Shown here piece by piece: positions 1-64,000 of a stretch of DNA of 64,000 bases. Every line of letters starts with the position of its first letter. Within the stretch, counting starts at the first letter, position 1. Source of the DNA: Hyphococcus sp. Lineage in GTDB: Bacteria > Pseudomonadota > Alphaproteobacteria > Caulobacterales > Parvularculaceae. The notes beneath the pieces were generated by a model, which did no database searches, was not told where the DNA came from, and saw only the letters and a program-made list of their open reading frames with translations. The stretch is from assembly GCA_028289605.1 (NCBI GenBank), contig JANQON010000009.1, positions 682,001 through 746,000 of the forward strand, written 5' to 3'. The position numbers and the translations under genes were made by a program.

Positions 1-914
1 AGCATCATCGCGCCGGACCAGATTTGTCCGATCGGATTTGCAATCCCCTTCCCGGCGATATCCGGCGCCGAGCCATGCACCGGCTCAAACATCGACGGGT
101 GCTCCCGTTCCGGGTTGATGTTCGCCGACGGAGCGATTCCGATGGTGCCCGCGATGGCAGGCCCGAGGTCTGACAGAATGTCGCCAAACAAGTTCGATCC
201 GACCACCACGTCAAACCAATCTGGGTGCTGAACGAAATGCGCGGTCAGAATATCGATGTGATACTGGCTTGTCCTGACGTCCGGGTAGCGTTCCGCCATC
301 GCTGCGAAACGTTCGTCCCAATAGGGCATCGTGTGGACGATGCCGTTTGACTTGGTGGCGCTTGTTAGATGCCGTTTGGGACGCGCTTGCGCCAACTCAA
401 ACGCATATTGCAACACCCGATCGACGCCGCGGCGGGTAAAGACCGCCTCTTGTACGACTGTTTCGCGATCCGTCCCTTCAAAGATGCGTCCGCCGATCTC
501 GGAATATTCGCCTTCATTGTTTTCGCGGACGACGAAAAAATCAATGTCGTCGGCGCCGCGATGCTTCAGCGGCGTCTCAATCCCATCGAAAAGCCGCACG
601 GGCCGAAGGTTTACATATTGCTGAAATGTGCGCCGGATCGGGATCAATAATCCCCATAACGAAACATGATCCGGCACGCCGGGAAAGCCGACCGCGCCGA
701 GATAGATGGCGTCGTGATCTTTTATGTGTTCAAGCGCGTCCGGCGGGGCCATAGCGCCAGTTTGCGCATAGTGTTCGCAACTCCAGTCGAATTGGTCCCA
801 GTGAAACGCAATGCCGAATCGACGGCCCGCGGCTTCAAGCACGCGCTGCCCCTCCGGCGCGACTTCTTTGCCGATCCCGTCCCCCGGGATGACTGCGATT
901 TTGTAGGTCGTCAT
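1..914 (-). CDS. Tartrate/D-malate (isopropylmalate-type) dehydrogenase, C-terminus beyond window start
   Basis: Own reverse-strand translation from ATG at 914: MTTYKIAVIPGDGIGKEVAPEGQRVLEAAGRRFGIAFHWDQFDWSCEHY...AIYLGAVGFPGVPDHVSLWGLLIPIRRTFQQYVNLRPVRLF...FVVRENNEGEYSEIGGRIFEGT. Isocitrate/isopropylmalate dehydrogenase family, TtuC/DmlA-like. Absent from ORF track because it has no stop in the window. Confidence 0.88.
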   Translation of the reverse strand, partial: MTTYKIAVIPGDGIGKEVAPEGQRVLEAAGRRFGIAFHWDQFDWSCEHYAQTGAMAPPDALEHIKDHDAIYLGAVGFPGVPDHVSLWGLLIPIRRTFQQYVNLRPVRLFDGIETPLKHRGADDIDFFVVRENNEGEYSEIGGRIFEGTDRETVVQEAVFTRRGVDRVLQYAFELAQARPKRHLTSATKSNGIVHTMPYWDERFAAMAERYPDVRTSQYHIDILTAHFVQHPDWFDVVVGSNLFGDILSDLGPAIAGTIGIAPSANINPEREHPSMFEPVHGSAPDIAGKGIANPIGQIWSGAMM

Positions 915-932
915 TGCGGTTGCAAATCCGGA

Positions 933-2822
933 CTATTCCGATGCGGGACCATCGTAGGTCTCGTACCACTCTTGCAAAACATCAAAGGCGGGTTTTTTCT
1001 CGCCTGTCTCGGCGATCAGGCCTTTGCGGTTCCAATACTCCTGATACCGCCCGTGCCATCGTCGCGGCGAACGGAAATCCTTCAAAATCCAAGGTGAAAT
1101 GCCGCGCAGAAACGGGATTTGCTCAGCCATCTGCAATGTGACGTCGTAAAACGCCGCTTGATGCTCTTCGGTAAACCGTTCAAGCCGCTCGCCGCGGGCG
1201 CCGAGCAATGCGCCGGCGCCGAATTCGCTGAACAGCATCGGCTTGTCGTAAGGCGTTTTCCAAACCAGGCCAGGGACATCGTCAAGCGTGCGCCTGCCAT
1301 ACCAGCCCTCATACTCGTTGACCGATATGATATCGAGATGCTCACCGAGAGGATCTTCGACGATAAATGTATTTCCGCGGTTGGTGTTTTTGTTCAGCGC
1401 CGCGGAAATCACGCGCGTTGAGTCCATCGCGCGCACATGATCAATCAGCATCTTCAGGAAAACATTTCGTGCGTCGGTAATAGGCGTTTCGTTCGCAACA
1501 CCCCAAATGACGACGGAAGCCCGGTTGTAGTCACGGTTCACACTGTCTTTGTACATGCGCTTTGCGAGCGCCTTCGTATAGGGCTCGGTATACCGGATCT
1601 CTTCCCAGTACACCGGAATTTCACTCCAGACCAACAAACCAAGCTCGTCGGCGACGCGTAGCGTCCGTTCATTATGCGGATAGTGAGACAAACGCACGAA
1701 ATTCGAACCGAGCTCCTTTGCTACGCCAAGCAGCTCGCGGGCGTCTTCCCAATCCATGCGTCTCCCGCCTTCCGGGCCGATTGGCTCCTCATGGACGCTA
1801 ATGCCCTTGAGGAAAATCGATTCGCCATTCAGCAAAATATCTTGGCCGACGACTTCGATTGTCCGAAAGCCAATTCTGTCTTTCACGGTGTCGCGACGGG
1901 ACGACACGGTGACGTCATACAGTTTTGGATTTTCCGGCGACCATCGCGTCAATGCCGACACCGCCGCCGACATCTCCACAATCCCATCGCGGTTAGTTCG
2001 TCCCTCTAACGTTAAACCCAACTCGTCGATTTCTACAGAAACCGTTTGATTGCCTTTGCTCGGTCCATCGAGCGCGACGCTGGCTACGATTGTTTCCGCG
2101 TCGCCCTCTTCCAGATGCAGCCGGTAATCGTGGATATATGTTTCGGGCGTCTCAATAAGGTGCACCGGGCGCGTGATGCCGCCGTAATTCAGCCAATCAT
2201 AATAGAACGACGGAATCGATTTCGCGTCATGCATCGCGTCAACGGCGACGACAACTGAATTCTCGCCGCGATTGAGGTTGTCGGTGACTTCAAACATGAA
2301 CGGCGTAAATCCGCCCTCGTAGTCTCCGACCGAGTCGCCGTTGAGATAGGCTTCCGTCCAATAATTGCTGCCTTCAAAATACAGGAAATACCGTTTGCCG
2401 CGCTTTGGCCGCGCATCGATAATCTTCCGATACCAGATTACGCTTTCGTACCAAAATAGTTCCTCGACCTGGGTGTTCCAATCGCCGGGCACAGTCAATG
2501 TCGGCGCGGAATCAAATTCGTATTCGATCAATTCTTCTTTCGGCGGCTTACGATCATTCGGGAAGTCCCGCCTGGCCGACGGTTTGCGCAGTCCCGCCCG
2601 CATAGGATCAATGAGATAACGCCACTCACCGGAAAGATCCTCACCCTTGCGCGCCAGCACATTAGCCATAGCGCTCGACGCTTCAGGATCAGGCGCTTCG
2701 CGTTCATATCGCGGCTGAGCGTCATCTTCGCCCTGTGCCGCCGCGGCGCCGAACAAGACAAGCAAGGACGCCGCCAGGACGGCGGACAGACCAAGTGCAT
2801 ATTTCATAGGATCGCCTTTCAC
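933..2822 (-). CDS. Exported GH2 glycoside hydrolase (beta-glucuronidase/beta-galactosidase-like)
   Basis: 629 aa, signal peptide MKYALGLSAVLAASLLVLFGAAAAQG; GH2 motifs HYPHNERTLRVADELGLLVWSEIPVYW, VIWGVANETPI, LFSEFGAGA. Start overlaps stop of upstream kinase. Confidence 0.86.
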   Translation of the reverse strand: MKGDPMKYALGLSAVLAASLLVLFGAAAAQGEDDAQPRYEREAPDPEASSAMANVLARKGEDLSGEWRYLIDPMRAGLRKPSARRDFPNDRKPPKEELIEYEFDSAPTLTVPGDWNTQVEELFWYESVIWYRKIIDARPKRGKRYFLYFEGSNYWTEAYLNGDSVGDYEGGFTPFMFEVTDNLNRGENSVVVAVDAMHDAKSIPSFYYDWLNYGGITRPVHLIETPETYIHDYRLHLEEGDAETIVASVALDGPSKGNQTVSVEIDELGLTLEGRTNRDGIVEMSAAVSALTRWSPENPKLYDVTVSSRRDTVKDRIGFRTIEVVGQDILLNGESIFLKGISVHEEPIGPEGGRRMDWEDARELLGVAKELGSNFVRLSHYPHNERTLRVADELGLLVWSEIPVYWEEIRYTEPYTKALAKRMYKDSVNRDYNRASVVIWGVANETPITDARNVFLKMLIDHVRAMDSTRVISAALNKNTNRGNTFIVEDPLGEHLDIISVNEYEGWYGRRTLDDVPGLVWKTPYDKPMLFSEFGAGALLGARGERLERFTEEHQAAFYDVTLQMAEQIPFLRGISPWILKDFRSPRRWHGRYQEYWNRKGLIAETGEKKPAFDVLQEWYETYDGPASE

Positions 2823-3754
2823 AGCTCCAGTGTTTCCATAAAACTTTCAAATGCGCGGGGCGGCGCAATGGCGCCTCTAAAGCCGACGACGAATGCGCCG
2901 ACCCTAGCGGCGATCTCGCCGGCCTCTGCGCCGGTCTTGCCGCTTTGCCGCATGGCGAGATAGGCGCCGTCAAAGGCGTCGCCGGCAGCCGTCGTATCGA
3001 CGACATTCGCCGCCGGCCGAAACGGAATGCGCCACTCCTCGGTTCCGTCATATCCGGCGACGCCGCCTGTCCCGAGCTTCACCGCGATGTCGACAACGCC
3101 CAGGCTTCGCAACCTTGAAATGACGGCTTCAGGGTCGGCCTCCTCAAACACAGCCGCTTCGTCGTCAATGCCCGGCAACGCCACCGTGGCAATGGCGTAA
3201 GCGCATTCAAACGCGTCGCGCGCCTCGTTTTTGGAGGACCAAAGACTCGATCGGTAGTTTGGATCGAAAGCGACCGCGGCGCCGCCGGCTTTCGCCTCTA
3301 TCAGCGCGGCGAACAGTGCGTTGCGGTCTTCGGGCGAGAAAACCGCAAGCGTGACGCCTGAAAAATAAATGAGGGAGGCATTGCGCAGCTGGCTTGCGCC
3401 GCCCTTTTCTTTGAAGTGCGTCATAAACCGGCAGGCTGCGGAATCTTTGCGCCAGTAGAGAAAACTGCGCTCCCCTTCGCTGTCCGTTTCCACCATGTAA
3501 AGACCAGGCAGCGCGCCGGGGTCGCGATAGACGAGCGAGCAGTCCAGACTTTCATCGCGCCATGCCGCCGTCATGCCCCTGCTCACCGGGTCTTCGCCGA
3601 CGGCCGTCGCGAATGCGACATTCGCCTGTGCGCCCGCGAGGCGCTTCAGGTAGACGGCGGTGTTATAGACGTCGCCGGCGAAGCCTTGGGCGTAACCACC
3701 TTCCCGCGCCGTTAGCTCGACCATGCATTCGCCGACCGCAACGATATCCTTCAT
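2819..3754 (-). CDS. kdgK: 2-dehydro-3-deoxygluconokinase, PfkB family
   Basis: VAVGECMVEL at N-terminus, DTTAAGDAFDGAYLA PfkB signature; between uronate genes. Confidence 0.85.
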   Translation of the reverse strand: MKDIVAVGECMVELTAREGGYAQGFAGDVYNTAVYLKRLAGAQANVAFATAVGEDPVSRGMTAAWRDESLDCSLVYRDPGALPGLYMVETDSEGERSFLYWRKDSAACRFMTHFKEKGGASQLRNASLIYFSGVTLAVFSPEDRNALFAALIEAKAGGAAVAFDPNYRSSLWSSKNEARDAFECAYAIATVALPGIDDEAAVFEEADPEAVISRLRSLGVVDIAVKLGTGGVAGYDGTEEWRIPFRPAANVVDTTAAGDAFDGAYLAMRQSGKTGAEAGEIAARVGAFVVGFRGAIAPPRAFESFMETLEL

Positions 3755-5220
3755 TGCGCCAACTCTTTGATGGCTCGACGCACATTATCCGGCGAGCCGT
3801 CGGCGAGGAGCGCATAGCTATCGGTCAACGCGTCTGTGAATACAGCGTTCGATGAAAGATCGCCGAAGATACTCGACAGGCTCAAATAGCGCTCGACATC
3901 TTTGGCGGCGTCAAGGGTTGCAGCCCTTGCAATTCTATTCAGCTCATCGGCTAGCGGATCATTTAGCGGCGTGTCCGCTAGGGCGCTGTTCCGGACAAAA
4001 TGAAGCCAGCCCGCAAGCGCCAGGGACAATTGATTGAACGGAGCGCCGGCCGCAATAGCGTCGCGCATGGACGGCAGAAACCGCATTTGTATTTTCTGCG
4101 AACTGTCGCCGGCGATCTGGGTCAACTGATAGCCGATTTCAGGATTAGCGAAACGATGCAGGATCGATTCCCGGTAGGCCGGCAAGTCTAAGCTCGCCGG
4201 CGGTTCAAGCAACGGCTCAACTTCGCGCGACAGCATCTCTTTCGCAAAGGCGCAAAGCAAGTTGTCGGACACCGCCTCGAGCACGGTTTTGTGGCCGCAC
4301 AACAATCCCAGATAAGCAAGCGCCGAATGAGCACCGTTCAACATGCGCAGTTTCGCCCGTTCATAGCCTGCGACATCACTTGTGAACTCCGCGCCGCCCG
4401 CTTCCCACAACGGACGCTTGCCTGCAAAAGCGTCTTCAATCACCCATTGCGTGAACGCTTCGCGTTGAATCGGCCATGCGTCTTCCGCACCTATTGCGGA
4501 AGCGACGCGGGCCCGCGCCGCGTCGTCTGTCGCGGGCGTGATGCTGTCTACCATGGTCTGCGGAAACGCGATGTTATCGCTGATCCACGCCGAAAGGTCA
4601 CCGTCCAGCTCTCCGGCGAACTGGAGAACGGCGTTTTTCAGCAATCGTCCGTTTTCCGAGAGATTATCGCAGCTGACGACCGTCATCGGCGGCAATTCCG
4701 CCGCCCGGCGACGGGCGAGCGCCGCAACAAGATAGCCGATCAGACTTGACGGCGTGTCCGGCGACGCAAGGTCCGCCTTGATTTCGGGGCGGTCTCTATC
4801 AAGATCGCCAGTCTCGGTCAGGCAATACCCTTTCTCAGTCACTGTCATGGTCGCAATGCGCGTATTCGGATGACATAGACGAGACAGAACGGCCGCCGGG
4901 TCTTCCGGGGCAACGAGCATTTCCGTAATCGAGCCGATGATGCGGTATTCAATCTGCGCATCAAGGATTTCGAGCGTATAAAGATAATCTTGGTCGACCA
5001 GAGCGTCGCGAACGGCGGATGAACGCAACGAAACGCCGCAAACGCCCCACTCGCCGCCGGCGGCGGCGATCGCGTCGTCCGTCATCACCGCCTGATGCGC
5101 ACGATGAAAGGCACCCGGCCCGAAGTGAACAATCCCGATCCCGGTCTGCGCGCGATCGAAATCAGGTGTTGCAACGGCGGCGGCGAGCTTGCTGAGAGAT
5201 CCTTCGGTTAACCTTTGCAT
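3751..5220 (-). CDS. uxuB: Mannitol dehydrogenase family protein, probable fructuronate reductase
   Basis: GIGIVHFGPGAFHRAHQAVMTDDAI, KLRMLNGAHSALAYLG. ORF track starts at 5313; MQRLTEGSLSKLAAAV at 5220 is the more plausible start. Overlaps kdgK by 4 bp. Confidence 0.82.
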   Translation of the reverse strand: MQRLTEGSLSKLAAAVATPDFDRAQTGIGIVHFGPGAFHRAHQAVMTDDAIAAAGGEWGVCGVSLRSSAVRDALVDQDYLYTLEILDAQIEYRIIGSITEMLVAPEDPAAVLSRLCHPNTRIATMTVTEKGYCLTETGDLDRDRPEIKADLASPDTPSSLIGYLVAALARRRAAELPPMTVVSCDNLSENGRLLKNAVLQFAGELDGDLSAWISDNIAFPQTMVDSITPATDDAARARVASAIGAEDAWPIQREAFTQWVIEDAFAGKRPLWEAGGAEFTSDVAGYERAKLRMLNGAHSALAYLGLLCGHKTVLEAVSDNLLCAFAKEMLSREVEPLLEPPASLDLPAYRESILHRFANPEIGYQLTQIAGDSSQKIQMRFLPSMRDAIAAGAPFNQLSLALAGWLHFVRNSALADTPLNDPLADELNRIARAATLDAAKDVERYLSLSSIFGDLSSNAVFTDALTDSYALLADGSPDNVRRAIKELAQ

Positions 5221-5268
5221 CGCCGCGCCGCTCCAAAATATCGGGACCCCCGAATTTGAACGGATAAA

Positions 5269-5281
5269 TTGGCCTGACCTT
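5269..5281. promoter_or_regulatory. Putative GntR/FadR-type operator TTGGCCTGACCTT
   Basis: 11/13 match to shared motif TTGGYCTGACCAA; upstream of the uxuB-kdgK-GH2-dehydrogenase operon. Confidence 0.5.
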
Positions 5282-5399
5282 TTCTGTTTTGCAACCCGTT
5301 CCCACTGAGGCAAAAAAATGTCATAGTTACATAATCTTATGGAATTTTCGTTTCCCGCAGAGCCTAGGTGTTGCGTCTAATCGGCTCGCCCGCCTATAT

Positions 5400-5412
5400 T
5401 TGGTCAGACCAG
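5400..5412. promoter_or_regulatory. Putative GntR/FadR-type operator TTGGTCAGACCAG
   Basis: Contains perfect dyad TGGTC-A-GACCA; just upstream of a FadR-type GntR gene. Confidence 0.6.
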
Positions 5413-5471
5413 ATACGGCCTTTTCGCCGGCTTGCAAGAAGCACAGAAGAACGTCAGGAATATCGGTCAGG

Positions 5472-6260
5472 ATGATCGGACAGTTGAATATTCTCGATTT
5501 GAAATCGGATCGATCGGTCAAGCGACTCTACCAGCAAGTCGCTGAAGCATTGTTGTCTCTCATTGAGTCTGGCGAATACGGCGTCGGCGCGCGCCTGCCC
5601 GCAGAACGCGAACTGGCCGCACAGTTCGAAGTCAGCCGGCCGACGATCCGCGAAGCCATCATCGCGCTTGAGCTCGCCGGCTGTGTTGAAGTCCGAACCG
5701 GATCCGGCGTTTACGTCCTCGAACGCAAGGAAACGCCCGCACGCGGCGTCGAACTCGATATCGGTCCATTTGAGCTGATGGAAGCGCGAGCGCTGATCGA
5801 GGGCGAAGCCGCAGCCCTTGCGGCGCGCAATATCAGTGACGAGGAAGTTGCGGCGCTTGAGTCCGCAATTGAAGAAATGGTCGAAGAAAATAAGAAGAAG
5901 CTTCACAAAGAGACTGCAGACAGAAAATTTCACCTGTTGATTGCGCAGGCGACGCGTAACAGCGCGGTGCTGCGCGTCGTCACCGACCTTTGGGATGTGC
6001 GCGAGGCGTCTCCTCTGACCGCGCGGATGCTCGACAAGGTGCGCCTCGCCGGATGGAAACCGCGGATCGACGAACATCGCGCCATTTGCGAGGCCATCGC
6101 AGCCCGCGACCCCGCGCTTGCCCGAAAACGCATGCGCGATCACATGATGCGTGTGATCGACCAGCTTCTCGAAGCAACGGAAATCGAGGCGGTGAACGAA
6201 GCCAAGCGCCGCGTCGACGCCGACCGAGCGCGCTTTACTGCGGCGCGAGAGCTCACCTAA
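5472..6260 (+). CDS. GntR family transcriptional regulator, FadR subfamily (UxuR-like)
   Basis: RLYQQVAEALLSLIESGEYGVGARLPAERELAAQFEVSRPTIREAIIALELAGCVEVRTGSGVYV wHTH plus helical FCD domain. Likely start ATG 5472 rather than 5289. Confidence 0.9.
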   Translation: MIGQLNILDLKSDRSVKRLYQQVAEALLSLIESGEYGVGARLPAERELAAQFEVSRPTIREAIIALELAGCVEVRTGSGVYVLERKETPARGVELDIGPFELMEARALIEGEAAALAARNISDEEVAALESAIEEMVEENKKKLHKETADRKFHLLIAQATRNSAVLRVVTDLWDVREASPLTARMLDKVRLAGWKPRIDEHRAICEAIAARDPALARKRMRDHMMRVIDQLLEATEIEAVNEAKRRVDADRARFTAARELT

Positions 6261-6393
6261 GCCACAAACTTGTTTCTATTTCCACATGCTGGAAAATCCA
6301 TGCGCATATAGTCGCTCTGGCGAAGTGCGCCTCCTAGTTTCCTCCAAAAAAAAATGCGCGCGCCGGGCCCGCGGAACAATGGAGGAAACAGGT

Positions 6394-7914
6394 ATGAATA
6401 TCCACGCAACGGTCGCCGGTACGCTCGACAAAGCGTCACCCAAAGTTCGCGATTGGCTTGCCCAGCCTCGGCCGATGTTGATCGACGGCCAGTGGGTTGC
6501 GGCAAAATCCGGCAAAACGTTCGCTGTCATTGATCCGGCAACGGAAGGAAAACTTGCGGAAGTCGCAGAAGGCGACAAAGCGGACATCGACGCCGCCGTC
6601 GCCGCGGCGCGACGGGCCTTCGACAGCGGCCCGTGGCGGAAAATGACCCCATCTGAGCGCGGGCGTGTTCTGCATAAGATCGGCGATCTGATTTATGAGA
6701 ACATCGACGAGCTCGCCGAACTCGACAGTCTTGACAATGGCAAGCCCAAAGCCGTTGCGAAAGCAGCGGATGTCACTCTGTCCGCAGACATGTTCCACTA
6801 TATGTCCGGCTGGCCGACCAAGATCCACGGCAAGACCATTCCAATTTCAAACCTCGCAGCGCCGGGCGAATATTTCTCCTTCACGCGGCCCGAGCCTGTC
6901 GGAGTCGTTGGACAGATTATTCCGTGGAATTTCCCATTGCTCATGTGCGCATGGAAACTGGGACCGGCCCTCGCCACCGGCTGCACCGTCGTTCTCAAGG
7001 TCGCGGAAGAAACGCCGCTCTCCGCGCTTCGCCTGGGGGAGCTCTTGCTCGAAGCGGGTCTGCCCGATGGCGTTGTCAACATCGTCACTGGCTTCGGCGA
7101 AACCGCCGGCGCCGCGCTCGCCGCTCATCCGAATGTAAATAAGGTCGCGTTCACCGGCTCGACGGAAGTCGGCAAGTTGATCGTTCAGGCCGCATCGCAC
7201 GACTTAAAGCGCGTCAGTCTCGAACTCGGCGGCAAGTCCCCGAATATTGTGCTTGCCGACGCCGATGTGGAAGCGACCGTCGCCGGCGCCGCCGCAGGCA
7301 TATTTTTCAACCACGGACAATGCTGCAACGCCGGATCTCGTTTGTTCGTACACGACAAAATCTTCGACAAAGTCGTAGACGGCGTTTCCGCCGCGGCGGA
7401 GAAAATTAAACTCGGTTTCGGATTAGACGAAGACACCGAAATGGGGCCGCTGGTCTCTGAAGTGCAATACGGACGCGTCACCGGGTACCTGGACTCTGGC
7501 AAGGCGGACGGCGCCAAAGCGGTCACCGGCGGCGACGGAGTCGACGGCCCGGGATACTTCGTTAAGCCGACAGTCCTTGTCGACACGACGCCGGATATGA
7601 AGGTCGTCAAGGAAGAGATTTTCGGCCCGGTGCTTGTCGCTATGCCGTTCAAGGATGTGGACGACGATCTTATCCGCGACGCCAACAACTCCCTCTATGG
7701 CCTCGCGGCCGGCGTATGGACGTCTGACATTCAAAAAGCCCACCAAATTGCCAACCGGCTTGAGTCGGGCACGGTGTGGGTGAACTGTTATCACGTCTTT
7801 GATGCGGCCTTGCCTTTTGGCGGATATAAACAGTCCGGCTGGGGGCGCGAAATGGGCGAGCAGGTGCTCAACAATTACCTTGAGACAAAAGCGATCACCA
7901 CCAAGATCGGCTGA
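6394..7914 (+). CDS. NAD(P)-dependent aldehyde dehydrogenase
   Basis: ELGGKSPNIVLADADVE, FNHGQCCNAGSRLFV, EEIFGPVL, PFGGYKQSGWGRE; start chosen after GGAGGAAAC. Confidence 0.92.
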   Translation: MNIHATVAGTLDKASPKVRDWLAQPRPMLIDGQWVAAKSGKTFAVIDPATEGKLAEVAEGDKADIDAAVAAARRAFDSGPWRKMTPSERGRVLHKIGDLIYENIDELAELDSLDNGKPKAVAKAADVTLSADMFHYMSGWPTKIHGKTIPISNLAAPGEYFSFTRPEPVGVVGQIIPWNFPLLMCAWKLGPALATGCTVVLKVAEETPLSALRLGELLLEAGLPDGVVNIVTGFGETAGAALAAHPNVNKVAFTGSTEVGKLIVQAASHDLKRVSLELGGKSPNIVLADADVEATVAGAAAGIFFNHGQCCNAGSRLFVHDKIFDKVVDGVSAAAEKIKLGFGLDEDTEMGPLVSEVQYGRVTGYLDSGKADGAKAVTGGDGVDGPGYFVKPTVLVDTTPDMKVVKEEIFGPVLVAMPFKDVDDDLIRDANNSLYGLAAGVWTSDIQKAHQIANRLESGTVWVNCYHVFDAALPFGGYKQSGWGREMGEQVLNNYLETKAITTKIG

Positions 7915-7979
7915 TCGCCCTACGCTGACGCGATTTCAGCGGACCGGCGCAGCGCCTCCGTCCGCAATTCCGTTGACCC

Positions 7980-9263
7980 TTAGTCGTCCGCCGGCGTGGT
8001 CCGCACCGATAGCGCGCGTGCGATGACCCTCTCCTCGTCTATTTCCATGCCCAGGCCCGGCCCTTCCGGCACGCGGATTTCGCCGTCGCCATAGTCGAGA
8101 TAGTTTTTCACCGTACCGATCAGATCCGGAAACCGGTCGACATCCGGAAACTCGAAGAACGGTCCCACGGTCGGCATCGCCGCGACAAGATGCAGCGACG
8201 CCGCCGTTGAAATGGTCGGCCGGGTGTTGTGAAGAATCATCGGCTTCTGTCGCGCCTGGGCGAGCGCGGCGATTTTGTCCATCACCGTGATGCCGCCCGC
8301 CTTGATGACGTCGGGGTTAAGGTAATCGGGGTTGGCGTAACGGATCAGCTCATCGAGCTGCCACAGGGTATACTCTTTTTCACCCGACAGGATCCCGAGG
8401 TCGAGAGCGGCGACAACCTCTGCTGTTTCCGTATGGTTTTGATCCGAACACGGTTCTTCAAAAAAGCGATGGCCGTACTCGTCTTGCAAGATGCGGCCAA
8501 TCTGAATTGCGCGAGCAGCAGTGTATCCGTTGTTGATGTCGACAAAAAGCTCTGCGTCATCGCCGATTTCCTTTTCGATCGCGTCAACATATTCAATCGT
8601 TCGGTCATTCACCGGATTGAGATGATCTTCACGGATCTGCATTCGGCATTTGACCGTGCGGAATCCGTTGCGAACAAATTTCACAGCCTGAGCGACCGCC
8701 TCGGACTTCGAGAGATTTTCCCAACGCCCGGTGCCGTAGCTGCCGTAAACCGGCATGGCGTCGCGATATTTGCCGCCGAGCAGCCGGTAAATCGGAACAT
8801 CCAGGATTTTGCCTTTAAGATCCCACAACGCGATATCGATTCCGGCAATCGAATTGGATAGCGCGCCGCCCGGTCCAAAATCGTGGGAGCGATAAAACAT
8901 CTCATCGAAAATCGGCTCGTTATCGAAAGGATCGCGGCCGAGGACCCGGCGCGCATGTTCTGAGTGAATAAAGGCTTCCATGACCTCATGGCTGCCTGCG
9001 TCGCACTCGCCCCATCCTTCATGGCCGGAATCCGTTGTCACTTTCACAAAGATCGCGTCATCCATGATAAAGGTGCGGATTTCCGAGACGGCGATATCGG
9101 AGGCGCCTGGCGTGTCGGGCGCCCGAGATCCGCCCGCCTGCGTTCCGGCGGCGGCTTCGCCGCCGTTTCCGCATGCGACAAGCGACAGCCCGCTCGCGAG
9201 CGTCAAGGTCGACACAGCCGAGGATTGCAGAAAAGCTCTGCGGTCACAGGTCTTCTTCACCAT
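7980..9263 (-). CDS. Enolase-superfamily (mandelate racemase/muconate lactonizing) protein with Tat/lipoprotein signal
   Basis: N-term DRRAFLQSSAVSTLTLASGLSLVAC (Tat motif, lipobox); LFVDINNGYT, FFEEPC, SGEKE, PDVIKAGG, ILHNTRP active-site segments. Confidence 0.85.
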   Translation of the reverse strand: MVKKTCDRRAFLQSSAVSTLTLASGLSLVACGNGGEAAAGTQAGGSRAPDTPGASDIAVSEIRTFIMDDAIFVKVTTDSGHEGWGECDAGSHEVMEAFIHSEHARRVLGRDPFDNEPIFDEMFYRSHDFGPGGALSNSIAGIDIALWDLKGKILDVPIYRLLGGKYRDAMPVYGSYGTGRWENLSKSEAVAQAVKFVRNGFRTVKCRMQIREDHLNPVNDRTIEYVDAIEKEIGDDAELFVDINNGYTAARAIQIGRILQDEYGHRFFEEPCSDQNHTETAEVVAALDLGILSGEKEYTLWQLDELIRYANPDYLNPDVIKAGGITVMDKIAALAQARQKPMILHNTRPTISTAASLHLVAAMPTVGPFFEFPDVDRFPDLIGTVKNYLDYGDGEIRVPEGPGLGMEIDEERVIARALSVRTTPADD

Positions 9264-9311
9264 TGGTTAGTCCCTTAATGCCGGCGCCATTCGGGCGCCT
9301 CTCACGCTATA

Positions 9312-10643
9312 TCATGGCGGCGCAAGGGCGCCAGCAAACCAGTCTCGCAATACGGAATTGCCCGATGGCTGCGGATCGGGACCGCCGCTCGCCCAGTCAA
9401 GAAGCTCGACCGTATGAACAATGGGCGTCGCCAGCGCAGGCGAAAGATGCATAAGGCATCCGATATTGCCGGTTGCGACAATATCCGGATGCAGACGCTT
9501 TAGATGGCCGGCTTTGCGTTCCCGGAGCGTCGCCGCAATATCTGGCTGCAGAAAACTGTAGGCGCCCGCCGATCCGCAGCAGAGATGCGCTTCCTTCGGT
9601 TCAACAACAGTGAAACCCGCTCGCTCCAGCAGATCTTTCGGCGTTCGGCGAATCGATTGTCCGTGTTGCATGGAGCAGGCGCTGTGATAAGCGACTGTCA
9701 TCGGCTCTGAAGCGCCGTTGAATGAAATGTCCAGCGTGTCAAGAACTTCTGTAACGTCGCGCGCAAGCGCTGCAATCTGTTTCGCTCTTTGCCGATACTG
9801 AGGATCGTCCTTAAAAAGGTGATCATAGTCTTTCAGCATCGTGCCGCATCCGGACGCATTGACGACAATCGCATCGACCGCGGCCTCTTCATGCTCGTTC
9901 AACCAAGCATCGATGTTTCGCCTCGCCGCCGCCAACGCCGGTTGTTCTTTGCCTAGATGGTGCTGCAACGCCCCGCAACACCCGTCGCCTTGCGCAACCA
10001 CGACTTCGACACCGTGACGAGTGAGCAAACGGATCGTTGCAGCGTTAATCTGCGGCGCAAGCGATTGCTGCACGCACCCGGCAAGCAAGATGACGCGCAT
10101 GCGCCGAGCACCCTGCGCCGGCCAGACGCGCCGGGCGTCGAAAATGTCCGCCTTCGGCAGCGGTCGCGGCGCAGCCGCCGCCATAGTCTTTAGTTTTTTC
10201 GGCAAAATCCCGTGCAAGGGGCGTGTTAGCGCTGCAGCTTTCAACGCCCATTGAAAAACACGCGCACGCGGCAACAGTCGAGACAAGATTCCTCTGAATA
10301 CCCGGTCAAAAACCGACCGCTTATAGTTCTTCTCGATATACGCCCGCGCGTGATCGACAAGATGCATATAGTTCACGCCGGAGGGGCAGGTCGTCATACA
10401 CGATAGGCAGGAAAGGCAACGGTCTATGTGTTTGACAACATTTTTGGTCGGCATTGCATTCCGCTCAAGCATATCCTTGATGAGATAAATCCGCCCGCGC
10501 GGCGAATCGAGCTCGTCGCCAAGTAAGACATAAGTCGGACAGGTTGCTGTACAAAAGCCGCAATGAACGCAGCTTCGGAGAATCTTTTCTGAATGCGCCA
10601 CCGCGGGCTCACTGAGTTGCGCATCGGAGAAACGGGTCTGCAT
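9312..10643 (-). CDS. glcF: Glycolate oxidase iron-sulfur subunit
   Basis: Two ferredoxin motifs CVHCGFCTATCPTY and CLSCLSCMTTCPSGV; CCG repeats GCCGAL and LCCGSAG. Confidence 0.92.
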   Translation of the reverse strand: MQTRFSDAQLSEPAVAHSEKILRSCVHCGFCTATCPTYVLLGDELDSPRGRIYLIKDMLERNAMPTKNVVKHIDRCLSCLSCMTTCPSGVNYMHLVDHARAYIEKNYKRSVFDRVFRGILSRLLPRARVFQWALKAAALTRPLHGILPKKLKTMAAAAPRPLPKADIFDARRVWPAQGARRMRVILLAGCVQQSLAPQINAATIRLLTRHGVEVVVAQGDGCCGALQHHLGKEQPALAAARRNIDAWLNEHEEAAVDAIVVNASGCGTMLKDYDHLFKDDPQYRQRAKQIAALARDVTEVLDTLDISFNGASEPMTVAYHSACSMQHGQSIRRTPKDLLERAGFTVVEPKEAHLCCGSAGAYSFLQPDIAATLRERKAGHLKRLHPDIVATGNIGCLMHLSPALATPIVHTVELLDWASGGPDPQPSGNSVLRDWFAGALAPP

Positions 10644-10646
10644 CGT

Positions 10647-11795
10647 TTAGAACCCCGAATACATGCGCATCGGATTGAGAATGCCGGCCGGATCGAAACC
10701 ATTCTTCACCTTTTCCGTTAAAGCGCGCAACGGCTCCGATAAAGGCGGAAAAACCGGCGCGGTCGCGCGCATCGCCGCCGGCGCCCTGACAAGGTAAATC
10801 GCTCCGTTTCTCGCGCTCGGAGCTGCACTTTCCTCCTTCATGGTGAGCCAGACGAGCCCGCCGCCCCAGTCAAGAAAGTAGGCCTGCGGATCATTTTCCT
10901 GAACAAATAATTCGACGTCAGAAGGTGGAACAATAGCTTTCCATAAGGGACTTCCGCCGTCGATGAGCGACGCGACATCGCGTACGTCACGCCAGAAGGC
11001 CTGCGATTCTCCTCTCAGCAAAGTCAGTATTTTCTGTCCCTGCAGTGTTTTACGCAAGGATGCGACACGCTCCTCAACCGCGACCTTGGCCCCTTCAAGC
11101 CGTATCGCCGCGCAGGCCCCCTGCCCTACGCCTTTGGGAAGATAGGCGAGACCATTTGGCTCGTATGGCGTTTGCGCCATGCGCCGGAGAATCGCAACCC
11201 CCCGTTCTAACCCGACGCCGGAGACTAACAGCGTTGTCTCGAAAGGCGGTCTCGGCAACGTCTTCAAAGTGACTTCCGTCAATACTGCGAGCGTGCCGAA
11301 TGAGCCTGTCATCAGTTTGCTTAGGTCGTAGCCCGTTACATTCTTCATCACCCGCCCGCCGGACTTGAACGCTTCGCCGCGGCCCGAGACACCCTTTACG
11401 CCAAGTACGAAGTCCCGCGCCGCGCCGGCGCTGAAGCGTCGCGGCCCGGACAGCCCGCATGCGACCGCCCCGCCGATTGTTCCGCTTCCCGACGATCCGA
11501 ACAGGCCTGAATAGTCTGGCGGCTCAAATGCCAGCATCTGCTGCTTCTCACTGAGCATCTGTTCTATGTCGTCCAGAAGGACTCCCGGTTCCACGGACAA
11601 GACCAGCTCTTCCGGTTCGTAAAACATGACGCCGTTCATGTGTGACAGGGTAAGGACCGCGTTCGCCGCGGCGGGGCGTCCAAGCGGCTGTTTTGCGCCT
11701 GTCCCTTGCACGTCAAGCGTCGTTCTATCCGCCAAAGCGCTTTTGACAATGTCGGCAGTTTCCGCCGCGCTCCTAGTTGAATACACTGGGCCCAT
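10647..11795 (-). CDS. glcE: Glycolate oxidase FAD-binding subunit
   Basis: FAD-binding segments GSGTIGGAVACGLSGPRR, GGRVMKNVTGYDLSKLMTGSFGTLAVLTEVTLK. ATG 11795 overlaps GlcD stop (TGATG). Confidence 0.9.
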   Translation of the reverse strand: MGPVYSTRSAAETADIVKSALADRTTLDVQGTGAKQPLGRPAAANAVLTLSHMNGVMFYEPEELVLSVEPGVLLDDIEQMLSEKQQMLAFEPPDYSGLFGSSGSGTIGGAVACGLSGPRRFSAGAARDFVLGVKGVSGRGEAFKSGGRVMKNVTGYDLSKLMTGSFGTLAVLTEVTLKTLPRPPFETTLLVSGVGLERGVAILRRMAQTPYEPNGLAYLPKGVGQGACAAIRLEGAKVAVEERVASLRKTLQGQKILTLLRGESQAFWRDVRDVASLIDGGSPLWKAIVPPSDVELFVQENDPQAYFLDWGGGLVWLTMKEESAAPSARNGAIYLVRAPAAMRATAPVFPPLSEPLRALTEKVKNGFDPAGILNPMRMYSGF

Positions 11796-13282
11796 CAGAA
11801 TCGCGGCAAGTCCGGACGGAACAGTTTGCCGCCGTGAACGTGAACGCGCCCCAGTTCCGCGCATCGATGAAGCGTCGGAAACATTTTGCCGGGATTAAGT
11901 CGACCCCCAGGATCAAAGGCGCACTTCAAACGCTGCTGCTGCGCGAGATCTGTTTCGTTGAACATTTCGCTCATAAGGTCGCGCTTCTCAACGCCGACGC
12001 CGTGCTCGCCGGTCAGGACGCCGCCCACTTCTACGCAGAATTTTAAGATGTCGGCGCCGAATCGCTCTGCTTTTTCCAGATCGCCTGGATTATTTGCATC
12101 GTAAAGAATGAGCGGATGAAGGTTGCCATCGCCTGCGTGAAAGACATTCGCCACCCGCAAACCATATTGCGAGGACAGATCCGAGAGCCGCGATAACACA
12201 CGCGGCAATTCCTTGCGCGGGATTGTGCCATCCATGCAGTAATAGTCCGGGGCGATTTGGCCTGTCGCTGGAAACGCGGCTTTTCTGCCAGCCCAAAACG
12301 CGTCGCGCTCCCGATCGCAGCTACTGACGCGCACTGATGCGGCGGCGCAGCTTTTTGCAATATTGGAAACATTCCGAATGCTCTCCGTCACGTCACCGGC
12401 GGGCCCGTCGAGCTCAATGATCAGCAGGGCTTCAACATCGAGCGGATAGCCGCATCGAGCAAAATTTTCCGATGCTTCGATGGCAAGCTTGTCCATCATT
12501 TCCATACCGGCGGGAATGATGCCGGCGCCAATAACGCGCGCGACGCACTCGCCGGCGGCCTCGGCGGTCATGAATCCGACAAGCATTGCTTGTGCGGTTT
12601 CAGGTTTCGGCAGAATGCGGACCGTCGCTTCGGTCACAACCCCGAGGAGTCCTTCCGAACCCGTCACGACGCCGATCAGATCATACGCGCCGTCAATCCC
12701 GTGCTTGCCGCCAAGATCGATCGTCTCTCCAGTCATCAAAGCGAGACGAAGGCCCAAAAGGTTATTCGTCGTGAGGCCGTATTTGAGGCAATGCACGCCG
12801 CCGGAATTTTCTGCGATATTACCGCCGATCGTGCACGCAATCTGACTGGAAGGATCAGGCGCATAGTAAAAACCACGATCTTGTACCGCATGGGTGATCG
12901 CCAAGTTTGTCACGCCCGGCTGCGCCACGACACATCGATTCTCGTAGTCGACATCGACAATGCGGCCGAGCTTTGACAGACCGAGCAGAACCCCGTCGGC
13001 CAGCGGCAGCGCACCGCCGGATAACGAGGTGCCCGCGCCGCGCGGCACAACTTTGACACCGCGCTCATGACACAGGCGCAGCACGGCGCATACGTCATCT
13101 TCGGTCTCGGGAAGCGCCACCAATAGCGGCGTCTGTCGATAGGCCGTCAGCCCATCGCTTTCGTACGCCCGCCGCTCCGCTTCCTCCGCGACGACGTTGT
13201 CTTCGCCGATGCATTCGACAAGCAGACGTCGCAGCTCGTCGGCTGCATCAACGACTTTCTGTTCTACCGGCAACGCTTTCAC
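11795..13282 (-). CDS. glcD: Glycolate oxidase subunit, FAD-linked
   Basis: VVPRGAGTSLSGGALPLADGVLLGLSKLGRI, CTIGGNIAENSGGVHCLKYG, VFHAGDGNLHPLILYD, GEHGVGVEKR. Confidence 0.93.
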   Translation of the reverse strand: MKALPVEQKVVDAADELRRLLVECIGEDNVVAEEAERRAYESDGLTAYRQTPLLVALPETEDDVCAVLRLCHERGVKVVPRGAGTSLSGGALPLADGVLLGLSKLGRIVDVDYENRCVVAQPGVTNLAITHAVQDRGFYYAPDPSSQIACTIGGNIAENSGGVHCLKYGLTTNNLLGLRLALMTGETIDLGGKHGIDGAYDLIGVVTGSEGLLGVVTEATVRILPKPETAQAMLVGFMTAEAAGECVARVIGAGIIPAGMEMMDKLAIEASENFARCGYPLDVEALLIIELDGPAGDVTESIRNVSNIAKSCAAASVRVSSCDRERDAFWAGRKAAFPATGQIAPDYYCMDGTIPRKELPRVLSRLSDLSSQYGLRVANVFHAGDGNLHPLILYDANNPGDLEKAERFGADILKFCVEVGGVLTGEHGVGVEKRDLMSEMFNETDLAQQQRLKCAFDPGGRLNPGKMFPTLHRCAELGRVHVHGGKLFRPDLPRF

Positions 13283-13406
13283 TATAACGGACCTAATCGG
13301 CGCATCCCGCGCGGCGTACTCGGCGTAGAAAACACCGGAATCTATGCCGCCGGTAAGAGTGCAGTGAATTTTTCCGTGATGCGGGCAAGCCGATTCAATT
13401 CAGGCT

Positions 13407-14213
13407 TTAATTTGGAGCAGCGCCGCCGATGTCCGCGGTCACGCGCTGCGCCGCCTGGCGAAGACGCGCTCCCAGCATTGAAAAACGGTCGTCCGTCATG
13501 CGTTCAGCCGCTCCCGAAATCGATATCGCGGCGACCGGGTTGCCGTCTTCATCGAAAATGGGCGCCGCGATACAGCGGATTGCGGCTTTTCGCTCCTCAT
13601 CGTCTATCGCAAATCCGCGTTCGCGGATTTCATTGAGATTCTCAACAAGGTCGCGCTGCGTAACGAGGGTGCGATGGGTGAATTCTCGAAACTCAGTCTG
13701 TTCAAGATACGTTTCCAGATCATTCTCGGATGAATAAGCCAGCACGCCCTTACCGGAAGCGCTCGCATAGAGTGGCGCGCTCGCGCCCGGAAATGCAAAA
13801 GTACGCTCAACGCAAGGGTGGGCGGCCTGCGCTACGTAGCGCATCTGATCGCCGTCGTGAACGGAAACGTTCACAGTCTCATGCAGTTCTTTCATCAGTT
13901 GGCGGATTGTTGTTTTCGCCGCCTCGCCGTAGTTTCTCGAGAGCGCAAAGGCGGATCCGACGGCGAAAGCCTGCACGCCGACGGACCATTTGTTCGTCGC
14001 GCGGTCAAAGCGAACAAACCGTTCTGACTCCATCGTTGTCAGAAGGCGGTGAGTTGTCGACCGGGGCAGACTTGCGCTACGCGCAAGATCGCTGAGATTG
14101 AGGCCGTCAATCGATTTTGACAGATCATCAAGCAGTTTCAGCGCTCGGATGAGCGACTGAACTTGACCTGAACTCCTCAGACTCGTTTTGGTATCAGCAA
14201 CGAGAGACGCCAT
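13407..14213 (-). CDS. IclR family transcriptional regulator
   Basis: SLIRALKLLDDLSKSIDGLNLSDLARSASLPRSTTHRLLTTMESERFVRFD; IclR effector domain with GKGVLAYS. Confidence 0.92.
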   Translation of the reverse strand: MASLVADTKTSLRSSGQVQSLIRALKLLDDLSKSIDGLNLSDLARSASLPRSTTHRLLTTMESERFVRFDRATNKWSVGVQAFAVGSAFALSRNYGEAAKTTIRQLMKELHETVNVSVHDGDQMRYVAQAAHPCVERTFAFPGASAPLYASASGKGVLAYSSENDLETYLEQTEFREFTHRTLVTQRDLVENLNEIRERGFAIDDEERKAAIRCIAAPIFDEDGNPVAAISISGAAERMTDDRFSMLGARLRQAAQRVTADIGGAAPN

Positions 14214-14340
14214 TTCTCCTCCCGCGCCGGCGCTTGTGGTCGCCCGACGCCGTCATGCGGCCAAGCGCCGACAGGGCTGTTGAAGATCGGCCTAACCGCT
14301 TTTGATTATTTATTACCGCAGTTCATCCAAAGGCGCCATA

Positions 14341-14353
14341 TTGGCCTGACCAA
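14341..14353. promoter_or_regulatory. Putative GntR/FadR-type operator TTGGCCTGACCAA
   Basis: Best match to shared motif, in the divergent IclR/DASS-transporter gap. Confidence 0.55.
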
Positions 14354-14497
14354 AAATGTACGGTTTTGCGTTCAATGTTCCGAAGTGTGGAATTCCGGCA
14401 ACGGCCGGTGGCTCCCGCTGTTCGGTGATCCGATAGTGGAACTCCCAATTAAACTGGCTGCGGTCCATATCGCCCAAAAAAAATCAACGATTTCAGG

Positions 14498-15994
14498 ATG
14501 GTAAAGACCGACAGCAAACCGCAGGCAAAGGATTCTGCGACAGAGTCGCCTAAACGCGCCCTTTACCAAAACATTGGTCTGGCCGCAGGCCCCGCGGCCG
14601 CGCTGGCGATCGCTTTTGGTATTCCCCGCCCCGAAGACCTTGATCCTGCTGCGTGGAGCGTCATGGCGTTGACCGCGCTGATTGCAATCTGGTGGATTAC
14701 GGAAGCAATTCCGATCCCGGTGACGTCTCTGCTTCCGGTGCTCATCGTTCCTCTGACCGGCGCAATGACGTTGCGAGACGCCGCGGCGCCCTACGCAAAC
14801 CCCGTCATTTTCCTTTTCCTTGGCGGCTTCATTCTTGCGATGTCGCTGGAGCGCTGGAACCTGCACACCCGTATCGCCCTTAATATTGTCTCCCGCGCCG
14901 GGAAAAGCCCGGAAGCGTTAATCGCCGGATTCATGTTGGCGGCCGCGTTTTTGTCCATGTGGATTTCAAACACCTCGACGGCGCTGATGATGACGCCAAT
15001 CGCACTCAGCGTCGCTACGGCGGTGCTGGGCAAGGACTATCTCGGACGCCCTTTCGCTCTCGCTCTTCTATTGGGCATTGCCTACGCCTGCAGCATCGGC
15101 GGGCTGGGCACGTTGGTCGGTACGCCGACAAACGCCGTCATCAAAGGATACATCGAGGCGGAGTATGGTCGCGAAATCGGCTTTGCGGAGTGGATGATGC
15201 TCGGCGTACCAGTCGTCGCGGTTATGTTGCCCGTCGCCTGGCTGACGCTAACCAAACTCGTCTTCCGCCTTGACGCAAGAGATGTAGCCAGCGCACCGCA
15301 ATTGATTCGAGAACGGCTCATAGCGTTGGGAAGGATCACGACGCCGGAAATCCGCATCGCAATTGTTTTCTCTCTGGTTGCGCTGGCGTGGATGTTCCGG
15401 CGTTTCCTTGTCCAAATTCCAGGTCTTGAGGACTTGTCAGATTCCGCCATCGCGCTCGTTGGCGCGATCGCGCTGTTCATCATACCGGCAGGCGGCGCCG
15501 CGAGGGGGGCGGCGCTTCTTGATTGGGAAACCGCTGTAAAACTGCCCTGGGGCGTATTGCTGCTGTTCGGCGGCGGATTAAGCCTTGCAGCGGCAATCTC
15601 TTCGTCTGGACTTGCCGTTTGGCTCGGCGGACAGTTGCAGGCGCTGACCGACCTTCACCCATACGTTCTCATGCTCGCAATTGTCGCACTGGTCATTTAC
15701 CTGACGGAACTCACCAGCAATACCGCAACAGCGACGGCGCTTCTGCCGGTCCTTGGAGCGATCGCCACCGCCGGCGAGCTTGATCCCATCTTGCTTGCGG
15801 CGCCGGCGGCTATGGCGGCGAGTTGCGCATTCATGTTGCCGGTGGCGACGCCGCCAAACGCCATTGTGTTCGCCAGCGGCGCCGTTCCGATTCCGGCTAT
15901 GTTCCGAGCCGGTTTCGCGCTCAATCTTTTCGCCGTCATCATCGTTACGACTCTATGTTACGTTGTTGTCCCCTTGGCGTTCGGCGCGCCTTGA
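14498..15994 (+). CDS. SLC13/DASS family sodium:dicarboxylate symporter
   Basis: IWWITEAIPIPVTSLLPVLIVPLTG, multi-TM, ELTSNTATATALLPVLGAIA, MLPVATPPNAIVFASG signature. Confidence 0.92.
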   Translation: MVKTDSKPQAKDSATESPKRALYQNIGLAAGPAAALAIAFGIPRPEDLDPAAWSVMALTALIAIWWITEAIPIPVTSLLPVLIVPLTGAMTLRDAAAPYANPVIFLFLGGFILAMSLERWNLHTRIALNIVSRAGKSPEALIAGFMLAAAFLSMWISNTSTALMMTPIALSVATAVLGKDYLGRPFALALLLGIAYACSIGGLGTLVGTPTNAVIKGYIEAEYGREIGFAEWMMLGVPVVAVMLPVAWLTLTKLVFRLDARDVASAPQLIRERLIALGRITTPEIRIAIVFSLVALAWMFRRFLVQIPGLEDLSDSAIALVGAIALFIIPAGGAARGAALLDWETAVKLPWGVLLLFGGGLSLAAAISSSGLAVWLGGQLQALTDLHPYVLMLAIVALVIYLTELTSNTATATALLPVLGAIATAGELDPILLAAPAAMAASCAFMLPVATPPNAIVFASGAVPIPAMFRAGFALNLFAVIIVTTLCYVVVPLAFGAP

Positions 15995-16012
15995 ACAATG
16001 CATGTTCCGGCT

Positions 16013-17302
16013 ATGCATAACACCCCTGACGGCAACAAGTACGGCGATATTCGCGGGCGACTGCAATCGCTTTTCCTCGCCGGCCTAAGCGCCGTCGACC
16101 CCGCCGCAACGATGCGTCTTTACTTGCCCGACGCGCCGCCGGACCGACTCTTTATTGCTGCAATCGGCAAGGCCGCTGCGCCTATGGCGAAGGCAGCCGC
16201 CGCCCGTTACGGGGACGCCGCCTCGGGCATTGTCGTTGCGCCGCAGGGATATGCTCCAGAAGAACGAGACCTCCCTTCAACATTTCACATCATGACATCC
16301 GGTCATCCGGTTCCTGACAACAATAGCGTCGCAGCAGCAAACGCTTTGATTGACCACGCGTTGCGGCTGGGCTCTGACGATTTGTTACTGGCGCTCATTT
16401 CCGGCGGCGGATCGGCGCTGCTCGCGGCGCCCGTCACAGGCGTCTCCCTCAGCGACAAGCGGGCGCTGACAAAGACCCTGCTCCGATGCGGCGCGTCAAT
16501 TGCAGAGATAAACTGCGTTCGCAAACATCTTTCGCGAATTAAGGGCGGCCGGATCGCAGCCCTCGCCGCACCGGCGTCGGTTGTCACGCTCGCCGTGTCT
16601 GATGTCCCGGGCGACAACATCGCAGACATCGCGTCGGGACCCACGATCCCTGACCCAACCACCCTCGCCGACGCACGAGATGTGCTTGCGAAATATGAGA
16701 TCGCGGCGCCGCAGCCGATCGCCCGTGCGCTGACCGACTCCGTGAATGAAACGCCTAAACCTGACAACGACGGCGCCGCGCGCAACAGAGCGCACGTCAT
16801 CGCGTCCGCCGACGTCGCGATCCGCGCGGCGGCGGATGAAGCGCGGACGCTTGATTATAATCCTGTTCATCTCGGCGACGATCTTGAGGGCGACGCCGTT
16901 GCGCTCGGCCGCAAGCACGCCGCTCTTGCCTTTGACTATGCAAAGCGCGGTGGGAAATGGGCCCTGATCTCAGGCGGCGAGACGACCGTGAAGGTGCGCA
17001 ACCCGAATGGGCGGGGCGGTAGGAACACGACATATCTTCTCGCTCTCACGGTAGCGCTTGGCGACAGCGCCGGGATCGCCGCTATCGCCTGCGATTCCGA
17101 CGGCAAGGACGGCACCGAAAACAACGCCGGGGCTGTTATCACCCCTGACACGTTGTCCCGAGCCGCCGCGGCGGACGTTGACGCGGCCGCCTGTCTTGAG
17201 AACAACAACGCATACGAATTTTTTCATGCCTTGGGAGACCTCGTCGTCACGGGTCCGACCAACACCAATGTCAACGATTTCCGTGCGATTCTGATCGGAT
17301 AG
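16013..17302 (+). CDS. Glycerate 2-kinase, MOFRL family
   Basis: LLLALISGGGSALLAAP, RKHLSRIKGGRIA, SDVPGDNIADIASGPTIPDPTT, GGRNTTYLLALTVAL, CDSDGKDGTENNAGAVI. Confidence 0.9.
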   Translation: MHNTPDGNKYGDIRGRLQSLFLAGLSAVDPAATMRLYLPDAPPDRLFIAAIGKAAAPMAKAAAARYGDAASGIVVAPQGYAPEERDLPSTFHIMTSGHPVPDNNSVAAANALIDHALRLGSDDLLLALISGGGSALLAAPVTGVSLSDKRALTKTLLRCGASIAEINCVRKHLSRIKGGRIAALAAPASVVTLAVSDVPGDNIADIASGPTIPDPTTLADARDVLAKYEIAAPQPIARALTDSVNETPKPDNDGAARNRAHVIASADVAIRAAADEARTLDYNPVHLGDDLEGDAVALGRKHAALAFDYAKRGGKWALISGGETTVKVRNPNGRGGRNTTYLLALTVALGDSAGIAAIACDSDGKDGTENNAGAVITPDTLSRAAAADVDAAACLENNNAYEFFHALGDLVVTGPTNTNVNDFRAILIG

Positions 17303-17326
17303 CGAAAAGGCGAAAGGACGCGCACT

Positions 17327-19081
17327 ATGAATTTGTCATTGCAGGCCTCTCTCGCCGCCGCTCCCATCCTAATGGCCGCGATCATGCTTGTCGGCTTTCG
17401 GATGCCGGCGCGTATCGCGATGCCGGCCACATATTTTGCGGCCGCGCTGATCGCTTTTTTTGCCTGGAAAGTGTCGCTCACGACTATAGCGGCGGCGACG
17501 ATCCAGGGACTTTTCATCACATTCAATATCCTCTTTATCATCTTCGGCGCGATGCTGCTGCTCAACACCCTTAAGCATTCCGGGGCCGTCGACGTCATTC
17601 GCACTGGGTTTTCGAAACTCAACGACGACCGGCGCGTGCAAGTGGTGATCGTGGTGTGGCTTTTCGGCGCTTTCATCGAGGGCGCGGCAGGGTTCGGCAC
17701 GCCTGCTGCGGTGACGGCGCCGCTTCTCGTCGCGCTCGGTTTTCCAGCGCTGTCCGCCGTCATGCTCGGCATGATGGTGCAGTCGACGCCCGTCACATTC
17801 GGCGCAGCGGGCACGCCTATCCTGATCGGCGTCCAAGGCGGTCTCGACAAGGAAGCGCTTGGGGTTGAGCTTGAAGCGGTTGGTTCCAGTTTCGCGGAGT
17901 TTCTACAACTCGTCACGTCGAACGTGGCGGTGTTGCACGCTGTTGTGGGCACCTTCATGCCGCTCATTATGGTGATGATGATGACGCGTTTCTTCGGAGC
18001 TAACAAATCCTGGATGGAAGGCTTCGCCATCGCGCCCTTTGCGCTCCTGGGCGGCGTTGCGTTCACGGTCCCTTACCTTTTGACAGGGCTTTTTCTGGGT
18101 CCAGAATTTCCGTCCCTGATCGGCGCGCTCACAGGCCTCGCCATTGTTACACTAGCGGCGAAACACAATTTTCTGACGCCAAAGACCGCTTGGAGGGATA
18201 GCGGCGAGACGACCGACACAGGCGCTTCGTCAAACCCGGCCACTCACTGGGATTTCGCACCGCGCGAAACATGGCCGGCGCATTGGTCCGGCAAACTTGT
18301 GATGGATTTTGACGTGAAAGCGCAAAGGAAGCTCTCATACGCCCGCGCCTGGGCCCCGTATCTTCTTGTCGCCGGACTTCTTGTGTTGACGCGGATCAGG
18401 CAACTGCCGGTGGGATCGTGGCTGCAATCGGTTGAGCTGAAATGGGTCAACATTTTGGGAACGGATATCTCCGGCTCGACCCAGCCGCTTTATCTGCCGG
18501 GCGCAATTTTCTGCGCTGTTGTCGTTATCACCGCGTTTCTGCACCATATGAAGTGGACGCAGGTGCGCGCCGCTGTATCCGACTCGACAAAAATTCTGCT
18601 GGGTGCTGGCTTCGTGCTGATTTTCACCGTGCCAATGGTCCGCATCTATATCAATTCCGGGGCCAACGATCTTGGCATCGAAAGCATGCCGATCGCAATG
18701 GCGGACTGGGTGGCCGTGAATGTAGGCGACGTCTGGCCGTTCTTCGCACCCGTCATCGGCGCCCTGGGCGCCTTCATCGCCGGCAGCAACACAGTCAGCA
18801 ATTTAATGTTTTCGCAATTCCAGTTCGGCGTTGCCGAGAGTATTGGCGTTTCAGCCGCCATGATTGTCTCGTTGCAGGCAGTCGGCGCCGCCGCCGGGAA
18901 CATGATTGCCATTCACAATGTGGTCGCGGCTTCCGCGACCGTCGGACTTTTGGGGCAAGAAGGCGTCACGCTCCGACGCACGATCATTCCAACGCTTTAT
19001 TACCTCGCATTCGTCGGCGTTCTTGGTCTCGTCGCAATTTACGGATTGAGCGTCACAGATCCGTTTATGGGCGGGCCGTAG
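17327..19081 (+). CDS. L-lactate/glycolate permease (LctP family)
   Basis: [71 protein letters not shown]. Confidence 0.9.
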
Positions 19082-20702
19082 TCTCCTGACCTGCATCCGT
19101 CACCACGTCAGGCGCTTCATCGATTATGTCGGCAAGGGTGCGCTGAAGATCGCCAAGGTGCTTTTCATATCGCCGCCACGACTGGAGGCCGGTGCGATAA
19201 AGCGGCGTACGAACCTGCTCCGAACTTGCGCTCTTAACAGCGCGGTTCGTCTCATGAAACCGCAGGCATTGCGTCTCATAGGGAAGATTGCAATGAGCGA
19301 GCAGTCGTTCGGTTACTCGTTGTTGATCCAGGACCAACGCCTCGTAATCGACCCGCAGGATGCGCCCAGGCAAAACCGCGTTCCAGTGCTTCATCAGTCG
19401 GTCGTAGAGCCGATAATAGTGCGCAAGATCATCTAACGAATACGAAAACGACTGTCCCTTCGCAAAAAACTGGCGAAATGAGCTAACGCAACTATCGAGC
19501 GGGTGGCGCCGGGCATCAACGATGACAGCTCTCGGGAGAATCATGGCGGCAAGCCCGACGAGAAAGAAGTTGTTCGGCATTTTGTCGACGAAGAACTCCT
19601 TGCCTGAGCGATACGGCCCCGTCAGCGCCAGGTAGTGTTCACCGAGCTTGTTCAATCGATCCGGCGACGCTTCTGCTGCAGCCTCGGGGAACACGGCTTT
19701 TGAAGTTGCAAGGCTTGCTGCGCACTGCCCCAAGCAGGAAAGCTCTCCCAATCCTTCCGTTTTGCTATGACTGGCCAGAATCTGCTCGATCAGAGTCGAA
19801 CCCGATCGCGGCATGCCGACGACGAAAATCGGGCCAGGGCGGTCATGTCCTGCATTCGCGTACTCTTCGAAGAGCGCCGGCGAGAAGGCTTCCTCGATAC
19901 GCCGCGCATACTCTTCATCCGCTTGCGCATTATAGGGCATGTACCGCCGCGCCGTACGGTTAGCTGTTTTATACTGATCAAATGCACGATCCGGCTCGCC
20001 ATGGTCTTCATACGCTTTGGCGAGTGCAAACTGGACGGCAGTCTTCGCTTCTCCTTCCGGCGTCTTTTCCTCCGCACTCTCCATCGCCGCGCGATCGGCG
20101 TCGCTGAAGGATCCGGTCTTGAGGTTTGCAATGCTCCACCAGGCTTGCCCAAAGCGGGGCTCAAGCGCTACGGCGCGTCGGTAGGCTGCGAGCGCTTCGT
20201 TCGCCTGCCCTATGGCGCGGCGTGCATGACCAAGACCAAGGAGCGCGCTTAGATTCGCCTCATCCGTACATAGAATGTCCGCGTACTTTGCAGCCGCCGC
20301 CTCAAACTGCCCAGCTTCGAACAACATCTGCGCCGCGCCGGCAACCGCGTTACCATCCTCCGGGTTGAGACGAGCGGCTTCCAGGAATGCATCCGCCGCC
20401 GGGGAGAATTGGAATTGCATTGCAAGCGCAGCGCCGAGCGCTTTCCAGCCGTTTGCATATTGCGGCCGCAGTTTCAGTAGTGTTCGCAGCGCATCTTCAG
20501 CAGGCTTCGCTCTTTTTAAATCCAGCCGCGCAATGCCCAGACGCGCCCATGCCTCAGCGTTGCGCGGGTCGCGGGACACGACTTTTTCAAGAACCGAAAT
20601 CGCTTCGCGTACGCGTCCGCTCTGTTGATCCACGGCGGCGTTTCGCAAAAGCAAATCGATCGGCTCAGTTGACATCTGTTGCGCAAGCCTCCTCGCCTGC
20701 AT
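19065..20702 (-). CDS. TPR-containing sulfotransferase family protein
   Basis: N-terminal TPR repeats; PAPS-loop-like [29 protein letters not shown]; 3' tail overlaps LctP gene by 17 bp. Confidence 0.87.
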
Positions 20703-20913
20703 GCGGCAATTGTGTTCACGGCGCCGCCGAGTATGCTGCGTATGCGAAAGAGTGGCCCCGTATGCCCCCGACTTGCAATCCCCGTTACCGTATCATGGAA
20801 ACGACAACACGCTTGTTTGACCCTCAAAGCGGGCGACACAATCATTTTGAGTGATTTCTGTACGCCGTCTGCAATCGGCGGCGCTGGCGGAGAATCGCCA
20901 AGGGAGGGTGAAA

Positions 20914-23900
20914 ATGAGAAAGCGGAAATTGAACGTCTTGTTGGCGACGGCGTCGACAGCGGCGCTAGTCGGAGGCTTGTCGCCTGTTTCGCCAGCGTCG
21001 GCGCAGACGGGAATTGTTGTTCTGGCCGGCGCCGTAAGCGGGCAAGTCAAACTCGGCGACAGCGATCGAAACGCGGCGGGAGCAACAGTCTCCATCGAGG
21101 AGCTGAATATTGAGGTTACGACCGGCGCAGACGGGCGTTTCCGTATTCCGAATATTCCCGCCGGCGAATACACCCTGACAGTCGGCTATCTCGGCGCGGC
21201 GGACACGTCTCGTTCAATATCGGTAACGGAAGACGGCGAAAACGTTTACGCAATCTCGATCGCAACAGACGAAATAATCGTAACCGGCACCCGCGGCGCC
21301 CTCGCCAACGCGCGCGCGCAGGAACGCGCTACAGACAACCTGACGTCGGTCGTCACCGCCGACGACATCGGTAACTTCGCCGACCAAAACGTTGCAGAAT
21401 CCTTGCAACGTCTGCCCGGCCTTACGATCAGTCGCAGCGAAGGGGAAGGCCGTCAGGTCGCCATTCGCGGTTTGTCAGGATCGTTTGTGACCGTGACCGT
21501 CGACGGCGCCCGACTTGGAGCGCGGGACGAGGGCAACCGGTCCGTCGATCTCGATATTCTGTCTGCAGATCTTCTGAACGGCATCGAAGTCACAAAGTCC
21601 TTGACGCCCGATCAGCCGGCCGACTCCGTCGCTGGCTCCATTGACCTCAAGACGCTGTCAGCATTCGATCGCGGCGGCGATTCCATCAGCCTTCGCGGCG
21701 AGGTCGGCTATCAAGAAAAGAGTGAAGACTTCAACCCGCGCGTTTCCGGCGACTTTACGAAGATTTTTGAGACCGGCGCCGGAGCGATCGGCGTTGCCGG
21801 CGGCGTCTCCTGGCAACGGCGCCAGAGCATTGTTGACGAAATCAGCCATGACGACGGCCTCGTTATCTATGCGCCGGACGGTATGGGCGGCTTTGAGGAC
21901 TTCGGTCAGGACTTCGATGATGCGCTCGCGTCCGGTCTGGATCCGAATTCTTTTATTTTCCTTCCGGCGCGCATCAATCTGCGCGCAGACCCGGCTGAGC
22001 GCACCCGCCTTTCCGCCAACCTCAACATTGAATACCGGCCGACGGACTCTCTTGAACTGTTCGCCCGCGGGACGACCGGCTTTTTCAAGGACGACGATCT
22101 CCGAAATAGGCAGCGGGTCCGCCTCGACCGGCAGAGCGGTAGTGAGATCCTCGCATTGACGCCGACCTCGGGCTCTTTCGAAGACTCGCGGTCTGAAAGG
22201 CGAATCCGTTTCAGCGACCAGGAGGACGAACTCTACACCGCTTCCGTCGGCGGTCAGTGGACAGACGACGCCTGGACGGTCAATGCTCAGCTCGACTATT
22301 CGCTGAATGATTCCTTCATTCCGTCCGTCGAACCGCGTTTCCGCGCTGACAATTTCCGTGTTGACTTCGACAACCTCACCGAAGAAGGCGTTGACATCAC
22401 CGTTCAACCGGAAGCGGGAACCACATTCGGAGACGAGGTGGAAACCTGCGTCGATCAGGGCATTCGAAACGCTGACGACGCGTATGATCCAAATGACCCT
22501 TGCGCCTACGAGTTTCGGTTCATAACGGCTTACGACTTTATTTCGGAAGACACGATTCAAACCGCCCGGCTCGACATCCAGCGGGATTTCAACCTGAACG
22601 GACGACCGGCGTTCATCAAGATTGGCGGTCGCGGGCAAAAACGCGAACGCGACTACGATGTCGAACGGTTTCGACGAAATGCCGAAGACGACCTGACGCT
22701 CAACGATATTGATCAATGCCCGCCGCTTGACGGGACGGACGTCAACTTTTTTGTCAATCCCTGCCTGGACGGCTTGCGTGCCTTTGGTCTCGATTTGCGG
22801 GAGAACGGCGAGCTGGAACTGACCGTTGCAGACGCCACGGATTCCGTCGCCCGGGACTACACCGTCGATGAAACGGTTTGGGCCGGTTATTTGATGACCA
22901 AGTTTCAGTTGACGGATCGCTTGGAGTTTTTCGGCGGCGTTCGCATTGAAGATACAAAATGGGAGACAACCGGCGCGCTTTCCGACATCCGCACGTTCAG
23001 CGATACGGTGTCGATCAATTTCTACAACGCGTTGACGGGCGCCGGCGTCACTGACGCCCAGATTCTCGCATCAAGTTTGGGCGCACGATATCAGGACAAC
23101 GACAATGACGGCGTGATCGATCTTGACGGCGCCGATCCGGAAGTTAACGAATCGGTGTTTGGGTTTGTCGATTTCATATCTGCCGAAAACAACTACACAG
23201 ACGTTTTTCCAAATGCGAACATCCGTTGGGAGCCTTGGGACGATATCGTTATCCGAGCGTCTTATACCGAAGCCATCCAACGACCTGATTTTAATCAAGC
23301 CTCGGCGAATGGCGGTAATCGAACTGCCGAAGCCACCGGCGATGTGTTCGACGACGCTGATCAATTGGCGGTGACAAGCATTGCAGATGCTGAAGCGCTG
23401 GTTACGTTTGATCGTGAATTCGGCGGCGAAGAACGATTGCGCGATCCATTCCTGAACCCGCTGACCGCGCAACAGTATGATCTGTCCCTCTCATGGTATC
23501 CCAATCAGGATACCTTCCTGCAGGCGGCTTTCTTCTACAAAGATATCGAAGATTTCATTTTCCGCCTGACTAGCAATGATGCGGCGGACTTTGGTTTCGA
23601 CGTTTCTGATTTGGTCAATGATCCGACTCTTACGCTGCGCAACATCGAGATCGACTCCTGGGTTAACGGCGATTCGGCGGAAGTTTATGGCGTGGAGCTG
23701 ACCTACTCGCAGAACTATACCTTCCTGCCCGGCTTCTGGGGCGGGCTGTTCGCGTACGCGAACCTCACCTTGTCCCAGAGCGACGCCTTTGATCCGTTGG
23801 TCGGCAGATCATTCACGCTGCCCGATCAGGCGGATGTTTCTGGGAACTATTCCGTCGGCTGGGAAAATGAAGACTTCTCTTTCCGCTTCTCAGGCAACTA

Positions 23901-24168
23901 TGTGGGTGAACGTCTGCGCTTTATCAATGAAGGGCGGCTGGGCACAGAGTTCGGCGAATCCGATCTGTTCGAGAAATCGCGTTTCTCCATGGACATTAAC
24001 GCAAAATACAATGTCACCGACGGCATCCAGCTCTATTTTGACGCCACCAATATCAACAACGCGGAAGACCGACGCTTCTTCGAACCGGGCGGCGCCTCTG
24101 GCCGAGTTCTGGGCGTTGTCGAGACCTATGGCGCTACCTACCAGCTTGGCGTTCGCGCTCGGTTTTAG
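20914..24168 (+). CDS. TonB-dependent receptor with N-terminal carboxypeptidase-regulatory-like domain
   Basis: Signal peptide MRKRKLNVLLATASTAALVGGLSPVSPASAQ; plug IIVTGTRGALANAR...ADQNVAESLQRLPGLTISRSEGEGRQVAIRGL; C-terminal YQLGVRARF. Confidence 0.93.
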   Translation: MRKRKLNVLLATASTAALVGGLSPVSPASAQTGIVVLAGAVSGQVKLGDSDRNAAGATVSIEELNIEVTTGADGRFRIPNIPAGEYTLTVGYLGAADTSRSISVTEDGENVYAISIATDEIIVTGTRGALANARAQERATDNLTSVVTADDIGNFADQNVAESLQRLPGLTISRSEGEGRQVAIRGLSGSFVTVTVDGARLGARDEGNRSVDLDILSADLLNGIEVTKSLTPDQPADSVAGSIDLKTLSAFDRGGDSISLRGEVGYQEKSEDFNPRVSGDFTKIFETGAGAIGVAGGVSWQRRQSIVDEISHDDGLVIYAPDGMGGFEDFGQDFDDALASGLDPNSFIFLPARINLRADPAERTRLSANLNIEYRPTDSLELFARGTTGFFKDDDLRNRQRVRLDRQSGSEILALTPTSGSFEDSRSERRIRFSDQEDELYTASVGGQWTDDAWTVNAQLDYSLNDSFIPSVEPRFRADNFRVDFDNLTEEGVDITVQPEAGTTFGDEVETCVDQGIRNADDAYDPNDPCAYEFRFITAYDFISEDTIQTARLDIQRDFNLNGRPAFIKIGGRGQKRERDYDVERFRRNAEDDLTLNDIDQCPPLDGTDVNFFVNPCLDGLRAFGLDLRENGELELTVADATDSVARDYTVDETVWAGYLMTKFQLTDRLEFFGGVRIEDTKWETTGALSDIRTFSDTVSINFYNALTGAGVTDAQILASSLGARYQDNDNDGVIDLDGADPEVNESVFGFVDFISAENNYTDVFPNANIRWEPWDDIVIRASYTEAIQRPDFNQASANGGNRTAEATGDVFDDADQLAVTSIADAEALVTFDREFGGEERLRDPFLNPLTAQQYDLSLSWYPNQDTFLQAAFFYKDIEDFIFRLTSNDAADFGFDVSDLVNDPTLTLRNIEIDSWVNGDSAEVYGVELTYSQNYTFLPGFWGGLFAYANLTLSQSDAFDPLVGRSFTLPDQADVSGNYSVGWENEDFSFRFSGNYVGERLRFINEGRLGTEFGESDLFEKSRFSMDINAKYNVTDGIQLYFDATNINNAEDRRFFEPGGASGRVLGVVETYGATYQLGVRARF

Positions 24169-24231
24169 ATACGCCCTGCGGCGCGCCGGTCTATTTCCTC
24201 CCGGCCGGCGCCCGCCCCCCCAAGCATGCCG

Positions 24232-24256
24232 CGCGGCCCTTCGGGAGCCGCGTTTT
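24232..24256 (+). terminator. Rho-independent terminator after TonB receptor 1
   Basis: CGCGGC-CC-TTCG-GG-A-GCCGCG-TTTT: GC stem with UUCG-type loop and T run. Confidence 0.75.
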
Positions 24257-24394
24257 CATTTAGCCTGATCCGCATTGCGGAAATTGATTGCCGGAGGCTC
24301 TCCCCACAATCGCCATCCAGGCTCGCGTCCTCTATTTTGAAACACGTCGTTGATCGACATCTCCAACCCGCGCTCCAAGAAGAACAAACAAAGC

Positions 24395-25282
24395 ATGAGT
24401 TCAAAGACAGCTTTTATCGGCCTTGGGGTGATGGGCTATCCCATGGCCGGATACCTCGCTGATGCGGGCCATGTCGTTACGGTGTTCAACAGGACCCCGT
24501 CTCGCGCCGACGCGTGGCTATCGCGCTATAACGGACGAAAAGCCGGCAGCCCCGCGGAGGCTGCACAAGATGCTGACTTTATCTTTCTCTGCGTGGGCGA
24601 CGACGATGATGTTCGCGATGTAACGGTCGGGCCCGGCGGCGTCTTTCAAGCCGCGAAAGCTGATGCTGTAATCGTTGACCACACGACCACGTCGGCGGCT
24701 GCGGCGCGTGAGCTTTACGAAACGGCCAAGTCGCGTGGTTTCCACTTTGTCGACGCGCCGATTTCCGGCGGACAGGCAGGCGCCGAAAATGGCGCCCTGA
24801 CCGTAATGATCGGCGGCGATGAAGAGCCGGCGGGCCGGGCGGCGGCGCTCATCGACTGCTATGCGAAAATGCAACGGCGTCTTGGTCCTTCCGGCGCCGG
24901 ACAGCTCACAAAAATGGCGAACCAAATCTGCATTGCCGGCGTGGTGCAAGGTCTTGCTGAAGCCATGTCATTCGCTCTTGCCGCAGATCTCGATGCGAAA
25001 GCCGTCTCTGACGTGATCTCCGGCGGCGCAGCACAATCGTGGCAGATGGACAATAGAGCGAAAACGATGGTCGATGGCGAGTTTGATTTCGGTTTCGCAG
25101 TCGACTGGATGCGCAAGGATCTTGGCTATGTGCTGGCTGAAGCCCGTCGGAACGGGGCGCACCTCCCTGTCACCGCACTCGTCGATCAGTTTTACGCCGA
25201 AGTCCAGAGCTTGGGCGGCGGGCGCTGGGACACATCCAGCTTGATCGCGCCGCTGGAGCGCATACGTAACAACCGCGCCTAG
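24395..25282 (+). CDS. 2-hydroxy-3-oxopropionate reductase / 3-hydroxyisobutyrate dehydrogenase family
   Basis: TAFIGLGVMGYPMAGYLADAGHVVTVFNRT, FVDAPISGGQAGAENGALTVMIGG, GAGQLTKMANQI. GarR/GlxR-like. Confidence 0.87.
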   Translation: MSSKTAFIGLGVMGYPMAGYLADAGHVVTVFNRTPSRADAWLSRYNGRKAGSPAEAAQDADFIFLCVGDDDDVRDVTVGPGGVFQAAKADAVIVDHTTTSAAAARELYETAKSRGFHFVDAPISGGQAGAENGALTVMIGGDEEPAGRAAALIDCYAKMQRRLGPSGAGQLTKMANQICIAGVVQGLAEAMSFALAADLDAKAVSDVISGGAAQSWQMDNRAKTMVDGEFDFGFAVDWMRKDLGYVLAEARRNGAHLPVTALVDQFYAEVQSLGGGRWDTSSLIAPLERIRNNRA

Positions 25283-25299
25283 GGCGCCGATTTGGAGCA

Positions 25300-26844
25300 A
25301 TGATGGCAGAACGCGCAATCAACGACCCCGCGAGTGAGCGCGCAAAAGCGCTGCGGCTTCACTCGTCTGACAACGTTGCGGTTCTGCTCGCGGATATCGA
25401 TGTTGGCGTCACGATCGGCGATGGTGACGTCTCCAGCGGCGAGGCCGTTCCAGCCGGGCATAAGATCGCTATCGAACACATTGCGGCTGGCGCTCCGATC
25501 CGGAAGTACGGACAGATCATCGGCTTCGCCTCCAAAGCCATCGCCGCAGGGCGGCACGTGCATACGCATAATGTCGAAGCACGGGAGTTCGACCGCGCAT
25601 CCGTCATTGCTTCGCCGCCTGATACCGATTTTGTCAGCACGCCCGCAACCTTTCAGGGCATCCGGCGCGACGATGGTGGAGCGGCGACCCGAAATTATAT
25701 CGGAATACTGACGAGCGTAAACTGCTCTGCGACAGTCGCCAATCATATCGCAGACGCGTTTCGCGGTCCCGCCCTGGATCCTTGGCCGAATGTGGACGGC
25801 GTCGTCGCGCTCACCCATGGCGGCGGATGCTGCGTCGGCAGCGACGAAGGATTTGCACAACTCCGCCGCACACTTGGCGGATTTGCCAAACACCCCAACT
25901 TCGCCGCGGTCTTGGTTGTCGGCCTCGGCTGCGAAGCGAATCAGATCCCTGCCATGCTCGCCTCGCAGGGCATCGAGCCCGGGCCGCGTATAAGAACGCT
26001 TGTCATCCAGGACAGCGGCGGGACGGCGGCAACCGTTCGCGCCGGCCAGGACATCGTCCGCGACCTCCTCGACAAGGCCAACGATGTCAAACGCGCGCCG
26101 ATTCCCGCGAGCGAGCTTATTCTCGGCCTCGAATGCGGCGGCTCTGACGGGTATTCCGGCATTTCCGCCAATCCTGCGCTGGGCGCGGCGGCGGACCTGC
26201 TCGTTCGCCATGGCGGCACCGCCGTTTTGAGCGAAACGCCGGAGATTTACGGCGCGGAACACCTGCTCACATCGCGCGCCGACTCGCCGGAAGTCGCGCA
26301 AAAGATCAATGACCTAATTCGTTGGTGGGAGGATTACGCCGCCAAAAACGGCGGCAAGATGGACAACAATCCGTCTCATGGAAACAAGGCCGGCGGATTG
26401 ACGACGATTTACGAAAAGTCGTTGGGCGCTGTTGCGAAAGGGGGCTCAACCCGCCTTATAGACGTCTACAAATATGGCGAACGGATTTCGAAGAAAGGCT
26501 TTGTCTTCATGGATTCGCCCGGCTATGACCCCATGTCCATTACGGGCCAGGTCGCATCCGGCGCCAATATTGTCGCCTTTACAACCGGAAGAGGCTCCGT
26601 ATACGGATGCAAACCTGTCCCGAGCGTCAAGCTCGCAACGAACACGGCGATGTTCGAGCGTTTGCAGGACGATATGGACATCAACTGCGGCGTCATCATC
26701 GACGGCGGCGTATCCGTGGCGGAAATGGGCGAACGAATATTCGCCGAACTGCTAGAAATTGCTTCAGGCAAAAAAACCAGAAGCGAAATTCACGGCTTTG
26801 GCGACAATGAGTTTGTGCCGTGGACTCACGGCGCGCAGATGTAA
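25300..26844 (+). CDS. uxaA: Altronate dehydratase (UxaA family)
   Basis: SAF-like N-term with HIAAGAPIRKYGQIIGFA, HVHTHNVE; GIRRDDGGAATRNYIGILTSVNCSATVA, GGGCCVGSDEG, GLECGGSDGYSGISANPALG. Confidence 0.92.
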   Translation: MMAERAINDPASERAKALRLHSSDNVAVLLADIDVGVTIGDGDVSSGEAVPAGHKIAIEHIAAGAPIRKYGQIIGFASKAIAAGRHVHTHNVEAREFDRASVIASPPDTDFVSTPATFQGIRRDDGGAATRNYIGILTSVNCSATVANHIADAFRGPALDPWPNVDGVVALTHGGGCCVGSDEGFAQLRRTLGGFAKHPNFAAVLVVGLGCEANQIPAMLASQGIEPGPRIRTLVIQDSGGTAATVRAGQDIVRDLLDKANDVKRAPIPASELILGLECGGSDGYSGISANPALGAAADLLVRHGGTAVLSETPEIYGAEHLLTSRADSPEVAQKINDLIRWWEDYAAKNGGKMDNNPSHGNKAGGLTTIYEKSLGAVAKGGSTRLIDVYKYGERISKKGFVFMDSPGYDPMSITGQVASGANIVAFTTGRGSVYGCKPVPSVKLATNTAMFERLQDDMDINCGVIIDGGVSVAEMGERIFAELLEIASGKKTRSEIHGFGDNEFVPWTHGAQM

Positions 26845-26860
26845 TGCGGCAGGGGAATCC

Positions 26861-27709
26861 ATGAAGCTACTGAGATGGGGACCGCCGGGCGCTGAGAAGC
26901 CCGGCGCGCTGGATGCAAGCGGCGCAATCCGAGACATTTCCGCCTTTGTCGATGATATCGCCGGCGATGTCCTGTCTGACCGGGGGCTCGACGAACTACG
27001 CGGAATCGACCTGAACGCGCTCCCCGTTGCGCCTCCCGGGACACGCATCGGCCCTTGCATTGGCGTCGTCGGCGAATTCATCGGCATCGGCCTCAACTAC
27101 GCCGACCACGCAAGGGAGCTTGGCGCGCCAGCGCCCGCCGAACCGATTGTGTTTTCGAAAGCGGCGAGTTCCATATGCGGACCAAACGACGATCTCATCG
27201 TCCCCCGCCGCTCGGAAAAAACTGACTGGGAAGCTGAACTCGGCGTCGTTATCGGCGCCAGAGCGCAATATGTTGCACAAGACGACGCCCTCTCCTACGT
27301 CGCCGGTTACTGCGTTGTTCATGATGTATCGGAGCGCGGCTTTCAACTGGACCGCGGCGGTCAATGGATAAAGGGCAAAAGCGCGCCGACTTTCGGACCG
27401 ATTGGTCCCGTGCTCGTCACGCGGGACGAAGTCCCGGAGCCGCAGAACCTGAACGTTTGGCTGGAAGTGGACGGCAAGCGCTATCAAGACGGCAGCACAA
27501 AAGACATGTTCTTTTCCGTCGCTGACATCGTCTCCTATCTGTCTCAGTTCATGGTGCTGCAGCCCGGCGACATAATAGCAACGGGAACGCCCGCCGGCGT
27601 CGGCGCGGGCCAGAAACCGGACCCTGTCTTCCTCCGACCGGGACAGATTGTGAAGCTTGGCGTTGAAGGTCTTGGCGAACAAAGACAGCGGGTTGTCGCC
27701 GCCGGCTAG
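26861..27709 (+). CDS. Fumarylacetoacetate hydrolase (FAH) family protein
   Basis: GIGLNYADHARELG, PIVFSKAASSICGPND, EAELGVVIG, GDIIATGTPAGVGAG. Confidence 0.88.
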   Translation: MKLLRWGPPGAEKPGALDASGAIRDISAFVDDIAGDVLSDRGLDELRGIDLNALPVAPPGTRIGPCIGVVGEFIGIGLNYADHARELGAPAPAEPIVFSKAASSICGPNDDLIVPRRSEKTDWEAELGVVIGARAQYVAQDDALSYVAGYCVVHDVSERGFQLDRGGQWIKGKSAPTFGPIGPVLVTRDEVPEPQNLNVWLEVDGKRYQDGSTKDMFFSVADIVSYLSQFMVLQPGDIIATGTPAGVGAGQKPDPVFLRPGQIVKLGVEGLGEQRQRVVAAG

Positions 27710-28959
27710 TTTTCGACCGTTCTCAGTACTTTCGCATCATATTGAACGCCGAATCCCGAGCCTTCGGGCAGCGCTATCACACCGTTCACTGGCTTGATGA
27801 TCGGTTCATAGTCGAAATCGGTTTCGTTCTGGTCGGCGCGGTATTCCATGAAGCCCTCAAAATTGTCGATTGAGGCGACGAAATGCATCAGCGGCGCGGT
27901 TTCCGGGCCGCTCCGCGGATAATGGGGCGCGATGCGGCGTCCGAAAGTCTTCGCGATATTTGCGACCATCATGGTGCGGATAAAGCCGCCGTTATACATA
28001 ATGTCCGGTTGCAAGATGTCTACGCCGCCATGCTCCGCCATCCAGCGCCACTTTGGCAGCGAGGTGTCCTGCTCGCCCCCGGCCACAGGCATCTCGAGCG
28101 CATCCGCAACCTGCTTTGTCATTTCGAAGTCTTCCCACTCGCAAGGCTCTTCATAGAATGCGACGCCGTTGTCTTCGAGCATGCGGCCAACCCGTATCGC
28201 CGTGGGCGCGTCGTAAGAGCCGTTGGCGTCAACATAGATAACCATATCGTCGCCAAGCCGCTTTCGTATTCCGGACACCAGCGCTTCGGTGCGCCCAGGC
28301 GATGCATCCGCGTTAATGCGCATGCGCCCGCCAATCTTCACTTTAACGGCCTTCGCGCCGGCTTCGACGACGTATCGCTCTGCAATGTCGATTTCTTCTT
28401 CGGCGCTCGTATCCCGGGAAAGCCGAGACATATAAACGGCCACTTCGCCAAGTTTCGGCTCGCCAGCAAGCGCCGCAACGCTTTTTCCAAGCATGTGTCC
28501 GAACATGTCCATGATCGCAAGCTCGATATGCCCCTGAATGATGAAATAGGGCATGCTCGAGTACTTATAGCCGCGAGGGTAGTTGACGCGGAAAAGCAGA
28601 TCAAAAATGCGCTGTATGTCGCGGGCGTCCTTGCCGAGCAGGACAGGACGAAAGAGCGTATCGAGCAGGCTGTATGTGTGCCATAGTCTTTTGTTTGCAA
28701 TGATGACGCCCTGCGCGCCGTCCTTGGAGCGCACCCGAACAAACTTTGTTTTGTCGGAGTGATCAAGCACGTCGACCGCGTCAATAACAACCGGATGATC
28801 GACGAGCGCGCGAAAGTCGATCAACGGCGCAAATTCATCCGACGCATAGGCGAGCGCTCCGTCCTTGTTGCGCTCGGCGACAAACTGCGCAGCCGCGCCA
28901 TGGGGAAGCGCCGTTGCAGCGAGGCCGGCGGCGAAACGCCTCCGTGAAAGGGCTGCCAA
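27706..28959 (-). CDS. Tat-exported enolase-superfamily sugar-acid dehydratase/racemase-like protein
   Basis: N-term SRRRFAAGLAATALPHGAAA; KAVKVKIGG (KxK), VIYVDANGSYD, FYEEPCEW, GGEQDTS, QPDIMYNGG, PHYPR. Confidence 0.87.
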   Translation of the reverse strand: MAALSRRRFAAGLAATALPHGAAAQFVAERNKDGALAYASDEFAPLIDFRALVDHPVVIDAVDVLDHSDKTKFVRVRSKDGAQGVIIANKRLWHTYSLLDTLFRPVLLGKDARDIQRIFDLLFRVNYPRGYKYSSMPYFIIQGHIELAIMDMFGHMLGKSVAALAGEPKLGEVAVYMSRLSRDTSAEEEIDIAERYVVEAGAKAVKVKIGGRMRINADASPGRTEALVSGIRKRLGDDMVIYVDANGSYDAPTAIRVGRMLEDNGVAFYEEPCEWEDFEMTKQVADALEMPVAGGEQDTSLPKWRWMAEHGGVDILQPDIMYNGGFIRTMMVANIAKTFGRRIAPHYPRSGPETAPLMHFVASIDNFEGFMEYRADQNETDFDYEPIIKPVNGVIALPEGSGFGVQYDAKVLRTVEN

Positions 28960-28962
28960 GGT

Positions 28963-29808
28963 CTACTCTTCCTGTTCGCGGCGATTGCGGATGAGGTCGG
29001 CGATCATGTGACTGCGATACTCGATTAGCTTTCGCCCATGTTCTTGCATTCTCTCGACCGTGCCGATGTCGACGCCTCGCGTGGCGAAGTCATCAGCGGC
29101 GATGCGTTGCTCGGCGCGAATTGTATGCGGGTCAGCGACCGCCATCACCGCCTCGTAGCGATAGTCGGTGTGAATATCTGTAATAGGGTCCTGCTTTATG
29201 TTCAATTTCTGCTCAAGAAACGCGGCGGCGTTTTTGTCCTTCTCGTAGAACTCTGGAAAGTGCCAAACATTTACGCCCTCATCCGACCATTCGTTTTCAA
29301 GCGCTTCAGCGACCCTCGCCATACTCTCCTGCTGTCCCCCGCCGCTATCACCGATGAGGATAACCTCCTTGACGCCATGAGCTTTCAAACTGCGCGCAAT
29401 ATCAACAAGCACGGCCTCATAAGTTTCAGTGCGAAGGCTGATCGTGCCAGCGTAGCGCATCTGATCAGTCGCCGGTTGGTGATTACCCTGCGGCACAAAC
29501 TTGACCGTCGCCGTTACGAGCGTGTTTTTAAGCTCGCGGGCGATACCGTCCGCCATTTGCCGGACGACATAGTTGTGTTTTCCTGTCGCGAGATAGGGGC
29601 CGTTCTGTTCCAGCCCGCCGCTTGGAATAATCGCCGTCGTCGCGCCACCCCGAACGGCCTGTGCGATCTCGCCTGCGGTCATCTCTTCCAGAAAGACAGT
29701 GTCGACGCCGCCAACAGCCTCATCCCAACGCCACTCGTTATCTTGCGCCTGTGCGCGGGCGAAGGTTGCAAAGAACACAATTGCTCCGATAAGTCGCTGC
29801 ATGGTCAT
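28963..29808 (-). CDS. Exported creatininase family protein
   Basis: Signal MQRLIGAIVFFATFARAQAQ; TTAIIPSGGLEQNGPYLATGKHNYVVRQMADGIA, EVILIGDSGGGQQ creatininase-fold motifs. Confidence 0.78.
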   Translation of the reverse strand: MTMQRLIGAIVFFATFARAQAQDNEWRWDEAVGGVDTVFLEEMTAGEIAQAVRGGATTAIIPSGGLEQNGPYLATGKHNYVVRQMADGIARELKNTLVTATVKFVPQGNHQPATDQMRYAGTISLRTETYEAVLVDIARSLKAHGVKEVILIGDSGGGQQESMARVAEALENEWSDEGVNVWHFPEFYEKDKNAAAFLEQKLNIKQDPITDIHTDYRYEAVMAVADPHTIRAEQRIAADDFATRGVDIGTVERMQEHGRKLIEYRSHMIADLIRNRREQEE

Positions 29809-29961
29809 GGTCCCTTTTCCGTCCCGCTTAACAGCGTCGCTGAGAAGAGATTCTATCGCCTCATGCGAACTGGAGCAGAATTTCGTGCACCAGAATTCCG
29901 CAATGCGGTCGCCCCTCGTTTCCGGGACGTTTCGAGACCGCCGCCAGCTTGGGCTGATCGC

Positions 29962-31656
29962 TCACGCCCCGATTCTGCTGGTGGCGAATCCAAGCGCAAA
30001 GAGCAATGCAACGACAGCGCAAGCAGCAAGAAATCCAAGAACATCTATCCGGTAACGCGCGAATGTGAACGCACCAGGAAATTTCAACAGATCGACAAGA
30101 ACAAGACTATGGCCGCGTTCGGTGAGCGCCGCCTCGCTTCTTTCCGCCTGTTCAATGTTTTCCCCTTCCAAGATAATTTCGATCCCCTGCTCCTTGAGTT
30201 TGTACTCCTCGCCGACCGGCGTGCGCAGGAGGCCATAGAATTGACGAAGATTCTCCGCCGGCTCTCGCGGGGTTAGCAGGCTTACGAAAATCATCGATGC
30301 AAATCCGACCGGCAAATACAGTGCAATCTGTTGCGGCAAGCTCCAGTCGTACCCGAACGGCAGGTATCCGCCGGTCATCAGAATGCATCCGCCCATGGCG
30401 ATGACAGAAACCCAGACGCCGAAGCGGTTGGCCCGTTCCCACACCAGCGCCACCCAGAATCCGACGCCGAACAGCGCAGTGAATTTCCAGATTATCGTTA
30501 CGCCTTCGACCACCGTCGGTAAAACCAGCGCAAACATCAGCCCGCCAATCACCACAAAGAGCGAGGCGAGCCGGGCGACGCGAAGATAGTGCTTTTCATC
30601 TGCGCTTTTTTTGAAGTACCGACGGTAGAAATTCCGTGTAAAGAGCGCAGAACCTCCGACCATGAAGCTGTCGCATGACGACATTACCGCCGCCGCCATC
30701 GACGCAACCATGAGGCCGACAAGGCCCGCCGGTAGGAGCGCGTTAACTGCCGTCCCAAAGGCCATCTCCCGATCCTCCAGCCCGGGGAACAGCAACGCTG
30801 CGAAAACGCCCGTGAACGCCCAGGCAAGGGTCAAGATCCGTTTGATGAAGTTGCCGTAGGTCCAGCCGATGCGCCCGGCGATCTCCTCCTTGCCGGCGCC
30901 GCCAATCGCCATGTGATGGGGCTGGACGACGATGGAGACCAACCCGTTTACAACCGACATGACGATAAAGAAAAGCGTCACCTCGGCGGGCGCCACAAAG
31001 CTAAACATCCCCGGATCGAGGCCGTCATGATAGGCTGCGATCCCGCCCGCGGCATTTAATGCAAAAGGAATCAACAAAAATGATAGGATCAGAATAAACA
31101 CGCCTTGGATGAAATCCGTAATCACCGCAGCGACAATGCCGCCGACCAACGAGTAGGTGACAAACAGGATGGTCATGATCACGATTGCCGCTTCTGTGGG
31201 CACCTCGCCGCCGGTAATCGCATCAATCGTCGTTCCCGTGCCCTTCAGCATCAGGCCGCAATTGAGCGTGAAGTAGACCAGACCCATGATCGCATACGCA
31301 GCGCCGAGACTTTGACCGTAGCGCCGCTCGAAGAAATCACCCGTCGTGATGTAGCGAAGCCGGCGATAGATCGGCGCCAGCACCCAGAAAAACGGTGTGG
31401 AGAACATCCATACCCATTGATACCAGATGCCGGCGAGCCCAATCTGATAGGAAGCGCCCGCAACCGTCACCGGTTGATCCGTATGCGTTCCGGTGCCGAG
31501 CGCGTGGCCGACCATGAGCAGTTTGCCAAAACGGCGCCCGCCCATAAAAAAGTCGCCCGTGTTTTTGATTGAGGAATAGGTGGAAACGCCGATCCCCGTC
31601 AAAACGGCAAAATAGGCTCCGATGACGACAACATCGAGCGTTGCAAGACCAAACAT
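29962..31656 (-). CDS. Sodium:solute symporter (SSS family)
   Basis: NTGDFFMGGRRFGKLLMVGHALGTGTH, YITTGDFFERRYG, multi-TM. Confidence 0.9.
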   Translation of the reverse strand: MFGLATLDVVVIGAYFAVLTGIGVSTYSSIKNTGDFFMGGRRFGKLLMVGHALGTGTHTDQPVTVAGASYQIGLAGIWYQWVWMFSTPFFWVLAPIYRRLRYITTGDFFERRYGQSLGAAYAIMGLVYFTLNCGLMLKGTGTTIDAITGGEVPTEAAIVIMTILFVTYSLVGGIVAAVITDFIQGVFILILSFLLIPFALNAAGGIAAYHDGLDPGMFSFVAPAEVTLFFIVMSVVNGLVSIVVQPHHMAIGGAGKEEIAGRIGWTYGNFIKRILTLAWAFTGVFAALLFPGLEDREMAFGTAVNALLPAGLVGLMVASMAAAVMSSCDSFMVGGSALFTRNFYRRYFKKSADEKHYLRVARLASLFVVIGGLMFALVLPTVVEGVTIIWKFTALFGVGFWVALVWERANRFGVWVSVIAMGGCILMTGGYLPFGYDWSLPQQIALYLPVGFASMIFVSLLTPREPAENLRQFYGLLRTPVGEEYKLKEQGIEIILEGENIEQAERSEAALTERGHSLVLVDLLKFPGAFTFARYRIDVLGFLAACAVVALLFALGFATSRIGA

Positions 31657-33435
31657 TCAGCGACCTTCTTTTTTTAAATTGCCCCAGCGGTCGCGAAGCA
31701 TGAACGCGGCGCGTTTTGGACGCCTATCACGCGTAAAAACGCCCTTGCGGTTGAGCACGACGCGGCGGAAATGCTGCGACGTTCGAAAATCGGCAAAATT
31801 CCAGACATGTTCTCCAACGCAAGCCGGATGGTTTTCAAGAAGATCGCAATACGCCGCCAGAAAGTTTTCCTGATACTCTTCGGTAAAGAGTTGATCGGTT
31901 GTCGAATGCTCTCCGTGCAGCGCATCGGCGCCGAATTCGAACATGATGATAGGCTTGGCGTGATTGCGGTGGAGTACATCCAGCTCCTTACGCACCATCT
32001 CCGCGCCGCGCTCGATCTGTCCTGGCGCATTGTACCAGCCGTGATAGCGATTAAGTCCAATAACATCGACGCGTGAAAACGCCGGATCGTCGACGCCGGC
32101 ATATTGTACGTTTGCAGTCGTCAGCGGCCGCGTCTTGTCGAGGTCGCGGGCTTTTTGCGTAAGCGCGTCCCAATACAGTCCGGCGTTTTCTTCATTGTAT
32201 TCCGCCTCGCCAAGATAGCCAGGCTCATTGGCGAGGCACCACATGATGACGCAAGGGTGGTTACGATCGCGAGCGATTTGCGCTTCAAGCGCGCGCTTGT
32301 GATTGGCGAGAGTCTGCTCGTCAGCGATCCGAAAATCGAGATTGACCGAAGCTAGCTCAGATACGACGAGAAACCCGTGGCGATCTGCATAGTCAAGCAT
32401 CTCCTCTGCGTACGGGTAGTGTGACGTCCGGAAGGAATTTGCGTTGATCCAACGCATCAGGCCGAAATCTTTTACTAAAAAGGGAAGATTGAGAGCTCGA
32501 CCGGAGATGGGAGCGTCTTCGTGCTTGCCAAAACCGCGCAGAAAAATTCGCTCTCCATTGAGCAGGAGACTGGCGCCGACCACCTTTATCGTTCGAATAC
32601 CGACTAATTGCGAGACCGCGTCCACGATCTCGCCATCTTCCTCCAAAAACGCTGTCAACTCATAGAGCGCCGGACAGTCCGGCGACCAGAGATCGGGCGC
32701 GTCAACAATCAGGTTCGCGACCCCTGACAGTGGAGCGAGCCGGGCTTGCGCTACCGTCTCACCCCGTCTTTTGAGGACAAGGGAGACGCCGTCGCCGCCT
32801 TCCGCATGGGTCCGGACGACGACTTTTCCGGCGCCGTCTTGAATGTCTGTTTCAATTTCCCAAGCGGTGATAGGCCTCTTCGGGAGGGCCAGAAGCTTCA
32901 CCGGCCGGTGAAGCCCGCCATAGGGAAAGAAGTCGGGGCGCGTTGCCGGAAAGACTTCGTCTTTGAGCCGATTCTCCCGTTCAAAATCTTCGCTCGAGAT
33001 CGCCGGCGTAATCCAATCGTAGTCAAAAAGATTGGTCACCTTGACGGCGACGCGCAGTGTCTCGCCCGGGATAGCGTGACCGGTTACATCGCACTCAAAG
33101 GGCATGTAGGGGAGATTACTCTCGCCGACAGCTGCGCCGTTTGCCCAAACTATTGCGCGAAAATCGGCAGATCCGAATCTTAAGATCAGCTTCTGATCAG
33201 CATACGTTTCAGGCACAAAGACGTCACGGAACAGCCACGCGGCGCCGGTATAATTCATGAGACCAGCTTCGGCGAGTTGTTCGTTCCACGAACCAGGCAC
33301 GGCAACGTCCAGCCATGTGTCTACGCCGTTGGCCCAGCCCTCTGTCTCGCCGACGTCGTCCGGATCGGCGCGAAACCGCCAAAGCCCATCAAGCTCCAGA
33401 TAATTTCGGTATCGATTGCGCTGTGGGCGGATCAC
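31657..33435 (-). CDS. Cytoplasmic GH2 beta-glucuronidase
   Basis: LDGLWRFRADPDDVGETEGW, VAVPGSWNEQ, GFGKHEDAPISGRALN, NSFRTSHYPYAEEMLDYADRHGFLVVSE, WCLANEPG, MFEFGADALHG; no signal peptide. Confidence 0.92.
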   Translation of the reverse strand: MIRPQRNRYRNYLELDGLWRFRADPDDVGETEGWANGVDTWLDVAVPGSWNEQLAEAGLMNYTGAAWLFRDVFVPETYADQKLILRFGSADFRAIVWANGAAVGESNLPYMPFECDVTGHAIPGETLRVAVKVTNLFDYDWITPAISSEDFERENRLKDEVFPATRPDFFPYGGLHRPVKLLALPKRPITAWEIETDIQDGAGKVVVRTHAEGGDGVSLVLKRRGETVAQARLAPLSGVANLIVDAPDLWSPDCPALYELTAFLEEDGEIVDAVSQLVGIRTIKVVGASLLLNGERIFLRGFGKHEDAPISGRALNLPFLVKDFGLMRWINANSFRTSHYPYAEEMLDYADRHGFLVVSELASVNLDFRIADEQTLANHKRALEAQIARDRNHPCVIMWCLANEPGYLGEAEYNEENAGLYWDALTQKARDLDKTRPLTTANVQYAGVDDPAFSRVDVIGLNRYHGWYNAPGQIERGAEMVRKELDVLHRNHAKPIIMFEFGADALHGEHSTTDQLFTEEYQENFLAAYCDLLENHPACVGEHVWNFADFRTSQHFRRVVLNRKGVFTRDRRPKRAAFMLRDRWGNLKKEGR

Positions 33436-33558
33436 CGATTACTCCATGATGTGGGCGGCGATGACTGTAATCGAACACGTCGCTCGTAGACACATCTTCA
33501 TCGAGGATTTCCACCTGTTAGAACGAGCGATAAGACATCGCCTGCCCCAATCAAGATA

Positions 33559-33592
33559 CGGCGGCGCACCGACTGCCATCTGTGCGCCGCCG
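33559..33592 (-). terminator. Hairpin after TonB receptor 2
   Basis: Perfect 11-bp inverted repeat CGGCGGCGCAC / GTGCGCCGCCG with 12-nt loop in the receptor-GH2 gap; no clear T run. Confidence 0.55.
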
Positions 33593-33635
33593 AATTGCCC
33601 GCGCCCCGCAAAAAGGCGCTGGCGAGGGAGAGGCT

Positions 33636-36600
33636 TTAGAAACGGGCCCGGACGCCGATTTGATATGTTGCGCCCGTTGCCTCACGCTCACGGAAGATCG
33701 CTCCGTTCAGGACTGTATTCCCGCCGCGATAGTACCGGTTGTCTTCCGCATCGGTGATGTTGATAGCGTCGAAATACACTTGAATTGCATCTGAAACTTG
33801 CCATCGTGCGTTGATATCGAACTGGGTGCGGCTCTCCTCCAGCACGTCGCCGGCCGGATCGTTGGCGTCGTCAAGTTCTCCATCGTTAAGCGCCCGCAAC
33901 CGTTCGCCCTGGTGGACCATGGCGCCGCGAAGGGAAAATGTGTCGTTCTCCCACCCGACGGAAACATTGCCGATAATGTCTGACTGATCCGGGAAGGGAA
34001 ACGCCCTGTCGACCTGGACAGCCGTCGCTTCACTGTCCGCGAACGTGGCGTTGCCTTGAACGAAGAGACCGCTCAGCAGGCCCGGAAGGAATCGGTAGGC
34101 CTGGTAGTAGCTGATCTCTACGCCGTAGATCTCCGCTTCATCGCCATTGACGAATGTATCGACGCTGCTGACGCCGGTGCTGTCGATGGTGAAATCATCA
34201 ACCTCCAGACCAAGAGACGTCACGTCATCGCCGGCCAGGCTAATCGGCACGATGAAGTTTTCGATCTGCTTATAGAAACCGGCGACCGAAATTGCGGTGT
34301 TATCATTCGGATACCACGCGACGGACAAGTCGAAATTGTTCGACGTCAACGGATCCAGGGTCGGATCGCGAAACTGAACGCCTTCCGATTCGAATTGGCC
34401 GTCCTCACCCTCACGCAGTAGAGCTTCTGCGATCGCCAGGTCGACCTCGTCAATGCTCGCCAATGATCCGCCAAACGTATCATCGATGACTTCCTGTAAC
34501 GTGTCTTCGTCCGTCAGCTCGTCTGTTTGGAAACGTTGAATCGCCGCCGCTTCACCAAATTCTGGGCGCTTGATCCCTTCTGTATAGGACGCGCGAACAA
34601 CCATCGTATCGACAGGTTCCCACCGCACATTCACGCTTGGAAATATCTCCGTATAGCTGTTGCCGCCGGTAAGCGTGCCAAATGGCGCATTGTCCTGACG
34701 CGACAAGCTGAATGCGGCGATTTCGTCGTCCGAAAGGCCGCCGGCTTCTAGCGCGTCGACCAGAACCTCAGTCGTGTTGTCGCTAAAATTGACCTCGCGG
34801 AACGCCGCGCCCGTGCTCGTATAGTCGGTGCTTTCGACCCGCACGCCTGCGATGATTTGCAGATTCTCGAGCGGCTCAATGGTGAATTGGCCGTAACCGG
34901 ACCAGATCTCTTCCTTGGCCGTGAAATCCTGCTGGAGATTGAGGCGCGTGATGAATGTCCCGCGCTCAGCTACAGTGCCGACGCGCCCATTGGCAATGAG
35001 ACCGCGCAACACTTCTTCGATATCAGCCTCGCTTGGGCTGAAAGGAATGAAGAGGTCGGTGTTTTCAACCTGCGGCGCCGGATTGAAGTCGGCCAGCGTC
35101 GCGCCGGCATCGACCAAATACTCGACGCGGTCGAAATCAAAGACGCGCTCTCTATCACGGTATTGACCGCCAAACTTCGCCGCCGCTTCTCGCCCGAACA
35201 ATTCAAACTTCTTTTCAATATTCAAGTAGTATGAATTGAATTTGTCCTCCGACATTGAGAAACGTTCATTGGGCGTGCCGAAGCGTTCACCGTTGATGCT
35301 CGTGCTGTTGATGGGGAACCCGGCAGCTGTCGTCGGATCGGGATCGTCAGCGTCGACGTCAAAGACCTCTGGCGAAAGCGATATGTCAACGCCCTCTTGA
35401 CCAAGATTGGAAAAGGTTTGCGTGATGTTATCAGAGCGGAAACGCGCTTCCAGAATTTGCGTTTCTTCCGTGTTCCGCGAAATGTCGACGCCATAGTTGA
35501 GCGTCAACGTGTCTTTAAACTCGCTGGTTCCCTCAAAGGCAACTGTATAAACTTGGTCTTGCTCATCACCAGGTCGAATTCGCCGTTCGGACCGACCGTC
35601 TTCAAATACACCGAATAATTCACCATCGTCCTCAAGGCCAAATTCAACCACTTCGTCGACATCGCCGGGATCAAAGCCCGGATCGTTGATATCGACAAAA
35701 TCGCCTTCCGAACGAGAGAGATCGAAGGTGGATCGCGTATTCAGCCGACCCGTATCGGTGTCAGAATAACTACCGCGAACAGCAAATAGATGGTTTTCGA
35801 GCTCCCATTCAATTTGCCCATTCAGCGAGATGCGCTCGCGATCGCGAACATCCGAACGCAAATCGAACTCCTGCGGGACAAGATAGCATTCGAGGATGAG
35901 ATCGCCGTCAGTGCAGTCGTCAGCGTCATTGTCCCATTCAAGATCGCCGCCATCGTCATTAAGGACCATGAAAAACAACCCGTCGCCGGCTTCCACCTGA
36001 TCCGTCGCCGTCTCGCGCTGCAGATAGGTGATGCTGCCGGCGATACCGATGCGGCTTGCGTCGAGATCAAATATCTTGGTGAATTCGCCGGAGAACCTCG
36101 GATTGAATGCTTCGTTTTTCTCCTGGTATCCGACTTCGGCGCGCGCGCCGATCGAGTCCCTGCCGCGCGACAAAGCAGAAATCGACTTTAGGTTGACAGT
36201 GCCGGCGATTGCGTCCGCTTCCATTTCCGGCAACAGCGTTTTAATGACTTCGATTTGCGAGAGATTGTCTGCAGAGAAGAAATCAAGATTTGTGGAGTTG
36301 ATCTCCGGATCGCTCGTCCCAAGCCGGGCGCCGTCAAGGGTAATCGTCGCAAATTCCGTCGGCAAGCCGCGCACAGACACCTGCTGGCCTTCGCCATTGG
36401 TGCGATTGATCGAAACGCCCGGCACCCGCTGCAGGGCTTCTGCAACGGTTGGGTCGCCGAACTGACCGATGTCGTCGGCGGTCACGATAGACTTAAACTG
36501 ATCAGCGTCCCGCTCAAGCTGGTTGGCCGACTGGATGGCGCTTCGGAAACCCGTCACGACAATAACGTCTTCGTCATCGGCGTTTTCACCGTCGTTTTGC

Positions 36601-36704
36601 GCCAGCGCCGAAGACGGCAGCGCAATGGCGCTCGAGATCGCGCTGGCGGATGCAAAGAGCGCTGCGCGGACGCCGCGCCGACGGCGGTGTTGATAAATAG
36701 CCAT
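33636..36704 (-). CDS. TonB-dependent receptor (Xanthomonas/Caulobacter type)
   Basis: VIVVTGFRSAIQSANQLERDADQFKSIVTADDIGQFGDPTVAEALQRVPGVSINRTNGEGQQVSVRGLP; C-terminal YQIGVRARF. Confidence 0.94.
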   Translation of the reverse strand: MAIYQHRRRRGVRAALFASASAISSAIALPSSALAQNDGENADDEDVIVVTGFRSAIQSANQLERDADQFKSIVTADDIGQFGDPTVAEALQRVPGVSINRTNGEGQQVSVRGLPTEFATITLDGARLGTSDPEINSTNLDFFSADNLSQIEVIKTLLPEMEADAIAGTVNLKSISALSRGRDSIGARAEVGYQEKNEAFNPRFSGEFTKIFDLDASRIGIAGSITYLQRETATDQVEAGDGLFFMVLNDDGGDLEWDNDADDCTDGDLILECYLVPQEFDLRSDVRDRERISLNGQIEWELENHLFAVRGSYSDTDTGRLNTRSTFDLSRSEGDFVDINDPGFDPGDVDEVVEFGLEDDGELFGVFEDGRSERRIRPGDEQDQVYTVAFEGTSEFKDTLTLNYGVDISRNTEETQILEARFRSDNITQTFSNLGQEGVDISLSPEVFDVDADDPDPTTAAGFPINSTSINGERFGTPNERFSMSEDKFNSYYLNIEKKFELFGREAAAKFGGQYRDRERVFDFDRVEYLVDAGATLADFNPAPQVENTDLFIPFSPSEADIEEVLRGLIANGRVGTVAERGTFITRLNLQQDFTAKEEIWSGYGQFTIEPLENLQIIAGVRVESTDYTSTGAAFREVNFSDNTTEVLVDALEAGGLSDDEIAAFSLSRQDNAPFGTLTGGNSYTEIFPSVNVRWEPVDTMVVRASYTEGIKRPEFGEAAAIQRFQTDELTDEDTLQEVIDDTFGGSLASIDEVDLAIAEALLREGEDGQFESEGVQFRDPTLDPLTSNNFDLSVAWYPNDNTAISVAGFYKQIENFIVPISLAGDDVTSLGLEVDDFTIDSTGVSSVDTFVNGDEAEIYGVEISYYQAYRFLPGLLSGLFVQGNATFADSEATAVQVDRAFPFPDQSDIIGNVSVGWENDTFSLRGAMVHQGERLRALNDGELDDANDPAGDVLEESRTQFDINARWQVSDAIQVYFDAINITDAEDNRYYRGGNTVLNGAIFREREATGATYQIGVRARF

Positions 36705-36781
36705 TGCTGAAGTCCTCCCGGGTCGTCAGATACGCGGCTCGAGCGGCCGCTTGGTAGGGCGGCATTAACGCTCGAAAAAAA

Positions 36782-36794
36782 TTGGTTTGTCCAG
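36782..36794. promoter_or_regulatory. Putative GntR/FadR-type operator TTGGTTTGTCCAG
   Basis: Motif-family match upstream of TonB receptor 2, near-identical to TTGGTCTGTCCAG at 42525. Confidence 0.5.
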
Positions 36795-36963
36795 TACAGC
36801 CTATCCAGACAGTCCGGTTTTCCTATCAGCAGCAGCGCCCCGGGAGGGCTGGAAACGGCTGCACACACACCCCCAATAACGCTTTTTCTTTCTTATTTTC
36901 CGAAGCTTACGGCCGGCCCGCGCAATCGCGGCACAGGGCCGTTCATGATCGCGAGGCGGCCCA

Positions 36964-36976
36964 CTGGCCAGACAAA
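36964..36976. promoter_or_regulatory. Weaker operator-like site CTGGCCAGACAAA
   Basis: Partial match to the shared motif in the same divergent gap. Confidence 0.3.
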
Positions 36977-37019
36977 ATCCCGCGAATGTTGCTGAATTGC
37001 CACGATTCATATATGAATA

Positions 37020-37032
37020 TGGACCTGACCAA
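37020..37032. promoter_or_regulatory. Putative operator TGGACCTGACCAA
   Basis: 11/13 match to TTGGYCTGACCAA, about 100 bp upstream of GH28 gene. Confidence 0.45.
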
Positions 37033-37129
37033 TTTACCAACCATCCGTTTTTCCATACGCTCGCCGTCGCCCCCTTTCGCCCAAAACCGTAGCGTGCATT
37101 GATGTGGCGCTCCGGCCGGAGACATCGCA

Positions 37130-38599
37130 ATGACTCAGCCCGCTCTAACCCGACGCCTGTTTTTAACATCCGTCTCATCTGTTGGTTTGGCGTCCGCCGT
37201 CGGATGCGCAGGCGAACAGTCCGGAAAAACAGCCTCGCGCGCCGCAGAAGGTACGCCGCAAAGCCGGTCGTCGCCCAGCGATCTTGCGTGGCGGCGCGCG
37301 CAGGAGATTGTCGACGGAATAGCGGAACCCAACATTCCCGATGCAGCGTTTTCCATTGTGGACTTCGGCGCGACAGACGGCGCAGCGGACTCGCGTCCTG
37401 CTGCTCTCGCAGCCATTGCAGCCGCGTCAGAAGCCGGCGGCGGACGCGTCATTTTTCCCAAAGGGCTCTGGGAAATGGACGGTCCGCTCCATCTGAAAAG
37501 CAAGATTGCGCTGCATCTCGAAGAAGGCGCGCATGTTCGCTTCTCCGGACGGCCTGACGCCTACCTTCCCCTCGTCTTCACGCGTTGGGAAGGAACGGAA
37601 GTCTACAACTATTCGCCGTTTATTTACGGACGCGACCTTGAAGACATCGCCATCACTGGACCAGGAAAAATAGACGGTCAGGGTGCTGAGAATTTTCTAC
37701 CATGGCGTAAACAGCAGAAACCGTCCCAGAATAAGCTGCGGCAGCAAGGCATTGACGGCGTCCCCGTAGATGAAAGGGTATACGGGCCGGGCGAATGGTT
37801 GCGTCCGCAATTCATCCAGTTTGTAAACTGTCGGCGTATTCTGATCGACGGGCCCAGGATATTCGACTCACCGTTCTGGGTGATTCATCCGGTCTATTGC
37901 GATCATGTTACGGTGCGCAATGTATATGTGAAAAGCGATCACATAAATTCCGACGGCGTCGACCCGGACTCATCCGCAAACGTGTTGATCGAGAACTGCG
38001 AGTTCGACGTAGGCGACGACGGCGTCGCCCTCAAAGCCGGGCGCGATCAGGACGGCTGGCGGGTCGCCAAGCCGACGCGCCGCGTGGTGATCCGAAACAA
38101 TCGTTATTCAGGCAATACCGGCGGCGCGTTGGCGATCGGTTCAGAGATGTCGGGCGGCGTCGAAGAAGTGTTTGTCGAAAACTTTACAATGCAGGAAACC
38201 CATCACGGCCTCTACTTCAAGGCCAATCTTGATCGCGGCGGGCGCATCCGCGACGTTCACATCCGCAACATCGAAATGGCGTCCGCGGGAACAGTTTTGA
38301 TTTTCACAAATGACTATCACAGCTACCGCGGCGGCAACTATCCGACGACATTTGAGGATGTAACGGTGAAAAACGTTCGCTGCGATAAAACGCAGCTCGG
38401 CGTGAGCGTGGTCGGCCACCCGGACGCGCCAGTACGCAACGTTTACGTTGAGGACCTGACTATCAACGCTGCAGACACTCCGCTGCGCATTGACCATGTA
38501 AAAGACCTTCAGTTCGAAAATGTCATGATTAACGGCGAACCGGTTGAAGCAGTCGATAAGACGGCGCCCGAAACGTTCGAGATCATAACACGGCACTAA
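37130..38599 (+). CDS. GH28 polygalacturonase-like protein, Tat/lipoprotein-type signal
   Basis: TRRLFLTSVSSVGLASAVGC; NSDGVDPDSSANVLIENCEFDVGDDGVALKAGRDQDG and NTGGALAIGSEMSGG: GH28 catalytic NxD, DD, GxS. Confidence 0.9.
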   Translation: MTQPALTRRLFLTSVSSVGLASAVGCAGEQSGKTASRAAEGTPQSRSSPSDLAWRRAQEIVDGIAEPNIPDAAFSIVDFGATDGAADSRPAALAAIAAASEAGGGRVIFPKGLWEMDGPLHLKSKIALHLEEGAHVRFSGRPDAYLPLVFTRWEGTEVYNYSPFIYGRDLEDIAITGPGKIDGQGAENFLPWRKQQKPSQNKLRQQGIDGVPVDERVYGPGEWLRPQFIQFVNCRRILIDGPRIFDSPFWVIHPVYCDHVTVRNVYVKSDHINSDGVDPDSSANVLIENCEFDVGDDGVALKAGRDQDGWRVAKPTRRVVIRNNRYSGNTGGALAIGSEMSGGVEEVFVENFTMQETHHGLYFKANLDRGGRIRDVHIRNIEMASAGTVLIFTNDYHSYRGGNYPTTFEDVTVKNVRCDKTQLGVSVVGHPDAPVRNVYVEDLTINAADTPLRIDHVKDLQFENVMINGEPVEAVDKTAPETFEIITRH

Positions 38600-38612
38600 G
38601 GCAAACGGGTTG

Positions 38613-39605
38613 TCAGGGCGCCGCGCTTGCGGCTTGTATGTCGGCGGCGAGATTTTGCTCCGTGGGCGACGTCAGAAACCTGTCCCACACCGGACGCACC
38701 GCAGCGACAAATGCGTCATGGTCTATATCTTCGATCACCTCGACGTCGCTTTCGGTCAGTATCCTGTTGCGCGACGCCGCAACCCGCGCATCCCACAGCC
38801 TACGCATATAGGGCACGGACTCCGATGCGGCTTCCCGCACGTGGCGCCGGTCCTCATCGCTGAGCTTATTCCATGTGCGCATCGACATGAGCAGTATTTC
38901 GGGCGCGATAACATGACGAGTCAGACTGTAGAACTTGACAGCCTCGAAGTGCCGCGAACTTTCAAAAGACGGCCAATTATTCTCAGCGCCGTCGACAACA
39001 CCCTGAACAAGCGCCTGGTAAACCTCGCCATAGGACATCGGTGTCGCATTGCCGCCCAAGGCGCTGACCAGCGCAACAAAGACATCCGACGTCTGAACTC
39101 GAATTTTGAGACCCTCCATATCCGCAGGCGTTCGGATCGGGCGTTTCGTATTGTAAAACGAGCGGGCCCCGGAATCATAGAAACAAAGCCCCTTCAAACC
39201 GTGCGGCGCAAGCGCATCGAGCAGTTGTTGTCCTGGGGCGCCGTCCATCGCCGCTCGCATGTGAGCGATTGAGCGAAACATAAAGGGCAGCGTCGGCACA
39301 GCCATCACCGGCGCAACCGACGCCAGCGGCGCCAGATTCAATCGATTCAAATCGAGCCCGCCGAAAACCGTTATCTCCAGCGCATCCTTCTCTTCGCCAA
39401 GTTGTCCGCCCGGATACGTCTTAACGCGCAGCCGACCGCCGGTGCGTTCCTCAAGACGTTTGCCGAGAAACTTTACGGCCTCAACTGTGGGATACCCGTC
39501 CGGATGAGTGTCCGTCGCCGTCAATCGGCGCGGTCCGACGCCTCTCTCGCATCCGGCGAGCGGTGCGGACGAAGCGGCCATGAGAAGAGCGCGACGTGTA
39601 ATCAC
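38613..39605 (-). CDS. TRAP transporter substrate-binding protein (DctP family), lipoprotein/Tat-type signal
   Basis: GTG start overlapping GH28 stop: VITRRALLMAASSAPLAGCERG; KIRVQTSDVFVALVSALGGNATPMSYGEVYQALVQGVVDGAENNWPSF. Confidence 0.88.
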   Translation of the reverse strand: MITRRALLMAASSAPLAGCERGVGPRRLTATDTHPDGYPTVEAVKFLGKRLEERTGGRLRVKTYPGGQLGEEKDALEITVFGGLDLNRLNLAPLASVAPVMAVPTLPFMFRSIAHMRAAMDGAPGQQLLDALAPHGLKGLCFYDSGARSFYNTKRPIRTPADMEGLKIRVQTSDVFVALVSALGGNATPMSYGEVYQALVQGVVDGAENNWPSFESSRHFEAVKFYSLTRHVIAPEILLMSMRTWNKLSDEDRRHVREAASESVPYMRRLWDARVAASRNRILTESDVEVIEDIDHDAFVAAVRPVWDRFLTSPTEQNLAADIQAASAAP

Positions 39606-41119
39606 CGCCAGTCTTCCACGACGTAGCTGCGATTGGGCTGAAGAGTCGTCCGCTCGGCGGCGAACGCTACCGGCTGGTCGCTGGAAACCAGTTCGTCGGA
39701 GATCCCCTGACCTCTTGCATCGACGTCTCCAACTCGGGCGCGCGTAACGTTTTTCATCCACACCGGCCATCGTTTCTTTTTCAGATTGCCCGTGCGGATT
39801 GTCAGACCGTCAATTTCAATCCCTTCAATGTTGGCGAGCGTCGCCATCGCATCGATACGCGCGTAGTCTTCTTCGGTCTCGCCTCGCGACAGCGTGATAT
39901 TGCCGCGCGGCTTGCTTGGACCGTCAGCAAGCGTCGGCGCTTCGTCTGGAACCGTCATGGATATGTCACGCAAGACAATATCGCGAACAGGCGCATCGGC
40001 CGCGCCGGCAATCAAAATATTTCCGCCTCCTGAAATTGCGATGCCGGAAAACTCGTGCCGCTCAATGGCGCCGAGCGCGTCGTCGCTGCTGCGCTTGTCG
40101 ATGTCCGCATAGATGGCATAGGTTCGTTCATGCCGGCCCCCGTTCTCAACTCGAATGTTCGAAAACCGGTTGTCGCTGTGCCGGCCGCCATCCAACTGAA
40201 AAAGCGCAATGCCGTACCGTGTCTCACGAATAATGAGGTCTGTGAAAAGAGAATTGCGAACGCCGACGGCTGAACCTGTTCCAAATTTCACCGCAGCGTC
40301 GTCGCTTTGCAGTATGGAATCCGAAACAATCACATTCTCGACGGCGCGGCGATGCGATTTCAACACAATCGCATCGTCTCCGGTGGCGATATCGACGCCG
40401 CTTATTACAATATTTGAGGAATCCCTAATTTGAACGCCGTCGGTATTCGGGCTGCGCGGATCGTTTCTAATGGTCACATCGGTTACGCGCGCACCGTTGC
40501 ATTGATTGAACCGAATACCGAAACCGGGAAGGTCGCGCAGCGTCGCGTCTCTCACGGCGACATTGCTGCAGTTTACAAACTCAAATAGCGGCGCCGGACG
40601 CGGCAGAGTCGGACGGCGCAAACCGCTGCGGTAAAAATCCGGATCCCAGAAAGCCTCGCCATTGCCGAGGACTGCGCCCTGACCATCAATCGTGAGGTTC
40701 TGCACGTCCGGCGCGTAGAACACTGGACGCACCGTTTCCATGCGCCCGTCTGAGTGTCGGTATGTCTGCTCCGGATAGACGGCGATGTCGGGTATGAGTT
40801 CTACAATCGCCCCGGGCGCAAAGGATAGGGTCATGTTCGACCCAAGCGTCAGGCCGCCAATGAGCCATCGGCCTGCCGGAACAACCACTTGGCCTCCGAT
40901 ACCGCCGCAGACGCCGACAGCGGCCTGGAACGCATCGGTGTCCGGGCGGTCATCGCCGGGCGCAGCGCCGAAAGCTCTGATATCGCAGGTGTTGTCATGT
41001 GCGCCGCCAACACTTGCCGGTTGCGCTCCGACCCCGTTAAAAGTCGCAGCGAAGACAATGCATGTCAAAGCCGCCGCCGCCAGACGTCGGCGCCGCAACA
41101 GACTGGTTGTTTTCGCCAT
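39602..41119 (-). CDS. GH28 polygalacturonase-like protein, exported
   Basis: CDIRAFGAAPGDDRPDTDAFQAAV, SPNTDGVQIRDSSNIVISGVDIATGDDAIVLKSHR, KFGTGSAVG. Start MAKTTSLLRRRRL preferred over 41149. Confidence 0.88.
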   Translation of the reverse strand: MAKTTSLLRRRRLAAAALTCIVFAATFNGVGAQPASVGGAHDNTCDIRAFGAAPGDDRPDTDAFQAAVGVCGGIGGQVVVPAGRWLIGGLTLGSNMTLSFAPGAIVELIPDIAVYPEQTYRHSDGRMETVRPVFYAPDVQNLTIDGQGAVLGNGEAFWDPDFYRSGLRRPTLPRPAPLFEFVNCSNVAVRDATLRDLPGFGIRFNQCNGARVTDVTIRNDPRSPNTDGVQIRDSSNIVISGVDIATGDDAIVLKSHRRAVENVIVSDSILQSDDAAVKFGTGSAVGVRNSLFTDLIIRETRYGIALFQLDGGRHSDNRFSNIRVENGGRHERTYAIYADIDKRSSDDALGAIERHEFSGIAISGGGNILIAGAADAPVRDIVLRDISMTVPDEAPTLADGPSKPRGNITLSRGETEEDYARIDAMATLANIEGIEIDGLTIRTGNLKKKRWPVWMKNVTRARVGDVDARGQGISDELVSSDQPVAFAAERTTLQPNRSYVVEDWR

Positions 41120-41155
41120 TCGGCAAGGCTCAATTGCAGCAGCGCGCAACAGACT

Positions 41156-42451
41156 TCACCAATTCCACATTGTGCCGTCTTCGAGGCGGGCGATGGGAAG
41201 CTGTTTCGGATCGTAAGGATGCTTCGCCGCTTCCTTTTCATCAATGTCGACGCCAAGACCCGGCGTGTCGCCGATGACAAGCGCGCCGTCATTGAACGCA
41301 TAATCGGTGGAGAACACGGCGTCGGTTTCAGGCGTATGGCGCATATATTCTTGAATGCCGAAATTCGGCGCCCAACTATCGAAGTGGAGGGCTGCAGACA
41401 TCGTCACCGGCGAGAGATCAGTGGCGCCGTGGCAGCCGGTGCGCACCTGCCAGACGCTGGCGAAATCCGCGATGCGCTTCAGATGTGTAATCCCGCCGGC
41501 CCCGAGAACCGTCGCGCGAATAAAGTCGATGAGCTGGTGCTGGATAAGGTCCTTGCAATCCCAAATAGAATTGAAGATCTCGCCGACGGCGATGGGCGTC
41601 GTCGTATGTTCCCGAATTAGGCGAAATGCGTCCTGATTTTCCGCGGGAGTAGGATCCTCCATCCAGAAAAGCGAATATGGCTCCAGCGCCCTGCCGAGAC
41701 GTCCGGCCTCAATCGGCGTAAGACGATGATGAACATCGTGCAAGAGATGCACGTCGAACCCGAATTTTGCTCGCAGGGCTTCGAACAGCTTTGGCGCGTA
41801 TTGAAGATAGGGCGCCGTCGCCCACAACGTTTCCCTTGGCAAAGCGGCGTCAGCAGGCTCGTAATACATCTTGTCGCGACCGACGCCGTAAGCGCCGCGC
41901 ACGCCGGGAACGCCAGTCTGCGCACGCACCGCTTTGTAGCCAAGGTCGATATAGCGCGCGACTTCATCCGTCGTCTGCTCAATATCCCCGCCGTTCGCGT
42001 GGCCGTAAACCATTACGCTGTCTCGGCTGCGGCCGCCGAGCAGATCGACGACCGGCGCGCCCAGCATTTTTCCCTTTATGTCCCAAAGAGCCATATCCAC
42101 CGCGGCGACAGCGCGCATGGTCACCGGACCCCGGCGCCAATAGGCGCCGCGATACAGAAACTGCCAGATATCCTCAATTCGCCGTGCGTCCTTTCCGATC
42201 AGATTCGGAATGACATGGTTTTCAAGATAGGCGACCGGCGCAAGTTCCCGCCCATTGAGCGTAGCGTCTCCCAGACCATATATGCCGTCCGCGGTTGTGA
42301 TTTTCAGCGTGACGAAATTCCTGCCGGGACAGGCGACAATCACCTTCGCGTCAACAATCGTTGCCGCATCTGCGGCGTTGTCCGAAAGCGGACGATTTTC
42401 GTTTTTTGACAGTCCCGAATCCGGCATTTCGCCCTCGTTAGAAAAGACCAT
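41156..42451 (-). CDS. manD: D-mannonate dehydratase, ManD type (enolase superfamily)
   Basis: [114 protein letters not shown]. Confidence 0.88.
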
Positions 42452-42516
42452 GTCGTGACGCGGCAAGGCGGAAACGGTTGACGAAAGCCGCTGAGTCTGG
42501 GACACATAACCTATCT

Positions 42517-42537
42517 GACCAATATTGGTCTGTCCAG
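42517..42537. promoter_or_regulatory. Composite operator GACCAATATTGGTCTGTCCAG
   Basis: Perfect 14-bp palindrome GACCAATATTGGTC (42517-42530) overlapping motif site TTGGTCTGTCCAG (42525-42537), in the manD/GntR divergent gap. Confidence 0.62.
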
Positions 42538-42588
42538 AGAAACAGGCGAAGCGCGTTTTGGCGCGTTTTCCCGGGAAAGCTGAACACT

Positions 42589-43350
42589 ATGGCCGACGAA
42601 CAGCGTCAATCCGGCAAAAGACTCTATGAAAAAGTGGCGGCTTCGCTGGCGGCGGACATCAAAAAAGGCAGCTACGATATCGGCGATCGCCTGCCTTCTG
42701 AGAGGGTTCTCGCATCGAAATTCGGGGTCAGCCGTCCCACCATGCGGGAAGCGGTGATCGCGCTGGAAGTCGACGGGTTGGTCGAGGTGCGCACCGGCTC
42801 AGGCGTATATGTGAAATCAACCAGTCCGGCGGGCGGCGCGCCGCACGCGGCGGATATGGGCATGTTCGAATTGCTCGAGGCGCGGCGCGCTTTTGAAAGC
42901 GAGGCGGCGGCGCTGGCGGCGGCGCGCATCACCGATGATGAGCTTTCGGCGCTGCGCGGCCTCGTTGAAGAAATGGCGGAAGAAAACAAGCGCGATGTCG
43001 AACTCTCCGAAGACGCCGACCGGCGTTTTCACATGGGCATCGCGGCGGCGACCGGAAACAGCGCCATCGTTCGTGCGATCGAAATGTTTTGGGACGCGCG
43101 CCAGTCGTCGCACCAGACGCAACATTTCCTCAAAAAAGTGCGCGCGGGCGGCGTTGCCCCGCGCATAGACGAGCATTCGAGAATTCTATTTGCGCTTGAG
43201 AAGCGCGACCCGGAAAAAGCGCGCAAGGCGATGATCGATCATCTTACCGCTGTAATCGAAGCGGTTCTAGAAGCAACAGAGGTAGAAGCGCTCGAACGCA
43301 CCCGCGCCGAAATTAAAAAACAGCGGCAGCTCTATCTAACGGGGGCGTAA
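42589..43350 (+). CDS. GntR family regulator, FadR subfamily, paralogue of 5472..6260
   Basis: RLYEKVAASLAADIKKGSYDIGDRLPSERVLASKFGVSRPTMREAVIALEVDGLVEVRTGSGVYV; FCD domain. Confidence 0.92.
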   Translation: MADEQRQSGKRLYEKVAASLAADIKKGSYDIGDRLPSERVLASKFGVSRPTMREAVIALEVDGLVEVRTGSGVYVKSTSPAGGAPHAADMGMFELLEARRAFESEAAALAAARITDDELSALRGLVEEMAEENKRDVELSEDADRRFHMGIAAATGNSAIVRAIEMFWDARQSSHQTQHFLKKVRAGGVAPRIDEHSRILFALEKRDPEKARKAMIDHLTAVIEAVLEATEVEALERTRAEIKKQRQLYLTGA

Positions 43351-43358
43351 AAAGGTCG

Positions 43359-44771
43359 ATGGCGAAACTCGAACTTGACCCAGACCGGCTTTTTTCCCCG
43401 AATGAGGCGGAGCGCGCCGTTGCCAAGCGCCTTTATGCAGAAGTGCGCGACCTGCCAATCGTCAGTCCCCACGGTCACACGGATCCGCGTTGGTTCGCCG
43501 ACAATGAGCCGTTCGATAACCCCGCCGATCTCCTCATTATTCCTGATCATTACATCTTTCGCATGCTCTATTCGCAAGGCGTGCGGATGGAAGATTTGGG
43601 AGTGCCGACACAGGACGGCGCCGCAGTTGAAACAGATCCACGCAAAATTTGGCGACATTTCGCGGAGCACTATCATCTTTTTCGCGGCACACCCTCGCGG
43701 ATGTGGCTCGACTGGGTATTCTCGTCCGTCTTCGAACTAACTGATAGTCTCGAGGCTGGCACCGCTGATGCTTACTATGACCGCATCGACGCATGGCTTA
43801 AAGAGGACGCCTTTCGGCCTCGCGCGCTTTTCGACCGATTTGACATAGAAGTCATCGCCACCACGGAAAGCCCGCTCGACGACCTTCGCCACCACAAAAA
43901 AATTCGCGAGAGCGAATGGCTGGGCAATGTGATTACCGCCTACCGACCGGATCCGGTTGTCGATCCGGACTTTGAGGGCTTTGCTGAAAACGTAGCCGCT
44001 TTGGGTGCGCTGACCGGCGAGAACGCGACCGACTGGCGGGGCTATCTCAACGCCCATCGCAAGCGCCGGGCCTTTTTCAAGACTATGGGGGCCACGTCCA
44101 CCGACCACGGTCATCCTACGGCCGCAACCGCTAATCTCTCTGAAGCCGACGCAACAGCCCTTTTCGAAAAAGCGTTGGCGGGGCGCATCACACCGGAAGA
44201 AGCGGAAACATTCCGTGGACAAATGTTGCTTGAGATGGCGCGAATGAGTCTCGAGGACGGGCTCGTCATGCAAATTCACCCCGGCGCGTGGCGTAATCAC
44301 AATAAGCCCCTTTTTGAGCGCTTCGGCCGAGATAAGGGCGCCGATATCCCAAGGCAGACAGATTACGTCGCAGCGCTGAAACCCCTTCTCGACGCAGTCG
44401 GCAATGAACGCGATCTCACGGTCATACTCTTCACGCTGGACGAAACAAGCTATTCGCGTGAGCTTGCGCCGCTGGCGGGGCACTATCCCGCGCTTCGGCT
44501 CGGGCCGCCGTGGTGGTTCCATGACAGCCCCGAAGGAATGCGCCGCTTTCGAGAACAAGCAACGGAAACCGCGGGCTTTTACAATACCGTCGGCTTTAAC
44601 GACGATACGCGCGCGTTCATGTCGATCCCGGCGCGCCACGATGTTGCGCGACGCATGGACTGTAATTTCCTGGCGCGGCTAGTCGCCGATCACCGTCTCC
44701 CTGAAGACGAAGCAAAAGAGGTTGCTGTCGATCTTGCCTACAATCTCGTCAAAAAAGCCTACAAGCTCTAG
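43359..44771 (+). CDS. uxaC: Glucuronate isomerase
   Basis: LPIVSPHGHTDPRWFADNEPFDNPADLLIIPDHYIFRMLYSQGV, MQIHPGAWRNHN, LAPLAGHYPALRLGPPWWFHDSPEGMRRFRE. Confidence 0.95.
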   Translation: MAKLELDPDRLFSPNEAERAVAKRLYAEVRDLPIVSPHGHTDPRWFADNEPFDNPADLLIIPDHYIFRMLYSQGVRMEDLGVPTQDGAAVETDPRKIWRHFAEHYHLFRGTPSRMWLDWVFSSVFELTDSLEAGTADAYYDRIDAWLKEDAFRPRALFDRFDIEVIATTESPLDDLRHHKKIRESEWLGNVITAYRPDPVVDPDFEGFAENVAALGALTGENATDWRGYLNAHRKRRAFFKTMGATSTDHGHPTAATANLSEADATALFEKALAGRITPEEAETFRGQMLLEMARMSLEDGLVMQIHPGAWRNHNKPLFERFGRDKGADIPRQTDYVAALKPLLDAVGNERDLTVILFTLDETSYSRELAPLAGHYPALRLGPPWWFHDSPEGMRRFREQATETAGFYNTVGFNDDTRAFMSIPARHDVARRMDCNFLARLVADHRLPEDEAKEVAVDLAYNLVKKAYKL

Positions 44772-44773
44772 TC

Positions 44774-45271
44774 ATGGGCGCCGCACTCGCCGCGATATCC
44801 CGCATGGTGAGCCTCATTGCGCTCTGGTTTTCCGGCGCCGGACTCATCGTCATGACGGGGATCATTTTTTGGCAGGTCGTGTCGCGCTATGGCTTCAATG
44901 CGAGCCCGGCCTGGGCAGAGCAGTCGGCGCTGATCTTGATGATCTGGTTTGTGTTTTTCGCCGGCGCCGCGGGCGTTCGCGAAGGGTTTCACATCCGAAT
45001 CGTCGCCGGCGTTAATGCGCTGCCTGTTGGCGTCGGCCGACCAGTTCGTGTTTTTTCAGATCTTGTGATTGCCGCTTTCGGTCTCGCGCTGGCGATCTGG
45101 GGCGGTGACTTGGTCCTGCGGACTTGGGATCACACGGTGCCCGCGCTCGGCATATCTCGGGGCCTCGCCTACTCCCCCGCCCCGATCAGCGGCGCGCTGA
45201 TCTTTTTCTTCGCGCTCGAGCAGGCCTGGGCTTCAGCGGCCGGGCGAAAGGTCGATCCGCAATGGAGCTAG
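44774..45271 (+). CDS. TRAP transporter small permease (DctQ family)
   Basis: Small 4-TM protein, WQVVSRYGFNASPAWAEQSALILMIWFVFFAGAAGVREGFHI; overlaps DctM. Confidence 0.9.
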   Translation: MGAALAAISRMVSLIALWFSGAGLIVMTGIIFWQVVSRYGFNASPAWAEQSALILMIWFVFFAGAAGVREGFHIRIVAGVNALPVGVGRPVRVFSDLVIAAFGLALAIWGGDLVLRTWDHTVPALGISRGLAYSPAPISGALIFFFALEQAWASAAGRKVDPQWS

Positions 45272-46539
45272 CGCTTCTTATCGGCCTTCTCGCCCTTTTT
45301 CTGGTTATCGGCGTGCCGGTGGCGTTCGCGCTCGGCGCGGCCTCGCTTGTCACTTTTATGGTCTTGGATATCCCGCCGGTCGTCGCCGTACAGCGCATGA
45401 CTTCCGGCGTTAGCGTTTTTACGCTGATGGCGATCCCCTTTTTCATTTTCGCTGGCGATCTCATGTATCGGTCGGGCATTGCCGAACGTCTGGTGCGGGT
45501 CGCCGACGCCGCCTTCGGGCGCGCCCGCGGCGGACTTGGCCAGGTTGATGTAGGCGCATCCATGATGTTCGGCGCCGTCTCCGGCTCCGCTGTCGCCAGC
45601 GCGTCGGCGGTTGGCTCTACGCTTGCGCCAATGATGCTCGAAAAGGGTTATGACCGGGATTACATCGTCAATGTCACCGCCACCGCGGCGATCACCGGCC
45701 TCCTGATTCCGCCGTCCCACAATATGATTATCTATGTCGCCGCCGCCGGCGAAGGCGTTTCGGTGGGCGAGCTGTTTCTCGCGGGCGTCATCCCCGGCCT
45801 GCTCACCGGCGCGCTCTTAATGATCGCCGCCTGGGGCGTCGCTGCCAAGCGCGGCTATCCGAGGGGCGTTTTTCCCGGCTGGGCGAAGTTCGCCCGCGCG
45901 GTCGCGCTAGCGTTGCCCGGTCTCATGACGGCAGTCATTATCGTTGTCGGCATTCTATCCGGCGTTTTCACGCCGACAGAGTCATCGGCGGTCGCCGTCG
46001 TCTACACGGTTCTGATTGCATTCTTTGTGTACAGATCATTAGGGGCGGACGGCTTTGTCAAAGCGGTTTCGGGCGCGGTGAAGACGACCTCAATGGTGAT
46101 GCTGATCATCGGTTCCGCCGCTGCTTTCGGCTGGCTGTTGGCGCTGTTGGAAGGCCCCACTCAACTCGCCGATGCGCTGCTAGCCATCACCGATAATCCG
46201 ATCCTGCTCTTTTTGCTCATTAACTTGATGCTGCTCTTGCTCGGCACTTTTATGGATATGGCGCCGTTGATCATCATCACGACACCCATCTTCCTGCCTA
46301 TTGCGACATCGCTGGGCATGGATCCAACGCAGTTTGGCATCGTCATGATGCTTAACTTGGGGATCGGCCTGGTGACCCCGCCCGTCGGATCGGTTCTTTT
46401 CGTCGGCTGCGCTGTAGGCGGCCTGCGGATCGAAGAAACGGTGAAAACAATCTGGCCGTTCTATCTCGCTCTCGTCGCCGCGTTGATGGCGATCACATTT
46501 GTCCCCGCCCTGTCGCTCACCTTGCCTGGATTGTTTTGA
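45262..46539 (+). CDS. TRAP transporter large permease (DctM family)
   Basis: IPFFIFAGDLMYRSGIAERLVRVADAAFGRARGGLGQVDVGASMMFGAVSGSAVASASAVGSTLAPMM, GLLIPPSHNMIIY. Start ATG 45262 (ORF track 45124 is upstream). Confidence 0.94.
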   Translation: MELALLIGLLALFLVIGVPVAFALGAASLVTFMVLDIPPVVAVQRMTSGVSVFTLMAIPFFIFAGDLMYRSGIAERLVRVADAAFGRARGGLGQVDVGASMMFGAVSGSAVASASAVGSTLAPMMLEKGYDRDYIVNVTATAAITGLLIPPSHNMIIYVAAAGEGVSVGELFLAGVIPGLLTGALLMIAAWGVAAKRGYPRGVFPGWAKFARAVALALPGLMTAVIIVVGILSGVFTPTESSAVAVVYTVLIAFFVYRSLGADGFVKAVSGAVKTTSMVMLIIGSAAAFGWLLALLEGPTQLADALLAITDNPILLFLLINLMLLLLGTFMDMAPLIIITTPIFLPIATSLGMDPTQFGIVMMLNLGIGLVTPPVGSVLFVGCAVGGLRIEETVKTIWPFYLALVAALMAITFVPALSLTLPGLF

Positions 46540-46540
46540 T

Positions 46541-47833
46541 ATGAAAGTCCTCTTTACCCTTGCTGCAGTCCTTTTCGCTGTCCCCGCAGCAGCAGCGGAG
46601 ACATCGCGCGAGAAAAAAATCGAAGAAGCAATGCGACGCGGCGCCGATTACGCGGCCGACATCCTGATTACACAGTCGGGTGCTGGACGTACGGAGTATG
46701 AACTCTTGCGCGGCGAATGGAACGACTATGAGACCCATTGGCATACGGCGCAAACCATCTACGGTCTTTTAGAGACTTGGCGTGTCACTGGAGAGCGACG
46801 GTATCTTCGCGCAGCGCGCCGCGGCGGCGACTGGTGGATATCAACGGAGTTCAAAGAACCGCACCCCTTCGCCGGCCTCGTAAATGCAGCCCATGGCGAT
46901 CGTCTCGGTCATCTTATCAACATGACGACCATGACGGATGGTTCGAATGGAATCTTCGCGCTCACGCGCGCGACGAATGATGACAAATACGCACAGAGCG
47001 CCGTACGGTCCGGCGATTGGTTTCTTGAGAACGCATACATTCCCGAGGAAGGCCTCTTCTACAATATTGCGGATCCAGAAACCGCGACGGTTTGGAAGGA
47101 CAAGAGCCCGCATCATCCGGAGATTGGGCCTGCAGAGATTAAGGTCACTGAAGTCGCGCGCCCTAATTCGGAAGGCTACGCCTATGCGGATATGTGCGCG
47201 TTTACCGGCGACCGACAGTATTGCGCCGTCTTTCTCGATGTCGCCGATAAAAAGCTCAAACGCCAGTCCGAGGAAGGCGCATGGATGGATTTCGAACCGA
47301 ACCGGATGTCCGACGGGCGCGTACATCCGCGGTTCAATATCTGGCTCGCAGAAGCGCAGCTTGAAGCCTATGAAATGACGGGCGACCGGAAATACCTGGA
47401 GAGCGCGCTGCAAACCGGTCGGTTAATGGCGAAACTGCAGAAAGCGGACGGCGCCTTTTACCGTCACCTCTATCGTGACGGAACATCAAGCCCCGGCTCT
47501 TTTATCGGTTCCGCATCGGCGTTTTCAGGCATCCTATGGCTAAGGCTGCGCGACTACGGAGTCGGCGACGAGTTTGACGACAATATTGAACGCTCCGTTG
47601 ACTGGTTGTTGAAGAACCAGGCGCTGGAGAGCCATCCAGACGAAAATGTTCGCGGGTCGTTTCTCAATCTTTATGTACGTCGAAAAGACGGTCAGGCGCT
47701 TTTGTATCAACGCGACATCGGCACTGGTTTCGCTCTGCGATTTCTCGCGACCTATTTACGCGACCGGGCGGGGGAAGACGTGAACGTTGATTCTTTCAGC
47801 GGACGCGACGCCTATCCAGACATGAGCGAATGA
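46541..47833 (+). CDS. Exported protein, probable (alpha/alpha)6-barrel glycoside hydrolase/epimerase, family unassigned
   Basis: Signal MKVLFTLAAVLFAVPAAAAE; repeated helical hairpins with YLRAARRGGDWWI, YAQSAVRSGDWFLENAYIPEEGLFYNI, YLESALQTGRLMAKLQ spacing typical of six-hairpin enzymes. Confidence 0.6.
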   Translation: MKVLFTLAAVLFAVPAAAAETSREKKIEEAMRRGADYAADILITQSGAGRTEYELLRGEWNDYETHWHTAQTIYGLLETWRVTGERRYLRAARRGGDWWISTEFKEPHPFAGLVNAAHGDRLGHLINMTTMTDGSNGIFALTRATNDDKYAQSAVRSGDWFLENAYIPEEGLFYNIADPETATVWKDKSPHHPEIGPAEIKVTEVARPNSEGYAYADMCAFTGDRQYCAVFLDVADKKLKRQSEEGAWMDFEPNRMSDGRVHPRFNIWLAEAQLEAYEMTGDRKYLESALQTGRLMAKLQKADGAFYRHLYRDGTSSPGSFIGSASAFSGILWLRLRDYGVGDEFDDNIERSVDWLLKNQALESHPDENVRGSFLNLYVRRKDGQALLYQRDIGTGFALRFLATYLRDRAGEDVNVDSFSGRDAYPDMSE

Positions 47834-47868
47834 CCTGGCGCGACTCCGACATAAACGCAAAAAGGGAC

Positions 47869-49407
47869 ATGCAGATTGCGATCGCCATCGTTGCCCTGGC
47901 GACTATTTCCTGCACCCCGAATACGCAGGCCGCGCAACCCGATGAAAACCCGCAGCCGCCGAACATTTTGATTGCGATCGCCGACGATCAGTCGTTCCCG
48001 CACGCTTCCGCCTATGGATCGAACTTTGTTTCAACACCCGCGTTCGACCGCGTCGCGCGCGACGGGGCGCTCTTTACCCGAGCCTACGCCGCCTCTCCGG
48101 GATGCAGCCCAAGCCGAGCGGCGCTGCTTACCGGCCGCCATACCTGGATGTTGGAGGCGGCGGGCACCCATGCAAGCGGCTTTCCTGCGAAATTTCAGAC
48201 CATACCGGACGTATTGGCTGCGGCCGGCTATCAGGTCGGTTACACGGGCAAAGGATGGGCGCCCGGCGACTGGGAATCGACGCGCGCGCATAATCCGGCC
48301 GGCCCCGCCTACAACGCTATTCGTTTTGAAGAGGCGCCCGCCGGCGTTTCCTCTATCGACTATGCCGCAAACTTTGCCGCCTTTCTGAAACAACGCCCGG
48401 ACGCCGCTCCGTTTTACTTCTGGTTCGGCGCATTGGAGCCGCACCGGCCCTACGACGACGGCGCCGGTCGCCGGGCGGAGAAGTCCATCTCAGATGATGA
48501 AATCCCGGGCTATCTGCCGACAACCGAAAAGGTCAAGAGCGACCTCCTAGACTACGCCGTCGAGATCGAGTGGTTCGACGCGCAGCTTGGCGAAATGCTC
48601 GATCAACTTGAGGCCGCAGGGGAACTCGACAACACGTTGATCATTGTCACCGCCGATAACGGTATGCCGTTTCCGCGGGCGAAAGCGAATGTCTATGACG
48701 CGGGGATCCACGTACCGCTTGCCGTGAGCTGGCCGGCGCAGGCGGCGGACGGCGGCGTCATCAATGATCTCGTCGGTTTCGTCGACATAACGGCAACGGT
48801 GTTCGACGCCGCCGGCGTAAAAGCCGACGGCCTGTCAGGGCGAAGCTTTCTTAGCCGTTTGCGCGGGCAAGGCGCGCCGGACGCCGACAAAGCCGTATAT
48901 GCCGCCCGCGAACGCCACTCGTCAGCGCGTTGGAACAATCTCGGTTATCCGCAACGCGCGATCCGCGTCGGCGACTATCTTTACATCCGCAACTTTGCTC
49001 CGGAACGTTGGCCCGCCGGGGCCCCGCGAAAATATGGAGATGGCGGCGCACTGGGCCCGCCTCATCGCGCCTATCACGACATCGATAGGGCGCCCGCTTT
49101 AATCGCCATGATCGACGCCAGATCAGCGCCCGGAACCGCGCCGCTGTTTAACGCCGCCGTCGGCGCTCGACCTGCCGAAGAACTCTATAACGCCGAGGCC
49201 GATCCGGCGAATCTGAAGAACCTCGCCGCCGATCCAGCCTATTTGGAGATCCGTGAAACTCTTTCAGCGCGACTGGAGTCTACACTTCAAAAAACCGGCG
49301 ACCCGCGGATCGGCGGGAAAGGCGCCGTTTGGGACGCGTATCCTCGTCTGAAGGGGGCCATGCGGACATTCCCTCAACCCGAATGGGCGAAGGGGGCTCC
49401 GGAATGA
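47869..49407 (+). CDS. Cys-type sulfatase (S1 family), lipoprotein-type signal
   Basis: MQIAIAIVALATISCTPN; NILIAIADDQSFPHASAYG, FGly motif GCSPSRAALLTGR (CSPSR codons at 48103-48117), VGYTGKGW, LIIVTADNGMPFPRAK. Confidence 0.92.
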   Translation: MQIAIAIVALATISCTPNTQAAQPDENPQPPNILIAIADDQSFPHASAYGSNFVSTPAFDRVARDGALFTRAYAASPGCSPSRAALLTGRHTWMLEAAGTHASGFPAKFQTIPDVLAAAGYQVGYTGKGWAPGDWESTRAHNPAGPAYNAIRFEEAPAGVSSIDYAANFAAFLKQRPDAAPFYFWFGALEPHRPYDDGAGRRAEKSISDDEIPGYLPTTEKVKSDLLDYAVEIEWFDAQLGEMLDQLEAAGELDNTLIIVTADNGMPFPRAKANVYDAGIHVPLAVSWPAQAADGGVINDLVGFVDITATVFDAAGVKADGLSGRSFLSRLRGQGAPDADKAVYAARERHSSARWNNLGYPQRAIRVGDYLYIRNFAPERWPAGAPRKYGDGGALGPPHRAYHDIDRAPALIAMIDARSAPGTAPLFNAAVGARPAEELYNAEADPANLKNLAADPAYLEIRETLSARLESTLQKTGDPRIGGKGAVWDAYPRLKGAMRTFPQPEWAKGAPE

Positions 49408-50273
49408 AGCGGTTTTTGATCATGTGCGCCATTCTTGCGCCTGTCTTGTTCGCTTGCGGCGGCAAGGACGACGGCCCTTCAACAAAAGGCGCAACCCCGC
49501 CATGCACGCCCACGCGCGGCGCCGTCGCCGTCGTTTTTCGAGACTCGACCGGAGAAACCCGCCGACTTTCAGTCGACCGCACCGAAGTCACCAATGCGGA
49601 ATTCGGCCGATTTGTTGACGAAACGGGCTACGTTACGCGAGCCGAGCGCGGCCTGCCGGAAGATACGTTCTCCTACCTGCCCGAAGAAGCGCGGCGGCCT
49701 GGATCCGCGGTCTTTACGCCGCCCGAAAAGCCCGGACCGATGGTCCTTTCACGCTGGTGGACTTTCGTTGAGGGCGCCAACTGGCGCCGTCCGGAAGGAC
49801 CACACAGTTCGATAAGCGGTCTTGATCATCATCCGGTTGTTCATATCGCTTATGAAGACGCCGTTGCTTACGCCGGTTGGGCTGGACGCCGCCTGCCATC
49901 GGCGGTGGAGTGGGAGGCGGCGGCCGCCCCCGGAGCGCCGCCATTTCATCCGGATTCGGATGACGCCAATATCTGGACCGGATTTTTTCCGATTAGCAAC
50001 ACGCGCGAAGATGGATACGCGCAGACAGCACCCGCTGGCTGTTATCCGCCCAATGAAAATGGGCTCTATGACGTCGTCGGTAATGTCTGGGAGTGGACGT
50101 CGACGCCTGGCGTCGGAGAGCCTACGGCCATGATCCTCAAAGGCGGCTCTTATGTCTGCGCCAGAAACTTTTGCGCGCGTTATCGCACCGACGCCGAGCA
50201 AGCGCAGGATCCCACTCTTGGCGCGTCTCATATCGGCTTTCGAACGGTCGCCGATATTGAAACGAAAGGATAA
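49404..50273 (+). CDS. Formylglycine-generating enzyme (SUMF1) family lipoprotein
   Basis: MKRFLIMCAILAPVLFACGG; VDRTEVTNAEFGRFVDETGYVT, RRLPSAVEWEAAA, LYDVVGNVWEWTSTP, GGSYVCARNFCARYRT. Confidence 0.9.
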   Translation: MKRFLIMCAILAPVLFACGGKDDGPSTKGATPPCTPTRGAVAVVFRDSTGETRRLSVDRTEVTNAEFGRFVDETGYVTRAERGLPEDTFSYLPEEARRPGSAVFTPPEKPGPMVLSRWWTFVEGANWRRPEGPHSSISGLDHHPVVHIAYEDAVAYAGWAGRRLPSAVEWEAAAAPGAPPFHPDSDDANIWTGFFPISNTREDGYAQTAPAGCYPPNENGLYDVVGNVWEWTSTPGVGEPTAMILKGGSYVCARNFCARYRTDAEQAQDPTLGASHIGFRTVADIETKG

Positions 50274-50277
50274 CGCT

Positions 50278-51561
50278 ATGCGCGAGGCGAGCCCGAACCG
50301 ACGCGGTCTCTTAACCGCCGCCGTCCTGGCGCCGATTGTCGCTGCCGCTGGCGCTCCGGCAGCACATGCAACTGAAAAAACGCCTGAAGGTACGAGAGCG
50401 CTACGCAAAGACCTTGAACAGGCGCGCCTTTCGCCCGTGTTGAAGCGAGCGCTCTTTCCTGACCCTGTGATCATAGAGACTCTAGAGCTCCTGCATGACG
50501 GTGCGGTCTATTACATCCGCGTGCGATCGAGAGACGGCGCTGAGGGCTTTGCCATGACGAACCGCCGCCTTGCCCCCCTCGCAAAGCCAATCATGTTAAA
50601 GCGTTCGCTGCCCTATATGAAAGGCAAAGACGCGCGCGATCTCGACGCCCTTGTCGACGGCGTCTTTGCGCGTGGACTAAACTACAAACACCAGGGAATC
50701 ACCTTTTGGACGGCCGTGTCCTGGGTGGAATTCGCTATCCTTGACATGCTTGGAAACATTGCCGGCCTGCCCGTCGGCGCGTTGATCGGCGACCGCACGC
50801 TCAACCGCACGCATATCTACTACGCCAGCGGCAATCGCGGCAACGCACCGGAAGCAGAAGTCGCCCTGCTCCAAAGCCTTATCGCAAAGTCCGGCGCAAA
50901 AGCGGTGAAGTTCAAACTCGGAGACCGGCTTGACTATAGTGACGCGTCAAACGCGCGCGACGAAGCGCTTATACCGATGGCGCGCCACGCGCTTGGCGAT
51001 AAAACCGCCTTGTTTGTTGACGCGAATAGTTCGTTTGACGTATCGCGCGCGATCGAAACCGGGCGCATGCTCAGCGCGCATGGCTACGATTTTTTCGAGG
51101 AACCTGTGCGTTTCGACGATTTTGACGGCACCAAAGCGGTTGCCGACGCTGTCGATTTGCCCATCGCGGGCGGCGAACAAGAAACGAGCCATTTTCGGTA
51201 TCGCTGGTTGATCGAAAACGACGCCGTACAAATCGTACAGCCGGATGTCCTGTTGGGCGGCGGTTATGTTCGCGCAACCCGCATTGCGCGCATGGCGGCG
51301 GTCGCGGGCAAACCGATCGTCCCACACATTTCTGGCTGGGGGCTAGGCTTCCTCCATATTCTCCACTTTGCATCAGCAACGCCGAATATCGGTCCGTATC
51401 AGGAGTTTAAAGGGGACAAAGACGGGATCCCTTACGAGGTCATAGGGTCTGGCGCGCCCTTGCAGGTCGCGAACGGCGCCGTCGACATACCAACCGGCCC
51501 CGGGCTCGGTATCCGATTCGACCCGGATTACGTGAGGGCATTGAAGCAGGTTGAAGTTTAG
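50278..51561 (+). CDS. Tat-exported enolase-superfamily protein (paralogue of 27706..28959)
   Basis: NRRGLLTAAVLAPIVAAAGAPAAHA; KAVKFKLGD, ALFVDANSSFD, FFEEPVRF, GGEQETS, QPDVLLGGG, PHISGWG. Confidence 0.86.
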   Translation: MREASPNRRGLLTAAVLAPIVAAAGAPAAHATEKTPEGTRALRKDLEQARLSPVLKRALFPDPVIIETLELLHDGAVYYIRVRSRDGAEGFAMTNRRLAPLAKPIMLKRSLPYMKGKDARDLDALVDGVFARGLNYKHQGITFWTAVSWVEFAILDMLGNIAGLPVGALIGDRTLNRTHIYYASGNRGNAPEAEVALLQSLIAKSGAKAVKFKLGDRLDYSDASNARDEALIPMARHALGDKTALFVDANSSFDVSRAIETGRMLSAHGYDFFEEPVRFDDFDGTKAVADAVDLPIAGGEQETSHFRYRWLIENDAVQIVQPDVLLGGGYVRATRIARMAAVAGKPIVPHISGWGLGFLHILHFASATPNIGPYQEFKGDKDGIPYEVIGSGAPLQVANGAVDIPTGPGLGIRFDPDYVRALKQVEV

Positions 51562-51611
51562 AGGCGCCAGCATTCGCGCTCGCCCGAGCGCTGCCAATTA
51601 GGGAGACGACA

Positions 51612-52514
51612 TTGTCCGAGTATTATTGTCATGCCGTACATGGGGATGATTGCGCCGCGCTCATACAGGCGTCTCCGTTGATCAGCGAGAACACAAAGCG
51701 TGTAGCGCGGGAATATGGAATGCTGATGCGCATGGGGTCCGTCTTGCGCGCAGGCGGTACGCTTGTTTCGCCGGCGCTAACAGCAATTCGCAACAGCGGC
51801 GCCGGCGTCAATCCGCGCATCGCCGACCGCAGGCTGGCGATCGCCTTCTCACAGCTTTCTCACCGCGCAGCGGACGGGTATTTTAAACCAGTCTATCGTG
51901 AATTGACCCCGGAATACTACGAGAACGATTTCGCAGCCACGCCCAGCGACATCCGAATCATGCATGACATTGCAGTCTATCATGCGCGTAAAAACATGAA
52001 ACTTGCCGACGGCGATCCAAAGTACGACGCACTGATATTTCAACATATCGTTCCGTTGAGCGACGACCAATCTCCCGCCGATGCGCGGTTTCTGGAAACA
52101 GTCTTCGGTGGGCGCGTCATTCAGGAGTTGTTGGGTCTACATGATCTCTTTCCCAAAAACGCAGACACCATTCAAAAGCTCAAAGCGTACATAATGGCGC
52201 TGGATCCCATTTACATTGACACGGTGCGCTACGCCGACATGGCGGCGCAGCCCTTCATCAATCATGTTCAGCGTTACATCATCGAGCCAAACTTTTACGA
52301 TCCCGACGATCCGTTTATCTCGCTCGCCGTAGACATCCAGAATGGATCGACGCCGGATCGCGCACGACTAGCCGCCGCCAAGGCGGCTGATCCGCAAGGC
52401 CTGTCGCAATGGGGCGCGACGCTGGCGCTGGGTGTGCGTTATTACGAGGCCGCGCAAGCCTATATGGATGGCGACATCGACCTCGGCGCGTTTGAGGAGA
52501 TTGCACTGTCATGA
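51612..52514 (+). CDS. Protein of unknown function (300 aa)
   Basis: Probable TTG start after AGGGAG; coupled between enolase-like gene and the next ORF; no family recognised. Confidence 0.65.
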   Translation: MSEYYCHAVHGDDCAALIQASPLISENTKRVAREYGMLMRMGSVLRAGGTLVSPALTAIRNSGAGVNPRIADRRLAIAFSQLSHRAADGYFKPVYRELTPEYYENDFAATPSDIRIMHDIAVYHARKNMKLADGDPKYDALIFQHIVPLSDDQSPADARFLETVFGGRVIQELLGLHDLFPKNADTIQKLKAYIMALDPIYIDTVRYADMAAQPFINHVQRYIIEPNFYDPDDPFISLAVDIQNGSTPDRARLAAAKAADPQGLSQWGATLALGVRYYEAAQAYMDGDIDLGAFEEIALS

Positions 52515-53521
52515 GGAATACGCCAATTGCAAAACCCGCCAGCGCCTTTTTTCAACGGCGCGAATTCCTCGCGCTTTTGACGGCAAGCGCTTTGGCGCCA
52601 AACTTTTCTTTTGCGACGCAGACGATCGTAAGGGGCGCTGATGCGCCGTCGCTCGCCAGAGCCGCCGTCATTCATGACGCGTTGCTTCTCCTTATCAGCG
52701 ACGATGACGTCACAGGCGAATGGCGCGACATGCTTGCGCCCTTGCCAAGCGGCAAAGCGTGGGAATTTTCCTATGCTTACGGCGCTGCCAGTCTCGGCCA
52801 CGATTCCCAATTAGCGTTGGATGTTGTCGCCGACGTCCAACAAGGCTGGTCCACTCGCAAACCGGCGTTTCTCGATCTGCAACGATACAAAGGCGGAATG
52901 ATGGAGCGAAGCCTGCACGTTGCCCTTGGCTGGGCGGCGAATCGGGCCGCTGAGTCGATTCTGTTTGCCGATACGGCGGATCTGACGGACTCTGCCTTGA
53001 TCGTCGACGGCGTATTTCTCCGGGCCATATCGGGCATGACCCGCGTTCGGAAAGCCCACGCGAAGCGTATTTTCCGCATTCTCTACGAACGCGCCTTTAT
53101 CATGATGCATACGCTGGAACCCGATCTTGACGGTCCGGGCGGGCTCGATATCGCCGCGATGCATGAAGTGAAGAATCCCGATCAGCAACACATCAATAGG
53201 TTCATCGATGCGTATGCTGACTGGGTGGAGAGTATCGACGGCGAATGCGACAGGCTCGCGGAAGCCATGGCCGCCGCCCCGCCCCGACGCTTTCCGTCAG
53301 GCGCGAAATTCTATGATCGGAACGATCCAATAATCCGAACCGTCGACATGATACGCCAGGGTCTTGGCAACGCCCAAAAACCTGGCCGTTGGTTCAACCA
53401 AGTTGGGGAAAGTCGATACGCAATGGCGGTTTCAAGAGCATATCGCGGCGCCCGCTTTGTGCTTGAAGCGGCGCGGGGCGACCGCCCGGCGTCGGACGTC
53501 AATTTCATCGTTGCAGATTAG
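52511..53521 (+). CDS. Exported protein of unknown function with Tat-type signal (336 aa)
   Basis: FFQRREFLALLTASALAPNFSFA; 4-bp overlap with upstream ORF; mostly helical sequence. Confidence 0.65.
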   Translation: MRNTPIAKPASAFFQRREFLALLTASALAPNFSFATQTIVRGADAPSLARAAVIHDALLLLISDDDVTGEWRDMLAPLPSGKAWEFSYAYGAASLGHDSQLALDVVADVQQGWSTRKPAFLDLQRYKGGMMERSLHVALGWAANRAAESILFADTADLTDSALIVDGVFLRAISGMTRVRKAHAKRIFRILYERAFIMMHTLEPDLDGPGGLDIAAMHEVKNPDQQHINRFIDAYADWVESIDGECDRLAEAMAAAPPRRFPSGAKFYDRNDPIIRTVDMIRQGLGNAQKPGRWFNQVGESRYAMAVSRAYRGARFVLEAARGDRPASDVNFIVAD

Positions 53522-53577
53522 ACGAAAGCGTAGCGTCGTTCGTTTCTGCTAAATCAGTTGCCGGCGCAGGAAGACAT

Positions 53578-55830
53578 CTATCGTTGCAACGCGAACGCTC
53601 TCGCGGCAAGATCGAAGCGAACTGATCCGAAATCGCCAAGCTGCAGCGATAGTGTTCCTGCTTGCGCATCTTGTTGAATGACCTTGACCGGCGCCGCGGC
53701 AGGGGCCGCGCCCTTCTCTGTCGTGATGATCCAGGCGAAGATGACGTTGCCGGCAACGTTGGTTTCATACACCGCCAAGGGCGCGGCGATTTGCTGATTA
53801 TAGAACGGACTGTACCAGCCCCGGAACGGGTCCTCTTGACCTTTCACAAGTTCCGCCTGCGCGTCATTGAGACCGATGAGTTGCAAACGAATATTGGCGA
53901 CGCCCTCATCCGCGCTTGACACGTCGAGGCCGTCCATCGACGCGCCGACCTCTGGGTGAAAGTGCCAGTGACTGGTCAATGAGCGCGGGCGGTCGGTTTC
54001 CATCCAGTCGACAACTACCCAGCCAAAATCGTTGATGTAGGCGACCGAACGATGATGGAGTGCTTCGCCTTCAAGACTTTCATAGCCATTGTCGAAGGCG
54101 CCGAAGCCTACGGTGTACGTGTCCGTGATCATGGCGTGCGACGGATCCATCGGCTCGGCGAACTCGAGCGCGTCGGGGTTTTGCTGCTTGCCGTCGACCA
54201 AGATCAGGTTCGCGCCGCGCGTAGACCGGACGTAATTCGTCATCGGCACGTCTTTGTAGATATAACGCCCGGTATCGACAATGAGGTCGCGCCCGCCGCT
54301 CGCCATGGCGAATTGCAGAATGTCATTATGCTGGTGGGAAATGCCCCAGGGACCGAACTCAAAGATGCTCCAGTCGGCGTCCGCGTCCCAACCGGATCGT
54401 GCGAAGAGCTGCCCCGACCAGGGCCAGAAACGAGACGGTCCGGTCGCCGGTTCAATACCCTCACCGCCGTTGGTGGCGATGTAGCGCCATTCGTCATTGT
54501 CGAAGAGGTCGGCAAGACGCATCACGATTGGGCGCACAAAGTCTCTATCGGCATTATTATTGAGAGGGATGGCGCCGTCAGGCCGCATCGACCAAGCCAT
54601 GAACTCACCCATGCTTTCGATCCGGTCTTCGAACGCTGCCGGCGGCTGATAACCTGAAGCGCGCATGAACTCGACATATTGTTTAAAGTAATCAAGAACA
54701 GTGCGGTGGTAGTGCGATGAGAGTTCTTTCTGGACCCCGTCGGGATAGATTTGGAAGTCCAATTCTTCGACGAGGACAGTGAGAGCGTACTCACGCCAGA
54801 CGGCGGCGTCTTTAAACTCCGGCCAGGCGGCGGCGGCATGGGAAAGGCCAATCATCTCCTTGATCGCATGGTTGTGTTTGCGACGGTGGTATTTCTTCGT
54901 ATGGATTGCTTGATCATAGACAGCCGACAGCATCATCAGCCGCGCCGCATCGGAGAAAGCCGTTTCATCCTGAAGGTAGTAAAAAACTTGCGGCCATGAT
55001 TGCAACAATCGCGTCGCCGTCGACATCGGTCTCCAAACGCCGGGAAACTCTTTATCATTCTCCGCATCCGGAGGGATCGGGTTAGACGTTACGAAATCGA
55101 GGATTGCGGCGTCGATGTAGGCCGCGAGCGCCGGATCACCGGTAACTTCATACTGCTTTAAAAGCGGCAGAAAGTGGAAGTGGCGATTGAGAAAAACCTC
55201 CCACTGAAAGTCACCTTTGGGGCCGCGATCCAACCAGTCGATGCGGCCGTTTGGGAGGCGCCTTACTTCGGCCTTCACCGACTGAAAGGTGTAAATATCT
55301 GCGAGGGTTTCTTGCGCAAGGGGACCGAAATCGTCGTAGCCGCCTGGATCGTGCACGCCGGTTCGGCCCTTTAGCCACGAACCGTTGTCGGTGGTTCGGT
55401 AGTAGGCTGCTATCGCCTCCATGGCCGCAGGCGCATCGCCGACGTCAGCAGCCGCCTTAGCACGCTCAAAGCCTGGGTGATCGAGGTTTAAGCGTTCAAG
55501 GAGACGTTTTGCTTTGTCCGGAAAAGCATCGGCAAACTCGCGCGCCGTGACAATGTCCGGCGTGGGGCTGAGCTCGCGAGGGTCGGGGCCATAATCAGTG
55601 TAGCTAAAAACGTCACGGGACACGCCGTATGGGCGCTCGTCGGGACGTAAACCTTCGAGCGATGCACGGATCTTGGCAATGCGATCCGTAGAGACGTCCA
55701 GCGTGTCTACGTGGGCTTGCGATGTTGCAGCGGCCTCGTCAGGGTCGCCGCTGCTTTCCGGTTCCTCACTGCCGCACGCGCCAACAAGAAAGAGGAGAGC
55801 CGCAACCCGGACCGGCGAAACCATATGCAT
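53578..55830 (-). CDS. Heparinase II/III-like polysaccharide lyase, lipoprotein
   Basis: MHMVSPVRVAALLFLVGACGSEE lipobox; helical toroid then FGPWGISHQHNDILQFAMASGGRDLIVDTGRYIY and WHFHPEV. Start moved from 56214, whose extension overlaps the CapA gene. Confidence 0.85.
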   Translation of the reverse strand: MHMVSPVRVAALLFLVGACGSEEPESSGDPDEAAATSQAHVDTLDVSTDRIAKIRASLEGLRPDERPYGVSRDVFSYTDYGPDPRELSPTPDIVTAREFADAFPDKAKRLLERLNLDHPGFERAKAAADVGDAPAAMEAIAAYYRTTDNGSWLKGRTGVHDPGGYDDFGPLAQETLADIYTFQSVKAEVRRLPNGRIDWLDRGPKGDFQWEVFLNRHFHFLPLLKQYEVTGDPALAAYIDAAILDFVTSNPIPPDAENDKEFPGVWRPMSTATRLLQSWPQVFYYLQDETAFSDAARLMMLSAVYDQAIHTKKYHRRKHNHAIKEMIGLSHAAAAWPEFKDAAVWREYALTVLVEELDFQIYPDGVQKELSSHYHRTVLDYFKQYVEFMRASGYQPPAAFEDRIESMGEFMAWSMRPDGAIPLNNNADRDFVRPIVMRLADLFDNDEWRYIATNGGEGIEPATGPSRFWPWSGQLFARSGWDADADWSIFEFGPWGISHQHNDILQFAMASGGRDLIVDTGRYIYKDVPMTNYVRSTRGANLILVDGKQQNPDALEFAEPMDPSHAMITDTYTVGFGAFDNGYESLEGEALHHRSVAYINDFGWVVVDWMETDRPRSLTSHWHFHPEVGASMDGLDVSSADEGVANIRLQLIGLNDAQAELVKGQEDPFRGWYSPFYNQQIAAPLAVYETNVAGNVIFAWIITTEKGAAPAAAPVKVIQQDAQAGTLSLQLGDFGSVRFDLAARAFALQR

Positions 55831-55882
55831 CAATGCCTCCATCAATTCCCGGCCGCACACAGCGCCGCGGCAGCAGCGTCGG

Positions 55883-57166
55883 TCACGGTGCGCTGCCGAC
55901 GCCATCGATAACGACGTAATCGTCGGCCCAGGAAAACGGGTTGCCGGCATCGGCGGCGCGGGCGCGCAGGTGCATGTCATACATGACGTAACGTCCCACC
56001 GGACTGCCGGGCTTGTAGATTCGGAGTTGGTCATCGCCCCAAACGTCTCGCCAGATCGGTGCGAATTCCGCTCCCGTGACGCCGTTCTTGTTCGCTTTGA
56101 TACGGACAAGAATGCCTTCAGGATAACGCTGAGATCTATTTCCGCTGACGGGCCGCCAATTGCGGCGGTCGTCGAACAGGCCTTGTCCAGAATCATAAAT
56201 GATTGGTTTGCCATTATAGATCTCCACCGGCTTCATACGATGGGAGCCATGGCCAAACACGACATCCGCGCCTGCATCGATGCAGAGCCGAGCGATATCA
56301 TCTTCATACCCGACAATTTCATTGGCGTCCGACAGTCCCCAATGGAACGATACGATTTGAAGGTCTGTCTTTTTTGCGAGCGCTTTGATATCGGCGCGAA
56401 GCGCTTCGCCGGACGGCGGATGGATATTGAGGACATTGTCAAGCGGCCGCCCTGGTTTGCGCGCCAAATTTGACACTTTAAACGCGGTGTCCACGCGAAT
56501 AGGCGCGACGCCGGGACTGTCTTCGCCAGCGACGTGATCATGCAAGTCATACAGCGCTGTATACTGAAGGATTCCCACGCGAACACCATCGCGCTTTAAT
56601 ATGACCGGTTTACGCGCAGCGGCCATATCCTTGCCGCCGCCGGTTGTTGCAATCCCAGCCTTGTCAAGCACACTCAGGCTGCGCAGCAGGGCCGCCGGGG
56701 GCGCGGAGACGTTGTTCGCGACGCCAACCGCGTCGAAGCCGGCGGCAACCAACCCCTCGACCTGGTCGGGATTGGAATGGCGCCAATCCTTATTGCGAAT
56801 GTCGCTTTTGCGCGGATCGTCGGTTCCCCCGGCAAAAGGCCCTTCAAGATTGGCGAAGGCGACATCTGCAGCCTTCAGGGTCGGGATCAATGCGCCAAAA
56901 GCCGCGCCCGGATTGTCACGATAAGAGATGTTGGTGTCGCCGAGCAGGAGAATATCGATCTCACCCTCAGCCTTTTCAGACCATTGCCAGGCCTTTCCTG
57001 CTTCGCCCACTCCCTGCAAAACATATTGGGAAGACGGTTCGCCAGTCGGTTCCATGCTGTCTGTGTTTTCGGGCCAGAAAAATGGCGCCTCCTGCTGCGC
57101 GTCCGCGGGAAACGCCATCAAGGAAAATGCCGCGATTACCGCTGCCGACGCATTCCGCCTCAGCAT
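55883..57166 (-). CDS. CapA/PGA_cap-type metallophosphatase-like exported protein
   Basis: Signal MLRRNASAAVIAAFSLMAFPADAQ; GDTNISY, VAFANLEGPF, VSFHWG, ADVVFGHGSHRMKPVEIYNGKPIIYDSGQ. Confidence 0.8.
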   Translation of the reverse strand: MLRRNASAAVIAAFSLMAFPADAQQEAPFFWPENTDSMEPTGEPSSQYVLQGVGEAGKAWQWSEKAEGEIDILLLGDTNISYRDNPGAAFGALIPTLKAADVAFANLEGPFAGGTDDPRKSDIRNKDWRHSNPDQVEGLVAAGFDAVGVANNVSAPPAALLRSLSVLDKAGIATTGGGKDMAAARKPVILKRDGVRVGILQYTALYDLHDHVAGEDSPGVAPIRVDTAFKVSNLARKPGRPLDNVLNIHPPSGEALRADIKALAKKTDLQIVSFHWGLSDANEIVGYEDDIARLCIDAGADVVFGHGSHRMKPVEIYNGKPIIYDSGQGLFDDRRNWRPVSGNRSQRYPEGILVRIKANKNGVTGAEFAPIWRDVWGDDQLRIYKPGSPVGRYVMYDMHLRARAADAGNPFSWADDYVVIDGVGSAP

Positions 57167-57682
57167 GTCGCGCTACCTGCGATGTTCATGTCGATCATGT
57201 TGAGCAATGATTGGTCTCCAAGCGACACGTTGGCGGCATCGCAGCATAAACGGATACGTTGACGGAGGAATTTTTCACAATGTGGACGCTTGCAGCAGCC
57301 GTCCCTGGCGTCGGCAGCGATGGTATTCGTAACGTCAATGCACATCAGCGAAAAACAGCAATGACCGATTTACTGCGGCGCAATCATTGTGCGACCTTGC
57401 AGGGCTCAGATTGTTTGACCTGAAGAACAGGCCTTAGTCGCACGGGGAGAATTAGAAATACAACGGCCCGCACCGTTGGACAGACGACGAGATTTGCCGT
57501 CAGAGAGCGTCAGCCGAAAATTGCTGATGCAGTCGCCGGCGATGCCATCTAGGAAAAAACGGCCTTTGTGATGGGTCTCGTCAATCCGAACCGCTGAAAC
57601 GAATCCAATTGACGTCCGCATTCAGCCGAACGCCGTCGCTTCGAAGTCTCCGCTGATAGTCGGAACGCACTTGTCGCGGCGT

Positions 57683-58450
57683 CTAATGCGTCTTTCGCTG
57701 CTGACGTTTGTGATTTCGTCGCAAGACTACGAGCGCTGCCAATCCGAATAGCGGCGCGATCGGCGGCACGGGCACGATCGCAATATTGTCAAGATCCGAG
57801 GACAATCCGCCCAGGACGCCTGCGAACAACGAAATTGAGGAAAACGTAAGCGGATCGATGATGATACTGAACAAAAATGTGTCAGCGACGGAGAAATCAG
57901 TATCCGGCGTGTCAGAATCAGCAAGGAACAGTATATCCAGCAACGGGCCGGCAAATGACGCATCATCCTGCAAGGTCAGCCCCGCTTCCGCTGTGGCGAA
58001 CTCAAGCGTTGTGTCGTCCACCGAAACAGACGCCGCAACATCGTAGACCAGTTCAAACACCAGCTCTACACTGTCTGTAGACGACATATTTTCGATCAGT
58101 ACAAAGCCGTCTCCAAATGCGAACGAGTCAGCGAGCCCAATCCCAGTCGCCTCGCCTGTTGCGGCGAGCTCAATCCCAATGGGCGTAGTAAGAAGCGAAG
58201 TTGGCGTCGCCGGTGACAACGTGGTTGACGCAGAACTTGTTGCGTCGCCACTGGAGTCCTCGAGCGTGTCAACTAGCACCGTCTCTCCGTCGACCGACAC
58301 TTCCGCCGGTCCAGTCCCGGTTGACGTTGCGCTGATGAGCGACAACGTCGCATCGACTGACGCACTGTAAATGGCTGCGCCGTGCGCTGACGCGAAAAAA
58401 GCGCCGCATGCAGCAATGACCGAAAATCCAGCTTTGAATAGATTACACAT
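57683..58450 (-). CDS. Exported protein with PEP/VPxxP-CTERM-like sorting tail
   Basis: Signal peptide MCNLFKAGFSVIAACGAFFASAHGA; C-terminus VPVPPIAPLFGLAALVVLRRNHKRQQRKTH (VP motif, TM helix, basic tail). Confidence 0.7.
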   Translation of the reverse strand: MCNLFKAGFSVIAACGAFFASAHGAAIYSASVDATLSLISATSTGTGPAEVSVDGETVLVDTLEDSSGDATSSASTTLSPATPTSLLTTPIGIELAATGEATGIGLADSFAFGDGFVLIENMSSTDSVELVFELVYDVAASVSVDDTTLEFATAEAGLTLQDDASFAGPLLDILFLADSDTPDTDFSVADTFLFSIIIDPLTFSSISLFAGVLGGLSSDLDNIAIVPVPPIAPLFGLAALVVLRRNHKRQQRKTH

Positions 58451-58478
58451 GATGATGACCCTTACCCCATCTCAGATC

Positions 58479-61400
58479 TTAAAACTTTACGACGGCGCGA
58501 ATTTCTCCGACGACGCCGCTCCGCCGGCTTCCGACTTCGCTGAGCGCTGAAGCCGTGAATTGTATTGCGTCACGGCCCGAGACCTGTAGGCCCGCCCCAG
58601 CCCGAAACGCATTTTCGTTCTGAAGCTCATCGCGCAACTCAAATCGATAGTCCGGCATATCAGCAAAAAACGCATCTACGCTGGTTTCATCATTGTGCCG
58701 ATGGATCGCCGACAATGCAAGAAACGGATTGACCGCGGCATCGCCCACCTTGAATTCGTGGCGCATGCGAACGCCGAACTCGCTTTCGAGTCGCGTCGAT
58801 TGGCCGCCTTCTACGTTGACGCCCAATCCACTGTTTGAAGACTGAGCGGACGCAACTCCATCGACGAATCGATAGGTCAGCGCGCCGAAGATTTCCGGCG
58901 ACCCGATCACGTCGAAGCGCCGACCGGCCTCAATGCTGGCGCCGAGCATGCTGTTGTGGTTTCGGAACCCATATTCAGCGGCCTCATTGACGCCATTGAG
59001 CACGGCGGCGCCGACATCCGATCGCCCCCAACTGAACGCGGCCGTTGCGTAACCCAGTTCGCCGAGCAGGGCCGCGCCGTAGAGCCGGGCGGTCGTCGAC
59101 GCGAACGCGGCGCCGTTATTGGTCGCGTCAACAAGCGATCCGTCGCTCTGCAGGCGCATCATCGATCCGCCGATCAACGCATCGCCGAATTGGACATCTA
59201 CGCCGCCCGCCATACCATAAACGTCGCCTGGAAGACGATCAAAAGCCGTTGGCAGAAGGTTGCCGCCGCCCATCGGAGTCGCCCACGCGACGACGCCCTT
59301 CGAAGACGCTTTCGTCTCCGATAACAATAGCCCGCCCGGCAATTCCGCGCGCGCGGCCGCGCGATCGGTAAGGCTTGCAATACGATGATCGACTGTCGCG
59401 CCCGACGTGATCAACAGGGCGTCAGAAAGCGACAGGCCGTCCGTAGAAAGCGTCGGCGCCATGCCCGTAACCGCCGCGGAAACGGCTGCGGCGCTATTCA
59501 TCGATTGCAGCGAAGCGATGGCGCTCGCTACAGACCCCGACGCCGTCGGCGTCGCGCCGTCGAGGGCCTGTACGAACGATGTCGTCGCCGCACTGACTGG
59601 CGCGGCGACAGTCATGATTGCATTAACGTCCGCCGTAACGCGATAGCCGGTTGGCGTGTATTCGCCTGAGAATGAGCGAAGCGGCGTCGCATCAGGCAGA
59701 GTAACATCGTCAAAGGCGCCGGATCGAGCAGAGCCGGAAACAACATCGTATGTTGTTCCATCCGCAAAGGCGACATTGTCGACGGCGTTCACGGTAAGAT
59801 CGCCGTCTAACGCCATCAGATTGTCGCTGGCGAATTGACCGACCCCGCCGTCGCCGAAAACTGCCGTAACAACGTTCGTGCTGTCCGAAAGAAAGACGGG
59901 TCCGGAGAAACGCAACGTTCCTTCCTCAACAATGACGTCGCGATCGAGGAAATTGCCCGCAGCCGGGATTGGAATCGGAAATCCGGGTCGCCTGATGGTG
60001 CGTATGGAAATGTTCGAAATGTCCGCGACCCCGGGACCATTCTTGACGAAGCGTTCAAAGCTCTGACCCGACGCCGCGTAGGATAGCGCCCCCCCGACCT
60101 CAAGCGTATCGACGCCAGATCCTGCGGTCACCGAGCCGACGATTGAATAGCCCGGCTCAAGACGAAGCGTATCATCGCCCGCGCCGAGATTGATCGCGGT
60201 TCCGCCCGATGCGTTAATGGCGCCGGCGTTGGTGAAATAATCAGCGCCGTCTCCCGTTTGAACGCCGACGATTGTCCTCGACGTCGAGCCGTTGGGCGTC
60301 CTGTCCCCCTCAACTTCACCGGTCAAGGTTACGGTGCCGCCGATGCACCGGCCGTTGATGATGACGCCGATGCAGGTCGTGAGGGAGCCGACAGTCGCCT
60401 TGCGGGTAGCGCTTCGGCTTGGCGTAGCAGAAACTGAAATCGTTCCCGTGTTGGTAATTGTGTCATCGCCGTTGCCGGTGATGATTCCATAGGCTTGCGC
60501 TCGCAGCGCATTGGCCGTTGTCTCAGCCGTGGCGTCGCCGTCCGGCCCTCTGCCGGTCGCTTCTGCTCGCGCCTCGGCATAAGGGTCAGATACAACAGTA
60601 AGGGATCCGCTGTTGACGATCGTGTTGTTTCCATCGCCGGCGTGAATTCCATATGCTTCCGCGTCGTTCACGTTGACCGTGGCATAGGCGAATGCGTCAA
60701 CACTCAGACTGAAAGACCCTAGAGCGGACGCTCGAGCGATCGCTCGGTCGGCCTCTGGCTCGCTCTCAACATAGATGGTTCCGGCATTGTCGATCGTGTC
60801 GTCCAGCCCGCCGCTGCGCACGCCATAAGCGTGCACATTGTTCATGTCGATCGTCGCGGTCGCTCTTCCATCCGGATCGCGAAGGATGTCGAGCCCCGTT
60901 CCCCTGCCAGTCGCCGACGAAGCGGCGTCGGGACGATTTCGTACGTCGAGAACGCCGTCATTGTCGAATGTCAAAGCGCCCGAAAGGCTTTCAACGCCTG
61001 TTACTCGCGAATTGTTGACGTATGCGCGTCCGCGCGCATCGCCGTCGCCGCTGATACTGGAATTGCCCGTCGCCGTTGCGGCGCCGGACGAAAATGCAAA
61101 GGACTCAACCTTGATCTCCGCGCCGGCGGCGTTTGTCACACTGTGACTGCCGTCGCCGAGCCTGACCCCGCGGAGATTGACGTTCGAATAGGCGCGCGCT
61201 TCTGAGTCAGCATTGACGTTGATCGATCCCGTCACGCCCGTTGCGTTAGCAAAAGCCCGGGATGTGCCGCGCAGCGAAGAATCGCGATTGCCGAAATGCT
61301 TCAAAATAGCATCACCGGTATTTACGATCGTCGTGCTTTTTTGAGAGTCAAAAAAGAGCGTGCCGAAGGCGTTGTTGGTGCTGCGAGATTCGGCCCTGCC

Positions 61401-64000
61401 GTCGGAAAAAATGACCGCGTTCGTGACCGTGTTCTCCGCCTTGGTTGTTGTGGTGATATTGGCGGTAATGGTCCCGTTGTTGATCAGCGTGTCTTCGCCG
61501 TCGCCGCCATAAAGACCGATGGAATTTGAACGCGCCACCAATTGCGACGCAGCATTCGTGGACCCAATTGACCCGCCGGCCGCACCTGATCCGGTAGTCC
61601 GCGATTCCGAATCCGCGAGGATGACGCCGTTGTTAATGAGGGTATCGTCGCCGGCGTCCCCGTTGACGGCGAAGGCTTCGGCGCGCGACGTGGCGCTTGC
61701 CGAACCGGACGCGCTGCCGGCGACAAAGGCGAATTGCGAATTCGACGTTGACACCTGAGCGTATCCGAAGGTGTTCAGCGCACCAGCGACTTCAATCGTA
61801 TCGGCGTCGGCGCCGCCGCTGGCGCCGCGGCCATAGGCGCGCGCTTCAACGCCGGACCGATTGGAGCTTGCTGCGCCGATGCCGACATCGACATTTGTGT
61901 TCAATGTAACGCGCGCGTCGGCGATGCTTGTCGCCGTTCCGTCGATCAGGATGTCGTCGAGACCGCTGTCGCCGAAGAAACCGTAGGTCCAGGCGTCCGC
62001 GCCGGCTGCGCCGCCGCCGCCGGAGAATCCGACAGCTGAAAGAGAGGAAGACCGAAATGTTCCGCGCGCATCCGAACGCGCCGTCAATGCGCCGGTATTA
62101 TAAAGGAAGTCATCCCCTGCGCCGCCATGCAGACCGTAAAGGCGCGTCGTGCCGCTGACATCGCCCCCGGCGCTTGATGCGCCCGCTGCGGTGAAGCTGG
62201 CGCCGTTGGAATTCGCGATGCCGTCGGCGTTCAGAATGATCTCGCCAAAATTGAACAGATCGTCATTGCCGTCGCCGCCGGCGAGCCCCGTTCCCCACGC
62301 TCTCGCCCGCATCAAACCATTTAGGGCCGCCGCGCCGAAGATATTAGTGCTGCTGTCGTCAGCATTCGTCGTCGCGCGAGACAAAATATCGATTACGCCG
62401 TCCAGCTCATTGACGATTTCATCGTCGTCTTCATCACCGCTTAAGCCGATACCGTCCGAAGTGGAAAACAATCCGCCGGCCGCATTGACGGCTGACGAGC
62501 CGATTACAACGACACTGCTGGAATTCGCGTTTGTCGTCGCCTGCAAATCGACATCGATCTCGCCGCTGTTTGAGAGTTCGTCCGCGCCCGATCCGCCGAC
62601 GATGCCGGCGGCGCTCGCCACGATATCAGTTTCAACCGATGCGCCGCCATCCGCGCCGGCGACCGCGACGCTGACGCGTCCGACCCTGCCGGCGGCGGTC
62701 GAATTCAAATCAAATCTGTCCGTATTACGAACAACGTCGTCGCCGTCGCCAGCGTCTACGCCGACCGCACGCGCATTGGCGCGACTGGAGGCGTCCCCCA
62801 ACAATGCGCCCCCGACCGTCACCTCGACATTTTGCGCAATGCCGGTCGCGGTCGACGTTGCAACGCCTTCGCCGTTGTTGACGATGACGTCGCCGCCGCC
62901 GCCGCCCGCCATGATAAGGGACGTTGCTGTTATCGCCGCGTCCGTATCGCCGTCCGAGGCGCCGAAAATGACAACGGACGTACTGTTGGCGCCCGCCGAC
63001 GCCGTAGCCGTTGACGTCGCAACGCCGTTGTTCGTCAAGGTGTCGTCGTCGCCTTCGCCGTCGATGCCCACAGAACGCGCTGCGAACGTTGTCTCCGCAT
63101 TGCCCAACCCTGCGCCGGCGAGCGTCACGTTGACAACGCCGGCCCCGCCAACCGCCGTCGCAGCGCTGATGACCGCGCCGTCATTTATCGCCGTATCTTC
63201 GCCGTCGCCGCCCAGAATGCCGGCTGCATCGGCGTCCGCAGTTAAATTGCCGTCGCCCGTGTCAACGCTGGCGCCGGCGACCGTCACGTCGACACCGTCG
63301 GCGTCGAGGCTAGACACGGCGATTGACGTTAATGATGCATTGTTCTGAAGCGTGTCGCTGTCATCGCCGCCATCAAGGCCGGCGGCGTCGGCGGTGCTGG
63401 TGCTTGAGATTGACCCGATGCTCGCGCCCGCGACGACAATGCGATTACGACCGACATCGATATTTGAGCGCGCCATGGACGTGGCCGCGCCGTTGTTTGT
63501 GAGCATGTCGCGGCCTGCGCCGCCGTCAAGGCCGCGCGCCGTTGCAATCGCTTCGGGCGCCGCTGTGGCGCTGGCCGCGCCGGCGAGTTCGACCAGTGTG
63601 ACGCTGCCCCTCGCGGTCGCCGTCGCCAAAGACGTTCCGGTCCCCGAAAAGGTCAGAGCGTCGCCGCCGTCCTCGCCGCTCGCAAAACTAGAAGTTGCGG
63701 CGGCGATCGGCGACATTTCGCCGAAAGAGGCGCCGACGACATTCGCGGCGCCGACGTCATTTTCCGACGTTGCGTTGGCGGAGACCAAAACCGTGCCGCC
63801 AATCTCGCCTGCATCGGTTTCATTGCCGCCGAGATAACCGAAACTCTGAGCGTCCGCGCGCGCGCCCGCATCCGCTTCGTCGCCGAACGCAGCGCCAAGG
63901 AGATTCACGCTCGTGACGGTGGCGTTAACGTCCGCCACAGCGGTTGATGTCAGGGTATCAGTCAGCAGAAAGGTATTTGACCCCTCCCCTCCGGCGGCGC
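58479..64000 (-). CDS. Giant autotransporter adhesin-like protein, 5' end beyond window
   Basis: C-terminal beta-domain ending in ...GEIRAVVKF; Gly/Asp-rich repeats in passenger. Frame stays open to the window end (upstream of the 63938 GTG: GGEGSNTFLLTDTLTSTA). Confidence 0.88.
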   Translation of the reverse strand, partial: AAGGEGSNTFLLTDTLTSTAVADVNATVTSVNLLGAAFGDEADAGARADAQSFGYLGGNETDAGEIGGTVLVSANATSENDVGAANVVGASFGEMSPIAAATSSFASGEDGGDALTFSGTGTSLATATARGSVTLVELAGAASATAAPEAIATARGLDGGAGRDMLTNNGAATSMARSNIDVGRNRIVVAGASIGSISSTSTADAAGLDGGDDSDTLQNNASLTSIAVSSLDADGVDVTVAGASVDTGDGNLTADADAAGILGGDGEDTAINDGAVISAATAVGGAGVVNVTLAGAGLGNAETTFAARSVGIDGEGDDDTLTNNGVATSTATASAGANSTSVVIFGASDGDTDAAITATSLIMAGGGGGDVIVNNGEGVATSTATGIAQNVEVTVGGALLGDASSRANARAVGVDAGDGDDVVRNTDRFDLNSTAAGRVGRVSVAVAGADGGASVETDIVASAAGIVGGSGADELSNSGEIDVDLQATTNANSSSVVVIGSSAVNAAGGLFSTSDGIGLSGDEDDDEIVNELDGVIDILSRATTNADDSSTNIFGAAALNGLMRARAWGTGLAGGDGNDDLFNFGEIILNADGIANSNGASFTAAGASSAGGDVSGTTRLYGLHGGAGDDFLYNTGALTARSDARGTFRSSSLSAVGFSGGGGAAGADAWTYGFFGDSGLDDILIDGTATSIADARVTLNTNVDVGIGAASSNRSGVEARAYGRGASGGADADTIEVAGALNTFGYAQVSTSNSQFAFVAGSASGSASATSRAEAFAVNGDAGDDTLINNGVILADSESRTTGSGAAGGSIGSTNAASQLVARSNSIGLYGGDGEDTLINNGTITANITTTTKAENTVTNAVIFSDGRAESRSTNNAFGTLFFDSQKSTTIVNTGDAILKHFGNRDSSLRGTSRAFANATGVTGSINVNADSEARAYSNVNLRGVRLGDGSHSVTNAAGAEIKVESFAFSSGAATATGNSSISGDGDARGRAYVNNSRVTGVESLSGALTFDNDGVLDVRNRPDAASSATGRGTGLDILRDPDGRATATIDMNNVHAYGVRSGGLDDTIDNAGTIYVESEPEADRAIARASALGSFSLSVDAFAYATVNVNDAEAYGIHAGDGNNTIVNSGSLTVVSDPYAEARAEATGRGPDGDATAETTANALRAQAYGIITGNGDDTITNTGTISVSATPSRSATRKATVGSLTTCIGVIINGRCIGGTVTLTGEVEGDRTPNGSTSRTIVGVQTGDGADYFTNAGAINASGGTAINLGAGDDTLRLEPGYSIVGSVTAGSGVDTLEVGGALSYAASGQSFERFVKNGPGVADISNISIRTIRRPGFPIPIPAAGNFLDRDVIVEEGTLRFSGPVFLSDSTNVVTAVFGDGGVGQFASDNLMALDGDLTVNAVDNVAFADGTTYDVVSGSARSGAFDDVTLPDATPLRSFSGEYTPTGYRVTADVNAIMTVAAPVSAATTSFVQALDGATPTASGSVASAIASLQSMNSAAAVSAAVTGMAPTLSTDGLSLSDALLITSGATVDHRIASLTDRAAARAELPGGLLLSETKASSKGVVAWATPMGGGNLLPTAFDRLPGDVYGMAGGVDVQFGDALIGGSMMRLQSDGSLVDATNNGAAFASTTARLYGAALLGELGYATAAFSWGRSDVGAAVLNGVNEAAEYGFRNHNSMLGASIEAGRRFDVIGSPEIFGALTYRFVDGVASAQSSNSGLGVNVEGGQSTRLESEFGVRMRHEFKVGDAAVNPFLALSAIHRHNDETSVDAFFADMPDYRFELRDELQNENAFRAGAGLQVSGRDAIQFTASALSEVGSRRSGVVGEIRAVVKF
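61600..63850 (-). repeat. Degenerate tandem coding repeat of about 51-53 aa (about 153-159 bp) in autotransporter passenger
   Basis: Units begin G[LI]xGGxGxDTLxNNG...AT... and end V.VAGA..G......A.A; e.g. GLDGGAGRDMLTNNGAATS, GLDGGDDSDTLQNNASLTS, GILGGDGEDTAINDGAVIS, GIDGEGDDDTLTNNGVATS. Confidence 0.75.

Follow-up and report, generated by a model that had tools for sequence, protein, structure and literature searches.

The window, that is the whole stretch of 64,000 nucleotides from Hyphococcus sp. that was analysed, carries a run of ten genes on the + strand that code, in order, for GntR, UxaC, DctQ, DctM, a GH88-like hydrolase, a sulfatase, a protein with a formylglycine-generating-enzyme (FGE) domain, an enolase-superfamily protein and the two proteins under study, ORF1 and ORF2. 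The gene order agrees with an earlier note on this DNA, which had placed two ORFs of 300 aa and 336 aa, the latter with a Tat signal, at the end of a ten-gene uronate run behind an enolase with a Tat leader; both ORFs and their 4-bp overlap are present as it had described them. The features of the run are the following.

43359..46539, + strand: uronate isomerase UxaC (NF002794) and the TRAP permeases DctQ/DctM
46535..47833, + strand: GH88-like hydrolase (PF07470, E=1.7e-9)
47830..49407, + strand: Cys-type sulfatase (PF00884; SGSH_C), 31% identical to the sulfatase of the same type in the locus of the metagenome-assembled genome (MAG) discussed below
49404..50273, + strand: FGE-domain protein (PF03781, E=8e-52) with a lipoprotein-like leader
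50278..51561, + strand: MR-type enolase-superfamily protein (PF13378) with a Tat-like leader, NRRGLL
51597..51611, + strand: Shine-Dalgarno-like AGGGAG ahead of the TTG of ORF1; GGGAGG lies at about the same distance in the MAG locus (L002)
51612..52514, + strand: ORF1, 300 aa, TTG start, predicted to be all-helical, no signal peptide seen, no family match
52511..52514, + strand: ATGA, the 4 bp by which the stop of ORF1 overlaps the start of ORF2, kept in the orthologous pair
52511..53521, + strand: ORF2, 336 aa, predicted to be helical, N-terminal Tat-type signal QRREFLALL, no family match

With the ATG at 50278 taken as the start of the enolase gene, the intergenic distances from GntR to ORF2 are, in order, 8, 2, -4, -5, 38, -4, ~4, 50 and -4 bp. 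The widest of them, 50 bp, lies just before ORF1, and no terminator-like site was found in it; cotranscription of the entire run from GntR to ORF2 is likely.

A pattern scan of ~85,000 species, which used one genome per species and exact peptide patterns suited to no more than close relatives, found one relative of the pair, in the Woeseiaceae MAG IP29b_bin.156. This MAG is from a set obtained from coral skeleton, in which IP29b denotes one colony of Isopora palifera (PMC9868349). The orthologue of ORF1 (L002:2731-3633) is 69-70% identical over the full length, with no gaps, and that of ORF2 (L002:3630-4631) is 54-56% identical, in the same gene order and with the same ATGA overlap as in the window. 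The TTG of ORF1 is replaced by ATG in the orthologue and both proteins begin at MSEY, which confirms the start. In both ORFs, the substitutions pile up at third codon positions (mismatches at positions 1/2/3 of 70/58/162 in ORF1 and 101/80/174 in ORF2), with dN of 0.23 and 0.42, respectively, a saturated dS of >2 and, subject to this saturation, dN/dS of ~0.11 and ~0.17. The mismatch pattern and these ratios mark ORF1 and ORF2 as real genes under purifying selection and not chance ORFs, and both their coding sequences and their overlapping arrangement have been kept in two proteobacterial classes. ORF2 opens with a twin-arginine motif followed by a hydrophobic stretch (QRREFLALLTASALAP) and its orthologue also bears a Tat motif, NRRETLALL (NRRETLALLIAGIAAP), whereas sequence and hydropathy reveal no signal in ORF1. 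The GC content of the pair (0.56-0.58, with GC3 of 0.63) agrees with that of the surroundings, so the pair did not arrive recently as DNA of foreign composition. The repeats on either side of the pair in the window are short matches of low identity, each in two copies.

The pair is rare. Apart from the window's own genome and the MAG, searches of 288 genomes of the window's class, 298 genomes of its order (including 20 listed genomes of its own genus), 395 further genomes of the MAG's order, plasmids (tblastn) and viral contigs (scan) detected no copy. A profile of ORF2 likewise found no copy in 106 other genomes of the MAG's family and, in 398 genomes across the phylum, gave only matches to short patches with E-values of 0.02-0.8 per genome, which were dismissed as noise. 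By these searches, the pair is a new and very rare protein family, of which more diverged, distant members may escape an exact-pattern scan.

Scans to E=10 of both proteins and their orthologues gave no significant match in Pfam, NCBIfam, PHROGs or PADLOC, a match to DUF6641 (E=0.2-0.26, covering 46 residues) being below the cut-off, and the two profiles had 0 matches at E<=10 among PDB chain sequences. The earlier note had recognised no family in either protein, and no strong match to a well-characterised family emerged from any of these collections. AlphaFold models built from two-row alignments, comprising the window protein and its orthologue, are unreliable (mean pLDDT of 44 for ORF1 and 36 for ORF2), and the predicted, mostly helical content of both proteins is their sole usable output. 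Foldseek with these models reached best E-values of 0.6 and 1.1 and a TMq of at most 0.2; its matches to GPCRs, pore-forming proteins and ABC transporters were discarded as meaningless in view of the poor models. Moreover, the His/Asp pattern of ORF1 was compared by eye with the motifs of HD-domain/MIOX-like proteins, PLC/P1-nucleases and vanadium peroxidases, none of which was convincing, and the pair contains no recognised catalytic motif. Towards their C-termini, ORF1 and ORF2 share a short motif at corresponding positions (FYDPDDPFI and FYDRNDPII), around which they display weak similarity at FYDxxDP (BLAST E=0.04, hhalign E=0.046); the score of their profile alignment is reached by 7-26 of 1000 column shuffles, while the reversed control stays at background. 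This similarity is suggestive of distant paralogy and compatible with a paralogous heterodimer.

The MAG contig carries GlcDEF, a PhoD-like phosphatase, two sulfatases, a GFO/IDH oxidoreductase, a Lyase_1 protein, a MOFRL-type kinase and malate synthase G, and continues with a pair of Mo-oxidoreductase genes that is found near the MAG copy only and not near the window copy, followed by ORF2-ORF1, an opposite-strand WD40 gene and an enolase with a Tat leader. The weight that the earlier note gave to the uronate context is supported, as the sole orthologous pair found, with its overlap conserved, also belongs to a sulfatase/enolase/sugar-acid locus and is not unlinked from such genes. An all-against-all BLAST of this contig with the 118 kb around the window identified further genes in common, namely the PhoD-like gene (66% identity), WD40 (58%), a sulfatase (55%), GlcD (53%), GlcF (42%), the MOFRL kinase (42%), GlcE (33%) and an SGSH-type sulfatase (31%), with the enolases of the two loci at 27-33%. 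In the window's genome, the PhoD-like, WD40 and sulfatase genes form a contiguous block (G000:C17:676529-681860), 55-66% identical to the genes around the MAG pair, that stops ~140 bp short of the window's first position, ~52 kb from the pair. Among 150 genomes of the window's order, the window's own is the only one with the PhoD-like gene, and it is also the sole carrier of the pair found in that order; in the MAG's family, 7 of 107 genomes have the gene. Since the two catabolic loci have these phylogenetically patchy genes in common, the comparison argues for horizontal exchange of parts of the locus, the pair included, in one direction or the other.

The genome G406, a Woeseiaceae relative of the MAG, contains a locus (L035, G406:C6:44743-52950) in which the section running from the sulfatases through the Mo-oxidoreductase is collinear with that of the MAG, at up to 87% identity, and which then carries GlcDEF, WD40 (87%), GH28 (58% to the window's) and an enolase (90%). 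GlcDEF of G406 occupies, between Mo-oxidoreductase and WD40, the same position as ORF1-ORF2 in the MAG (L015, G289:C12), which has GlcDEF beside the PhoD-like gene instead; on this comparison of the two loci, the position is a variable slot. Near the point at which G406 carries different genes, the MAG locus has an inverted repeat (L002:4630-4692 / 4831-4893; 63 nt, 76% complementary) that begins at the stop codon of ORF2 and may be an insertion boundary. In the window's order, the G853 locus codes for relatives of the window's GH88-like protein (48%), GH2 (46%), GH28 (49%), MOFRL kinase (39%) and enolase (53%, the closest relative of the window enolase in the order). These two polyuronate loci, with sulfatase, GH28 and enolase, have the same surrounding catabolic genes as the pair loci but contain no ORF1-ORF2 pair. 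Both enolase lineages thus occur without the pair, which behaves like an insertion that polyuronate loci can do without, and its very patchy distribution, together with the related and syntenic loci that lack it, argues for transfer of the module. The window and G853, and likewise G289 and G406, offer natural with/without comparisons for the contribution of the pair.

The pair could be tentatively explained, with a somewhat less than even chance of being right, as a two-gene cassette for an all-helical heteromer that is Tat-exported by ORF2, with ORF1 as a hitchhiker, and serves one variable step in polyuronide use. Specifically, the cassette would have passed intact between marine Alpha- and Gammaproteobacteria and into their polyuronate/sulfatase loci, ORF1 and ORF2 would form one heteromeric complex, and the signal-less ORF1 would fold with ORF2 in the cytoplasm and leave as a hitchhiker on its Tat signal. 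The periplasmic complex would then serve one substrate-dependent, dispensable step in the processing of (sulfated) polyuronides or sugar acids, and its active or binding site would more likely lie in ORF1, which is better conserved and His-rich. The orthologous pair in another class, with the same order and overlap, speaks for a cassette, and the Tat motif of both ORF2 proteins, absent from ORF1, speaks for export led by ORF2; conversely, two loci only are known, the folds are of low confidence, the gap before ORF1 is the widest of the run, no catalytic motif was recognised and ORF1 could stay cytoplasmic, which counts against co-export.

The proposed export follows the logic of the FAD glucose dehydrogenase of Burkholderia cepacia (BcGDH), in whose alpha/gamma arrangement a helical hitchhiker gamma subunit bears the Tat signal and its partner is signal-less, in a sugar-oxidising periplasmic system (PMC6719666). 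However, no sequence relation between BcGDH and the pair was detected, ORF1 does not belong to the FAD/GMC proteins, the gamma subunit consists of five helices as opposed to the ~330 aa of ORF2, and neither ORF1 nor ORF2 has a Pfam match that would assign it to the Tat hitchhiker gamma family of GMC dehydrogenases. Similarly, E. coli PaoABC, a periplasmic aldehyde oxidoreductase and ternary Tat hitchhiker, has signal-less subunits that leave with the signal-bearing one (PMC4273604); this enzyme is a multi-subunit aldehyde oxidoreductase, whereas ORF1 and ORF2 lack a cofactor-domain match.

Alternatively, the pair may be independent cargo of transferred islands with no functional tie to uronate use. 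This reading, rather unlikely, would agree with the mere two occurrences, with the related and syntenic loci that do without the pair and with the position of the MAG copy between Mo-oxidoreductase and WD40, outside any uronate operon, but it leaves aside that both carriers hold the pair in catabolic loci with several further genes in common and that the window copy ends a same-strand run, behind a 50-bp gap free of terminator-like sites.

The Tat proofreading chaperones TorD, DmsD and NarJ are helical, signal-less and encoded beside their Tat substrate. A predicted helical, signal-less ORF1, encoded ahead of a Tat substrate and coupled to it in translation, recalls this arrangement, in which case ORF1 would be a cytoplasmic chaperone or proofreader for ORF2 and ORF2 alone would act in the periplasm. 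Such a role is unlikely, as ORF1 is longer than chaperones of this type, is matched by none of the chaperone models of Pfam or NCBIfam even at E<=10, and is conserved better than its putative substrate (70% versus 54%), which is unusual for a chaperone. Equally improbable is that the pair constitutes a new carbohydrate-active enzyme, the other suggestion of the earlier note, here an all-helical lyase or hydrolase that acts directly on the polyuronide: the loci abound in GH28, GH2, GH88-like, heparinase and sulfatase genes, ORF2 has a Tat signal and the predicted helical content is compatible with toroid-type enzymes, but neither a CAZyme-like Pfam match nor a catalytic motif was found, two separate chains would be unusual and the syntenic loci manage without the pair. 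Lastly, the proposal that the pair serves the adjoining exported enolase, as an accessory complex (the idea of the earlier note) or in its maturation, prompted by an MR enolase with a Tat leader near the pair in both loci, is very improbable and largely refuted by the pair-less loci with relatives of either enolase (53% in G853, and 90% to the MAG enolase in G406), by the non-orthology of the two pair-linked enolases (31% in a two-sequence alignment, 27% by BLAST) and by the opposite-strand WD40 gene that separates enolase and pair in the MAG. The window enolase (50278..51561) is thus judged a neighbour and not an obligate partner; what stands of the earlier interpretation is that the two orphan genes are inherited together and lie in polyuronate loci.

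Marine polyuronide degradation represents a large carbon flux, and many genes of the loci involved have no assigned role. Should the pair prove to be a genuine enzyme or binding complex outside the cytoplasm, as in the preferred reading of a Tat-exported heteromer, it would add a new protein family to this process. It is improbable, albeit conceivable, that the pair is the founding member of a new Tat-exported, two-chain, all-helical enzyme family that has spread horizontally among marine bacteria and catalyses an undescribed step on sulfated uronides, for example as a lyase, as an isomerase or by oxidative cleavage. On present evidence, the pair is a family without assigned function in a familiar kind of locus and, from its distribution and surroundings, has the look of a two-protein module that is rare and can be exchanged, of interest to specialists in marine polysaccharide loci.

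Other genes of the window have features of their own. The FGE-domain protein (49404-50273) has the leader LFACGG, which is lipoprotein-like, and contains GGSYVCARNFCARYR, which resembles the active-site Cys pair of FGE; it adjoins a sulfatase with CSPSR and is possibly an extracytoplasmic formylglycine-generating enzyme. The window harbours four different MR-type enolase-superfamily genes (7980-9263, 27706-28959, 41156-42505 and 50278-51561), several of them with Tat-like leaders, and exported sugar-acid dehydratases would be unusual. On the minus strand, the ORF list has overlapping ORFs for heparinase II/III and PGA_cap (53578-56214 and 55883-57166), and the start of the heparinase is most likely the lipoprotein leader near 55.8 kb.
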